Part shown: in pieces, positions 1-38,704 of the stretch
Layout of the letters: each line of letters opens with the position of its first letter
How positions within the stretch are numbered: the stretch's first letter is position 1
Assembly (NCBI GenBank): GCA_027306755.1
Contig: DAHUZE010000091.1
Location: 1 to 38,704, forward strand
Direction of reading: 5' to 3'
Origin: Acidimicrobiaceae bacterium
GTDB taxonomy: Bacteria; Actinomycetota; Acidimicrobiia; Acidimicrobiales; RAAP-2
DNA length: 38,704 bases
Made by a program: the position numbers and the translations under genes
The notes under the pieces: generated by a model
Databases searched by the model: none
What the model was told of the DNA's origin: nothing
Seen by the model: only the letters and a program-made list of their open reading frames with translations

Positions 1-148
1 GCACCACCGCGGTGGCGACGAGCGCGCCGACCGTCACGCCCACCGCGAACCCGGCCCGCGAGAGCACCTGGATCAGTGCGCCGACGCGCAGCCCGTGCAG
101 GGCGGCCACGGCGACCACCACCACGACCGCGATGTCCACCCGGCTCAC
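1..148 (-). CDS. CvpA-like membrane protein, N-terminal part only
   Basis: Leftward reading frame that runs off the window start, so only about 49 residues are visible. The putative GTG start at 148 gives MSRVDIAVVVVVAVAALHG, then RVGALIQVLSRAGFAVGV. A short N-terminus, a first hydrophobic helix, a basic Gly/Arg loop and a second hydrophobic helix are typical of the start of CvpA (colicin V production) family proteins and of the membrane part of MarP-like serine proteases. Whether a protease domain follows cannot be seen. No strong ribosome binding site precedes the GTG, and a second GTG nine bases in is possible. It diverges from pstB. Family assignment is by resemblance of two helices, so moderate at best. 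Confidence 0.5.
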   Translation of the reverse strand, partial: MSRVDIAVVVVVAVAALHGLRVGALIQVLSRAGFAVGVTVGALVATAVV

Positions 149-237
149 CCTGCGAGGGTACCGGAGGGTGCACCCGGTCCCCGGCGCCCCGCGGCGCCGG
201 CGGCGGGCCGGCCGACGCCCGGAAGCCGCCACACAAG

Positions 238-304
238 GTTCGTCTCCGGTTTGCGCTGGGTTCGCTCTTCGTTTCCCTCCCGTTCACCTCGCGTCGGTAG
301 GAAT
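238..304 (+). promoter_or_regulatory. PHO-box array and -10 upstream of pstB
   Basis: Five successive 11-bp units begin at 238, 249, 260, 271 and 282: GTTCGTC, GTTTGCG, GTTCGCT, GTTTCCC and GTTCACC, each followed by four bases. The period is exact. This matches the direct-repeat PHO boxes bound by PhoP-type regulators in actinomycetes (known knowledge: GTTCACC-like units every 11 bp). A TAGGAA at 298-303 about ten bases after the last unit is a plausible -10. It implies phosphate-starvation induction of the pst operon. Confidence 0.75.
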
Positions 305-326
305 AGTTACGTGATCGCGATCCCCG

Positions 327-1250
327 ATGCGGCGAAACCCCATGGCCACTGAGCCCCCGGTGGCCGGCGCGGCCAGCGGCGCGGCTCCCGGGCTGTCCGG
401 CGGCAAGCACGTGGCCACCGGGACGCCGTCCCCGGCCGCGGGGATCCCCCGGGTCGATCCCGTGCTCGACGCGCTGGACCCGGACCGGGGGCGGCCGGCC
501 AACGTGGTCGAGACCCACGGCCTCACGCTGCGCTTCTTGGACAAGACCATCCTGTCCTCGATCGACATGGGCTTCGAGCGGGGGACCATCACCGCCCTGA
601 TCGGGCCCACCGGTTCCGGGAAGTCCACCTTCCTGCGGACGCTCAACCGGATGAACGACAAGGTGACGGGCTTCCGCTACGAGGGCTCGGTCACCTTGGA
701 GGGCCGCAGCATCTGGGCCCCGGGCACGGACCTTCTCGAGCTCCGCCGGCGCGTGGGCATGCTCTTCCAGCGCCCCAACCCCTTCCCCATGTCCATCCGG
801 GACAACGTGGTGGCCGGCGTGCGGGCGCATCGCATCGCCAAGGGCAGGCAGCTCGACGTCGTGGCCGAGCAGCGCCTGCGCGAGGTGGGGCTGTGGGACG
901 CCGTCCAGGACCGCCTCAACGACTCGCCGTTCCGCCTGTCCGGCGGTCAGCAGCAGTTGCTGTGCCTAGCCCGCGCCCTGGCCGTCGGCCCCGACGTCCT
1001 GCTGCTGGACGAGCCGACCTCGTCCCTGGACCCGATCTCGACGGAGTACGTGGAGGCGCTGCTCGCGCAGCTGGCGCCGGCGCTGACCCTGATCGTAGTG
1101 ACCCACAACCTGGCCCAGGCCCGGCGGGTGTCGCACCGGACGATGTTCTTCTACGACGGCCGGCTGGTCGAGCACGGCCCGACGGACCAGGTCTTCGAGC
1201 ACCCCAGGGACCCCCAGACCGAGCGCTACGTCACGGGCCGCATCGGCTGA
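327..1250 (+). CDS. pstB: Phosphate ABC transporter ATP-binding protein PstB
   Basis: Cytoplasmic ATPase of the high-affinity phosphate importer. The first ~60 residues are a Pro/Gly/Ala-rich extension not needed for the fold. Then come Walker A GPTGSGKST (about residue 93), the Q-loop LFQRPNPFPMSIRDN typical of PstB, the signature LSGGQQQLLCLARAL, Walker B LLLDEP and the H-loop THNL. Length is 307 aa against about 260 for most PstB, the excess being the N-terminus. ATG 327 is used; ATG 342 is equally possible because neither has a clear Shine-Dalgarno. It stands first in the cluster, before pstS, whereas pstB is usually last (pstSCAB). The upstream PHO-box array indicates PhoP control. Confidence 0.92.
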   Translation: MRRNPMATEPPVAGAASGAAPGLSGGKHVATGTPSPAAGIPRVDPVLDALDPDRGRPANVVETHGLTLRFLDKTILSSIDMGFERGTITALIGPTGSGKSTFLRTLNRMNDKVTGFRYEGSVTLEGRSIWAPGTDLLELRRRVGMLFQRPNPFPMSIRDNVVAGVRAHRIAKGRQLDVVAEQRLREVGLWDAVQDRLNDSPFRLSGGQQQLLCLARALAVGPDVLLLDEPTSSLDPISTEYVEALLAQLAPALTLIVVTHNLAQARRVSHRTMFFYDGRLVEHGPTDQVFEHPRDPQTERYVTGRIG

Positions 1251-1352
1251 CCCATCCCGCCGGGGACCGTATCGACCGATCTCCGGACCGCCGGACTCGC
1301 ACGGACCGCCGGACTCGAAGGCAACACCAACCACCACCCAAGGAGGGACAAC

Positions 1353-2516
1353 GTGAATCGGACGCTGAGCGCCCGGAAGCTCGTACCGACGCTTGCCGGG
1401 GCTGCCGTCGCCGTCGCCGTCGCCGGCGGCTCGGCCGGCGCCGCCCCGAGTGCGCACGCCACCCACGCCACCCACGCCACCCACGCCACGCACGCCAAGA
1501 AGACCAAGACGGTCAAGCTCACGGTGCCCGCCCCGGCCGGGGGGACCATCAGCGAGGCGGGGAGCTCGCTCCTCTACCCGCTGTGGAACCTGTGGGTGCC
1601 CGGGTACACCGCCAAGTACTCGAGCGTGACGATCCAGACGGCGGCTGGGGGCTCTGGTGCGGGCATCACCGGCGCCACCAACGGCACCCTGCAGATCGGC
1701 TCCTCCGACGCCTACCTGTCGACATCGGAGAAGCAGGCGTCCCCCACTCTGGAGAACATCCCGCTGGCCATCTCGGCTCAGGAGATCTTCTACAACGTGC
1801 CCGGGGTGACGGCACACCTCAAGCTGAGCGGCAAGATCCTGGCCGGCATGTACACCGGCAAGATCACCAAATGGAGCACATCGGCCATCGCGGCGCTCAA
1901 CCCGGGCGTGACCCTGCCAACAATTCCCGTCGTGACCCTGCACCGCTCCGACAGCAGCGGCGACACCTTTCTCTTCACCACGTACCTCTCGGACTCGACA
2001 AAGACGTGGTCGACAAAGATCGGCTTCAACACCTCGATCACATGGCCCAAGGCCCCCGGAGCGCTGGCCGAGAACGGCAACTCGGGCATGGTGGCGGGCT
2101 GCAAGACAACCAAGGGCTGCATCGCCTACGTCGGTATCAGCTACCAGACGCAGGCCCTGGGTGACGGCCTCACGTACGGCAAGCTCGAGAACGGCAAGGG
2201 GCAGTACGTGATGCCGACGGCCACAACGATCCAGAAGGAGGCCTCCGGGTTCACCGCCAAGACCCCCAAGACAGGGTCCATCTCGATGATCGACGGCAAG
2301 ATCAAGACAGGCTACCCGATCATCAACTACGAGTACGGGGTTGTGAACAAGAAGCAGTCCAGCACCTCGGTGGCCAAGACGGTCCGCTCGGTCCTCGATT
2401 GGGCCATCAACCCCAAGGACGGCAACAGCGCTGCCTATGTGGGCCAGGTTGGCTTCCGGCCACTGCCGCTGAAGATCGCCGAGAGCTCCTTCCAGGAGAT
2501 CCAGGCCATCAAGTAG
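1353..2516 (+). CDS. pstS: Phosphate-binding protein PstS
   Basis: Extracellular phosphate receptor for PstCAB. GTG start with AGGAGG six bases upstream. Residues 1-36 form a Sec signal peptide ending near SAHA. There is no lipobox cysteine, so it may be released or held by another means, unlike the lipoprotein PstS of most Gram-positives. The mature N-terminus has a His-Ala-Thr repeat (HATHATHATHATHA). The PstS fold follows, with ISEAGSSLLYPLW, TAAGGSGAGI and IGSSDAYLS phosphate-loop motifs and HRSDSSGDTFLFTTYLS later. Length is 387 aa, normal for the family. It lies 102 bp after pstB and 29 bp before pstC. Confidence 0.92.
   Translation: MNRTLSARKLVPTLAGAAVAVAVAGGSAGAAPSAHATHATHATHATHAKKTKTVKLTVPAPAGGTISEAGSSLLYPLWNLWVPGYTAKYSSVTIQTAAGGSGAGITGATNGTLQIGSSDAYLSTSEKQASPTLENIPLAISAQEIFYNVPGVTAHLKLSGKILAGMYTGKITKWSTSAIAALNPGVTLPTIPVVTLHRSDSSGDTFLFTTYLSDSTKTWSTKIGFNTSITWPKAPGALAENGNSGMVAGCKTTKGCIAYVGISYQTQALGDGLTYGKLENGKGQYVMPTATTIQKEASGFTAKTPKTGSISMIDGKIKTGYPIINYEYGVVNKKQSSTSVAKTVRSVLDWAINPKDGNSAAYVGQVGFRPLPLKIAESSFQEIQAIK
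1458..1493 (+). repeat. 9-bp tandem repeat in pstS (His-Ala-Thr)
   Basis: The 9-mer gccacccac occurs three times in phase (1458, 1467, 1476), followed by a one-base variant gccacgcac at 1485. It encodes the HATHATHATHATHA stretch just after the predicted signal peptide cleavage. The copy number could vary by slippage. The histidine spacing could bind metal, which is inference. Confidence 0.85.
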
Positions 2517-2545
2517 TAGCGCGGCCGGTAGAGCGCAGGAACGCG

Positions 2546-3637
2546 ATGACGGCGGTAGGGGGGGCCGCGGGCGAGGCACCCGCGGCCCCCTGCCGGCTCG
2601 ACCAGGCAGGCCGGCCGCCACTGCGGCGAGCGGCCGGCCTGCTGCGGTCCGGCGAGACACACGCGTGGCGGTGGGGAGCCAGGGTGGCGGTGCTGCTGCC
2701 GTTGGCCGGTCTGCTCTTCGCCGTGGTCGTCCTCGCCGTCAAGGCGTACCCGGCGGTCAGGGTGAACGGGGGCACCTTCTTCACCGGGTCGGGGTTCAAG
2801 ATCGGCAGCACCTACGCCGTCACCACCCACACCGCTGGCGTGGCCCACCCCAAGGGCTCGTTCTACGGTGCCTGGCCGCTCATTGCCGGGACCCTGCAGA
2901 CCTCGGTCATCGCCGTAGCAGTCGCTCTGCCCGTCTCCATCGGCTGCGCCTTCGCCCTCACCGAGCGCCTGCCCGCCTTCATCTCACGCCCGCTGGGCTT
3001 CGCCATCGAGCTCCTGGCCGGGGTGCCCAGCGTGGTGCTCGGCCTGTGGGGCGTGCTGACGTTCGGGCCGTGGCTGGCCAGGACCCTCTACCCGTTCCTG
3101 GCCGACCACCTCCCCAACGTGCCGGTGCTGGACTTCTTCAAGGGCACAGTGGGCCACGGGGAGGGGCTGCTCACGGGCGGCCTCGTCCTCTCGCTCATGA
3201 TCGTGCCGATCATCACCGCAACCACCGCCGACCTCTTCCGCCAGGTGCCGGTGCTGCCCAAGGAGGGCGGCGAAGCGCTGGGAATGACCGACGTGGAGGT
3301 GGCCCACAAGATCACCCTGCGCTGGGTGCGCTCGGGCATCATCGGCGCCACCGCGCTCGGGCTGGGCCGCGCCCTGGGCGAGACCATGGCCATCGTCCTC
3401 ACCGTGGGGGCCATCTTCAGGCTCGCGCCCAACGCCTACTCCCCGATGTCGACCATCGCCGCCGCCATCGCCACCCAGCTCGACTCGGCCCTCACCGACG
3501 GCACGGGCTTCGCGGTGGCCAGCTACGCGGAGCTGGCACTGGTGCTGGCCGTCATCTCGGTCCTCGTCAACCTGCTGGCCCGCTGGATCGTCCGCCGCAC
3601 GTCGCACCTCGGCGCCCCGGTGGGGCGGGCGGCGTAG
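2546..3637 (+). CDS. pstC: Phosphate ABC transporter permease PstC
   Basis: Integral membrane subunit of the phosphate importer. The frame is open further upstream into pstS, but ATG 2546 has AGGA five bases before it and avoids overlap with pstS, so it is preferred (363 aa). A basic cytoplasmic N-terminus of about 45 residues precedes TM1 (VAVLLPLAGLLFAVVVLAV), a long extracellular loop with GSFYGAWPLIAGTL, then the core TM bundle. The cytoplasmic coupling region EGGEALGMTDVEVAHKITL matches the EAA-loop of PstC/PstA permeases, followed by GRALGETMAI. It pairs with PstA, whose gene starts four bases after this stop. Confidence 0.92.
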   Translation: MTAVGGAAGEAPAAPCRLDQAGRPPLRRAAGLLRSGETHAWRWGARVAVLLPLAGLLFAVVVLAVKAYPAVRVNGGTFFTGSGFKIGSTYAVTTHTAGVAHPKGSFYGAWPLIAGTLQTSVIAVAVALPVSIGCAFALTERLPAFISRPLGFAIELLAGVPSVVLGLWGVLTFGPWLARTLYPFLADHLPNVPVLDFFKGTVGHGEGLLTGGLVLSLMIVPIITATTADLFRQVPVLPKEGGEALGMTDVEVAHKITLRWVRSGIIGATALGLGRALGETMAIVLTVGAIFRLAPNAYSPMSTIAAAIATQLDSALTDGTGFAVASYAELALVLAVISVLVNLLARWIVRRTSHLGAPVGRAA

Positions 3638-3641
3638 GGCC

Positions 3642-4517
3642 ATGCCCCGCAAGCGGCGCCGGGTCGTCTTCACCGTCCTCTTCCGGGGGGGCACCTTCGC
3701 AGCCCTGGCCCTAGTGCTCGCGCCCGCGGCGTGGCTGCTGGCCAGCGTCATAGCGAAGGCGGTGCCCCACTGGCGGTGGAACGTCCTGTGGACCGCCCTC
3801 ACGCCCACCGGGGGGGGGCTGCTGGGCCCCATCCTCGGGACCCTCATCCTCATGGCCGGCGTCCTGGTGGTGGCCGGCACCGTGGGGGTGCTGGCCGGCC
3901 TGCACCTGGCCGAGATGGCCACGCCACGGCGCAGCGGGGCCGACGGCGGGACGGTGCTGCGCATGGCCTCAGACGTCCTGTCGGGCTTCCCGTCCATCGT
4001 TCTCGGCTACGTCGGCTATGTGGCGCTGGTGGTGGGGCTGCACTGGAACTACTCGCTCCTGCCGGCCGTGCTGATCCTCTCGCTCATGGTGGTGCCCTAC
4101 ATCGCCAAGTCCACCGAGACTGCGCTGCGCCAGGTGCCGACCGCCTACCGGGAGGGCGCGGAGGCACTGGGGATGGCCACTGGCTACTCGCTTCGCAAGG
4201 TGGTGCTGCGCACCGCGTCACCGGGCATCGTCACGGGCCTGCTCATCGCCCTGGCCATCGCCGGCGGCGAGACGGCGCCCCTCCTCTTCACCGCCGAGTT
4301 CTCCCGCACAGTGTGGACAGGGGCGTTCGTCCACGCCCACGGGTTCGGCTACCTGACCTACGTCGTCTACACCTTCTGGGACACACCGTCGAAGTCGGCG
4401 AACTACCTCTCGTACGACGCCGCCCTCATCCTGATCGTGATGGTTCTGGTGCTCCTGGTGGTGGCCCGCCTGATCGTTGCCCGCAGCCAGCGCTACTCCG
4501 AGGGGCGGACCCGCTGA
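3642..4517 (+). CDS. pstA: Phosphate ABC transporter permease PstA
   Basis: Second membrane subunit of the phosphate importer, 291 aa with six predicted helices. It has the family's conserved SGFPSIVLGYVGY segment, the EAA-type coupling loop REGAEALGMATGYSLRKVVL, and GGETAPLLFTA near the C-terminal helices. It ends in a short basic tail (RSQRYSEGRTR). It is four bases after pstC and almost certainly co-transcribed and co-translated with it. With pstB, pstS and pstC it completes a four-gene importer. No PhoU gene follows directly; phoU lies 9 kb downstream. Confidence 0.92.
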   Translation: MPRKRRRVVFTVLFRGGTFAALALVLAPAAWLLASVIAKAVPHWRWNVLWTALTPTGGGLLGPILGTLILMAGVLVVAGTVGVLAGLHLAEMATPRRSGADGGTVLRMASDVLSGFPSIVLGYVGYVALVVGLHWNYSLLPAVLILSLMVVPYIAKSTETALRQVPTAYREGAEALGMATGYSLRKVVLRTASPGIVTGLLIALAIAGGETAPLLFTAEFSRTVWTGAFVHAHGFGYLTYVVYTFWDTPSKSANYLSYDAALILIVMVLVLLVVARLIVARSQRYSEGRTR

Positions 4518-4617
4518 GCAGCGCCCGGGCCTCGGCGCACGGCGGCAGCCGCCGTTGGGCCGGCCTGCACTGCGACAGCCGCCGGGACCGGCGCGCGCGG
4601 CGGTAGCCTCGCCGGCG

Positions 4618-5349
4618 ATGGAGACCGAGGACTACCTGGCGGCCCTCCGCCACGCGGCCGAAGCCGTGGTGGAGGCGGCAGCCGGGCACCTGGATCGGCC
4701 CGTGCCCAGCTGCCCGGCGTGGGACGTGGCCGACCTCATCGAGCACCTGGCGCTCGTGTGGGGGTGGGCGGCCGACATCGTCGCCACCGGAGAACGGGCC
4801 GAATGGGGGGCGGCGCCGGCCGGGCGGTCCGACGAGGTGCTGCTGCCCTGGGCCCGGCGGCAGGCCGCCCGCCTCATCGACACGCTGGGCGCGGCGGATC
4901 CGGACGGGGGCTGCTGGACCTTCGGGCTGCCACGCACCCGCCGCTTCTGGTTCCGGCGCCAGGCGCTCGAGACGGTGCTCCACGCCTGGGACGTCCAGCG
5001 GGCCACCGGCACCGCCGAGGTGATGGACCCGGCCATGGCCGCCGACGGCGTGGACGAGCTGGTCGTGGTGATGGTGCCGCGCCAGCTCGGGCGCAGCCCG
5101 GGCACATGGGCCGGTGAGACGGTCCACCTCCACCGCACCGACGGGGAAGGCGAGTGGACGGTGCGCCTCGGTCCTGACGGGCAGGCGGCCGTGGAGCGCG
5201 GACACGGCAAGGCGGACGTGGCGCTTCGGGGCCCGGCCGAGGCCCTGTGGCTGTGGGCGACCAACCGCGTGCCCCGAGAAGAGCTTCCCGTCGAGACCTT
5301 CGGCGACGCCAGCCTGGCAGCCCGGTGGACGGCCGGCATCGCCTTCTGA
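4618..5349 (+). CDS. Mycothiol-dependent maleylpyruvate isomerase-family protein
   Basis: DinB-like helical-bundle protein of 243 aa starting at ATG 4618. The N-terminal MDMPI-type domain has VPSCPAWDVADLIEHLALVWGWA, where the His of IEHL is the usual first metal ligand. The EtvlH segment in ALETVLHAWDVQRATG supplies the other Glu and His ligands (E-x3-H). The C-terminal half (about residues 150-243) matches the alpha/beta C-terminal domain of this family, ending LPVETFGDASLAARW. In actinomycetes these proteins use mycothiol as thiol cofactor. The substrate is unknown, and 'maleylpyruvate isomerase' is a family name rather than a demonstrated activity. It is 100 bp from pstA and 57 bp from treZ. 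Confidence 0.8.
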   Translation: METEDYLAALRHAAEAVVEAAAGHLDRPVPSCPAWDVADLIEHLALVWGWAADIVATGERAEWGAAPAGRSDEVLLPWARRQAARLIDTLGAADPDGGCWTFGLPRTRRFWFRRQALETVLHAWDVQRATGTAEVMDPAMAADGVDELVVVMVPRQLGRSPGTWAGETVHLHRTDGEGEWTVRLGPDGQAAVERGHGKADVALRGPAEALWLWATNRVPREELPVETFGDASLAARWTAGIAF

Positions 5350-5406
5350 GCGCCCGGGCGCGAGCCGAGGGCATCGGCCCGGCCGACGCGGGGAACACTT
5401 GCACTC

Positions 5407-7428
5407 GTGCCAGTGCCGCCCGACCCCGCTGACGCGCCCCCCGGCGCCACCCACCCGCCCGGACGCCACGGCGCCGTCCCGGTCGACGACCGGCTGACCC
5501 GCTTCAGCGTGTGGGCCCCGCGGGCCGCGCGGGTCGAGCTGGTGCTGAGCGACAGCGACGCCGGTGCCGCCGGTGCCGCCGGTGCCGCGCACCGCGCGAC
5601 CGGCGGGGGCGGCGAGCACAGCACGCTCCTGACGCCGGCGGATGACGGCTACCACGAAACGGTGGCCGAGGCGCCGGCCGGCACCCTTTACCGCTTCCGG
5701 CTGGACGGCCGGGGCCCGTTCGCCGACCCGGCGTCGCGCCACCAGCCCGACGGCGTCCTCGGCCCGTCCGCCGTGCCCTCTGCCCGCCGCGCCGCCGTCC
5801 CGGCCCACTGGCGCGGCCTGCCCATGGCGGCCTACGTAGTGTGCGAGGTCCACGTCGGCACCTTCTCGCCGGCCGGCACGTTCGCCGGTGTGATCGAGGC
5901 GCTCGACCACCTGGCCGGAGCCGGGTACACGGCAGTCGAGCTGATGCCGGTGTGGTCCTTCCCCGGCAGCCGGAACTGGGGCTACGACGGCGTCTTCCCC
6001 TTCGCCGTGCACGCCGCCTATGGCGGCCGGGAGGGGCTGATGGACCTGAGCCAGGCCGCTCACGAGCGGGGTCTGGCCATCGTCTTGGACGTCGTCTACA
6101 ACCACTTCGGGCCCGAAGGCTGCGTGCTCGAGGAGTTCGGCCCGTACACCACCGATCGGTACCGCACCCCGTGGGGACGGGCCGTCAACGTGGACGGCGA
6201 GGGAAGCGACGAGGTCCGCCGGTTCTTCGTGGAGCAGGCGGTTTCCACGGTGAGCGAGCTCGGGGCCGACGGGCTGCGGCTGGACGCCGTCCACGAGATC
6301 GCTGACCAGACCGCGTCGCCGTTCCTGGCCGAGCTGTCGTCGGCCATCGCCGCTGAGTCGCGGCGCCTGGGCCGCATCCTGACTGTGGTGGCCGAGAGCC
6401 CGGCCGACGATCCCCGCCTGGTGACGCCGGTCCGGGCCGGGGGCCTAGGCCTCGACGGGGTCTGGAACGACGACTTCCACCACGCCCTGCGGGTGTCCCT
6501 CACCGGCCAGTCCGACCGGTACTTCGGCGACTACGCCGGCGCCGCCGACCTGGCCGCCGCCTGCACCGACGGGTTCGTGGTGGCCGGCCGGTGGGCGCCC
6601 ACGCGCCGGAGGCACCACGGCGCCCGTCCCCCTGAGCCGCTGGGAGGCGACCATCTGGTGGTCTTCGCCCAGAACCACGACCAGATCGGCAACGGAGGGT
6701 TCGGCCGCCGCCTGGCCGAGGAGCTGCCCATTGCCGCCCAGTTCCCGGTGGCGGCCGCCGTGCTCTGCTCGGGATGGGTCCCGCTCCGGTTCATGGGCGA
6801 GGAGTACGGCGAGACCGCGCCCTTCCACTACTTCACCGACCACGGGGATCCGACCCTGGCCGACGCCGTGCGCGAGGGGCGACGGGCCGAGATCGGGGCC
6901 CAGGCGGGCTTCGATCCGCCCGACCCCCAGGCGGCCGCCACTTTCGAGGCTTGCCGTCCCGATCGCAGCCTGGCCGCAGCCGGGGTCCACCGGGAGCTGC
7001 TCGAGTGGCAACGGCTGCTGTTGGACCTGCGCCGCCGGGAGGCTGCACTCGGCACCCTGGAGCCGGAGCGGTCCAGCTGCTGGTTCGACGAGGGCGCCGG
7101 GGCCTGGGTCCTTCTGCGCCGGGCCGATCCCCGCCTGGGCGCCCGGCCGGTGGTGGTGGCGGCAACCATGCACGGTGAGCCCTGCGTGGTCCACGGGCCG
7201 CTCCTGGCCGGGGCCAGCCTGCATGTGCTCGCGGCCCGCGGGCCTGGCGCTCCGGCGGCAGGGCACCAGCTCGTGCCGGACACCACAGGGGCCGTCCACC
7301 TGGCGCTGGGTGCCTACGGGGTGATCGTGGCGGCGGTGCTGGGGAGAGCCGGCGAGCGAGGCGCGCCCGGGCCGCCGCAGGTTCGGCGCGGCATGTCCCT
7401 GGGCCCGGCCGCGCCGCGAGAGCAGTGA
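5407..7428 (+). CDS. treZ: Malto-oligosyltrehalose trehalohydrolase TreZ
   Basis: Hydrolyses the alpha-1,4 bond next to the terminal trehalosyl unit of maltooligosyl-trehalose, releasing trehalose in the cytoplasm. GH13 enzyme, 673 aa, GTG start. An N-terminal CBM48-like beta domain (TRFSVWAPRAARVELVL) carries a short Gly-Ala insertion. The barrel follows with AYVVCEVHVGTFSPAGTF, VVYNHFGPEG, the nucleophile Asp in GLRLDAVHEIAD, the acid Glu in VVAESPADDPRL and the transition-state Asp in FAQNHDQIGN. The C-terminal beta domain ends in a basic tail. Its last four bases overlap the treY start (GTGA), indicating translational coupling. The third usual partner, treX/glgX, is not in this window. 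Confidence 0.93.
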   Translation: MPVPPDPADAPPGATHPPGRHGAVPVDDRLTRFSVWAPRAARVELVLSDSDAGAAGAAGAAHRATGGGGEHSTLLTPADDGYHETVAEAPAGTLYRFRLDGRGPFADPASRHQPDGVLGPSAVPSARRAAVPAHWRGLPMAAYVVCEVHVGTFSPAGTFAGVIEALDHLAGAGYTAVELMPVWSFPGSRNWGYDGVFPFAVHAAYGGREGLMDLSQAAHERGLAIVLDVVYNHFGPEGCVLEEFGPYTTDRYRTPWGRAVNVDGEGSDEVRRFFVEQAVSTVSELGADGLRLDAVHEIADQTASPFLAELSSAIAAESRRLGRILTVVAESPADDPRLVTPVRAGGLGLDGVWNDDFHHALRVSLTGQSDRYFGDYAGAADLAAACTDGFVVAGRWAPTRRRHHGARPPEPLGGDHLVVFAQNHDQIGNGGFGRRLAEELPIAAQFPVAAAVLCSGWVPLRFMGEEYGETAPFHYFTDHGDPTLADAVREGRRAEIGAQAGFDPPDPQAAATFEACRPDRSLAAAGVHRELLEWQRLLLDLRRREAALGTLEPERSSCWFDEGAGAWVLLRRADPRLGARPVVVAATMHGEPCVVHGPLLAGASLHVLAARGPGAPAAGHQLVPDTTGAVHLALGAYGVIVAAVLGRAGERGAPGPPQVRRGMSLGPAAPREQ

Positions 7429-10097
7429 CCCTCCGCCGCGGACTGGGCGCCACCTACCGGCTCCAGCTCCGCCCCGGCTGGGGCTTCGACGCCGCCGCGG
7501 CTACGGTCGGCTACCTGGCCCGGCTGGGGATCCAGACCGTCTACCTCTCGCCGGTGGCCGAGGCCGTCCCGGGCAGCACCCACGGCTATGACGGCACCGA
7601 TCCCACGTGCCTGCGCCAGGAGCTGGGGGGCGTGGCCGGTTACCGGGCCCTGGTGGGCGCCTGCGAGGAGCATGGCCTGGGCGTGTGCATCGACCACGTC
7701 CCCAACCACCTCTCCACCTGGGCCGGCGGCCCTTGGTGGCGCCGGATGCTGGCCGAGGGCCGGGACTCGGAGATGGGCGACGTGTTCGACGTGGACTGGA
7801 CCGCGGCCACCGGATCGGCGGGCCAGGCCCAGGTGGTGCTGCCCGTGCTCGATCGCCGCCTGGAGGAGGCCGTCACCGCCGGCCTGGTGCGGCTCGGATC
7901 GCGGGACGGCCGGGTCGTGGTGGAGGTGGGCGACGCCGTGGACCTGCCGGTCGCAGGGGGCACTGCCCGTCCGGACGACGACGTGGTCGAGGTGCTCGCG
8001 GCCCAGCACTACCGGCTGGCCGACTGGCACGACGCCGGGGCCCGCAACTACCGGCGGTTCTTCGACATCGACGGCCTGGTCGGCGTCCGGGTGGAGGTGC
8101 CGGGCGTCTTCGACCGCACCCACGCGCTGGTGGTCGCCCTGGCCGAGCAGGGCCGGTTGTCGGCCATCCGGGTCGACCACGTGGACGGGCTGCGCGACCC
8201 TGACGGGTACCTGCGGCGGCTGGTCGGGTGCACCGACGTGCCGGTGGTGGTGGAGAAGATCCTCACCGGCGGTGAAGAGCTCCGAGGAGGATGGCCCGTG
8301 CTCGGGACCACCGGGTACGAGGTGGTGGACGACGTGGGCGGGGCCCTGGTGGACCCGGGTGGCCTGGCCCAGCTGGTGGCGGCGGCCAGGGCCGAGGGCG
8401 ACCAGTCCGCAGCCGGCCTCACGGTCGAGACCCGTGCCTTGGTGACCGCAGCGAGCTTCCCCGCAGAGGTGGCGCGGGCGGCCAGATCGCTCGAGGTGCC
8501 CCCGGAGGCGCTGGCCGCAGTTGCCGCCCGGCTGCCCCAGTACCGCACCTACCTCGGGCCGCGCGCAGGCGGGGCCGGGGAAGTCGGCGGGCGCAGAGAC
8601 GCGGGCGGCACGGACGAAGCCGCGGAGATCGCGGTCTGGCAGCGCGCCGCGGGCGACGTGGTGTCGGCGGGCGCAGGCGACCTGGCGGCGGGAGCCTGGG
8701 GCCTGGTCGCGGCGGTGGCCGACCCGGCGCGCCGGGCCGGTGCGTTGGGGCTCCAGCAGCTGACCGGCGCGGTGATGGCCAAGGGGGTCGAGGACACCGC
8801 GTGGTACCGCCTGGCCGGGCCGCTGGCATTCTGCGAGGTGGGTGGCGATCCGGGCTTGGATCGGGCCGGCGCGGTGGAACGGTTCCACGAGCGGGCGTCC
8901 CGGCGGGCGGCCCGGGGAAGCGGAGGGCTCGTCCCGGGAACCACGCACGACACCAAGCGGTCCGAGGACGTGCGGGCCCGGCTGTACGCGCTGAGCGAGG
9001 TGCCGGTCACGTTCGAGCGGGGCCTGGAGGCCGTGCGGCGCGAGTTGGGGCTTCCCGCGAACGGCGGCAGCTTCGCCTTCGAGACGCGCGTGGCCGTGCA
9101 GCTGGCCCTGGCGGTACTCCCGCCGCTGGCTGCACTCGGCCTGGGCATGGCGGCGCAGGGAGGCGTGGCGGCGCAGGGTGCGGAGCCGATCGGTGACGCC
9201 GGCTGGCCGGAGGGCGCGGGCTTGGACGAGCGCCTGGGCGCGGCCCTGGAGAAGGGGGCGCGAGAGGCGAAGCGCCATTCCTCGTGGCAGCGGCCGGACC
9301 TCGCCTACGAGGGGAGGCTGCACCAGCTGGCCCGTACCCTCCTGGCCGACCGCGGGGCCCAGTTGCACCGGTGCTTCGGGCCGATGGTCCCCGACCTCGC
9401 CCGGCGGGGAGCCGTCAACAGCCTCAGCGCGCTGGTCCTCCGCCACGCCTCCCCCGGCATCCCCGACACGTACCAGGGTGACGAGGCGTGGAACCTGTCA
9501 CTGGTGGACCCGGACAACCGCCGGCCCGTCAACCACGCACGGATGGCCCTGGCACTGGGCGGGCTGCCGGAGGAGGCGGAGCCCGAGGCGGTGGGTGAAC
9601 TGCGGAAGCGGTGGGCCGACGGGCGGATCAAGCTCCACCTCACCGCGGCGTGCCTGGCCGCCCGGCAGGGTCCGGCAGCTGCGGCGTTCAATGCCGACGC
9701 CCGCTACGTCCCCCTGGAGGTCGAAGGCCGGGCACGGCGGTCCATCCTGGCCTTCGCCCGTACCGGGAGCGGCTCGTACGGTCCCTGGGCGGTGGCGGTC
9801 ACCACTCGCCGAGGCGGCGCGCTGCCGGTCCCCGGCGACCGCCGGGACGAGCCGGGAGGAGCAGCCGGCGGCACCGACCAGCTGTCACCGGTGCCCCTCG
9901 ACCTCACTCCCGAGGACCTGCCGCACGGCCGCTCCTACCGGGGTACGGCGCTGCGGCTTCCCGCCAACGCACCGGGGCGGTTCCAGGACGCGCTCACGGG
10001 CTGCCGGGTGGTGGCCGGCAACGGCACGCTCGCCGTGGACGAGGTCCTCCAGGTGCTGCCGGTAGCCCTCTTGATCTCGGAGGACGGCACCGGCTGA
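7425..10097 (+). CDS. treY: Malto-oligosyltrehalose synthase TreY
   Basis: Intramolecular transglucosylase that turns the reducing end of malto-oligosaccharides into an alpha,alpha-1,1 trehalosyl end, the substrate of TreZ. GH13 member, 890 aa, GTG start overlapping the treZ stop. Family marks include GATYRLQLRPGWGFDAA at the N-terminus, CIDHVPNHLST, the nucleophile Asp in AIRVDHVDGLRDPDGY, the acid Glu in VVVEKILTGGEEL, GTTHDTKRSEDVRARL, PDTYQGDE and LVDPDNRRPVN. The length is at the upper end for the family because of Ala/Gly-rich insertions around residues 380-410 and 570-590. With TreZ it makes trehalose from glycogen or maltodextrin. Confidence 0.93.
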   Translation: MTLRRGLGATYRLQLRPGWGFDAAAATVGYLARLGIQTVYLSPVAEAVPGSTHGYDGTDPTCLRQELGGVAGYRALVGACEEHGLGVCIDHVPNHLSTWAGGPWWRRMLAEGRDSEMGDVFDVDWTAATGSAGQAQVVLPVLDRRLEEAVTAGLVRLGSRDGRVVVEVGDAVDLPVAGGTARPDDDVVEVLAAQHYRLADWHDAGARNYRRFFDIDGLVGVRVEVPGVFDRTHALVVALAEQGRLSAIRVDHVDGLRDPDGYLRRLVGCTDVPVVVEKILTGGEELRGGWPVLGTTGYEVVDDVGGALVDPGGLAQLVAAARAEGDQSAAGLTVETRALVTAASFPAEVARAARSLEVPPEALAAVAARLPQYRTYLGPRAGGAGEVGGRRDAGGTDEAAEIAVWQRAAGDVVSAGAGDLAAGAWGLVAAVADPARRAGALGLQQLTGAVMAKGVEDTAWYRLAGPLAFCEVGGDPGLDRAGAVERFHERASRRAARGSGGLVPGTTHDTKRSEDVRARLYALSEVPVTFERGLEAVRRELGLPANGGSFAFETRVAVQLALAVLPPLAALGLGMAAQGGVAAQGAEPIGDAGWPEGAGLDERLGAALEKGAREAKRHSSWQRPDLAYEGRLHQLARTLLADRGAQLHRCFGPMVPDLARRGAVNSLSALVLRHASPGIPDTYQGDEAWNLSLVDPDNRRPVNHARMALALGGLPEEAEPEAVGELRKRWADGRIKLHLTAACLAARQGPAAAAFNADARYVPLEVEGRARRSILAFARTGSGSYGPWAVAVTTRRGGALPVPGDRRDEPGGAAGGTDQLSPVPLDLTPEDLPHGRSYRGTALRLPANAPGRFQDALTGCRVVAGNGTLAVDEVLQVLPVALLISEDGTG

Positions 10098-10148
10098 GCA
10101 GGTCGGCGCCTGCTGCGGACCCGTGCGGCGCGTCCCTACAGTGGAGGG

Positions 10149-10631
10149 GTGACCGGCAAGGACACGAACTTCGAGCTCCCCTCGGACAGCGCCGACGAGC
10201 GGGAGGCACTCCTGCAGTGGCTGGACTACCTCCGTGGAGCAGTGCTCCGCAACATCCGCGACGTGAGCGAGGAGGACGCCCACCGGCGCCCGGACGGCCG
10301 GCTGCTCCCACTGGCCGGCATCGTCAACCACCTCGTGGGCGTGGAGCGGCGCTGGATCGACGGCGGCATGCTCGGCGGCCCGGTCTACCGGGGGGAGGAG
10401 GAATTCTTCCCTGGGCCCGAGCTGAGCGTGCAGTCCGTGACGGCGGCCTACGGCGACCGGGCCCTGGCCACCGACCGCATCGTGCGTTCGCTGCCCCTGG
10501 ACGCGCCGTGCGCGCGGAGGGAGGGCACGACCCTTCGCTGGGTGCTCCTCCATCTCATCAACGAGACTGCCCGCCATGCCGGCCACGCCGACGCCGTGCG
10601 CGAGCTGCTGGACGGCGCTACGGGGGAGTGA
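10149..10631 (+). CDS. DinB / DUF664 family protein
   Basis: A 160-aa four-helix-bundle protein beginning at GTG 10149. The motifs LLPLAGIVNHLVGVERRWID and LRWVLLHLINETARHAGHADAVRE are typical of the DUF664 branch of the DinB superfamily: the His of VNHL and the two His of ETARHAGH form the usual three-His metal site. DinB-like proteins in actinomycetes are often mycothiol- or bacillithiol-dependent transferases, but the substrate is unknown here. It follows treY by 51 bp and is the last rightward gene before the leftward phosphate permease unit. Function beyond family is inference. Confidence 0.8.
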   Translation: MTGKDTNFELPSDSADEREALLQWLDYLRGAVLRNIRDVSEEDAHRRPDGRLLPLAGIVNHLVGVERRWIDGGMLGGPVYRGEEEFFPGPELSVQSVTAAYGDRALATDRIVRSLPLDAPCARREGTTLRWVLLHLINETARHAGHADAVRELLDGATGE

Positions 10632-10895
10632 CCGTCCGGCTCCCGGTCTCAGACGGGTACGCCTGGGCGGCGCGCCTCAACCTTTACGACCGACGTCGAG
10701 CACCTCACGACCTACAAGAGGAGCACTGACCTCGCATCCGGCACTCCATTTCATCGGCCGGCGCCTCGCCAAGGTCGTCTGGGACTATGGGTTAAAGCGA
10801 GCGTTCATCGCCCACTGCGGCGCAGCCCACATCTCTGCCGAAGTCGTCTCTGCACCCGTCGCGTGAGCGCGCGGTGAAGCAGGCGCGACAGTCCC
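10632..10895. other. Convergent intergenic region, 264 bp
   Basis: The region lies between the 3' ends of the DUF664 gene (+) and the DNA-binding protein gene (-). It is less GC-rich in places than its neighbours. I see a purine-rich agaggagcac at about 10717 that resembles a ribosome binding site, but no credible ATG/GTG start follows in a good frame. A reading frame ending at 10866 contains VVWDYGLKRAFIAHC, which I do not recognise. No T-rich terminator is evident. Confidence 0.4.
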
Positions 10896-11312
10896 TCAGG
10901 ACGCCCGGCGACCTCGGTGCAGCTGGCGCACGGCCTCTGGCCCCTCGTGTCGCTCTACGGGGCGTGAGGGCGTCACGGTGTCGAAGATGTACCCGAAGCC
11001 CCGAACCGTGCGGAGGTATCGGGGCCGGCTCGGGTCCGGCTCGATCCGCTTTCGAAGCCTGCGGATATGTACATCGAGCGACTTCGCCGGAGCGGCCCCT
11101 AGTTCCCACGCCGCTTCGCTGAGCTTGCTCCGAGGTACCACGCTGCCCGCCGAGCCGACGAGCACTGCGAGCAGCTGCAGCTCCTTGGGCGGAATCGCCA
11201 CGGCGCGGCCTCCGACGTGCACAAGGTGGGCATCCACGTCAACGACGACGTCTTGGGCGCTGAGCCCAGAGACCCGGCGCTCTTGCTCGACAGGAACAGG
11301 GAGGCGGTCCAT
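10896..11312 (-). CDS. PhoB/OmpR-type winged-helix DNA-binding protein without receiver domain
   Basis: A 138-aa leftward protein. Residues ~18-110 form a Trans_reg_C winged helix: a beta segment, IPPKELQLLAVLVGSAGSVVPRSKL, then the recognition helix region AAPAKSLDVHIRRLRKRIE and the wing LRTVRGFGYIFD. No CheY-like receiver with its phospho-Asp precedes it; only about 17 residues come before the DNA-binding domain. It starts 20 bp after the stop of the phosphate-permease gene on the same strand, so the two are likely one transcript. The start ATG lacks a strong Shine-Dalgarno. It is likely a phosphorylation-independent regulator or a modulator of PhoP targets (inference). No histidine kinase is nearby. 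Confidence 0.75.
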   Translation of the reverse strand: MDRLPVPVEQERRVSGLSAQDVVVDVDAHLVHVGGRAVAIPPKELQLLAVLVGSAGSVVPRSKLSEAAWELGAAPAKSLDVHIRRLRKRIEPDPSRPRYLRTVRGFGYIFDTVTPSRPVERHEGPEAVRQLHRGRRAS

Positions 11313-11332
11313 TGCCGCGAGGTGCCTGGGGG

Positions 11333-12778
11333 TTATCGGGCTGAGACTTGGGCGAGCGTCGGCTCGGGGGCGATCTCTGCCGACGCGTGCTCCAGGGTCT
11401 GGCCCTTGGGTTCGGGCAATGCCACGAGCGTGAGGGCGATCCCGAGCGCCGATACGCCTGCCATCACTCCCATCACCCCGCTGATCCCAAGCGAGGTAAG
11501 GAGGTGCGGGACCAGCAGTGCCCCGAGGAACGCTCCGGTCTTACCGGCGGCAGCGGAGATCCCGTCGCCCGTCCCCCGCACCGAGGTCGGGAAGATCTCG
11601 GAGGGATAGACGAAGGTCGTCATGTTGGGGCCGAACTCGGTGAAGAAGTAGCTGATCGCGAACAGCGGCAAGAAGACCCCGACCGCCGTCGCGCCGTCAG
11701 GAAGGAGCCAGATGAGGGCGAAAGCGGCGGTCATGATCGCGAAACCCTGCCACTGGATGCGCTTTCGGCCGATGCGGTCCATCAAGAACACCGCCAGCCA
11801 GTAGCCAGGGAACGCGGCGACGGCAAAGATGGCAAGTGAGATGAGCGTATGGTCGAGCAGCGTGCCTGTTGGCTGGAGCAGCTTCAAGATGAGCGGGCTG
11901 GAGACCGAATTGCCGTAGAAGGCGACGTCGAGGAGGAACCAACTGCCGGCGGTGCCGATGAGGCGCAGGAGGAACGGTTTGGAGGTGAGCCGGACGCGGA
12001 TGCTGCTAGCGGTGTTGGTGTTGGAGAGTGCTGGGCTGGCGGCGCCGGCAGGGCCCGAGCCGTTGCCTCCCAGGGAAGGCTCTCGGCCGGTCACCCAGGC
12101 CACGGTCGTGGCGGTGGTGGCGAGGTCGCCTTTTACGCTCAAGGTGAAGCGAGGGGTCTCGCGGATCTTGCGCCGCAGGTAGATGACCGAGGCGGCCGGG
12201 ATGGCGCCGAGGCCGAGCATGAGCCGCCACGCGATGCCGTCAGGGACGCCGGCGCCAAGGAAGATCGACGCGATGGCCGGTCCCGCCATAAGGCCCAGGC
12301 CCTGCATGGCGAACACCGAGCCCACCAGGCGCCCCCGGGAGCGCTTGTTGGCATACTCCGAGGTGATCACGGCCGAGGTCGCGTAGTCGCCGCCCACCCC
12401 GTAGCCGACGATGAGGCGGAAGACAAAGAGCGAGGCGAAGTTCCAGGCGAACGCCGTCAAGATGGCGCCGACGACGAGGATCGCCACCTCCACGCCGTAC
12501 ATGCGCTTGCGGCCTAGGCGGTCCATCAGCCTGCCGAAGGTGAGTGCACCGGCCACCGACGCCAGGAGCGACGCCGAGTTGAGCAGTGAGATCTGGTTCG
12601 TGCTCAGGTGAAAGATCGGCGTGAGCAGCACCGTAACCGTGCCGATAATGAACAGGTCGTAGGCGTCGGTGAAGAAGCCCATACCGGCCGTGAACACCGT
12701 CAGCCAGTGCTTGGCGCCCACCTCGGCCTCGTCGAGCGGCCGGTACAGCTCGGTGACGGACGCCATCTGGTCGCTCAC
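11333..12778 (-). CDS. MFS phosphate:H+ symporter (PHO84/PHS type)
   Basis: Twelve-helix major facilitator transporter, 481 aa from GTG 12778, which has GGAG seven bases upstream; ATG 12766 is an alternative. Signatures: GFFTDAYDLFIIGTV in TM1, LMDRLGRKRMYG in loop 2-3, VGYGVGGDYATSAVITSEYA in TM4 (the PHS family GGDYPLS-like motif), a central cytoplasmic loop rich in Gly/Ser/Asn, FLLDVAFYGNSV in TM7 and FGPNMTTFVYPSEIFP in TM10/11. This pattern is that of PHO84-like inorganic phosphate:proton symporters. The C-terminus reads LPEPKGQTLE. A PHO box at 12904-12921 on the same strand lies upstream, which fits phosphate control. It is followed by the receiver-less DNA-binding protein. Confidence 0.85.
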   Translation of the reverse strand: MSDQMASVTELYRPLDEAEVGAKHWLTVFTAGMGFFTDAYDLFIIGTVTVLLTPIFHLSTNQISLLNSASLLASVAGALTFGRLMDRLGRKRMYGVEVAILVVGAILTAFAWNFASLFVFRLIVGYGVGGDYATSAVITSEYANKRSRGRLVGSVFAMQGLGLMAGPAIASIFLGAGVPDGIAWRLMLGLGAIPAASVIYLRRKIRETPRFTLSVKGDLATTATTVAWVTGREPSLGGNGSGPAGAASPALSNTNTASSIRVRLTSKPFLLRLIGTAGSWFLLDVAFYGNSVSSPLILKLLQPTGTLLDHTLISLAIFAVAAFPGYWLAVFLMDRIGRKRIQWQGFAIMTAAFALIWLLPDGATAVGVFLPLFAISYFFTEFGPNMTTFVYPSEIFPTSVRGTGDGISAAAGKTGAFLGALLVPHLLTSLGISGVMGVMAGVSALGIALTLVALPEPKGQTLEHASAEIAPEPTLAQVSAR

Positions 12779-12903
12779 AGCCGGTCTCCCTCTCTCGCCG
12801 CATCGACGAGCATTCACGTCATCAGCTTCCGCTGATGCAAGATCATCGTGACCGGGGCAGGTGACCGGCTCGCAACCTCGTGGTGTCCTGCCAGTGATCT
12901 GTA

Positions 12904-12921
12904 GGTGAACGTTCGGTGAAC
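12904..12921 (-). promoter_or_regulatory. PHO box upstream of phosphate permease
   Basis: On the minus strand GTTCACC-GAAC-GTTCACC occurs as two identical 7-mers exactly 11 bp apart (12921-12915 and 12910-12904). This is a textbook actinomycete PHO-box pair. It points toward the permease gene whose start is about 125 bp further left. I could not place a confident -10. Confidence 0.75.
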
Positions 12922-13189
12922 CGCCGAACCGGCCGCACGCCGGACCAGGCATCCGAAGGGTTCGTTCCCAATCCCAGATCTACGGGGGTAGGGACAGTCG
13001 GAGCTCGCGCCGATGCCGGTCCCGCCCGGCGAGCCACTACCCCGAGCCACTGCTGAAGGTGGCAGGGGCACGCTCCCACGCCGGCGCGGAAGGATCGGCG
13101 GCGTGAAGATGAAGGCAACCTCGGGGGACGGACGAGGATCGGTGTTCGCCCCGGCCTGGCTACCGCCGCCTGTAACACGGCCCCTACCC

Positions 13190-13355
13190 GCGCCCTCTTG
13201 AGACGGCGGTATCGAGGAGTTGCGAGGGTTACGTCCGAGACGCTCCTCCAGGTCGGCGAGCCGCGCTTCGAGTGCCGCGATGCGCCCGCCTCACGCTGGG
13301 CGAGCTGCTCGCGCACCCTCCTTCTCCTCTTCGGGCTGGGCGACTCGCTCGTCAT
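13190..13355 (-). pseudogene. IS66-family transposase N-terminal remnant, frameshifted
   Basis: Leftward from ATG 13355 the frame gives MTSESPSPKRRRRV then REQLAQREA. A one-base shift near 13283-13290 then continues as RIAALEARLADLEERLGR followed by NPRNSSIPPSQE. A coiled-coil ending in N-x-x-NSS-x-PPS is the hallmark of the start of IS66-type (TnpC) transposases. After SQE the similarity dissolves and no catalytic domain is present, so this is a broken fragment. It sits in the 0.68-kb gap between the divergent phosphate permease and phoU, beside the PHO box, and suggests past insertion-element activity there. Confidence 0.55.
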
Positions 13356-13367
13356 GCCCCTGCCCGC

Positions 13368-13422
13368 GGTGAACAACGCGCGAACTGTTGGTGAACGTGG
13401 ACCGGAGGGGCGTGGCTAGGGT
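13368..13422 (+). promoter_or_regulatory. PHO-box triplet and -10 upstream of phoU
   Basis: Three units in 11-bp phase: GGTGAAC at 13368, a weaker CGCGAAC at 13379 and GGTGAAC at 13390. Read on the minus strand they are GTTCACC, GTTCGCG and GTTCACC. A TAGGGT at 13417-13422 could be the -10 of a rightward phoU promoter, putting the last unit at its -35 position. The repeat orientation is opposite to that at pst, so control of a leftward transcript is also possible. Confidence 0.6.
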
Positions 13423-13455
13423 CTAGGCGATGCAGCCGACCGCGCGGGCGGGACC

Positions 13456-14064
13456 GTGAACCCCGCCACGTCCGAGCAGGTGCAGCGGCTGTTCGCCGAG
13501 GTCACCGAGGCGCTGTCCCGAGCCACCTACGCCCTCCTCAACGCTGACACCGAGCTGGGCCAGGCAGTCGTGGACGACGACCAGAGGGTGGACGACCGGG
13601 TTGCCGCCGTGGAGGAGGACCTCTGGAACGAGCTGCACTCGCTCTCCGCCCAGGTGCAGGATCTCCGCCAGCTGGTCGGCATGCTGCTGGTGCTCCCCGA
13701 GCTCGAACGCAGCGCGGACCTGGCCGAGCACATCGCCCAGCGGGCAGTGTTCGGCCTGGGCGGGGAGATGACGCCGGTGAGCCGGGGCATCGTCCAGCGC
13801 ATGTCAGAGGTGGCGGTCGACATGTGGCGGGCAGCGGCCGACGCCTACGCCGGGGCCGCGTCGCACGCGCTCGAGCTGCACGAGACAGACGAGGAGCTCG
13901 ACATCCTGCACGGCCGGCTCACGGCCGAGGTCTCCGGCGGGGCCATGCCTCCCGCCGTCGCCGCCCAGGTGACCCTCCTGGCCCGGTTTTACGAGCGCAT
14001 CGGGGACCACGCCGTGAACCTCAGCCGCCGTGTGGCCTCCCTGGAGGTTGGGGAACACCTCTGA
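13456..14064 (+). CDS. phoU: PhoU-domain phosphate signalling protein
   Basis: Cytoplasmic two-bundle helical protein, 202 aa from GTG 13456, close to the usual 215-240 aa. It contains the two metal-cluster motifs of PhoU: ELERSADLAEHIAQ in the first three-helix bundle and ARFYERIGDHAVNLSRRV in the second. PhoU dampens the Pho response by linking the Pst importer to the PhoR/PhoP kinase-regulator pair. Here it is unlinked from pst and lies divergent from the phosphate permease, under PHO-box-like repeats. No phoR or phoP gene is present in the window. The start lacks a clear Shine-Dalgarno. Confidence 0.85.
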   Translation: MNPATSEQVQRLFAEVTEALSRATYALLNADTELGQAVVDDDQRVDDRVAAVEEDLWNELHSLSAQVQDLRQLVGMLLVLPELERSADLAEHIAQRAVFGLGGEMTPVSRGIVQRMSEVAVDMWRAAADAYAGAASHALELHETDEELDILHGRLTAEVSGGAMPPAVAAQVTLLARFYERIGDHAVNLSRRVASLEVGEHL

Positions 14065-14134
14065 TCTGCGCGACCCCGCGGCTCGGCCGGTGCGGGCGGG
14101 GTGCTCGCGTTCCTGCACGGCCACGGCGCAACCC

Positions 14135-14163
14135 TTTACATCCGCGGCAGGAAGTCGTACGAT
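14135..14163 (+). promoter_or_regulatory. Sigma-70-type promoter TTTACA-N17-TACGAT
   Basis: The -35 TTTACA is at 14135-14140 and the -10 TACGAT at 14158-14163, with the optimal 17-bp spacer. This is the best housekeeping-type promoter I see in the window. It would start transcription near 14170, about 320 bp before the ABC exporter gene and just before a possible short ORF. Confidence 0.65.
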
Positions 14164-14191
14164 GTCAGGCTCGGCGCGAGCAGGAAGCGAG

Positions 14192-14314
14192 GTGACCACG
14201 ATGGCAGAGGACGCTGCACACCGCCAGGCTCGTGGTCGCGTCCCGCGCCGGACCCCACCGGCGATGGCCGTGCTGACGGCCGGACCGTCCGGTGGGCTGA
14301 CGCCGCCGCCGTAG
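14192..14314 (+). CDS. Possible 40-aa leader peptide or small protein
   Basis: Short frame starting at GTG 14192 (AGGA six bases upstream) or ATG 14201. The ATG version is 37 aa, beginning MAEDAAHRQARGRVPRR and ending in three prolines. It lies directly after the promoter at 14135-14163. I recognise no family; composition is Arg/Ala/Pro-rich, so chance coding in GC-rich DNA is possible. If real it may be a leader for the ABC exporter 176 bp downstream. Confidence 0.3.
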   Translation: MTTMAEDAAHRQARGRVPRRTPPAMAVLTAGPSGGLTPPP

Positions 14315-14415
14315 GTCGCCGCAGGGCCCACGCCGCGCGGGCCGGGCTCCCGCCGGGCGTTGCAGTACGACCGCAACCGCGTGCCGACCGGCCGCGCCCC
14401 GCCGTGTACCCCGGC

Positions 14416-14449
14416 CACAGCCACGCCGGCGGCACAGCCACGCCGGCGG
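14416..14449 (+). repeat. 17-bp tandem duplication
   Basis: The 17-mer cacagccacgccggcgg occurs twice head to tail (14416-14432 and 14433-14449) in the untranslated leader of the ABC exporter gene. The remaining stretch 14315-14490 shows no other clear signal. Confidence 0.9.
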
Positions 14450-14490
14450 TAGGGCACCAGAGAAGAACCCGAACGCAAACGGAGCAACCG

Positions 14491-16290
14491 ATGAGCGCCG
14501 ATTCGCTCTTCCCCGCCGCATCCACGAAGGACACCCTGGCCTTTTGCTGGGACCAGGTCGGGCCGTACAAGAAGCGGGTCGCGGCCGGATGGACCCTCAC
14601 CTTCGTGGCCACCGCCATGCAGTCCGTGGCCGGACCGCTGATCTTTGCCGCCCTGCTTACCCGGGTGGCCCAGCTGCCGCCGCACGCTTCCTTCAGCAGC
14701 ACGTTCGAGCCACTGGTGATCGCCTACGGCGGGGTTCTGGTGGCCAGCACCCTCATGTGGCGGTGGGCGGGCTGGGTCGAGTGGGGAGCGTCCCTCAACG
14801 CCTTCGCCCACGCCCTCGTGCGCGGCTACGACCACTTGATCAGCCTCAGCCACCGGTGGCACTCCGACCGGCCTGCCGGCGAGGTGATCTCCACCCTCGA
14901 GACCTTCTCCTGGGCCTTCGTGGACCTTCTCGACACCTTGAACTGGGGCTACCTCCGGGTTGGGGTCACCGTCCTGTCCGCCATCGTCGTGCTGGCGGTG
15001 GTGGCGTGGCCGGTAGCCCTCGTGATGGCCGTGCTGGTCCTCGTGTTCTGCGTCGTGCTCCAGCGCCGGATGTCGCTGGTGGTGGCCGCTGGCAAGAGGT
15101 TCTCAGACACCCACAGCCGCGCCACGGGCGTGCTGGCGGACACCATCACCAACCTCACCACCATCCGGGCCCAGTCGGCAGAGCCGCTGGAGCGCCGGCA
15201 CGTGGAGGGGTTGGTCGGCGAGACCGTGGCCGCGGACCTGGATGCGCGCCGGATCTTTGCCGCCACGCGCCTGCAGATGGAGGGGTCGCTGGGCGCGTTC
15301 AGCTGGCTCGCAGTCCTTGTGGGGGTCCTGCTCGCCCTCCACCACGCGGCGGCGGCCGGCACCATCTACCTCATCCTCTTCTACGCCACCGCCGTGGTCT
15401 CCTCCATGGAGGAGTCCTTCGAGCACATCCGGACGTCGTCGAGGGGGTTGGGCCGATGCGCCAAGTTCGCCGGCATCGCCGCCACCCCACCGGAGATCCA
15501 GGACGTGGCCGGCGCGCCGTCGTTGAAGGTGGCTGACGGTGGCATCGACCTTTCGCACGTCCGTTTCGCCTACCCGGGCCGTCCGCCGCTCTTCGAGAAC
15601 CTGAACCTCTCGATCGCCCCGGGCGAGCACGTCGGGCTGGTGGGGTCCTCGGGTTCCGGCAAGACCACGCTCACCAAGCTGGTGCTCCGGTTCATGGACA
15701 TCGCCGGCGGCACCATCGCCATCGACGGGCAGGACGTTGCGACGGTGACGCAGTCCTCGCTGCGCCGTCACATCTCCTTCGTCCCCCAGGACCCCCAGAT
15801 GCTGCACCGGACCATCGCGGAGAACATCTGCTACGGCATGGAGGGTGCGGACAGCCCGGACATGGATCTGGTACGCCGGGTGGGCGCGGCAGCCCACGTG
15901 GACGAGTTCGTGGCACGGCTGCCCGAGGGCTACGACACCGTGGTGGGCGAGCGCGGGCTCAAGCTCTCGGGCGGCCAGCGGCAGCGGGTCGCCATCGCAC
16001 AAGCGATGGCCAAGGCCGCCCCCGTCCTGATCCTGGACGAGGCCACCTCGGCGCTGGACTCCGAGTCCGAGGTGCTGGTGCAGGAGGCCCTGTGGCGCCT
16101 CATGTCCAATGCCACCGCCCTGGTGGTCGCCCACCGTCTGGCCACGATCGCCAGGCTGGACCGCATCGTGGTCATCGAGCGGGGCACCATCGTGGAGCAG
16201 GGCTCGCACCGCGAGCTGCTGGCGCTCGGCGACGAGGGCGTCTACGGCCGCCTGTGGCGACACCAGTCGGGAGGGTTCCTGGCCGCCTGA
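14491..16290 (+). CDS. ABC exporter, fused membrane and ATPase domains
   Basis: Type IV ABC half-transporter, 599 aa. Although the frame is open upstream, ATG 14491 has GGAG six bases before it and starts at the expected distance from TM1. Residues ~20-310 are the six-helix membrane domain; ~340-595 the nucleotide-binding domain, with VRFAYPGRPPLFENL, Walker A GSSGSGKTTL, VPQDPQMLHRTIAENI, the signature LSGGQRQRVAIAQAM, Walker B VLILDEATSALD and the H-loop VVAHRL. It would work as a homodimer. MsbA-like exporters handle lipids, drugs or peptides and the substrate cannot be read from sequence. It stands alone after phoU, with its own promoter. Confidence 0.85.
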   Translation: MSADSLFPAASTKDTLAFCWDQVGPYKKRVAAGWTLTFVATAMQSVAGPLIFAALLTRVAQLPPHASFSSTFEPLVIAYGGVLVASTLMWRWAGWVEWGASLNAFAHALVRGYDHLISLSHRWHSDRPAGEVISTLETFSWAFVDLLDTLNWGYLRVGVTVLSAIVVLAVVAWPVALVMAVLVLVFCVVLQRRMSLVVAAGKRFSDTHSRATGVLADTITNLTTIRAQSAEPLERRHVEGLVGETVAADLDARRIFAATRLQMEGSLGAFSWLAVLVGVLLALHHAAAAGTIYLILFYATAVVSSMEESFEHIRTSSRGLGRCAKFAGIAATPPEIQDVAGAPSLKVADGGIDLSHVRFAYPGRPPLFENLNLSIAPGEHVGLVGSSGSGKTTLTKLVLRFMDIAGGTIAIDGQDVATVTQSSLRRHISFVPQDPQMLHRTIAENICYGMEGADSPDMDLVRRVGAAAHVDEFVARLPEGYDTVVGERGLKLSGGQRQRVAIAQAMAKAAPVLILDEATSALDSESEVLVQEALWRLMSNATALVVAHRLATIARLDRIVVIERGTIVEQGSHRELLALGDEGVYGRLWRHQSGGFLAA

Positions 16291-16339
16291 GGCAGGTCCC
16301 GTCTCGCTCGCTTTGGCATCCTTCACGGGCGTGCGTCGC

Positions 16340-16425
16340 GGGCTCGCCGCTCGCCGCTCGAAGCCTCCGGTCGCCGGTCGCCGCTCGCCGCTCGCCGCTC
16401 GCCGCTCGAAGCCTCCGGTCGCGTC
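16340..16425 (+). repeat. Imperfect direct repeats, cgccgctc family
   Basis: Low-complexity run built from gccgctc 7-mers with a longer block, cgccgctcgaagcctccggtc, appearing twice (around 16353-16372 and 16403-16420). It lies between the ABC exporter stop and the riboswitch promoter. Units are too short and irregular for a CRISPR. Confidence 0.7.
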
Positions 16426-16441
16426 GCCCGGGTCGGTAGGG

Positions 16442-16447
16442 TATGGT
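16442..16447 (+). promoter_or_regulatory. Candidate -10 (TATGGT) of the hyf-like operon
   Basis: TATGGT fits the TANNNT -10 pattern and would start transcription at about 16453-16455, exactly at the first base of the riboswitch pseudoknot. No good -35 is visible 17-18 bases upstream. Confidence 0.45.
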
Positions 16448-16453
16448 GATCAA

Positions 16454-16514
16454 GCCGGATGACGCCCCGGCGAGCGCTTGCTCGAACCGCCTTCACGGGC
16501 TGATGGCTCTACCG
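16454..16514 (+). ncRNA. Fluoride (crcB-type) riboswitch, variant, leader of hyf-like operon
   Basis: Elements in the known order. Pseudoknot strand GCCGG (16454-16458) pairs with CCGGC (16467-16471). GAUGACGCC lies between them and supplies the 5' strand of P1, pairing as GA(C)GCC with GGCUC (16505-16509), with one bulged C. P2 is GCC (16489-16491) with GGC (16498-16500). The hallmark CUGAUGGCUCUACC follows. This closely follows the crystallised Thermotoga fluoride aptamer. Unusual is a hairpin gagc-gctt-gctc (16472-16483) inserted after the pseudoknot. Downstream, CCGAAT/ATTCGG (16512-16529) forms a hairpin abutting the P1 3' strand, a likely expression platform. Formate-hydrogenlyase-type genes are known targets of this RNA class. 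Confidence 0.65.
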
Positions 16515-16549
16515 AATTCATTCATTCGGAGCACGTGGAGGTCGCTGCG

Positions 16550-17515
16550 TTGGGTCCCAGCGTCGTTGCACCACAGGGCATCCAGGCGCTGCAGGTAGCG
16601 ACGATCCTGGTCGGGTCCCCCCTTGTGAGCGGCGTGATCGCCCACGTCGAGGGCCGGCTGCAGGGGCGCCGTGGTCCCCGGATCCTTCAGCCCTACTACG
16701 ACCTGGCCAAGCTCTTCCGCAAGGAGACGGTGGTCACCGACGAGTCGAGCTGGGTGTTCCTTGCCGGTCCCGTCGTCGCATTCAGCTGCTACCTCATCGT
16801 CCCGATGCTCATCCCGGTGCTCACCACGTACGGGCTGCCGCTCGGGTACATGGGCGACATCTTGGGGGGCGGGTTCATCCTGGCCCTGGCCGGGTTCTCG
16901 GTGGCTCTGGCCGGGACCGAGTCCGGTGCGCCCTACGCGCAGCTGGGAAGCAGCCGGGCCATGACGTTCGGCGCGCTGATCGAACCCACCATCCTGTTCG
17001 TCTTCTTTGCCGTCGCTCTGCTCACGAGCACCGACCTCCCCTACGCGATGGCGGCGACCGTCCGGTCCTCGACTTCGGAGATCGTCCGGCCCGGGCACGT
17101 GTTCGCCGCAATCGCCTTCTTCCTCGTGGTGCTGGCCGATACGGGCCGCATCCCGGTGGAGACGCATTCGGGAACGCTCGAGTTCGGGATGATCGACGAA
17201 GGCCGGACGCTCGAGCACTCAGGCCCCCAACTGGCCCTCTTGAAGTGGGGATCGGCGATGAAGCAGCTGATCCTCTACACCATCCTCATCAACGTGTTCG
17301 TAGCGCCCTGGGGGCTCGCCACGTCCGGGAGCCCGGCCGCCGTGGTGATCGCCATCGCCTCCCTCATCGGCAAGGCCGTGCTGCTGGGCTGCATCTTCGC
17401 CCTCATCGACAACCTGTTCTCCAAGCTCCGGCTGTTCAAGATCACCGAGTTCCTCGCGGCCGCCTTCCTGCTTGCCGTGCTGGCGGTCTTCGTCTTCTAC
17501 GTGAAAGGCGGCTGA
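16550..17515 (+). CDS. Hydrogenase-4/Ehr-like membrane subunit, HyfC/NuoH type
   Basis: Integral membrane subunit that couples the peripheral arm to the ion-pumping arm in Hyf, Ech and complex I-like enzymes. 321 aa, about eight helices. The conserved loop after TM1 reads GRRGPRILQPYYDLAKLF, typical of HyfC/HycD; DTGRIPVETHSGTLEFGM is the conserved acidic loop shared with NuoH. The start is taken as TTG 16550 because GGAGG lies eight bases upstream and because in-frame starts further up fall inside the riboswitch. It overlaps the next gene by one base (TGATG). First gene of a six-gene set C-E-F-G-I-B under a fluoride riboswitch. Confidence 0.82.
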   Translation: MGPSVVAPQGIQALQVATILVGSPLVSGVIAHVEGRLQGRRGPRILQPYYDLAKLFRKETVVTDESSWVFLAGPVVAFSCYLIVPMLIPVLTTYGLPLGYMGDILGGGFILALAGFSVALAGTESGAPYAQLGSSRAMTFGALIEPTILFVFFAVALLTSTDLPYAMAATVRSSTSEIVRPGHVFAAIAFFLVVLADTGRIPVETHSGTLEFGMIDEGRTLEHSGPQLALLKWGSAMKQLILYTILINVFVAPWGLATSGSPAAVVIAIASLIGKAVLLGCIFALIDNLFSKLRLFKITEFLAAAFLLAVLAVFVFYVKGG

Positions 17516-18180
17516 TGCACCTGGTCCCGTCCGCATACGCCGGTTTTGCCGACGTTGTGGCCATGCTCGTCCTCCTGACGGAGTTTGCGATGCTGCGGGC
17601 ACCGCTCCTCCGATCTCAGGTGCGGATCTACGCCTTCCAGTCCCTGGTCGTGACCGGTTTGGCGGTGGACATCGCTGCCGCTCGCCACGTACCCGACCTC
17701 TACACGCTGGCGGCTCTGACGTTCGCCCTGAAGGTGGTCCTCGTTCCCGGGGTGGTGCTGCGGTTGCTCCGCGACGCCGAGGCGGACCTGGCGGGCAGTC
17801 CCGTGCTCGGAGTTGCCAGCATGGTGCTGATCGCCATCGCTGTGTCTGCGTTCGGCTTCTTCGCCGTGGGCTCCTTCCACGTGCAGTCCGCGACGCTCCC
17901 GACGACTGCGCTCGCCATCGCCATCGCCGCCGCGCTCGTCGCGTTCGTCCTCATCATCCTCCGCACGGACGTCGTATCCCAGGCCATGGGGTTCTTCTCC
18001 CTCGAGAACAGCGTGTCGGTGGCCAGCCTGGTCGTTGCCGCCGGGCTCCCACTGGTGGTCGAAGTGGCATTCCTCTTCGACCTGCTCGTTGCCGTGGTCG
18101 TCTTCGGAGTGATCATGCGGGTCCACCATGGGCGGACCAAGACGCTGTCCACCGACGAGCTCGACCGGTTGAAGGGATAG
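17515..18180 (+). CDS. Hydrogenase-4/Ehr-like membrane subunit, HyfE type
   Basis: Small membrane protein of 221 aa with about seven helices and few charged residues inside the membrane. The order of helices, the late segment RTDVVSQAMGFFSLENSV and the C-terminal MRVHHGRTKTLSTDELDRLKG match HyfE, the hydrogenase-4 subunit that combines the role of NuoK with extra helices. GFFSLENSV (ENg/ENS motif) is a HyfE hallmark, carrying a Glu that corresponds to the NuoK proton path. ATG 17515 overlaps the preceding stop and the gene ends seven bases before hyfF-like. It is probably part of the proton-transfer arm. Confidence 0.82.
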   Translation: MHLVPSAYAGFADVVAMLVLLTEFAMLRAPLLRSQVRIYAFQSLVVTGLAVDIAAARHVPDLYTLAALTFALKVVLVPGVVLRLLRDAEADLAGSPVLGVASMVLIAIAVSAFGFFAVGSFHVQSATLPTTALAIAIAAALVAFVLIILRTDVVSQAMGFFSLENSVSVASLVVAAGLPLVVEVAFLFDLLVAVVVFGVIMRVHHGRTKTLSTDELDRLKG

Positions 18181-18187
18181 GCACGCC

Positions 18188-19675
18188 ATGCCCGCAGTGA
18201 TGGTGGCACTCGTCGTCTTGCCGTTCGGCGTGTCCGTCGCGACGTTCTTCCTGCCGGTCCCTGCCTCCCGCGTGCTGTCGGTGCTGTCCGGCATCGCCGC
18301 GTTCTCTCTCTCCCTGCTGCTCGTACCCGCGGCTGCCGATCACCGGCAGATCGCGGTGGGAAGCTTCCTGCGCGTGGACGCGCTCTCGGTCGTGTTCCTG
18401 GTCGCCACGGCCTTCCTCTACGCCACGACGGCCCTCTTCACCACTGGTTACCTCGCGCTGGCGGACAATCCCGCCGGCACCCGCTACGGACGCCGCTTCT
18501 ACGCCGGGTTGAACCTCTTCTGCTGGGCCATGCTTGCGGTGCCGCTGGTCAACGGGCTCGCCCTGCTCTGGGTGGCCATCGAGATCACGACCGTCGTGTC
18601 CGCCCTCCTCGTGGCCATCGACGACACCGACGGAGCGACCGAGGCGAGCTGGAAGTACGTGCTGATCGCCTCCCTGGGCCTCGGGATCGCCCTCCTCGCA
18701 ACCATCATCATGTACTACGCAGGCACGAAGGTGTTCGGGGGATCCTACGACTTGTCCTACGCGACGCTGCTGCACGGAGCGAGCCACTTCCCACCCGGTG
18801 CCGTCCGCCTGGCCTTCGTGCTGGCGGTGCTCGGCTTCGGCACCAAGATGGGCCTCGTCCCCGTGCACACCTGGCTTCCGGACGCGCACTCCGAAGCTCC
18901 CACGCCCGTCTCCGCGCTGCTGTCGGGGGCCCTCTTGGCCATCTGCTTCTACGCGATCTTGCGGTACTTCCAGATCACGGTGCGAGCAGTCGGCCCCGCG
19001 TTCCCGCGAACGGTGTTCCTCATCTTCGGACTGGCGTCACTGCTCCTCGCCGCGCTCTACCTCCTGAGCCAGCGTGACATGAAGCGCCTGTTGGCATATT
19101 CCAGTGTCGAGCATATGGGCATCCTGGCCATCGGGATGAGCTTTGGCGTGCCCATAGCCGTCTTCGGCGTCCTCCTCCACGTCCTCTGCCACGCGGCGGC
19201 AAAGGGGACTGCGTTCTTCGGCGCAGGGTCGGTGGTGCGAAAGTTCGGCTTGAAGGACATGAGCAGGATCCGCGGCGGTATCGGCGCGCTCCCCTGGAGC
19301 GGACCGATGCTGGTTGCCGCGGTGCTGGCGCTCTCGGCTCTTCCCCCGTTCGGCATCTTCCGCAGCGAGTTCCTCATCGTCTCGGGTGGCCTGTCCGGCT
19401 CGAACGACGCGGGCGCTGCTGTCCTCGTCGTACTGGTCACCGTCGCCTTCTTCGGACTGTCGTGGTTCACCACCCAGACCATGCTGTCCGCCGACGTTCC
19501 CGAGGCGTCGCCCGGCGGCGTGGTGGCGACCCCGGACCGCGGCGAGGTCAGCGTATGGATCGTGGCGGCGATGGCGGCGGGGCTGCTGGGACTGACCATC
19601 CTCGGTGTCCATCCGCCAGCCGCCCTCAGCCACCTTCTCGACCGTGCCACGACCGAGCTGGGGGTACCCAGGTGA
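18188..19675 (+). CDS. Hydrogenase-4/Ehr-like antiporter subunit, HyfF type
   Basis: Proton-translocating subunit homologous to NuoL/M/N and Mrp antiporters, 495 aa with about 14 helices. Ion-path residues are intact: the TM5 Glu in LLWVAIEITTVVSALL, the TM7 Lys in GFGTKMGLVPVHTWLPDAHSE, and LLAYSSVEHMGILAIG with HAAAKGTAFFGAGSV further on. It is somewhat shorter than E. coli HyfF because the C-terminal extension is brief. GTG of the next gene overlaps its stop (GTGA). Retention of these residues suggests selection for ion movement even though the redox subunits of the same operon have lost their metal ligands. Confidence 0.88.
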   Translation: MPAVMVALVVLPFGVSVATFFLPVPASRVLSVLSGIAAFSLSLLLVPAAADHRQIAVGSFLRVDALSVVFLVATAFLYATTALFTTGYLALADNPAGTRYGRRFYAGLNLFCWAMLAVPLVNGLALLWVAIEITTVVSALLVAIDDTDGATEASWKYVLIASLGLGIALLATIIMYYAGTKVFGGSYDLSYATLLHGASHFPPGAVRLAFVLAVLGFGTKMGLVPVHTWLPDAHSEAPTPVSALLSGALLAICFYAILRYFQITVRAVGPAFPRTVFLIFGLASLLLAALYLLSQRDMKRLLAYSSVEHMGILAIGMSFGVPIAVFGVLLHVLCHAAAKGTAFFGAGSVVRKFGLKDMSRIRGGIGALPWSGPMLVAAVLALSALPPFGIFRSEFLIVSGGLSGSNDAGAAVLVVLVTVAFFGLSWFTTQTMLSADVPEASPGGVVATPDRGEVSVWIVAAMAAGLLGLTILGVHPPAALSHLLDRATTELGVPR

Positions 19676-21171
19676 GCGGCTCCGCGAGCGACGGCGCGCC
19701 ACGGCTCGAAGCCTTCGTCGCGCACGTGGCCGACCGCATCGACGGAGGAGCCCGGTTCTGCGGGCTGCTCGCTGTGCCGGCCAGCGAAGGGACGCGGCTG
19801 GTGGCGATCCTGGCCTGGGGGACGGCGCTGCGGGCCGAGTCGGTCTCGCTGCCCGAGGCGGGCCTGACCTTTCCCTCGCTCACCTCGCGCATCCCCGGCG
19901 CCAACTGGTACGAACGCGAGATCCACGACCTCTACGGGCTCGAGCCCGCGGGCCATCCCCAGCTCGATCCGCTCGTCCTGCCCCTGGCCCGAGGTGCCGA
20001 CCGGCCCTGCCCGGGATCCGGCGCGCCGGGGCGGCCGGTCGAGCTGGATTGCCGCCCACCGCCGTCCCGCCTTTCGGGCCAGGGCGTGTTCACGATCCCC
20101 TACGGCCCCGTCCGCTCTGGAGTCTTCGAGTCGGTCGAGTACCAGGTCGAGACGCCGGGAGAGGACATCCCCAGCGTGCGGACCCGGGTGTTCTACAAGC
20201 ACCGAGGAATCGAAGCCCGGTTTGAGGGGATGGACGTTGCGGACGGCGCTCTGCTGGCAGAGCGCGTCGAAGGCGTCGCGTCGGTCGCGCATGCCGTGGC
20301 CTACTGCGGCGCCATCGAGCAGATCGCCGGCGTGGAGGTGCCCGAGGGGGCGGGACTGGTCCGGGTCGTCCACGCCGAACTGGAACGGGTCGCCAACCAC
20401 CTGGACTCGACCATCCGGCATGCCGAAGCAGCCGGCCAGGCCGTCGCCTTCGCCCGCCTCACCCTCCACAAGGAGCGCCTGCTGCGGCTCCGGGGAGCGC
20501 TGTGCGGAAGCCGGTTCGGCCGGGGCGTCGTAATTCCGGGCGGGGTTGCCAGCGGGATGGCCATGGCTACTCGGGAGCTCTTCGCAGCGCTCGACGAGCT
20601 CCAACGGGACATCCGCTCCGATCTCCGCATGCTGATGGCCACGCCGTCGTTCGTCGACCGCTTGCGCGGCACGGGGGTGATCCCTCCCGCGCTCGCGGCG
20701 CAGTACGGAGCGGTCGGCCCCCTCGGGCGGGGCTCCGGGCAGACGGACGATGCCCGGCTGGCGCGACCCTACGCCGGCTATCTGCAGCTCGGCAATCAGC
20801 TGGTGGACGTCCGGAGCGAGGGCGATGCACTCGCCCGGCAGCGTGTCAGGATCGACGAGATCGAGGGCGCCTTCCACCTCGTGCGCCAGGCCGCCGACCA
20901 GCTCGATGACCGCAGGGAGGCCCATGGGCCGTGGTCTATCCCGGTGGGCGGCTTCACGAGTGGGGAGGGCCTGGGGTGGGCCGAAGCACCCCAGGGCGAG
21001 GTCTTCTACTTCGTGAGCATGCGCGGTGGGCGCCTGGTCCGGGTGAAGCCCCGCTCGGCCTCCTTCCACAACCTGGGCCTCTTCCGTGCTGCGTTCCCGC
21101 GGGACATCCTCACGGACTTCGCCTTCATCGAGGCGAGCTTCGGGCTCTCGGTCGCAGGGGTGGCGGGGTGA
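19672..21171 (+). CDS. NiFe-hydrogenase-like large subunit (HyfG type) lacking NiFe ligands
   Basis: 499 aa, a fusion of a NuoC-like domain (residues ~1-125, with PGANWYEREIHDLYGLEP) and a NuoD/hydrogenase large-subunit domain. The usual EGRVCGIC-type motif is ERVEGVASVAHAVAYC (about residue 196): both cysteines are replaced, by Glu and Ala. At the C-terminus, where DPCxxC normally ligates NiFe, the sequence is DFAFIEASFGLSVAG with no cysteine. A [NiFe] site therefore cannot form. This resembles the Ehr (energy-converting-hydrogenase-related) group, described as lacking these ligands. The gene has normal codon use and no frameshift, so it is under selection, not decaying. It would be the peripheral structural subunit. 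Confidence 0.82.
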   Translation: MSGSASDGAPRLEAFVAHVADRIDGGARFCGLLAVPASEGTRLVAILAWGTALRAESVSLPEAGLTFPSLTSRIPGANWYEREIHDLYGLEPAGHPQLDPLVLPLARGADRPCPGSGAPGRPVELDCRPPPSRLSGQGVFTIPYGPVRSGVFESVEYQVETPGEDIPSVRTRVFYKHRGIEARFEGMDVADGALLAERVEGVASVAHAVAYCGAIEQIAGVEVPEGAGLVRVVHAELERVANHLDSTIRHAEAAGQAVAFARLTLHKERLLRLRGALCGSRFGRGVVIPGGVASGMAMATRELFAALDELQRDIRSDLRMLMATPSFVDRLRGTGVIPPALAAQYGAVGPLGRGSGQTDDARLARPYAGYLQLGNQLVDVRSEGDALARQRVRIDEIEGAFHLVRQAADQLDDRREAHGPWSIPVGGFTSGEGLGWAEAPQGEVFYFVSMRGGRLVRVKPRSASFHNLGLFRAAFPRDILTDFAFIEASFGLSVAGVAG

Positions 21172-21190
21172 CGGCGGGGAGCGTGGTCTG

Positions 21191-22108
21191 ATGCCCTGGA
21201 TCCCGAGAGGGTTGCGCGAAGGAATCGTCACCACCCGCTATCCACGCCGACCCGACGGCTACGGTCCGCGCTTCAACGCGGCGGTGGTCGTCCGGCCCGG
21301 GCCGCACGACGCCGCGACCCTCGCCGCGGCGGCGGCCGCCTGCCCCACCGGTGCGATCGCCGTTGCCGGCGTCCCGGCATCGGGCCCAGCCGAGGGCGTG
21401 GGCCGCGACGCAAGCGCGGGCGGGGTGGCACTCGACCGCGGGCGGTGCGTCCTCTGCGGGCGGTGCACGGACCTGGCGCCCGGGGTGTTCGGATTCGATC
21501 CGTCCTTCGAGATCGCCGGCATCACCCGGGACACGCTGGTCGTCCCGCGGCGGCCCGAGACCGATCGGGCCATCGCCGCCACGAGGACCGAGCTCGGACG
21601 CCGGACCCGCGCCCTGCGCCGTTCCGTGCACATCCGCCATGTGGACGCCGGGTCCGACGGTGCCGACGAGTGGGAGATCGCCGCCCTCACCAACCCGGTG
21701 TACGACGTGCAGCGCTTGGGGATCTTCTTCACGGCCAGCCCCCGCCACGCCGACCTGCTCCTGGCGACGGGCACCGGTACGGCGGCGATGCTCGGCCCGC
21801 TGCGCGAAACCTACGAGGTCATGCCCGAGCCGAAGATCGTCATCGCGGCGGGAGTCGACGCCGTCAGCGGGGGCCTCGTGGGCCGGGGGTATGCCACGTC
21901 CGGCGGCATCGGCGATGCCGTCCCGGTGGACGTGTGGGTGCCCGGCGCGCCGGCCTCGCCGTTCGGCCTGCTGTCGGCGATCCTCCTGGCGCTCGACCTC
22001 CTGCCGGCCGCCCACGGCGCGGGTGTGGCCCCCCCTCCGTCGACGCCCGGAAGGGCCGCTCCTGCGCCGGCTCCCGAGGGGGACCCAATCCCGGGGGTCG
22101 GCGCGTGA
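21191..22108 (+). CDS. Ferredoxin-HyfI fusion, small-subunit homologue without proximal-cluster cysteines
   Basis: 305 aa from ATG 21191. Residues ~30-110 are ferredoxin-like: Cys51 in ACPTGAI and Cys86, 89 and 92 in CVLCGRC. Those are exactly the four ligands of one of the two [4Fe-4S] clusters; the other cluster's ligands are gone. Residues ~145-275 match HyfI/NuoB (ALTNPVYDVQRLGI, ASPRHADLLLATG, EPKIVIAAG, VPVDVWVPG), but CxxC is DxxD (Asp156, Asp159), the next Cys is Asp223 and the PGCP Cys is Ala253, so no proximal cluster. A Pro/Ala-rich tail follows. HyfH and HyfI are normally separate genes. It overlaps hyfB-like by GTGA. Confidence 0.8.
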   Translation: MPWIPRGLREGIVTTRYPRRPDGYGPRFNAAVVVRPGPHDAATLAAAAAACPTGAIAVAGVPASGPAEGVGRDASAGGVALDRGRCVLCGRCTDLAPGVFGFDPSFEIAGITRDTLVVPRRPETDRAIAATRTELGRRTRALRRSVHIRHVDAGSDGADEWEIAALTNPVYDVQRLGIFFTASPRHADLLLATGTGTAAMLGPLRETYEVMPEPKIVIAAGVDAVSGGLVGRGYATSGGIGDAVPVDVWVPGAPASPFGLLSAILLALDLLPAAHGAGVAPPPSTPGRAAPAPAPEGDPIPGVGA

Positions 22109-24135
22109 GCAGCCTGCTCGTCGCGCTCGGTCTCGGGTGCTTCGCGCTGGGCGCCGCGGTGGACGTCGCGTGGGGAGTCCGCCGGGTCGGCGTCCGCCTC
22201 GTCCCCTACATCCTGGCCGGCGCCGGGAGCGCCTGCTTCTTCGCGCTCGGGATCCGGGCGACCACGGAGCGCAGGCCATCGACCGTGGACTTGGCCGTGG
22301 TCTTCGGCCTGGGCCACAACGGGCTCCGCGTGGACCGGCTGTCCGGGCTCTTCCTGACGTTGCTTTTCGGTCTGGGGGTGGCCGTTTCCGCGTGCTTCAT
22401 CTCGTGGGCACGGGCCGACGCCCATCCACACCGGCGGGGGACGGGCGCCGGGTACCTCCTGCTGCTGGGCGCGGTGGCCGTCATCATCTGCGCCCGCGAC
22501 GCGTTCACGTTCCTGTTCGCGTGGGAGGCTCTCACGGTCTCCTTCTACATGCTCACCGCGGTCACCCGCAGGGCCGGGCACAGCGGTGCGCCCTGGTCCA
22601 CCGTGGGCATGGGAAAGGTGAGCGGCGCGGCGCTGCTCGTCGCCTTCCTCCTCCTTGCAGGCCGCACCGGCAGCCTGACACTCAGCAGTTGGCATGCCGT
22701 GAGCTCCGGCGCCGTCCACGACGTCGCCTGGTTGCTGGTTGTCGTCGGCTTCGGCGCCAAGCTGGGTCTGGCGCCTTTCCAAGTCTGGATCCCTGTCGGG
22801 TACCCGACCGCCCCCGGGCCGGCCCGGGCTGCCATGGCCGGTATCGCCGCCAACGTCGGGGTGTACGGCCTGTGGCGCTTTCTCGGGATCCTGGGTGCTC
22901 CGCCCGTCTGGCTGGTCGTCCTCGTGCTGTTGGCCGGCGGCGCCACCGCGCTGCTCGGCATCGTCTTCGCCGCAGTGCAGGGAACCCTGGCGCGGGTGGT
23001 CGCCTACTCGTCCATCGAGAACGCCGGCCTCATCACGACCGCATATGGCGTCGCGTTGACCGGCGCGGCCATCCGGTCCGAGCCGCTTATGGCCATGGGC
23101 TTGCTGGCGGCAACGCTGCAGACCGTCGCCCACGCCGTAGCCAAGTCCGCGCTCTTCTCGTCCCTGGCCGCGATCGAAGGCGCGATCGGCACTGACGATC
23201 TCGACCTGCTCCGCGGCGTCGGTCGGCGCATGCGCTGGAGCGGCGCCACCTTCGGAGCCGGTGCCCTGGCACTGGCCGGTCTGCCTCCCACGATCGGATT
23301 CGTGTCCGAGTGGTTCATCCTGGAGGCCCTGATGCAGCAGTTCCGCCTGTCGGGGCTCGCCTTGCGGCTGGCATTGGCCGGAGCGGGCGCCCTGGTCGCG
23401 CTGACGACGGGCCTCGCCTCACTGGCGTTCATCCGGGTCCTCGGCTTGACGATGCTGGGCCGCCCCAGCGCCGTCGTCGACGAGCGGGCACGGGAGACCG
23501 GCGCGGTGGGAAAGGCCGGCATGGCCACGCTCGGTGCAGGATGCCTCGGCTTGGCCGCCGTCAGCCCGTGGGAGGTCCGCTACATCGCTCTCGGGCTGCA
23601 GCCGCTCGTGCGGCACAGTCAGACCGTGGTCGCCCTCAAGTCCCCGTGGGTGCTCCAGCCGGTGTTCCCAGGCTTCTCCATCCTGTCGCCGTCCTGGCTC
23701 TGGATCGCCATGCCCGTAGCGTTCGTTTCCGTCCTCGCACTGGCGTTGGCGCTCTCCAGGGGCCGCTACCTGCGGATCCGCAGGGTGCCGTCGTGGCACT
23801 CGGCCACGGCCGGCGCACTGCGCCCGGCGTCGTACACGGCGTTCGGCTTCGCCAACCCGGTGCGCCGGGTGCTCGGCAACGTGCTGGGCACCCAGCGCAC
23901 CGTCACGGTCACCCAGACCGCTCCGGAGGGGCAGCTCGTCGTTGAGGCAGCCACCGTGACCGAGACGAGGGTGGTCGAGCCGCTCGAGGCCTACGTCTAC
24001 CGCCCCCTCCGGTCGCGCGCGCTGTCACTTGCGAGGTTGGCGAAACGCTTGCAGTCCGGCAACCTCAACGCCTACGTGGCCTACATGCTGGTCGCCCTCC
24101 TGATCGCCCTGGCTGTGACCGCGGCCCTGCAATGA
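22105..24135 (+). CDS. Hydrogenase-4/Ehr-like antiporter subunit, HyfB type
   Basis: Second NuoL/Mrp-type ion-translocating subunit, 676 aa from GTG 22105, about 15-16 helices, close to E. coli HyfB in length. Path residues are present: Glu in TFLFAWEALTVSFYML, Lys in GFGAKLGLAPFQVWIP, then VAYSSIENAGLITTAYG and AHAVAKSALFSSLAA. The segment PPTIGFVSEWFILEAL is conserved in HyfB. The C-terminal region (residues ~540-640) is hydrophilic with VVEPLEAYVYRPLRS, then a final helix. It is the last of the six complex genes; UspA follows at once. Confidence 0.87.
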   Translation: MSSLLVALGLGCFALGAAVDVAWGVRRVGVRLVPYILAGAGSACFFALGIRATTERRPSTVDLAVVFGLGHNGLRVDRLSGLFLTLLFGLGVAVSACFISWARADAHPHRRGTGAGYLLLLGAVAVIICARDAFTFLFAWEALTVSFYMLTAVTRRAGHSGAPWSTVGMGKVSGAALLVAFLLLAGRTGSLTLSSWHAVSSGAVHDVAWLLVVVGFGAKLGLAPFQVWIPVGYPTAPGPARAAMAGIAANVGVYGLWRFLGILGAPPVWLVVLVLLAGGATALLGIVFAAVQGTLARVVAYSSIENAGLITTAYGVALTGAAIRSEPLMAMGLLAATLQTVAHAVAKSALFSSLAAIEGAIGTDDLDLLRGVGRRMRWSGATFGAGALALAGLPPTIGFVSEWFILEALMQQFRLSGLALRLALAGAGALVALTTGLASLAFIRVLGLTMLGRPSAVVDERARETGAVGKAGMATLGAGCLGLAAVSPWEVRYIALGLQPLVRHSQTVVALKSPWVLQPVFPGFSILSPSWLWIAMPVAFVSVLALALALSRGRYLRIRRVPSWHSATAGALRPASYTAFGFANPVRRVLGNVLGTQRTVTVTQTAPEGQLVVEAATVTETRVVEPLEAYVYRPLRSRALSLARLAKRLQSGNLNAYVAYMLVALLIALAVTAALQ

Positions 24136-24155
24136 CTGGGGCCCTGCAATGACTG
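24123..24155 (+). repeat. 16-bp tandem duplication across the hyfB-like stop
   Basis: ggccctgcaatgactg occurs at 24123-24138 and again at 24140-24155. The first copy contains the hyfB-like stop codon; the second creates an ATG at 24149 that is in frame with uspA. This is a small recent duplication, not a gene. Confidence 0.9.
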
Positions 24156-24169
24156 AGGGGAGGAGGGGG

Positions 24170-24619
24170 ATGCCACCCGGACCCCACGACCATCCCGCCG
24201 GCGTGTTCCGACGCATCCTCGTCGGATTCGACGGATCGACGGAAGCGCAGCACGCGCTGCGGGTTGCGATCGCCCTCGCTTCCGAGCTCGGCGGCCGGAC
24301 GCACGTGCTTCTGGTCGTCCGCCCGCCTGCGCACGCCGAGACCGGAGAGGAAGCGGCCCGAGCAGCGGAGTCCGAACGCGAGCACCTGTCTTCAGGCCTG
24401 GCGGAGGCGGAGCGGCTCACGCCCCACACCGCCGCCATCGTCACCGAGGTGGTGGTGGCCGACGATCCGGCCGGCGCCATCGCCGCCTACGCCGAGAAGC
24501 ACGGCTTCGACCTCGTGGTGGTCGGGACCCACGGCCGCGAGCGGAGCACCCATCGGGGCATCGGCCGGTCCGTCGAGTCCCTGCTCCGTCACCATCCCTG
24601 CCCCGTCCTCGTGGTGTAG
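24170..24619 (+). CDS. Universal stress protein, UspA family
   Basis: 149-aa single Usp domain. It starts RRILVGFDGSTEAQHALR (beta1 and alpha1) and ends DLVVVGTHGRERSTHRG with IGRSVESLLRHHPCPVLVV, carrying the G-2x-G-9x-G-type nucleotide-binding motif, so it probably binds ATP. ATG 24170 is chosen because a strong GGAGGAGG run lies just upstream; ATG 24149 lies in a duplicated segment. It is in the same transcript as the hyf-like complex, and UspA genes are known among fluoride-riboswitch targets. Its stop overlaps the next start (TAGTG). The role in fluoride stress is unknown. Confidence 0.85.
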   Translation: MPPGPHDHPAGVFRRILVGFDGSTEAQHALRVAIALASELGGRTHVLLVVRPPAHAETGEEAARAAESEREHLSSGLAEAERLTPHTAAIVTEVVVADDPAGAIAAYAEKHGFDLVVVGTHGRERSTHRGIGRSVESLLRHHPCPVLVV

Positions 24620-25515
24620 TGCTCGTGGGACCAGCGGACGGGACGGAAGGCCCGCGGCGCATCCCTGCTGACCGGGGCCGAGGAGTCTACGGGGCCCCGG
24701 GCACGCTCCTGGTGGTTGACGGAGCGGTGGACCTCCCCGAGGCGCTCGCTCGGGGGAGCGGCTGCCGGCAGGTTGCCGGTGCCATCTGGCTGGAAGATGC
24801 CCGGTTCACGGGCACGACAGAGGAGCTTTGGGCCATGCTCAGGAACGGCCGACCTCTCCGCACGACGCCGCCAACCGTCAGCGAGCTGGCACGGGCGTTC
24901 GGGGTCGGCGTGCCCACCATCGGCGTGCACGTGTCGGCTCAGCTCAGCATCACGGTGGCCAGGGCCCGCGAAGCGGCGACCCGGGTGGGCGCTGAGACGG
25001 GCTCGGTCGTGCATGTGGTCGACACGGGCTCCCTCAGCGTGGGCGCCGGCCTGGTGGCCCTGGGAGCAAGCCACGCGGCGCGCCAACCCGAGCCGGCCGC
25101 CGCGACCTGGGCCCGATCCGTCGCGTCCCGCCTGCACACCTTCGCCCTCGTGCAAGAGATGCGCGCCCTGCGTCGCAGCGACCGGTCGAGCCTGGTGCCC
25201 CGGGCACACCTCGCCTCCAAGAACCCGCTCGTGCTGGCGATCCGGGGCCGGGTGGTTCCGCTGGCACAACCTCGCGACCGCCGCCACGCTCTCCGCGAGA
25301 TCGAGGACTGCGTCCGGACGACGGCCGGGTCGGAGCTGGGCGCGTGGGCGATCGGCCACGGGGACGCGTTCGATCTCGATGCCATGGTGGAGCACTTCTC
25401 AGACCGGTTCGGCATGCCCCCCCGGTTCACCGCCCCGCTCGACCCGGCGGTCGGAGCCCATCTCGGACCGGACGCCGTCGTGGTGGGAGTCCTTACCGGC
25501 CGGCTGGAGCCCTGA
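24619..25515 (+). CDS. DegV-family lipid-binding-like protein
   Basis: 298 aa from GTG 24619, overlapping the uspA stop. An N-terminal alpha/beta domain (GTLLVVDGAVDLPEALA, then PPTVSELARAFG) is followed by VSAQLSITVARAREAATRVG and VVHVVDTGSLSVGAGLVALGA, which match the DegV pattern S-x-x-L-S-x-T and D-S/T-x-S-x-x-x-G. KNPLVLAIRGRVVPLAQPRDRRHAL matches the conserved KP-L-x-G-x-x-P-x-R region. DegV/FakB proteins bind a fatty acid in a central cavity, often for the kinase FakA; no FakA is nearby. The motifs are more divergent than usual, so assignment is by fold pattern. It ends 12 bp before the convergent DUF190 gene. Confidence 0.68.
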   Translation: MLVGPADGTEGPRRIPADRGRGVYGAPGTLLVVDGAVDLPEALARGSGCRQVAGAIWLEDARFTGTTEELWAMLRNGRPLRTTPPTVSELARAFGVGVPTIGVHVSAQLSITVARAREAATRVGAETGSVVHVVDTGSLSVGAGLVALGASHAARQPEPAAATWARSVASRLHTFALVQEMRALRRSDRSSLVPRAHLASKNPLVLAIRGRVVPLAQPRDRRHALREIEDCVRTTAGSELGAWAIGHGDAFDLDAMVEHFSDRFGMPPRFTAPLDPAVGAHLGPDAVVVGVLTGRLEP

Positions 25516-25527
25516 GACGTCCCCCCC

Positions 25528-25902
25528 TTATCGCCGCCGCCGGGGCACCGGGTCGTCGAGACTGGGCACGGGGAGCCGGCCGGACCGCCTGAGCGTCACC
25601 TCTTCCCGGGTCACGAGCGAACCCGGGGCCAGCTCGTGCACAACTGCCAGGAAGGCGTCGATCTTCTCCGCCGCGTCCACGAGCTCGACGGCGATCGGGA
25701 GCCCTGCCGCGGCCTCGGGGAACCGGAACGTTCGGACCTGGCCGGACCTACCGAAGCCCTCGATGCCCCGCCACACCGATGCCCCGGCCATGCCCTCCTC
25801 GCGCGCCCGTTGCACCACGATCTCGTGCAGGCCTCGATGCCCGACGCGATCATCCTCGCTCAGGAAGATCACGATCCTCGCCGCCGCCTCGGTGACCGGC
25901 AT
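25528..25902 (-). CDS. DUF190 (PII-like) protein, leftward copy
   Basis: 124 aa from ATG 25902, with GGAGG about five bases upstream. The frame is open further, but that part lacks family similarity. Residues VIFLSEDDRVGHRGLHEIVVQRAREEGMAG match the DUF190 start, where a ferredoxin-like PII fold is formed; GASVWRGIEGFG and LPIAVELVDAAEKIDAFL are the other conserved segments. DUF190 genes are regular neighbours of crcB and are thought to have a regulatory, nucleotide-sensing role. It points away from crcB, and I see no riboswitch in its own 5' region. A second copy lies between the two crcB genes. Confidence 0.8.
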   Translation of the reverse strand: MPVTEAAARIVIFLSEDDRVGHRGLHEIVVQRAREEGMAGASVWRGIEGFGRSGQVRTFRFPEAAAGLPIAVELVDAAEKIDAFLAVVHELAPGSLVTREEVTLRRSGRLPVPSLDDPVPRRRR

Positions 25903-26021
25903 CACGCCTCCGTTCCCACGCGGGAAACCTCCGCGCGAACGGTACCTCACCACGTGCTCCAGAGCGTCACACGACCTGGGGGCTGGTACCGCGCGATCAG
26001 TGGTCCTGGTAACCTCCACAG

Positions 26022-26067
26022 AGGCGATGGAGCTCGCCTACGTGTGCCAGAAGGCTGATGGCTCCTG
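26022..26067 (+). ncRNA. Fluoride riboswitch upstream of crcB
   Basis: All consensus parts are present. Pseudoknot AGGCG (26022-26026) with CGCCU (26035-26039). P1 GGAGC (26029-26033) with GCUCC (26061-26065). P2 GCC (26046-26048) with GGC (26053-26055) and an AGAA loop. UGAUG sits at 26056-26060. The P1 3' strand GCUCCU (26061-26066) is also complementary to AGGAGC at 26100-26105, which holds the crcB Shine-Dalgarno; CCUCGU (26077-26082) can pair ACGAGG (26097-26102). Fluoride binding would keep P1 formed and free the ribosome site, giving an ON switch. TAACCT at 26010-26015 is a possible -10. Confidence 0.9.
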
Positions 26068-26108
26068 TCCGAATTGCCTCGTACGGGCATGAACGAACGA
26101 GGAGCTCG

Positions 26109-26633
26109 ATGGCATTCACCGCAAAGGGGGACGCGACGCGTCGCCCTCCCGTCGACCCCGATGTCCATGCCAGTGCGGCGGAGGAGAGGTCGCACACCCG
26201 GCGCGGCAGGCCCTCCCGACCCAACCAAGCTGTCGTCGTCGCCCTGGCATGCGGAGGTGCCGCGGGCGCGGTTGCGCGGTACGCGGTCTCGCTCGCCATG
26301 CCGGCGACGCCCGGCCAATTCCCGTGGGGCACGTTCACCATCAACGTGACGGGAAGCTTCGTCCTCGGGTTCCTTCTCGTCCTCCTGCTGGAGCGGTTCC
26401 CACGCGGTCGTCTGGCCCGCCCCGTGATCGGGACCGGGTTCCTCGGGGCGTACACGACGTTCTCGACCTACATGGTGGACGCCGTCCAGCTCGTGCACGG
26501 CGGGCACCCGGCAACCGCCGCCGCCTACGTGCTGGGCAGCCTGGCCGCCGGGCTGTTGGCCGTCTGGGCGGGAATGGCCGGCGCCCGTGTCGTCGGGAGC
26601 GCCGAGCGCTGGCTCCGGGACGGCGAGCGATGA
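26109..26633 (+). CDS. crcB: Fluoride channel CrcB/Fluc, first copy
   Basis: Dual-topology fluoride export channel subunit, 174 aa with four helices. A ~45-residue Arg/Pro-rich N-terminus precedes GGAAGAVARYAVS (TM1). Then PWGTFTINVTGSFVLGFLL carries the pore Asn, and GTGFLGAYTTFSTYMVDAV has the TTFST motif with the Phe-box. ATG 26109 is preferred, four bases after GAGGAG; an earlier ATG at 26058 lies inside the riboswitch. The stop overlaps the next ATG (ATGA). The two CrcB proteins may form a heterodimer, as known for paired Fluc genes. Expression is controlled by the fluoride riboswitch immediately upstream. Confidence 0.9.
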   Translation: MAFTAKGDATRRPPVDPDVHASAAEERSHTRRGRPSRPNQAVVVALACGGAAGAVARYAVSLAMPATPGQFPWGTFTINVTGSFVLGFLLVLLLERFPRGRLARPVIGTGFLGAYTTFSTYMVDAVQLVHGGHPATAAAYVLGSLAAGLLAVWAGMAGARVVGSAERWLRDGER

Positions 26634-26968
26634 CCGGGGCTCCGGGAACGGGCTTCGGCCGCCGGGCAGCGGTCCGGCTCACGATGTGGCTCGACGTGCG
26701 GGACCGCCACCGGCACGGGAGCCTCGGAGTGGAGTTGGTGAAGCGGGCCCGCGCGGAGGGCCTGGCAGGTGCGACGGTCTTCGAGGGGCGGCTCGGCTTC
26801 GGAGCCGGAGGCGACGTTCACCGGGAGCGCCTGTTCTCCGACGACCGGCCACTCGCCATCGTGGTCGTGGACCGGGCGGATCGGATCGAGGCGTTCCTCC
26901 AGCGGCTGGAGGGATATGCGCCGGGGGTCGTGACGACCGTCGAAGATGTCGAGATCGTCGATGTGTGA
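26630..26968 (+). CDS. DUF190 (PII-like) protein, between the crcB genes
   Basis: 112 aa, start ATG 26630 overlapping the stop of crcB by four bases. Residues RLTMWLDVRDRHRHGSLG, VKRARAEGLAGATVFEGRLGFG and PLAIVVVDRADRIEAFLQRL are the three conserved DUF190 blocks, suggesting a PII-like trimer. It is a regular partner of fluoride channels; direct function is not established. Translational coupling with crcB upstream and a 9-bp gap to the second crcB imply a fixed stoichiometry in one operon. It differs clearly from the leftward copy, so it is not a recent duplicate. Confidence 0.85.
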   Translation: MTGAPGTGFGRRAAVRLTMWLDVRDRHRHGSLGVELVKRARAEGLAGATVFEGRLGFGAGGDVHRERLFSDDRPLAIVVVDRADRIEAFLQRLEGYAPGVVTTVEDVEIVDV

Positions 26969-26977
26969 GCCCGCGCC

Positions 26978-27355
26978 GTGACCATTGCCTTCTTCCTCCT
27001 CGTCGCCGCAGGCGGCTTCGTCGGCGCCCCGGCGCGCTACCTGCTGGACCGGGCGGTCACCCAAAGGTTGGAGTCGGACCTGCCGTGGGGAACCTTCTTC
27101 GTGAACCTGTCTGGATCGCTCCTCCTCGGCCTTCTGATCGGGCTCAGCCTCAAAGGGCACCTCTCGGGCCCGGCGAAGGCGCTGCTGGCGACCGGGTTCT
27201 GCGGGGCGTACACCACCTTCTCGACGTTCACGTTCGAGACGGTCCGCCTGGTCCAGGACGGCCGCATGCTCCACGCCGCCGCGAACGCCGCTGCCAGCGC
27301 CGCCGTCGGGCTGGTGGCGGCGGCAGCCGGCTTCGCCCTGGGGCTGGCGTTCTGA
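26978..27355 (+). CDS. crcB: Fluoride channel CrcB/Fluc, second copy
   Basis: 125 aa from GTG 26978, four helices, without the N-terminal extension of the first copy. Signature segments: GGFVGAPARYLLDRAV, LPWGTFFVNLSGSLLLGLL with the pore Asn, and GFCGAYTTFSTFTFETVRL with TTFST and Phe residues. In genomes with two small crcB genes the products often assemble as antiparallel heterodimers (known for Fluc pairs); the different N-termini here fit that. It ends six bases before the convergent leftward operon. Confidence 0.88.
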   Translation: MTIAFFLLVAAGGFVGAPARYLLDRAVTQRLESDLPWGTFFVNLSGSLLLGLLIGLSLKGHLSGPAKALLATGFCGAYTTFSTFTFETVRLVQDGRMLHAAANAAASAAVGLVAAAAGFALGLAF

Positions 27356-27361
27356 CCCTGC

Positions 27362-27928
27362 TCAGGCCGGCGGCCTGCTCGCCGGGGAGGGATCGAGCGG
27401 CTCTGCGCCGGCATTGGCCAGGCCCTTCGTCACCGCCTGCAACCGGCCGAGTTGGCGCTCCGTCTCGTCGAACTCCGCCACCATGACGCCCACGAGCTCG
27501 CGCCTGGCTGCCTCCACCCGCTGCGCCATGTCGTAGCGCACCCGGCCGGCATGCTTTGCGAGCTCATCCCTCAGCCGGCGCCTCGCCGCCCCCAACGCGC
27601 GGCGCCGGCCCAGCCCACGGGGAAGCACCCAGGATGCGAGCAGGCGCCCCACCGCATCGGTGGGGCTCTCCACCGAGAGGAACAGGTAGGTGAAGTGCGG
27701 GCGCTGGGACTCGACCATCGGGACGGGCACCGCGGGCAGATGGATCTCGAACAGCTGCTCTGCCGCGCCGACCAAGTGGCCCACCCGGTCACGGGTTCGC
27801 TCGGTGTAGCGCCAGGCCACGGCGGTCCACCCGGCGGGCTCGGGCCGGCCGTCCACCAGCTCGCGGAGGCGGCGGGCGACGTCCAGCAGCTCCCCGTCAT
27901 GGCGGCCGTCGGGATCGCTCACCGCCAT
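27362..27928 (-). CDS. Unrecognised helical protein, last gene of the enolase-like/MutS-like operon
   Basis: 188 aa from ATG 27928; GTG 27922 is also possible. It begins 16 bases after the stop of the upstream MutS-like gene. The sequence is mostly helical and rich in Arg, Ala and Leu: VARRLRELVDGRPEPAGW, THLV-like EIHLPAVPVPMVE, a hydrophobic patch TYLFLSVESPTDAVGRLL, then long amphipathic helices (RRRLRDELAKHAGRVRYDM and MVAEFDETERQLGRLQAV) with coiled-coil character. The middle and end resemble the C-terminal helical region of bacterial dynamin-like GTPases, but no GTPase domain is present. I do not claim a function. Convergent with crcB. Confidence 0.6.
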   Translation of the reverse strand: MAVSDPDGRHDGELLDVARRLRELVDGRPEPAGWTAVAWRYTERTRDRVGHLVGAAEQLFEIHLPAVPVPMVESQRPHFTYLFLSVESPTDAVGRLLASWVLPRGLGRRRALGAARRRLRDELAKHAGRVRYDMAQRVEAARRELVGVMVAEFDETERQLGRLQAVTKGLANAGAEPLDPSPASRPPA

Positions 27929-27944
27929 GTCCCGCGGCCGCCCT

Positions 27945-29504
27945 CTACGCCGAGGGGCCGTGCAGGACGGCACCGGCGGGCTCCGCGGGCAGTGCCCGCT
28001 CCGGCTGCTCCTCGTCGAGCCATCCCCCCATCCGGCGGTAGAGGTCCTCGCCGAAGCTGGTGGGAAGGGGGTCGGCCACCCGCAACCGGAATGTCCGCCT
28101 CCCGTCGTCCTCCCGGACGGCACGGAGGAACAGGGTCGAGCTCGCCGCCGAGAGCCGGAAGCCGTTGGCCAGGTCGAACTGGTGCGTGACGAAGCAGATC
28201 CTGACATCAGCCTCGAGGAGCGCGCGAACCACCTGGCGCCCGATCTCCGAGCCTTCCCGCTCGTTGGTCGCGGCAAAGGACTCGTTGAACAGCACCATGC
28301 TGTGCGGGCGGATCTGGTCGGCGATCGTGCTCATGCGGCGGAGCTCCTCGTCCAGCCGGCCGCTCGTCATCGTGTCGTCTTCCTCCCGGATGAAGTGCGT
28401 GAACGTGGCGGCGGCCACGCTCGCCCGCAGGGAGGTGGCGGCCACGAACATGCCGCACTGCATCATCAGCTGCGCCGTACCCATGCTCCGCAGGAACGTG
28501 GACTTGCCGCCGGAGTTGGCACCGGTCACGATCACGAGCGTCTGACCGTCAGCCCGGACGTCGTTCCCGACCACAGGCCGGTCCGAGCGGAGCGCGAGGC
28601 TCACGTCACGGAGGTCGGTGCACGTGAACGCCCGGTCCTCCCACGGCGCCGGGTCGGGCATGCAGACCGGATGTCCCCGGGCGACCAGCTGCTCGTGCAG
28701 GTTGACGCAGGCAAGGTAGAACCCGAGCTCGGCCCGCAGCATTCTGAAGTAGCTCGCGAGGTGGTCCACCGATTGCGCCGCTGCGTTGGCGACCAGGTTG
28801 ACACCCCGGCTGAGCATGTCCGACAGCGTGTTGGCTCCGGCCTCGTCGCGCGGCGGTACGGTGAAGGAGTACGACCGCCGCGGGCCGATCCTGAGCCGAT
28901 CACGCCAGCTCCTCTGGTCAGCCGAGGTTCGGAGCACGTAGTTGATCCCGCTGTTGTCTGGGCCCAGCTCCATGCTGATCACCTCGCCGCTCCGGAACCT
29001 GAGCTGCTCGAGGTTCCGGTCCACGGTCGCCAGGTAGTCATCGTCCAAGTCCCGCTGCAGCGAGTGCAGCAAGGTCCGCAGCCCGACGGATGCAAACGTG
29101 CCTGCGTGCTGGTCGGCCAGCCGTCGCAGGTCTCGAAGCCGGACGACCGACGCGTCCAACTGGCTCACCGCTCCCGACAGGATCGACGACGGGGAGCGCG
29201 AGGAGAACCCCCAGATCCCGCGCTTGTCCTCCAAGGCGCGGACCGCCACCTCGTAGAGGTCGCGGACCACGTCGGGATGCGCGAGGCAGTCGGTCAGGAC
29301 CGCCTGGCGGTAGCCGATGACCTCGAGGTCGTCCACGCCGGCCAGCAGCACGCTCTGGGCCACCGCGTAGAGGTAGCGGTCGCCCTGCGCCATCGCGCCG
29401 AGCAGCGTCGTGAGCTCGAGGTCCGAGACGAGGTCGTCGTGGTTGGGCGGCAAAGGCGCGTCGAAGGCGTGGTCCCGTGTCTCGAAGAGCAGGTGCGCCT
29501 TCAC
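27945..29504 (-). CDS. MutS-like ATPase B (core and ATPase domains only)
   Basis: 519 aa from GTG 29504, overlapping the previous stop by GTGA. The N-terminal ~330 residues are helical and resemble the MutS lever/clamp core; no mismatch-recognition or connector domain is present, so it is not a canonical mismatch-repair MutS. The ATPase domain has Walker A TGANSGGKSTFLRSMG, TRP-like FIREEDDTMTSGRLDEELRRM, Walker B VLFNESFAATNEREG (Asn for the usual Asp, Glu kept) and the His switch CFVTHQFDLANGF. Length equals that of the upstream MutS-like A, suggesting a heterodimer. It is the third gene behind a fluoride riboswitch; mutS-like genes are recorded targets of that RNA. Confidence 0.8.
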   Translation of the reverse strand: MKAHLLFETRDHAFDAPLPPNHDDLVSDLELTTLLGAMAQGDRYLYAVAQSVLLAGVDDLEVIGYRQAVLTDCLAHPDVVRDLYEVAVRALEDKRGIWGFSSRSPSSILSGAVSQLDASVVRLRDLRRLADQHAGTFASVGLRTLLHSLQRDLDDDYLATVDRNLEQLRFRSGEVISMELGPDNSGINYVLRTSADQRSWRDRLRIGPRRSYSFTVPPRDEAGANTLSDMLSRGVNLVANAAAQSVDHLASYFRMLRAELGFYLACVNLHEQLVARGHPVCMPDPAPWEDRAFTCTDLRDVSLALRSDRPVVGNDVRADGQTLVIVTGANSGGKSTFLRSMGTAQLMMQCGMFVAATSLRASVAAATFTHFIREEDDTMTSGRLDEELRRMSTIADQIRPHSMVLFNESFAATNEREGSEIGRQVVRALLEADVRICFVTHQFDLANGFRLSAASSTLFLRAVREDDGRRTFRLRVADPLPTSFGEDLYRRMGGWLDEEQPERALPAEPAGAVLHGPSA

Positions 29505-31060
29505 GGGCCGACCCGCTCGCGTAGCCGCCCGTAGGTGACCCCGTGCTTCTCGGCGATGGCCATCGCGTAGGCCAGCCCGTCTGCCGGGGCCCGCACCACC
29601 TTGAAGGTCCGCTGGGCGGGGTCGTCGGGGACAACGGTGCTGACCATGCTCACGATCGAGGGCCCGAAGGACGCCAGCTCGTCCACGAAGGTCACGTACA
29701 CCGCAAGCAGGTCCAGCCGGACCATCTTCTCCAGAGCCCTGGCGCCCAGGAAGGCGGCATCGTGCAGGGCGGTGGACGAGAACGCCTCGTTCATGACCAC
29801 GATGCTGTCGGGGGTGGCATGGAGCAGGATGTCCCGCACAGCCAACAGATCCTCCTCCAGCTTGCCCGTCATGGTGCCCAGGTCCTCCTCCCGCCCGAAA
29901 TGGGTGAAAAGCCGGTCGAACCGGGCCAGGTGCGCCGCCGTTCCCGGCACCGGGCACCCGATGCTGGCCAGGTGGTGCAGCTGGCCGAACGTCCGGGCGA
30001 AGGTGGTCTTTCCTCCCTGGTTCGGTCCGGTGACCACGATCACACGCTCAGCCCCGTCCAGCCGCAGGTCGTTGGTGACGACGGGCTTGCCTTCCTTCAC
30101 GAGCTTGCGGGCCAGGGCGAGATCGAACGTCGCGAGCGCGAACACCCCGGCCCGCTCCCCAACCTCGGGGTAGCAGAGGGGGAGCCCGGCCGCCCGGATG
30201 GGATGCACGTATTCCAGGTACGCCAGATAGAACTGGACTTCCCGCTCGAACTCCCTGATCGATGGGTCGTAGAAATCTTGGTGGCGAGCGCAGTAGTCGT
30301 CGAGCGATCCGAATTCCTCGGGGAACAACCTGGCCACGAGCCCGAGGATCTGCTCGCTCACGTGGTACATGCCGGGCCATCCGCGGTACGCGACCCGGTA
30401 GTCCTTGGCTGCTCCCTGCTTGAACCGCTCGAACGTGTCCAGCACCTCGGCGCTGAAGTCGGCTTCACCCTCGTAGCGGCTCACCTCCACCCGGGTGCCG
30501 TGGATGCGGACGCAGTAGCGGACAGCGGCGAGCGCCGACTTCTGGGAGCGCGTCTCGGCCTCCATCTCCGAGTAGGCCGCCGACGCGAGGTAGCCCTCGA
30601 GGTGGGCCCGGAACGCTTGTAGGGCCCCTGACTCCAGCGGCGCGGCACGCAGGTGCCCGGCCAAGGCGCGGACGGCGTCGCAATAGAGGGCGACGGCATC
30701 CAGATGCCAGCCGTTGCGGTGGTGCCGGTCGGGCATCTTCTGCAGCGCCACCAGGTGCGCCCGTACTCGGCGGAGCTGTTCAACGAACGCCGACACCTCT
30801 TGGAACAACGAGCCGCGCTCCAGGTCCAAGAACACCTGCTGGCGAAAGGCGATGGCCGCGGGGTCCCGCAGCTGGCGGTAGAACAGCGAGCCGACCAGGT
30901 CGTCCTCCTGGCCCTTGGCCATGTCGGCCGCCGCCTGGTCCAGGTTGAGGTCGGCCGCGAAGGCGGGAACGCCCTCAACCGCGCCGTCCCCGTAGCCGCC
31001 GGGGGGGAACAGCAGCGTCAGAGGGGATCCCGTTGCATCGTGAGTCGCTATCCGGGTCAT
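29501..31060 (-). CDS. MutS-like ATPase A (core and ATPase domains only)
   Basis: 519 aa, ATG 31060 overlapping the enolase-like stop (ATGA). An N-terminal helical core starts TLLFPPGGY with AADLNLDQAAADMAKG. The ATPase part has Walker A VVTGPNQGGKTTFARTFG (about residue 340), the segment FTHFGREEDLGTMTGKLEEDL, Walker B IVVMNEAFSSTALHDAA (Asn in place of Asp) and, at the His-switch position, VYVTFVDELASFG, where Phe replaces His. Domains I-II of MutS are missing. Compared with B, the loss of the switch His suggests an asymmetric pair in which one ATPase is weaker (inference). Both genes are intact with no frameshift. Confidence 0.8.
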   Translation of the reverse strand: MTRIATHDATGSPLTLLFPPGGYGDGAVEGVPAFAADLNLDQAAADMAKGQEDDLVGSLFYRQLRDPAAIAFRQQVFLDLERGSLFQEVSAFVEQLRRVRAHLVALQKMPDRHHRNGWHLDAVALYCDAVRALAGHLRAAPLESGALQAFRAHLEGYLASAAYSEMEAETRSQKSALAAVRYCVRIHGTRVEVSRYEGEADFSAEVLDTFERFKQGAAKDYRVAYRGWPGMYHVSEQILGLVARLFPEEFGSLDDYCARHQDFYDPSIREFEREVQFYLAYLEYVHPIRAAGLPLCYPEVGERAGVFALATFDLALARKLVKEGKPVVTNDLRLDGAERVIVVTGPNQGGKTTFARTFGQLHHLASIGCPVPGTAAHLARFDRLFTHFGREEDLGTMTGKLEEDLLAVRDILLHATPDSIVVMNEAFSSTALHDAAFLGARALEKMVRLDLLAVYVTFVDELASFGPSIVSMVSTVVPDDPAQRTFKVVRAPADGLAYAMAIAEKHGVTYGRLRERVGP

Positions 31061-32265
31061 CGCCGGCGCACACCGAAGGGGACCGCGATCGCCTCCTCAG
31101 CGATGGCCAGCAGGCGATCAGCCACGAGCGCTCGCTGCCCCGTGGGCGGCGCCCCCACCTTGATCTGCCCGCACCCCACAGCCACCGACAGATCCGCGGT
31201 GAACGGGTCGAGTGGCGTGCCGGCGCAGTGCGAGACCATGGCGCCGAACCCTTCTTCGTATGCAGACCGGATGGCGGAGATCGCCTCGGTCACCGTTCCG
31301 ATCCGGCACGGATCGATGGCTGCCGCCGTCCCGCGGCCCCATGCCGCGGCCGCAACGATCTCCAGCGACGGCGCAGCGTAGCTGCCGCCACCCACGACCT
31401 GAACGCGACTCCCCAGCCGGCGGGTGAGCAGCTCCCAACCCTTGGGGTCCGTGTCGGCCATGCCGTCCTCGATGGAGGTGATGGGAAAGCGCTCCACCAG
31501 GGCGCCCAGGTACTCTACGAAGTCGGCCGCGCTGAACCGGAACCCGTTCAGCCGGTACTCCCCCTCCGGCCCGACGAGCCGAGACGCCCCGATGTCGAGC
31601 GCGATCCCCACTTCCGTGCCCGCCACGTATCCCGATGTGGCGATGGCCTGGCACAGCAGGTCCAAGACGTCCTCCGGGGCCTGGAGCGCGGGCACGAAGC
31701 CGCCCTGGGCGGCGTGGTCGGTGCCCAGCCCGCAGGCCGCGATCGCCCGTCGAAGGCCGGCATGGATCTCGCTCCCGGCCTGGGCGGCGGCGCGAGTGGA
31801 CGGCGCGCCGATCGGCACCACCATGAGCTCCCGCACGTCGAGGCGATTGGCAGCTGGGCTGCCGCGCACGGCGGAGAAGTACGGGACGGGAAGCCGCTCT
31901 GGAGACGGGTGCGGGAGCCACCGGTACAGCGGCTGGCCGCCCTGCACGGCGAACGCCCGCGCCGCGGCCACCGAGACGCCGATGGTGGCATCTGCGCCAA
32001 GGTGCTCCTTCGCCCGGGTGCCATCGAGGTTGCAGAGGACGGCATCGAGCTCTTCGAGCGAGGCCCAGCGCCTTCCCACGAGCTCTGGGGCAAGTCGCCG
32101 CTCGATCGTCTCGACGGCCGACGGCGCGCACGCCGGGACCAACGCCCTCGCGTGGACGGTCCCCGCCTCGATCCGAACATCGACGGCCGCCCGTCCGGGC
32201 TCGTCGAGGACCCTCCGCGCGCTCAGCGAAGTGATCTCGAGGGTCGGCCCCGACACCACGGTCAT
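31057..32265 (-). CDS. Enolase homologue, probably without enolase activity
   Basis: 402 aa from ATG 32265; GTG 32337 would add 24 residues. Conserved enolase segments: HLGADATIGVSVAAARAFA, VRELMVVPIGA (Glu168 of yeast kept), ALDIGAS (Asp246 kept), ITSIEDGMAD (Glu295 kept), MVSHCAG (His373 kept) and GQIKVGAP (Lys396 kept). But the catalytic Lys345 position is Asp (AAIDPCRIGT), Glu211 is Gln (AAQGGF), the Mg ligand Asp320 is Gly (VVGGGSY), the His159 loop is shortened without His, and the SGASTG loop is absent. A fold-retaining pseudoenzyme or altered-reaction enzyme is likely. First gene behind a fluoride riboswitch; real enolase is a classic fluoride target. Confidence 0.82.
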   Translation of the reverse strand: MTVVSGPTLEITSLSARRVLDEPGRAAVDVRIEAGTVHARALVPACAPSAVETIERRLAPELVGRRWASLEELDAVLCNLDGTRAKEHLGADATIGVSVAAARAFAVQGGQPLYRWLPHPSPERLPVPYFSAVRGSPAANRLDVRELMVVPIGAPSTRAAAQAGSEIHAGLRRAIAACGLGTDHAAQGGFVPALQAPEDVLDLLCQAIATSGYVAGTEVGIALDIGASRLVGPEGEYRLNGFRFSAADFVEYLGALVERFPITSIEDGMADTDPKGWELLTRRLGSRVQVVGGGSYAAPSLEIVAAAAWGRGTAAAIDPCRIGTVTEAISAIRSAYEEGFGAMVSHCAGTPLDPFTADLSVAVGCGQIKVGAPPTGQRALVADRLLAIAEEAIAVPFGVRRR

Positions 32266-32329
32266 GGATCCCCAGCCCGGTTCGCATCGGACAGCCCTCG
32301 ACCCGCTCCGCCGCTCGAACGATCGGCCA

Positions 32330-32362
32330 CCTGGCACCTCACTCTCTCGAGGTTCGACCAGG
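32330..32362 (-). promoter_or_regulatory. Hairpin competing with riboswitch P1 (expression platform)
   Basis: On the minus strand CCUGG (32362-32358) can pair CCAGG (32334-32330), stacked on ACCUC (32353-32349) with GAGGU (32340-32336). CCUGG uses the last bases of the aptamer P1 strand, so this hairpin and the fluoride-bound aptamer exclude each other. The stem buries GTG 32337, an alternative start of the enolase-like gene. Confidence 0.55.
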
Positions 32363-32405
32363 AGCCATCAGCCACTGCGGCAGTTCCGGCGAGCTCCATC
32401 GCCGC
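32355..32405 (-). ncRNA. Fluoride riboswitch upstream of enolase-like/MutS-like operon
   Basis: Read leftward: GGCG then AUGGAGC then UCGCC, GGAACUGCC, GCAGU, GGCUGAUG, GCUCCUGG. Pseudoknot GGCG/CGCC, P1 GGAGC/GCUCC, P2 GCC/GGC and the UGAUG element are all exact and match the copy before crcB closely. A TACCAT at 32416-32411 (minus) is a good -10, placing the transcript start at the aptamer's first base. The gene start is 90-140 bases downstream. Confidence 0.9.
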
Positions 32406-32441
32406 TTCCCATGGTAGTTCGAGCCTCGCCGTGCCAGCCCA

Positions 32442-32459
32442 CCCGGCGCCGGCGCCGGG
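32442..32459. other. Perfect 18-bp GC palindrome
   Basis: cccggcgcc followed directly by ggcgccggg lies 33 bp after the stop of the MarR-like gene (minus strand) and upstream of the riboswitch promoter. It could act as a terminator-like hairpin or transcription barrier, but no T tract follows on either strand. Confidence 0.6.
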
Positions 32460-32492
32460 GCTGCTGCGGATCGGGAGGACACGGTGCGCCGG

Positions 32493-33665
32493 TCAGAAAG
32501 ACTCGATGAGCAGCCGGCTGGCGCCGCCCTGCAGCTCTACCTCGTAACCCGAGCCACCCGCCGGGCCCGAGGAGAAGCGATGGGCGCCGGCGGCGGAACG
32601 GAGCCGGACGCCGTCCACCACCACCTCGGCCGCGCCGCCCAAGATGCGCAACCCCACGGAAACCCCAGCGGGCCTGCGGACCACCAGGCGCCCCGCTCCC
32701 CCCAGGATCCGCACGGGCACCAGTCCCTCGGGTGACGGGAGGGACAGCTCGAGCTGGCGGGCGCCCCCCCGCAGCATCAGGGCTGACAGCCGGCCGCCCC
32801 GCAGGTCCGCCTCCAGGTGCGAGCACCCGCCGTTGATCTCGAGCGTCCAGCGCACCTCCCGGCTGATCAATAGCTCGCCCCGGGCGGCGCCGCGGGCCCG
32901 GCCCCGCAACTGCACCAGGACGTGGTTCGACCAGGCCCGGACCGACGGCGTCGGACCGCCCAGGTCCACGCGGCACAGGGTGCTCCCGAGCTCGGCCGCG
33001 GCCAGGCGCAGACGTCCCGGCAGGCCGGCCACGTGCAGCACGGCGTCAGCGTGGCCGGCCATGGGGACCGCCACCACGCCGTCGGGCTGGCGGGAGACAG
33101 GCTCCCCGCTGCGCAGGTAGAGGGTGTGCCGGGCCAACATCTGACGGGCTTCGCCGATGAACCGGGCCACGGTCTCCAGCTCGTCCGGGCGGAAGCGGGC
33201 ATGCAGCCGGTGGGCATCGGCGATCATCGGTCCCAGCACCGCGGCCAGGTCGCCGCCGCGCTCAGGCACGGCCTCCACCAGGACCCGGCGCCGGTCCAGG
33301 GGATCCGCCTCCCGCCGCACGCGCCCCTGACCCGAGAGGCGGTCCACGACGCCGGTGATGGCGCCGGTGCTGAGCCCCGTGCGCTCGGCGAGGCGCCCGG
33401 GAGTGCACGCACCCTCCAGCAGCAGGAGGGTGAGGCAGACGAAGTCCGCGGTCGTCATGTCCAGGCGGGCGGCCACGGCGTGGAGGAAGAGATCGGACTC
33501 CAGGCTGTGGGCCCGGAAGGCGGCGACCAGCCGTTCGTGGATGTCGCCCGCGGCCCCAGCACCGGTGGCCCCAGCACCGGTGGCCCCAGCACCCGTGGCC
33601 GCTGCGGTGTCCTGCACGCCGGCACCAGAGCGCTCCTGGGCCTGGGACCTTGACGGATGCCTCAC
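32493..33665 (-). CDS. MarR-family regulator fused to a C-terminal beta-rich domain
   Basis: 390 aa from GTG 33665. After a Gly/Ala repeat (AGATGAGATGAGAAG), residues ~40-155 form a MarR winged helix: MTTADFVCLTLLLLEGACTP, GRLAERTGLSTGAITGVVDR as the recognition helix, and RREADPLDRRRVLVE as the wing. Residues ~200-390 are a repeated beta pattern (LRGGRLSALMLRGGARQLEL, RILGGAGRLVVRRPAGV, RILGGAAEVVVDGV, LQGGASRLLIESF) resembling DUF4097-like adhesin/beta-helix domains. Such a fusion is unusual; MarR proteins are normally ~150 aa. It diverges from the DrrAB-like transporter, and a palindrome at 33676-33690 sits between the two starts, so it probably represses that transporter. Confidence 0.78.
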   Translation of the reverse strand: MRHPSRSQAQERSGAGVQDTAAATGAGATGAGATGAGAAGDIHERLVAAFRAHSLESDLFLHAVAARLDMTTADFVCLTLLLLEGACTPGRLAERTGLSTGAITGVVDRLSGQGRVRREADPLDRRRVLVEAVPERGGDLAAVLGPMIADAHRLHARFRPDELETVARFIGEARQMLARHTLYLRSGEPVSRQPDGVVAVPMAGHADAVLHVAGLPGRLRLAAAELGSTLCRVDLGGPTPSVRAWSNHVLVQLRGRARGAARGELLISREVRWTLEINGGCSHLEADLRGGRLSALMLRGGARQLELSLPSPEGLVPVRILGGAGRLVVRRPAGVSVGLRILGGAAEVVVDGVRLRSAAGAHRFSSGPAGGSGYEVELQGGASRLLIESF

Positions 33666-33675
33666 TATCTCGATA

Positions 33676-33690
33676 TCTTAGCTGCTAAGA
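33676..33690. promoter_or_regulatory. Palindromic operator, TCTTAGC-t-GCTAAGA
   Basis: Perfect 7-bp inverted repeat with a 1-bp centre in the 45-bp gap between the divergent MarR-like gene and the ABC ATPase gene. TTAG-N-CTAA half-sites are typical of MarR-family operators. Position implies joint control of both directions. It is the most AT-rich stretch of the neighbourhood. Confidence 0.75.
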
Positions 33691-33710
33691 GAATGAGGAG
33701 GGGCGGCACG

Positions 33711-34754
33711 GTGCAAGACGACGCAGCCATCCTGGTCGAGGACCTGCACAAGTCGTTCGGTGACGTCCAGGCGCTGAACGGCGTGGACCTGCGGGTCGGG
33801 CGGGGGACGGTCCTGGGCGTGCTCGGCCCCAACGGCGCCGGGAAGACGACGGTGGTGCGAATCCTGACGACCCTGCTCAACCCGGACAGGGGTAGGGCCC
33901 TGGTGGAAGGGCGTGACGTCGTCCGCGAGGCGGCCACGGTGCGTGAGATCATCGGCCTGGCCGGCCAGAGCACGGCCATCCAGGAAGAGCTGACCGGGCG
34001 GGAGAACCTGGAGATCGTCGGGCGCCTCTACCACCTGGACAAGCCTGCGGCCCGGCGGCGGGCGTCCCAGCTGCTCGACCAGTTCGAGCTGAGCACCGCA
34101 AGCGACCGGCCGGCCAAGACGTACTCGGGCGGCATGCTCCGCCGCCTTGACCTGGCGGCCAGCCTGGTGGCCAAACCAGCCGTGCTGTTCCTGGACGAGC
34201 CGACCACCGGGCTCGACCCTCGAAGCCGGATCGGCATGTGGGAGATCATCCGCACCCTGGTGGCCGAAGGCACCACCCTTTTCCTCACCACCCAGTACCT
34301 GGACGAGGCGGACGAGCTAGCCGATGAGATCGTGGTGATCGACCACGGAAAGGTCATCGCCTCGGGCACCGCGGAGACGCTGAAGGACAGGGTCGGGGGC
34401 AACGTGGTGGAGTTCGTGCTCCCGGACCGGAGCCGGCTCGCCGACGCCGCCGGCGCGGTGGCGGCCCTCGCGGACGCGGAGCCGTCCACCGAGCCCGACA
34501 CGGGTCGGGTGGCCGTGCGCGTGGGCAGCCGCGGGTCCGACGCCCTGGTCCAGGCGGTACGAAACCTGGACTCAGCCGGCATCGAGGTGGACGGCCTGGC
34601 CCTGCGCCGCCCATCGTTGGACGACGTGTTCATGGCGCTGACGGGACATGCGGCCGAGACGGAAGAGCCGGTTGGCGGCAAGCGGGGGCGGAAGCGGAGG
34701 GGCCGCGCTGCCCAACCGGCCGAGCAGGCCCCGACGCAAGGAGGGCCGCGATGA
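33711..34754 (+). CDS. ABC transporter ATP-binding protein, DrrA type
   Basis: 347 aa from GTG 33711, nine bases after AGGAGG. ATPase domain with Walker A LGPNGAGKTTVVRIL, Q-loop GLAGQSTAIQEELTGRENL, signature TYSGGMLRRLDLAASL, Walker B AVLFLDEPTTGLDPRSR and LTTQYLDEADELAD. GQ-x-x-x-DEEL-TGRENL-like and the C-terminal ~100-residue domain are features of the daunorubicin-resistance DrrA family. A charged, Arg-rich tail (KRGRKRRGRAAQPAEQ) ends the protein. It overlaps the permease gene by four bases. With that permease it forms an ABC-2 exporter, probably for a drug-like or lipid substrate, regulated by the divergent MarR-like protein. Confidence 0.88.
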   Translation: MQDDAAILVEDLHKSFGDVQALNGVDLRVGRGTVLGVLGPNGAGKTTVVRILTTLLNPDRGRALVEGRDVVREAATVREIIGLAGQSTAIQEELTGRENLEIVGRLYHLDKPAARRRASQLLDQFELSTASDRPAKTYSGGMLRRLDLAASLVAKPAVLFLDEPTTGLDPRSRIGMWEIIRTLVAEGTTLFLTTQYLDEADELADEIVVIDHGKVIASGTAETLKDRVGGNVVEFVLPDRSRLADAAGAVAALADAEPSTEPDTGRVAVRVGSRGSDALVQAVRNLDSAGIEVDGLALRRPSLDDVFMALTGHAAETEEPVGGKRGRKRRGRAAQPAEQAPTQGGPR

Positions 34755-35575
34755 GCGCCGTGACCACTGCACGGTCGGGAGCCCGCGCGGCAACTCCGGC
34801 AACGGGCCTGGGGCGCCGAATGCGGCTGGGGACGATGGACGCGTTCACGATGACGCGACGGGAGCTGTTGATCTGGTTCCGGGTCCCCGCCTACATCTTC
34901 TTCACCATCATCCAGCCGATCATGTTCGTGCTGCTGTTCCGCTATGTGTTCGGCGGGGCCATCCCCGTCCCGAACTCCACCTACGTGGACTTCCTGATGC
35001 CGGGCATCATCGCCCAGAGCGCGGCGTTCGCCTCCTTCGGCACCGCCATCGCCCTGGCCCGCCAGATCCAGAAGGGCGTGATCGACCGCTTCCGCTCCAT
35101 GCCCATCGCCCGATCCGCCGTCCTCGCCGGGCGCCTCCTGTCCGACTCGCTACGGCTGACCCTGACGGTGCTGGTCATCCTGGGGGTCGGCTACGCCGTC
35201 GGGTTCCGCTTCCACAACGGGGTCGGGCCCGCCATCTTGATGCTGGTGCTGGGCATCGCCCTCGGCGTGGTGGTATGCTGCATCTCCGCCTACGTAGGCC
35301 TGGCCATCCGGGACGAGGAGTCGGTCGGCTCGTTCGGACTGGTGTGGCTGTTCCCGCTGACCTTCGTGTCCTCCGCCTTCGTCCCGGTCGCAAAGATGCC
35401 CGGCTGGCTGCAAGCCTTCGCCAACAACCAGCCGGTGACCATCGTGATCGACGAGATGCGAGCGCTGGCTCTGGGCGGCCCGCTGGCGCTGCACGCGTGG
35501 CAGAGCGCGGTGTGGCTGGTGGGGATCCTGGTGGTGTTCGTGCCCCTGGCCGTGCGGGCCTACCGCCGGGTGTAG
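34751..35575 (+). CDS. ABC-2 permease, DrrB type
   Basis: 274 aa, ATG 34751 in a 4-base overlap with the ATPase gene. Six helices in the ABC-2 arrangement: a cytoplasmic amphipathic start, MTRRELLIWFRVPAYIFFTIIQPIMF (TM1), FLMPGIIAQSAAFASFGTAIAL (TM2), the coupling segment QIQKGVIDRFRSMPIARSAVL, and later LVWLFPLTFVSSAFVPVAKMPGWLQAFA (the ABC-2 signature region). This order is that of DrrB. The substrate is unknown. Confidence 0.87.
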   Translation: MSAVTTARSGARAATPATGLGRRMRLGTMDAFTMTRRELLIWFRVPAYIFFTIIQPIMFVLLFRYVFGGAIPVPNSTYVDFLMPGIIAQSAAFASFGTAIALARQIQKGVIDRFRSMPIARSAVLAGRLLSDSLRLTLTVLVILGVGYAVGFRFHNGVGPAILMLVLGIALGVVVCCISAYVGLAIRDEESVGSFGLVWLFPLTFVSSAFVPVAKMPGWLQAFANNQPVTIVIDEMRALALGGPLALHAWQSAVWLVGILVVFVPLAVRAYRRV

Positions 35576-35585
35576 GCGCGCAGCG

Positions 35586-36812
35586 GTGCGACTGCGGCTG
35601 CGGCTGCGGGCTGTCCGTCGGCCGGCTCCGGTCATCGCCCTGGCCTTGGCGGCCTGCGCCGTGCTCGCCGGCTGCGGGGTCGCTCCGAGCTCCACGAGCC
35701 CGCCCACCGGCTCCACCGCTGCACCGACGACCGCACCGACGACCGCACCGACGACCACCGCGCCCCCCGTCCCCACCAGCACCACCGCACCTGGCGGCCC
35801 GTGCGTCCCCCCACTCGACCAGTGGCCCGCCGCCCGGCTGGCGGCACAGCTCGTCATGGTGATCGGCACATTCACGTCGATCGGCGCCCTCGCGCCCGAG
35901 GCGTCGGCCGGCGCCGGGGGCTTCGTGTTCCTCGGCCAGCCACCCGCCACGCAGACGGCCGCGCTCCGCACCGGGCTGGCACAGCTCGGCGCGGCGGCAA
36001 CCGCCGGCGGCCAGGTCGTGCCCTGGCTCTCCACCGACACAGAGGGCGGCACAGTGTCGCGGCTGGCCGAGGTGCTCGGACCCGTCCCGTCGGCCCGGCA
36101 GATGGCGGCCATGTGGAGCACCGTCCAGGTGCAGCGCCAGATGGAGGCGCGCGGCGTCGCGCTGCGCGGGTTGGGCATCACCATGGACCTCGCACCGGTG
36201 CTCGACACCGCCAGCGCGACAGATCCGGTGGCCGACGAGCGCCAGCGCTCGTTCAGCGCCACACCGTCGGTTGCCGCCGCCTACGGCATCGCCTACGCCG
36301 CCGGGCTTCGGGCCGCCGGCGTGGTCCCGGTCGGGAAGCACTTCCCCGGGCTCGGCCACGCCAGCGCGAACACCGACACAGGACCGGCCACCGATCCGCC
36401 GTTGGCCGAGCTCCGAGCAGCCGACCTCGTGCCCTTCGGTCGTGCGGTGGCCGCCGGGTTGCCCGTGGTCATGGTGGGGCACCCGGTGGTGCCAGGTCTC
36501 AGCGGTGGCCTGCCGGCCAGCCTGGCCCCCGCCACCTACCGCCTCCTGCGAACCACACTGCATTTCGCGGGGGTGGCCATGACCGATTCCCTCAGCGCCG
36601 GGGCCATCGCCGACGCCGGGTATTCCCAGGCGCAGGGAGCGGTGGCCGCGGTTCAGGCCGGAGCGGACATGCCCATGGTGACCGCCGCTGCATGGCAGCC
36701 GGTCATTGCAGCACTGCTGCAGGCGCTGGGTGACGGGTCGCTCCCGCTCCCCCAGGTCCGCGCGTCCGTAGAGCGGGTTCTGGCGGCCAAGGGGATCACG
36801 ACCTGCGGCTGA
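35586..36812 (+). CDS. Glycoside hydrolase family 3 lipoprotein (NagZ-like)
   Basis: 408 aa from GTG 35586. A basic N-terminus and hydrophobic stretch end in the lipobox LAGC (Cys ~31), so the protein is likely lipid-anchored outside the membrane. A Thr/Pro/Ala linker with a 12-bp repeat follows (PTTAPTTAP). The GH3 barrel has STDTEGGTVSRL, KHFPGLGHASANTD and MTDSLSAGAI, whose Asp is the predicted nucleophile. NagZ enzymes carry DSH in the loop after KHFPGHG; here it is DTG, so the usual catalytic His is missing. It probably acts on peptidoglycan fragments or other N-acetylhexosaminides, with altered catalysis. Its end overlaps the convergent hydrolase by 17 bp. Confidence 0.78.
   Translation: MRLRLRLRAVRRPAPVIALALAACAVLAGCGVAPSSTSPPTGSTAAPTTAPTTAPTTTAPPVPTSTTAPGGPCVPPLDQWPAARLAAQLVMVIGTFTSIGALAPEASAGAGGFVFLGQPPATQTAALRTGLAQLGAAATAGGQVVPWLSTDTEGGTVSRLAEVLGPVPSARQMAAMWSTVQVQRQMEARGVALRGLGITMDLAPVLDTASATDPVADERQRSFSATPSVAAAYGIAYAAGLRAAGVVPVGKHFPGLGHASANTDTGPATDPPLAELRAADLVPFGRAVAAGLPVVMVGHPVVPGLSGGLPASLAPATYRLLRTTLHFAGVAMTDSLSAGAIADAGYSQAQGAVAAVQAGADMPMVTAAAWQPVIAALLQALGDGSLPLPQVRASVERVLAAKGITTCG
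35724..35760 (+). repeat. 12-bp tandem repeat in the GH3 linker
   Basis: gcaccgacgacc is repeated three times in phase, encoding the Ala-Pro-Thr-Thr linker between the lipobox and the catalytic domain. Copy-number variation would only change linker length. Confidence 0.85.
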
Positions 36813-38391
36813 GCGGGTCCGCCGGGGCGCCCGCCGCCGGCATGTCGATCCGCACATTGGTGATCGGCGACACGAACGCGTCGCCCAGCGAGGCGCGGCG
36901 CGGCGAGATGTCGACGGGCACGGCGGAACGGGGCCGGCCGGCGGGGAAGGCCTTGACCACAAGCTCCTGGACCTGTGCTGGCTCCACCGGGGTGAGGTGG
37001 ATCATGCACAGCAGCTGCCCCCGCTCCCCCTGGATGGACCAGGTCACGTCGGCCGGGGTGACGGCAGACACGATCTCGGGTCGCGGCCCCGCGGCGAGCA
37101 GCGGCCCGACCTCGGCCGCCAGGAGCTCGATCTCCGCCCGGCGCTCGGCCAACGGGTGGTCGAAGTCCACGTTGGGCGCCAGCACCTCGGCCGCCAGCGC
37201 GTCGTCCCAGTCCCGCACGAGCGTGTCCACCTGCGCCTGTAAGGCGACCGTCTCGGGCCACAGCGCGACGGCGGTGGCCGGGGCCTCGTCCCGCGCCAGC
37301 GCCTTTCCCAACGCCTCGTCGCACAGGGCGACGGGGTCGCCCCGGTGGCTGTTGGTGAGCACGACCGCCCCCCGGCCGGAGACCGGGTGCCAGGTCATGT
37401 ACAGCTTGAAGCCAGGCAAACCCCCGGCATGCCCCAGCACGGTGCCCCGGTACAGGTCGTGGGTCACCCGGAGCCCCAGCGCGTAGCCCGCGTTCACGAC
37501 GTGCACCGCACCGCCCGGACCGACCGTCAGGGCAGGAGGGCCGGGGATGTGCATCCGCTGGAGCTCCCGGCGGGACGTGCGGCTCATGATCGCATTGGGG
37601 TCCCCACCCTCCGGTGGCCTCAGCGCAGCACCCAGCCACGTGATCCACCGTGCCAGGTCCCGGACCGTGCTCACGATGCCCCCGGCGGCGGCAAAGGCGT
37701 CCGAGGACTGCGGGGCGAAGGGCACCCAGTTGGCCTCCGGGTCCAGCTGGTAGCCGGTGGCCCGGGTCAGGCCGGCAGGCACGGCGGAGTCGAAGAAGGT
37801 GGAGGTGAGGCCCAGCGGCTCGAAGAGCACCTCGCGGACGTAGTCCTGCAGAGGGCGGCCCACCGCCCGGCTGACCGCCAGGCCGGCCAGGGTGAAGCCG
37901 AGGTTCGAGTACTCGTACTCGGACCCGGGGAGGTGGCTGAACCGGATCCCCCGCTTCAGCTGGTCGAGCATGCTCTCGGTGGACAGGTCGATGAACGGGT
38001 CGACCCACGAGTTGTCCTCGGTCAGCCCGCCGCTCATGCTGAAGAGCATCTCGATCGTAGGCGGCTGCTCGGCGGCCACGTCCTCACCGGCCATGACGAA
38101 CTCGGGGACGTACTCGGTGATGGGGGCCGTCAGCGAGAGGTGCCCGGCGTCGCGGGCGACGAGGGCGCTGCTGGCCACGAAGCTCTTGGACATCGAGGCG
38201 ATGGGGAAGACGGTGTCCGCGTCGGGCGCCTGGCCCCCGTCGTTGGCGATCCCGAAGCCCCGACAATGGACGAGACCATCGGTGGTGGTGAGCCCGTACA
38301 CGAGGCCCTGCGCCTGCTCGGCCGCCGTGTACTGGCCGAAGAAGGCGTCCAGCTCCGTCGCCAATGGGACGGGGATGGTCTCTTCGGACAT
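36796..38391 (-). CDS. Serine hydrolase, class-C beta-lactamase-like
   Basis: 531 aa from ATG 38391, no evident signal peptide. Catalytic motifs of the family: SMSK (S-x-x-K, about residue 67, in FPIASMSKSFVAS), YSN (Y-x-N, in SEYEYSNLGFTLAGL) and GHAGGLPGF (the third, H/K-x-G motif). The N-terminal ~360 residues form the penicillin-binding-like domain; the C-terminal ~170 residues form a separate beta-rich region that I do not recognise. Such proteins include esterases, D-aminopeptidases and peptidases, so substrate is uncertain. It converges with the GH3 gene. Forty-six bases of its coding sequence recur inverted at the window end. Confidence 0.85.
   Translation of the reverse strand: MSEETIPVPLATELDAFFGQYTAAEQAQGLVYGLTTTDGLVHCRGFGIANDGGQAPDADTVFPIASMSKSFVASSALVARDAGHLSLTAPITEYVPEFVMAGEDVAAEQPPTIEMLFSMSGGLTEDNSWVDPFIDLSTESMLDQLKRGIRFSHLPGSEYEYSNLGFTLAGLAVSRAVGRPLQDYVREVLFEPLGLTSTFFDSAVPAGLTRATGYQLDPEANWVPFAPQSSDAFAAAGGIVSTVRDLARWITWLGAALRPPEGGDPNAIMSRTSRRELQRMHIPGPPALTVGPGGAVHVVNAGYALGLRVTHDLYRGTVLGHAGGLPGFKLYMTWHPVSGRGAVVLTNSHRGDPVALCDEALGKALARDEAPATAVALWPETVALQAQVDTLVRDWDDALAAEVLAPNVDFDHPLAERRAEIELLAAEVGPLLAAGPRPEIVSAVTPADVTWSIQGERGQLLCMIHLTPVEPAQVQELVVKAFPAGRPRSAVPVDISPRRASLGDAFVSPITNVRIDMPAAGAPADPLSRRS
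38209..38254 (-). repeat. 46-bp inverted repeat, copy inside the serine hydrolase gene
   Basis: This segment encodes GIANDGGQAPDADTV in the serine hydrolase. Its exact reverse complement is present at 38659-38704, the last 46 bases of the window. See that entry. Confidence 0.95.
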
Positions 38392-38658
38392 GTGGTCCTC
38401 CCGGGATCGACCGCGGTCGTCCCGCGGGTGGTCGCCGCCTGCTCGGCTCCGGCAACGCTAGGGCGACAGCCTCCCGAGCCGCCCTGTCGGAACGGACAGA
38501 ACCCGTCGTTGCCCTTCGGCGGAACGGTTGACGGGCGGCACCGGCGGTGCGGGGGCGCGGCGGCAGCGGCGGCGGCAGCAACAGCAGCAGCAGCGGCGGC
38601 GGCGGCCGGGTTACCGTTCGGGCCACCACGCGCCCGATCACCCGGGCGACCATCGCTC
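38392..38658. other. Region upstream of the serine hydrolase, with triplet runs
   Basis: Before the hydrolase start I see no promoter that stands out and no credible gene. Positions ~38550-38610 are an impure run of GGC/GCA/GCG triplets (cggcagcggcggcggcagca and further), low-complexity in all frames. Confidence 0.5.
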
Positions 38659-38704
38659 CGGGATCGCCAACGACGGGGGCCAGGCGCCCGACGCGGACAC
38701 CGTC
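38659..38704 (+). repeat. 46-bp inverted repeat, copy at the window end
   Basis: Exact inverted copy of 38209-38254. It reads GIANDGGQAPDADTV on the plus strand and runs to the last base of the window. The bases before it do not match the gene, so the identity begins sharply at 38659. Either a second inverted gene copy begins here or the contig end is a fold-back assembly chimera. Confidence 0.95.

Follow-up and report, generated by a model that had tools for sequence, protein, structure and literature searches.

The minus strand of a 38,704-nt stretch of Acidimicrobiaceae DNA (contig DAHUZE010000091.1, here referred to as the window) carries an entire operon, consisting of a fluoride riboswitch, an enolase-like gene, two MutS-like genes (A and B), and a fourth gene (Table 1). 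The riboswitch lies 86 nt ahead of the enolase start and scores 55 bits against R1, our own model, which has the window copy among its training sequences. A sequence-only reading of this DNA had described an operon whose first three genes are joined by 4-base overlaps and whose fourth follows after 16 bases, and the coordinates agree. All four frames are open, with a coding-type GC3 of 0.87 to 0.92. A second fluoride riboswitch heads a neighboring crcB operon, and the true start of the first crcB gene is probably downstream of it.

Table 1. Features of the operon and its surroundings in the window
Feature	Coordinates	Strand	Remarks
Fluoride riboswitch aptamer, operon head	32412-32352	-	RF01734, 50 bits, E 4e-11; cut-off 34
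Enolase-like gene	32265-31057	-	402 aa; enolase-fold pseudoenzyme
MutS-like A	31060-29501	-	519 aa; ATGA, 4-base overlap with the enolase stop
MutS-like B	29504-27945	-	519 aa; GTG start; GTGA, 4-base overlap with A
Gene 4	27928-27362	-	188 aa; 16 bases past B; dynamin-like GTPase remnant
crcB fluoride channel gene 2	26978..27355	+	PF02537, E 1e-30; convergent with gene 4
DUF190 protein between the crcB genes	26630..26968	+	DUF190 profile match, frame checked; ATGA overlap with crcB gene 1
crcB fluoride channel gene 1	26058..26633	+	PF02537, E 5e-29
Second fluoride riboswitch, heads crcB operon	26014..26074	+	RF01734, 33 bits, just below cut-off 34; R1, 37 bits
Second DUF190 protein	25528..25893 (ends approximate)	-	DUF190 profile match, ORF
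Universal stress protein UspA	24149..24619	+	PF00582, E 4e-28

The conserved unit at this locus is the A-B pair. Wherever a contig contains both genes, A and B are almost without exception adjacent and in this order. The pair is spread across numerous phyla and two lineages of archaea, a single scan gave at least 589 relatives, and culturable carriers include, for example, Thermoanaerobacter wiegelii and Anaerolinea thermolimosa. The distance matrices of A and B are closely correlated across 87 loci (Mantel r 0.93; null maximum, 0.35). The four genes had been taken as a fixed module, but a neighborhood survey for the co-occurrence of all four families found only A-B constant, and we rejected a conserved four-gene module on that ground. 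The enolase and gene-4 families each lie near the pair in only about one-quarter of the loci, with varying order and strand, and relatives do not keep the precise layout of the four genes. The genes neighboring the pair there encode CrcB, DUF190, Usp, enolase, pyrophosphatase, and proton-pumping Hyf-like subunits. Enolase and pyrophosphatase genes would be expected near the pair in any fluoride island, and their co-location is no evidence of contact between the products and the pair.

Fluoride control of the pair extends well beyond the window. Of 111 A loci, 62 have a fluoride riboswitch no more than 600 bp upstream, compared with about 3% expected by chance for this short interval, and a further 25 have one within 6 kb; for about one-fifth of the pairs, none was detected within 6 kb. 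After the removal of near-duplicates, 52 of 104 loci have a riboswitch within 500 bp (2.7% expected). The control claimed for the window is thus shared by its relatives, in which A and B are linked and fluoride controlled rather than dispersed and free of riboswitches.

Both proteins belong to the MutS superfamily by profile and by fold. Pfam MutS_V matches A (E 3e-16, 60 bits) and B (E 2.5e-17, 64 bits) well above the gathering score of 30, and MutS domains I to IV gave no match in either protein at E values up to 1, leaving MutS_V alone. The AlphaFold2 models (A, pLDDT 85 and pTM 0.83; B, pLDDT 84.7 and pTM 0.83) match the cores of MutS, MSH2, and MutS2 at Z 26-29 for A and Z 28-31 for B, with no non-MutS fold among the Foldseek matches listed. 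Both predicted models align with Escherichia coli MutS only from about residue 260 onward, and domains I and II are therefore absent from A and B, in agreement with the claim that the mismatch-recognition domains are missing. A clamp-like region is present in the models and may be compatible with a DNA or RNA substrate.

The motif pattern of the two subunits is nearly invariant. A carries GPNQGGKTT at Walker A, VVMNEAF at Walker B, and Phe458 where MutS has its switch His, and B carries GANSGGKST, VLFNESF, and a VTHQ motif with the switch His441. Across 115 homologues of A, N424 and E425 are conserved in 100% and F458 in 99%; across 118 homologues of B, N407 is conserved in 99% and both E408 and H441 in 100%. 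Walker B reads Asp-Glu in every outgroup whose motif was read, and the MutS1 sequences read combine this DE with the switch His. An Asn at the Walker B Asp position in both proteins and a switch His in only one of them, first noted in the window, are therefore properties of the family.

The two flanking members of the operon present a different picture. The enolase-like protein matches Enolase_C (E 4e-53) and Enolase_N (E 2e-18) and scores 268 bits against the eno equivalog, below the cut-off of 300. Relative to enolase (phosphopyruvate hydratase), it has the full fold without most catalytic residues: E168, D246, E295, H373, and K396 are kept, the S39 loop, H159, E211, D320, K345, and R374 positions are replaced, and the metal and base positions are gone, so that the Mg-binding and catalytic set of a functional enolase is incomplete. 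A separate true enolase is present in the genome. The description of this gene as a pseudo-enolase holds for the window copy, which sits on a long branch (1.33), but we rejected it as a family rule because the active site is intact in nearly all neighboring enolases of relatives. Together with the presence of an enolase near the pair in only a minority of loci, this marks the window copy as a local degeneration. At least one other locus (L067) also has a degenerate enolase, possibly related to the window copy (93% support, quick tree, long branch).

Gene 4 had been described as a helical protein, a reading that we replaced. In an alignment with a full-length homologue (locus L059), residues 3-32 of gene 4 match residues 112-142, and residues 32-166 match residues 531-663. 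By this alignment, gene 4 is the first approximately 30 aa plus the C-terminal helical domain of a bacterial dynamin-like GTPase, with an in-frame internal deletion of approximately 390 aa that includes the GTPase domain. Full-length homologues contain Dynamin_N (E 2e-27) and are themselves fluoride riboswitch genes; the domain is not in the window copy, and the missing part is nowhere else in the genome. Weak ProQ and Hemerythrin matches were set aside in favor of the dynamin-like assignment, as was a novel helical protein. The enolase and the dynamin-like GTPase of this operon are degenerate forms of optional island genes, which the pair probably does not need. A broader form of this view, rather unlikely in our judgment but the best placed of the alternatives, is that the operon is decaying, with a dying duplicate enolase and a deletion remnant as junk cargo around a pair conserved elsewhere in its family. 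The lost catalytic residues, the branch length, and the deletion all fit such decay, but none of the four frames is broken and all show coding-type GC3, the motif residues invariant in the family are retained in both A and B, the riboswitch is intact, and the degenerate enolase of L067 may share its origin with the window copy.

Phylogeny separates the pair from ordinary repair MutS. A and B each form one clade (support of 98 each) and are sisters, and together they split from MutS1, MutS2, and KamC with a support of 99 in a quick tree with long inner branches. The pair thus falls outside the repair proteins, and its separate clade, motif pattern, and paired inheritance argue for the dedicated heterodimer-type ATPase, distinct from mismatch repair, that had been proposed. 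Judged by sequence, A and B are a family of their own, inherited as a unit and distinct from mismatch repair MutS. The likeness to MutS, MSH2-MSH6, and MSH2-MSH3 lies in the core fold of lever, clamp, and ATPase (Z 24-31), and the pair resembles the eukaryotic MSH heterodimers in its asymmetric subunits, with two composite ATP sites expected. The differences are the missing domains I and II, the Asn at Walker B in both subunits, the Phe in place of the switch His in A, the separate clade, fluoride control, and no dependence on MutL. The features that define MutS1, namely domains I and II, Asp-Glu with His, grouping in the tree, and MutL in the genome, were all lacking. MutL was not found in the window's genome (82% complete) or in 6 of 14 other carriers (five actinobacterial and the Bathyarchaeota carrier), and the window's genome has no other MutS.

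The pair could nevertheless be a fluoride-induced DNA clamp that, for example, curbs mutagenesis or recombination while an inhibited pyrophosphatase lets pyrophosphate accumulate, or while HF stress damages DNA. The MutS core with its clamp-like region, the RefSeq and PLSDB annotations of the pair as mismatch repair or MutS related, the DNA damage proposed in the original crcB-motif paper, and a NUDIX gene that adjoins the pair on a Burkholderia plasmid are consistent with this role. We consider it improbable, however, since the mismatch-recognition and connector domains are missing, many carriers do without MutL, the Walker B Asp is gone from both members of a separate clade, and the carriers checked that own an ordinary MutS have the pair on top of it.

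MutS2 (RqcU) resembles the pair in its stand-alone core of approximately 500 aa from the lever onward (Z 26-31). The pair differs in its Walker B motif, in consisting of distinct paralogues, and in its separate clade, and A and B score 56-62 bits against the MutS2 equivalog cut-off of 400. A MutS2-like rescue of fluoride-arrested ribosomes, for instance where phosphate-mimicking fluoride complexes have trapped an elongation-factor GTPase, would fit the match to MutS2 cores that include a disome-bound structure, and action on DNA is not obligatory for stand-alone MutS cores. The same fold also matches MutS1 and MSH2 (Z 26-31), the C-terminal Smr nuclease domain gave no match in A or B, which end after the ATPase domain, the conserved neighborhood holds no ribosome-linked gene, and the sequence tree puts the pair outside MutS2. 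Such a specialization again seems improbable to us.

What is established for the pair is its family identity, the pairing itself, the motif pattern, the control by fluoride, and the fold, and it probably works on cell machinery jammed by fluoride, not on DNA mismatches. Our preferred reading, held tentatively and at somewhat less than even confidence, is a fluoride-induced heterodimeric MutS-core ATPase that clamps and remodels fluoride-arrested complexes. Fluoride bound to the riboswitch would switch on synthesis of the two subunits in near-equal amounts, as a shared mRNA and a 4-base overlap suggest, and these would assemble into a probably obligate heterodimer. Each would contribute a lever, a reduced clamp, and an ATPase without mismatch-recognition or connector domains, giving two unequal ATP sites, B having both the catalytic Glu and a switch His and A having the Glu with a Phe at the switch position. 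Replacement of the Mg-coordinating Asp of Walker B by Asn would loosen Mg2+ binding at both sites. The cycle could then slow down and dwell in a long-lived clamp state with ATP bound, and the site could resist trapping by Mg-fluoride phosphate mimics. A site that is harder to trap would, we propose, keep the pair running where fluoride is high enough to stall other NTPases. Arrested complexes may then be gripped by the closing clamp and remodeled or freed, the likely substrates being enzymes trapped with Mg-fluoride-phosphate, such as enolase and pyrophosphatase, or ribosomes stopped by translational GTPases that are themselves trapped.

By analogy, KamC, the lysine 5,6-aminomutase reactivase ATPase (NF052383), offers a precedent for protein targets of stand-alone MutS cores, being similar in length to A and B and named in NCBIfam for its action on an enzyme. 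The precedent is a limited one, as KamC is not a close relative: with scores of 34 and 59 bits, A and B stay below its cut-off of 300, and they fall in a separate clade, and we rejected their membership in that family. We know of no fluoride riboswitch linked to KamC. The most specific version of the clamp-and-remodel reading, a new stress machine in which an Asn-hardened heterodimer pulls apart Mg-fluoride-phosphate dead-end complexes and reactivates enzymes or ribosomes, is speculative and on balance unlikely. Least likely is that the pseudo-enolase is a working adaptor, for example a decoy or bait subunit guiding A and B to enolase inhibited by fluoride, much as in reactivases that include a pseudo-subunit of the enzyme they act on; its retained fold and partial active site, its position first in the operon with an overlap to A, and the separate true enolase would suit an adaptor that has lost its metal and base positions, but nearly all relatives of the pair have no pseudo-enolase and their adjacent enolases are intact.

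The association of fluoride riboswitches with mutS was published in 2010, with mutS listed only as a DNA repair gene (PMC2864571). This link, taken as a sign of DNA damage, now points to a separate, ancient, paired ATPase family, and why fluoride should induce mutS, a long-standing puzzle, can now be asked directly of a machine made of two proteins. That this pair is a distinct family of heterodimer type, not suited to mismatch repair, appears to be unpublished, and its mismatch repair annotations are corrected here. Repair of fluoride-trapped enzymes, if true, would be a new resistance principle, working through the target rather than through ion export or a spare enzyme, and could be useful for organofluorine bioremediation. 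The fluoride islands that hold the pair share their riboswitch and neighbors (crcB, eno, ppaC, uspA, and gpmA) with known ones. A ppaC-uspA-eno-gpmA-crcB order stands beside the pair on an E. coli plasmid and is also that of the tested Enterobacter cloacae FRM operon (PMC5533749), in work that does not describe the MutS-like pair. Overall, A and B are widespread, are found in culturable bacteria, and move on plasmids, among them ones of E. coli and Burkholderia.

The two MutS-like proteins of the window operon, here called A and B, occur as a conserved pair. In a 396-genome phylum sample, B homologs at E < 1e-110 were present in 14 other genomes, with A beside B every time. A scan of species genomes identified at least 589 relatives, the best 80 of which span Actinomycetota, Chloroflexota, Bacillota, several proteobacterial groups, Bathyarchaeota, Methanocella, and others. 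Across 115 loci, A is followed directly by B, the few exceptions being loci at contig ends or broken copies, and A-protein distances predict B-protein distances (Mantel r 0.93 over 87 loci; null maximum 0.35). More divergent B-like proteins with 32-41% identity show the same order (G407, G524, G592, G663, G696, and G760; loci L169 and L170), some with crcB nearby; for those at 32-33%, the match as reported runs across an in-frame stop. Conjugative or mobilizable plasmids of Klebsiella, Citrobacter, Enterobacter, Salmonella, and E. coli also carry the pair. It is found on 48 plasmid records in all, often annotated as mismatch repair MutS; the names given are DNA mismatch repair protein, MutS-related, or hypothetical. 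Of 5426 complete E. coli genomes, just 1 has the pair.

A phylogeny of the ATPase region places A and B in two sister clades (support of 98 each), and a branch with support of 99 parts them from MutS1, MutS2, and KamC, a stand-alone MutS-core ATPase that NCBIfam names as a lysine 5,6-aminomutase reactivase (NF052383). This is a quick tree with long inner branches, in which the exact attachment of A and B is unsure. The pair constitutes a separate family, and carriers including Thermoanaerobacter and Desulfosporosinus possess ordinary MutS1 and MutS2 besides. Among about 115 sequences of each protein, Asn takes the place of the Walker B Asp in 100% of A and 99% of B. The catalytic Glu never varies in either protein, whereas the switch His, kept by every B, is replaced by Phe in 99% of A. 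Because these changes are near-universal and every outgroup sequence whose motif was read keeps Asp-Glu, the two substitutions that a sequence-only reading had noticed in the window are family signatures rather than local drift. The same Asp-to-Asn change was engineered in E. coli MutS (D693N), according to the record title of PDB 3k0s.

AlphaFold2 models of A and B, built from 46-47 natural homologs (pLDDT 85, pTM 0.83), match the cores of MutS, MSH2, and MutS2 over 360-440 residues (Z 26-31), a match that sets in near residue 260 in E. coli MutS. Both proteins lack the recognition and connector domains, and no Smr domain was detected in either. Their clamp region is short, and its prediction is weak (about 180-230 in A and 175-220 in B).

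The pair is under fluoride riboswitch control. We searched upstream of A with a covariance model derived from 13 riboswitches of these loci. Of 111 A genes, 62 have a riboswitch on the same strand no more than 600 bp upstream (chance expectation, 3%), and for another 25 it lies within 6 kb. With near-duplicates removed, 52 of 104 have one within 500 bp, versus 2.7% expected. The standard annotation of plasmid records is in agreement. On E. coli p027_SK3a, a riboswitch, a cation:proton antiporter, uspA, A, and B lie next to crcB-gpmA-eno-uspA-ppaC; in Burkholderia multivorans, riboswitches accompany eno, ppa, NUDIX, A, B, and a dynamin gene. The crcB-gpmA-eno-uspA-ppaC order is that of the Enterobacter cloacae FRM operon, which deletion showed to confer high fluoride resistance (PMC5533749). 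Another fluoride locus encodes a DUF190 fused to several CBS domains (L090:11766-13202, +).

Features of the operon and the facing strand in the window
Feature	Position	Strand	Remark
Fluoride riboswitch	32412-32352	-	RF01734, 50 bits
Enolase-like open frame	32265-31057	-	First of four after riboswitch
MutS-like A	31060-29501	-	Exactly 519 aa
MutS-like B	29504-27945	-	Exactly 519 aa
Gene 4	27928-27362	-	Open frame
Second fluoride riboswitch	26014-26074	+	33 bits, just under Rfam cut-off

The window sequence bears out the junctions described earlier (the ATGA and GTGA overlaps and a 16-base gap), and GC3 of 0.87-0.92 is coding-type in all four frames. On the facing strand, uspA precedes the second riboswitch, crcB, a DUF190 gene, and crcB. 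Given these genes and two fluoride riboswitches, the window is a fluoride resistance island. The second riboswitch overlaps the annotated crcB start; the true start probably lies further downstream. A Hyf/Hyc-like proton-pumping cluster adjoins uspA beside the fluoride genes at about 16478-24135 (+) and at L213, a neighborhood seen in 33 of 115 loci and also on a Burkholderia plasmid. In the window's genome, a 2.55 Mb draft that is 82% complete, we found no further MutS_V protein and no MutL.

Gene 4, read earlier as a helical protein, matches a full-length homolog at L059, the locus with the B nearest to the window's: its residues 3-32 match 112-142 of that open frame, and 32-166 match 531-663. 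The approximately 390 aa missing were not found elsewhere in the draft genome (82% complete), and the gap may be a misassembly. Full-length homologs contain a Dynamin_N domain, and for 10 of 28 (near-duplicates removed) a fluoride riboswitch of their own lies no more than 500 bp away. Such GTPases lie directly behind their own riboswitches at L044, L053, L068, L069, L086, L094, L114, L161, L162, L165, and L167. The dynamin-like GTPase may belong to the fluoride regulon as a member so far unreported.

The effect of D693N in E. coli MutS is reportedly due to weaker Mg coordination. A-B may have a looser Mg site. We propose that the two proteins would form a heterodimer and run a clamp cycle. Fluoride inhibits enolase and pyrophosphatase, often by complexing tightly with the metal of the active site (PMC11139923 and references therein). 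Because both enzymes are also recurrent neighbors of the pair, fluoride-trapped enzymes or GTPases would be the most economical substrate, although co-location in an island is a weak sign of contact.

The link between the riboswitch class and mutS was made in 2010 and taken as DNA damage (PMC2864571). Two points appear to be new, with priority not certain because our literature search covered only a minority of subscription papers: the riboswitch partner is a paired, asymmetric, NE-type family, not mismatch repair MutS, and a dynamin-like GTPase recurs in fluoride islands, a pattern met in no paper searched.

Extra enolase copies are a known answer to fluoride (PMC11139923), and the window's genome has a separate enolase with residues intact. 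In the island's enolase-like protein, the S39 loop, H159, E211, D320, K345, and R374 positions are replaced, and E168, D246, E295, H373, and K396 are retained (yeast numbering). In the tree it falls among the island enolases of actinobacteria, with a branch length of 1.33. Since relatives' enolases near the pair are nearly all intact, the pseudo-enolase arose locally, whether through decay or by taking on a new role. The only one degenerate like the window's, perhaps its sister, lies in an Acidimicrobiales fluoride island (L067:4751-6499, +; GGDGEF, GGD, LVGLDQ, SHRSC).

Follow-up and report, generated by a model that had tools for sequence, protein, structure and literature searches.

The window, by which we mean the whole stretch of 38,704 nucleotides that was analysed, belongs to a genome of 2.55 Mb which is 82% complete. 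Two converging operons are found in it, each with its own fluoride riboswitch: on the minus strand an enolase-like gene is followed by a pair of MutS-like ATPases, which we will call MutSA and MutSB; on the plus strand a DUF190 gene lies between two crcB genes. All features are listed in Table 1. The riboswitch which the initial annotation had placed upstream of the enolase-like gene is well above its gathering score. Its aptamer core is conserved across nine aligned aptamers, including that of the crcB operon. In the leader an alternative hairpin is predicted which overlaps the 3' half of the aptamer, with an overall z of only -1.5. The enolase-like frame starts with an ATG at 32265, 86 nt downstream of the riboswitch, and its stop codon at 31057 overlaps the start of MutSA in the sequence ATGA. 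The stop of MutSA overlaps the start of MutSB in the same way, with GTGA.

Table 1. Features of the two fluoride operons and of the adjoining regulator gene
Feature	Position	Strand	Basis
Fluoride riboswitch aptamer (RF01734), head of operon	32352..32412	-	Rfam, 50 bits (gathering score 34)
Pseudo-enolase, 402 aa, enolase fold with dismantled active site	31057..32265	-	Pfam, NCBIfam, alignments, AlphaFold2, tree
MutS-like ATPase A, 519 aa	29501..31060	-	MutS_V, family alignment, homologues
MutS-like ATPase B, GTG start, begins VKAHLLF at 29504	27945..29504	-	MutS_V, alignment
188-aa protein, final gene of the minus-strand run	27362..27928	-	Homologues near fluoride islands
Second fluoride riboswitch, 5' of the crcB operon	26014..26074	+	33 bits (Rfam cut-off 34)
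crcB/Fluc fluoride exporter, copy 1 (ORF limits)	26058..26633	+	PF02537, 4.7e-29
DUF190 protein between the crcB copies	26633..26968	+	PF02641, 5.8e-21
crcB/Fluc fluoride exporter, copy 2	26978..27355	+	PF02537, 1.3e-30; TIGR00494, 98.5 bits, above cut-off
MarR-type regulator with long C-terminal part, just 5' of the pseudo-enolase operon	32493-33665	-

Some of the neighbouring genes have features of their own. The first crcB copy probably starts later than its open frame, since the CrcB domain begins at residue 62. DUF190 (COG1993) repeatedly adjoins crcB or enolase in fluoride islands and at many MutSA loci. The MarR-type regulator is 69% identical to the gene in the same place in a relative (L043:7042-8265). 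The 188-aa protein has no Pfam or NCBIfam match above cut-off. Its homologues are found in about a dozen loci near islands with fluoride riboswitches, for example L050:7007-7405, L141:7026-7385 and L182:7040-7411; it is a possible unnamed gene of the fluoride response.

The enolase-like protein, which we will call pseudo-enolase, matches the Pfam domains Enolase_C (4e-53) and Enolase_N (2e-18). Its score with the TIGR01060 eno model is 268.1 bits, below the curated equivalog cut-off of 300. We have read its active site from alignments with solved enolases and with 30 enolases derived from the loci studied here, using the yeast numbering. The catalytic set comprised the S39 loop, H159, E168, E211, D246, E295, D320, K345, H373, R374, S375 and K396. 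The initial annotation had described an Asp in place of the catalytic Lys, a Gln in place of the acid/base Glu, a Gly in place of one Mg-ligand Asp and the absence of both the H159-type and the SGASTG loops. All these changes are present in the alignments: K345 is replaced by D, E211 by Q and D320 by G; the H159 loop reads RGSPAAN and has lost the histidine; the position of the catalytic SGASTG loop reads VPACAPS and is followed by a gap of 23 residues. Two further losses had not been listed, R374 to C and S375 to A. The protein retains E168, D246, E295, H373 and K396, so that six of the 11 catalytic residues and the catalytic loop have been lost. The N-terminal stretch DSRGRPT is also altered, to DEPGRAA. 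A compensating frameshift or a sequencing error was considered as the origin of the lost motifs and rejected: enolase motifs are absent from the other frames.

By the established mechanism, enolase cannot catalyse its reaction once K345, E211 and a Mg ligand have gone, and the pseudo-enolase is thus predicted to have no enolase activity. The genome has an intact eno (L001) on another contig, with 401 bits and intact motifs, as the initial annotation had wished to see confirmed. Its statement that a protein with such a dismantled active site cannot simply replace enolase agrees with these observations. The predicted fold is maintained: the AlphaFold2 model has a pLDDT of 89.7 and a pTM of 0.90, with a TM score of 0.93 to Legionella enolase. 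The weaker segments of the model include residues 291–300, 341–350 and 371–380, which are near D320, R374 and the region after K396.

The two MutS-like proteins carry the ATPase domain V of MutS (PF00488). Only this domain was found in the Pfam scan, with no mismatch-binding domain I, and the scores of the pair with curated mutS are 69.6 and 49.3 bits, far below the cut-off of 641.7. By the tests that we have run they do not appear to be mismatch-repair MutS proteins. We searched 84,980 species genomes for MutSA, could confirm 580 relatives and retained the 80 best loci. MutSB follows MutSA in nearly all of them, and many are flanked by genes for CrcB, DUF190 and enolase. We also searched for riboswitches with a covariance model built from the nine aptamers with a structure drawn by hand, accepting matches down to E 0.1; a model based on RNAalifold was dropped, as its structure differed from the known aptamer. 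Among these best loci out of the 580, a fluoride riboswitch is found at most 1.1 kb upstream on the same strand in 49 of 79, both in bacteria and in archaea. MutSA is present in 12 of the 13 genomes of the genus, versus 3 of 148 in a sample of the class. Its distribution and surroundings mark the MutS-like pair as a fluoride system that is widespread, in many bacterial phyla and in archaea. A peculiarity of both proteins is their Walker B motif, which ends in NE and not in the usual DE in all 73 MutSA copies and in 68 of the 69 MutSB copies which could be read with a simple pattern. In the window these residues are N424-E425 of MutSA and N429-E430 of MutSB (relatives: L043-L122). The presence of Asn instead of the Asp on the Mg side might matter for resistance to trapping by Mg-fluoride.

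Enolases are common in fluoride islands. All the others with readable key residues keep the full catalytic set, with one exception. This second degenerate enolase is found in another species of the same genus (G1032, L176:14649-15854). It has lost the catalytic loop, H159 (now D), E168 (G), E211 (D), D320 (G) and K345 (G), and it retains R374 and S375. Its identity is 45% with the window copy and 55% with the intact enolase of locus L050. This L050 enolase does not differ in a single letter from the one in genome G1073, of the same family as the window. The G1032 copy has an open frame, and a MutSA-MutSB pair follows it at a distance of about 1 kb, without overlap; the riboswitch match upstream of the copy itself is weak, with 17 bits. 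The island where it is found (L176, G1032:C305) is complex: within 20 kb it has two MutSA/MutSB pairs, an intact accessory enolase, the pseudo-enolase and at least six strong fluoride riboswitches.

The phylogenetic tree places the two degenerate copies as sisters, with support 99/95–96. They adjoin the intact enolases of L050 and L196 (99/96) and are far from the housekeeping enolases, including L001 of the same genome. The terminal branches are long, with 1.95 changes per column for the window copy and 0.97 for the G1032 copy, and long-branch attraction is a concern for the sister grouping. Against it speaks the fact that the intact L050 enolase is the most similar sequence for both copies, and that they share specific derived residues. 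One of these is the change of D320 to Gly; as both copies have it, the Mg site had probably been lost already in their common ancestor. From the tree we conclude that the origin of the pseudo-enolase lies among the accessory enolases found in fluoride islands of actinobacteria, and not in the housekeeping eno.

Other degenerate copies appear to be rare. The second copy was found by the search of the genus only, and 11 of the 13 genomes of the genus, several of them incomplete, show none. When 172 genomes of the family were searched with a profile made from the two copies, the best matches that were checked included no further one. Wider searches covered 396 genomes in the phylum, 395 in the class and 397 in the order, and no pseudo-enolase was seen among their top matches: those checked are intact or, if broken by a stop, otherwise canonical. 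On plasmids none was found above 42% identity, and none was found in viral contigs. An accessory enolase broken by a stop is L141:7989-9245(-) (G433:C90), near two fluoride riboswitches, which has a premature in-frame stop in the catalytic loop and is otherwise canonical.

Has the pseudo-enolase been maintained by selection, or is it decaying? We had considered the open frame as a proof of selection and have discarded it as too weak. In a neutral simulation of substitutions which scores nonsense changes only, a frame without stop remains with a chance of 2–28%; the translation of MutSA is also likely to be coupled to this frame, and so its being open proves little. Instead we have studied the pattern of substitutions outside the active site, at positions whose ancestral residue is known, in comparison with 500 neutral runs. 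In the window copy the changes at these sites have a mean BLOSUM62 value of +0.27 versus about -0.9 under neutrality, and none of the 500 runs reaches it. Only 4% of the changed hydrophobic sites have become polar, charged, Pro or Gly, versus about 40% expected. In the G1032 copy the observed BLOSUM value is also reached by none of the 500 runs.

If the gene had decayed neutrally after the loss of catalysis, one would expect the damage outside the active site to be no smaller than within it. The loss is concentrated in the active-site region: in the window copy 24 of its 42 sites are lost versus 55 of 167 elsewhere (p=0.004), in the G1032 copy 19 of 42 versus 40 of 167 (p=0.007). This region is a set which we have chosen from known enolase residues and their neighbours; if it is restricted to the 11 catalytic residues, the contrast does not reach significance (p=0.20). 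The two copies tend to retain the same positions outside the active-site region (odds ratio 3.0, p=0.003); the value falls to p=0.043 without the shared derived sites, and part of the correlation stems from their shared stem. The dN/dS between the two degenerate copies is about 0.44, with dS saturated, versus 0.20 for intact pairs, and 40% of the positions which are invariant in the relatives have changed in the window copy. Constraint on the degenerate copies, as far as it can be read from these values, is relaxed and not absent. Some of the conservative change may predate the loss of catalysis. From the substitution pattern we conclude that the enolase fold of the pseudo-enolase has been under selection. 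In two sister copies we thus find catalytic residues lost and a fold under selection, as in a pseudoenzyme.

The best explanation that we can offer is that this protein is a fluoride-inducible pseudoenzyme which derives from an accessory enolase of fluoride islands and has been retained for a purpose other than catalysis; a partnership with the MutS-like ATPases is plausible. We give this explanation an even chance of being correct. A role of the protein itself had been advanced in the initial annotation, and it is favoured by the fold-preserving change in both copies of the lineage and by their common place upstream of the MutS-like pair. The main rival sees in it a relic, an accessory enolase in decay, whose frame would be kept solely by translational coupling to the overlapping MutSA while the protein is idle. 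The ATGA overlap would fit such a relic, as do the many changes at invariant positions, the chance of finding no stop in the neutral simulation, the premature stop in the island enolase of G433 and the fact that only two degenerate copies are known. However, coupling would not preserve a hydrophobic core or conservative change, which no neutral run has reproduced, nor would it explain why, in both copies, positions outside the active site are less affected than those within it. The G1032 frame has stayed open with no MutSA overlap, and the window copy gives a confident fold model. We consider the relic possible, but unlikely.

Other roles for a retained protein appear less probable still. Enolase is normally a dimer, and an inactive subunit could pair with an intact enolase, either housekeeping or accessory, and tune or protect it under fluoride. 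The fold appears to be retained in the model and intact enolases are present in both genomes, but the DSRGRPT stretch, which is near the usual dimer contact region, is altered, and 11 genomes of the genus show no such protein; we find this reading improbable. An enzyme with a new chemistry within the enolase superfamily might explain why K396, E168, D246 and E295 are retained in the window copy. Yet the sister copies have replaced K345, E211 and H159 by different residues and both have lost the Mg ligand, which is unlike the formation of one new active site, and the weaker segments of the model include active-site loops (291–300, 371–380). A new chemistry is therefore quite improbable. The initial annotation had also suggested a decoy which binds Mg-fluoride-phosphate. 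A fluoride riboswitch and a partial metal site would suit a decoy that soaks up this complex, but D320, K345, R374, S375 and the closing loop have all been lost in the window copy, and it is implausible that a protein would sequester a small ion stoichiometrically. We hardly believe in it.

Returning to the pseudoenzyme with a non-catalytic role, a sequence of events may be proposed. Fluoride would bind the aptamer in the leader and switch on the operon, and the pseudo-enolase would be made in coupled amounts with the two MutS-like ATPases. It would then act without catalysis, most plausibly as a partner, an adaptor or a substrate mimic of these ATPases, which in turn may repair or protect phosphoryl enzymes poisoned by fluoride, such as enolase. 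The ATPases are favoured as partners because both degenerate copies lie upstream of MutSA and the three frames of the window overlap. A scaffold or a regulator for the ATPases, which had been suggested from the start, is a plausible form of this role. The exact partner has lower odds, in our estimate, than the pseudoenzyme reading as such. The existence of only two copies and their absence from most genomes of the genus indicate that the pseudo-enolase is not essential to the MutS system. In a rather unlikely version of this scheme the pseudo-enolase is a dedicated partner of the pair, as a mimic of its substrate or an adaptor, and the pair serves not in DNA repair but in an ATP-driven rescue of enzymes poisoned by Mg-fluoride-phosphate, with enolase as one of the main clients.

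Several elements of this locus are already known, namely the riboswitch and its links with enolase and with MutS. Enolase genes have been described in fluoride operons (PMC11139923, PMC5533749), and the eno of Enterobacter cloacae FRM is an accessory enolase linked to a riboswitch (PMC5533749). The pseudo-enolase is similar to such enolases (TIGR01060/PF00113; E. cloacae FRM eno) in its fold, family, upstream fluoride riboswitch and island setting. It differs from them by the loss of six catalytic residues and of the catalytic loop, with a score below the eno cut-off. Enolase genes linked to a riboswitch are read in the literature as an extra supply of enzyme, which the pseudo-enolase is not expected to give. 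PRK08350 (NF006223) is also enolase-like and modelled apart from true enolase, but it is a different family: the pseudo-enolase scores 41.6 bits with a cut-off of 624. In the part of the literature that was searched we did not find a retained pseudo-enolase in a fluoride operon.

Weinberg reported in 2010 that the crcB (fluoride) RNA motif is associated with mutS (PMC2864571). The window is similar, with the same riboswitch upstream of genes with a MutS domain. It differs by having the pseudo-enolase gene between the riboswitch and the MutS-like pair, and in this pair Pfam finds the ATPase domain only. No tested function of the pair turned up in the literature searched. KamC (NF052383), the MutS-like reactivase ATPase of lysine 5,6-aminomutase, gives weak matches of 33.6 and 59.2 bits with a cut-off of 300. 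It offers by its name a precedent for a MutS-like ATPase which services an enzyme, and the connection with the present pair would be one of analogy. No aminomutase was recognised among the neighbour genes scanned; a literature search on KamC found nothing. Since the ATPases do not appear to be mismatch-repair MutS and have this weak KamC match, it is reasonable, though unproven, to think of a rescue of enzymes.

When a fluoride riboswitch precedes an enolase gene, it is usually interpreted as boosting the supply of an inhibited enzyme. A degenerate copy which conserves the fold suggests that enolase-shaped proteins can serve another use in the fluoride response. The pseudo-enolase also draws attention to the MutS-like pair, and its connection with enolase would provide a testable handle on that set of fluoride genes.
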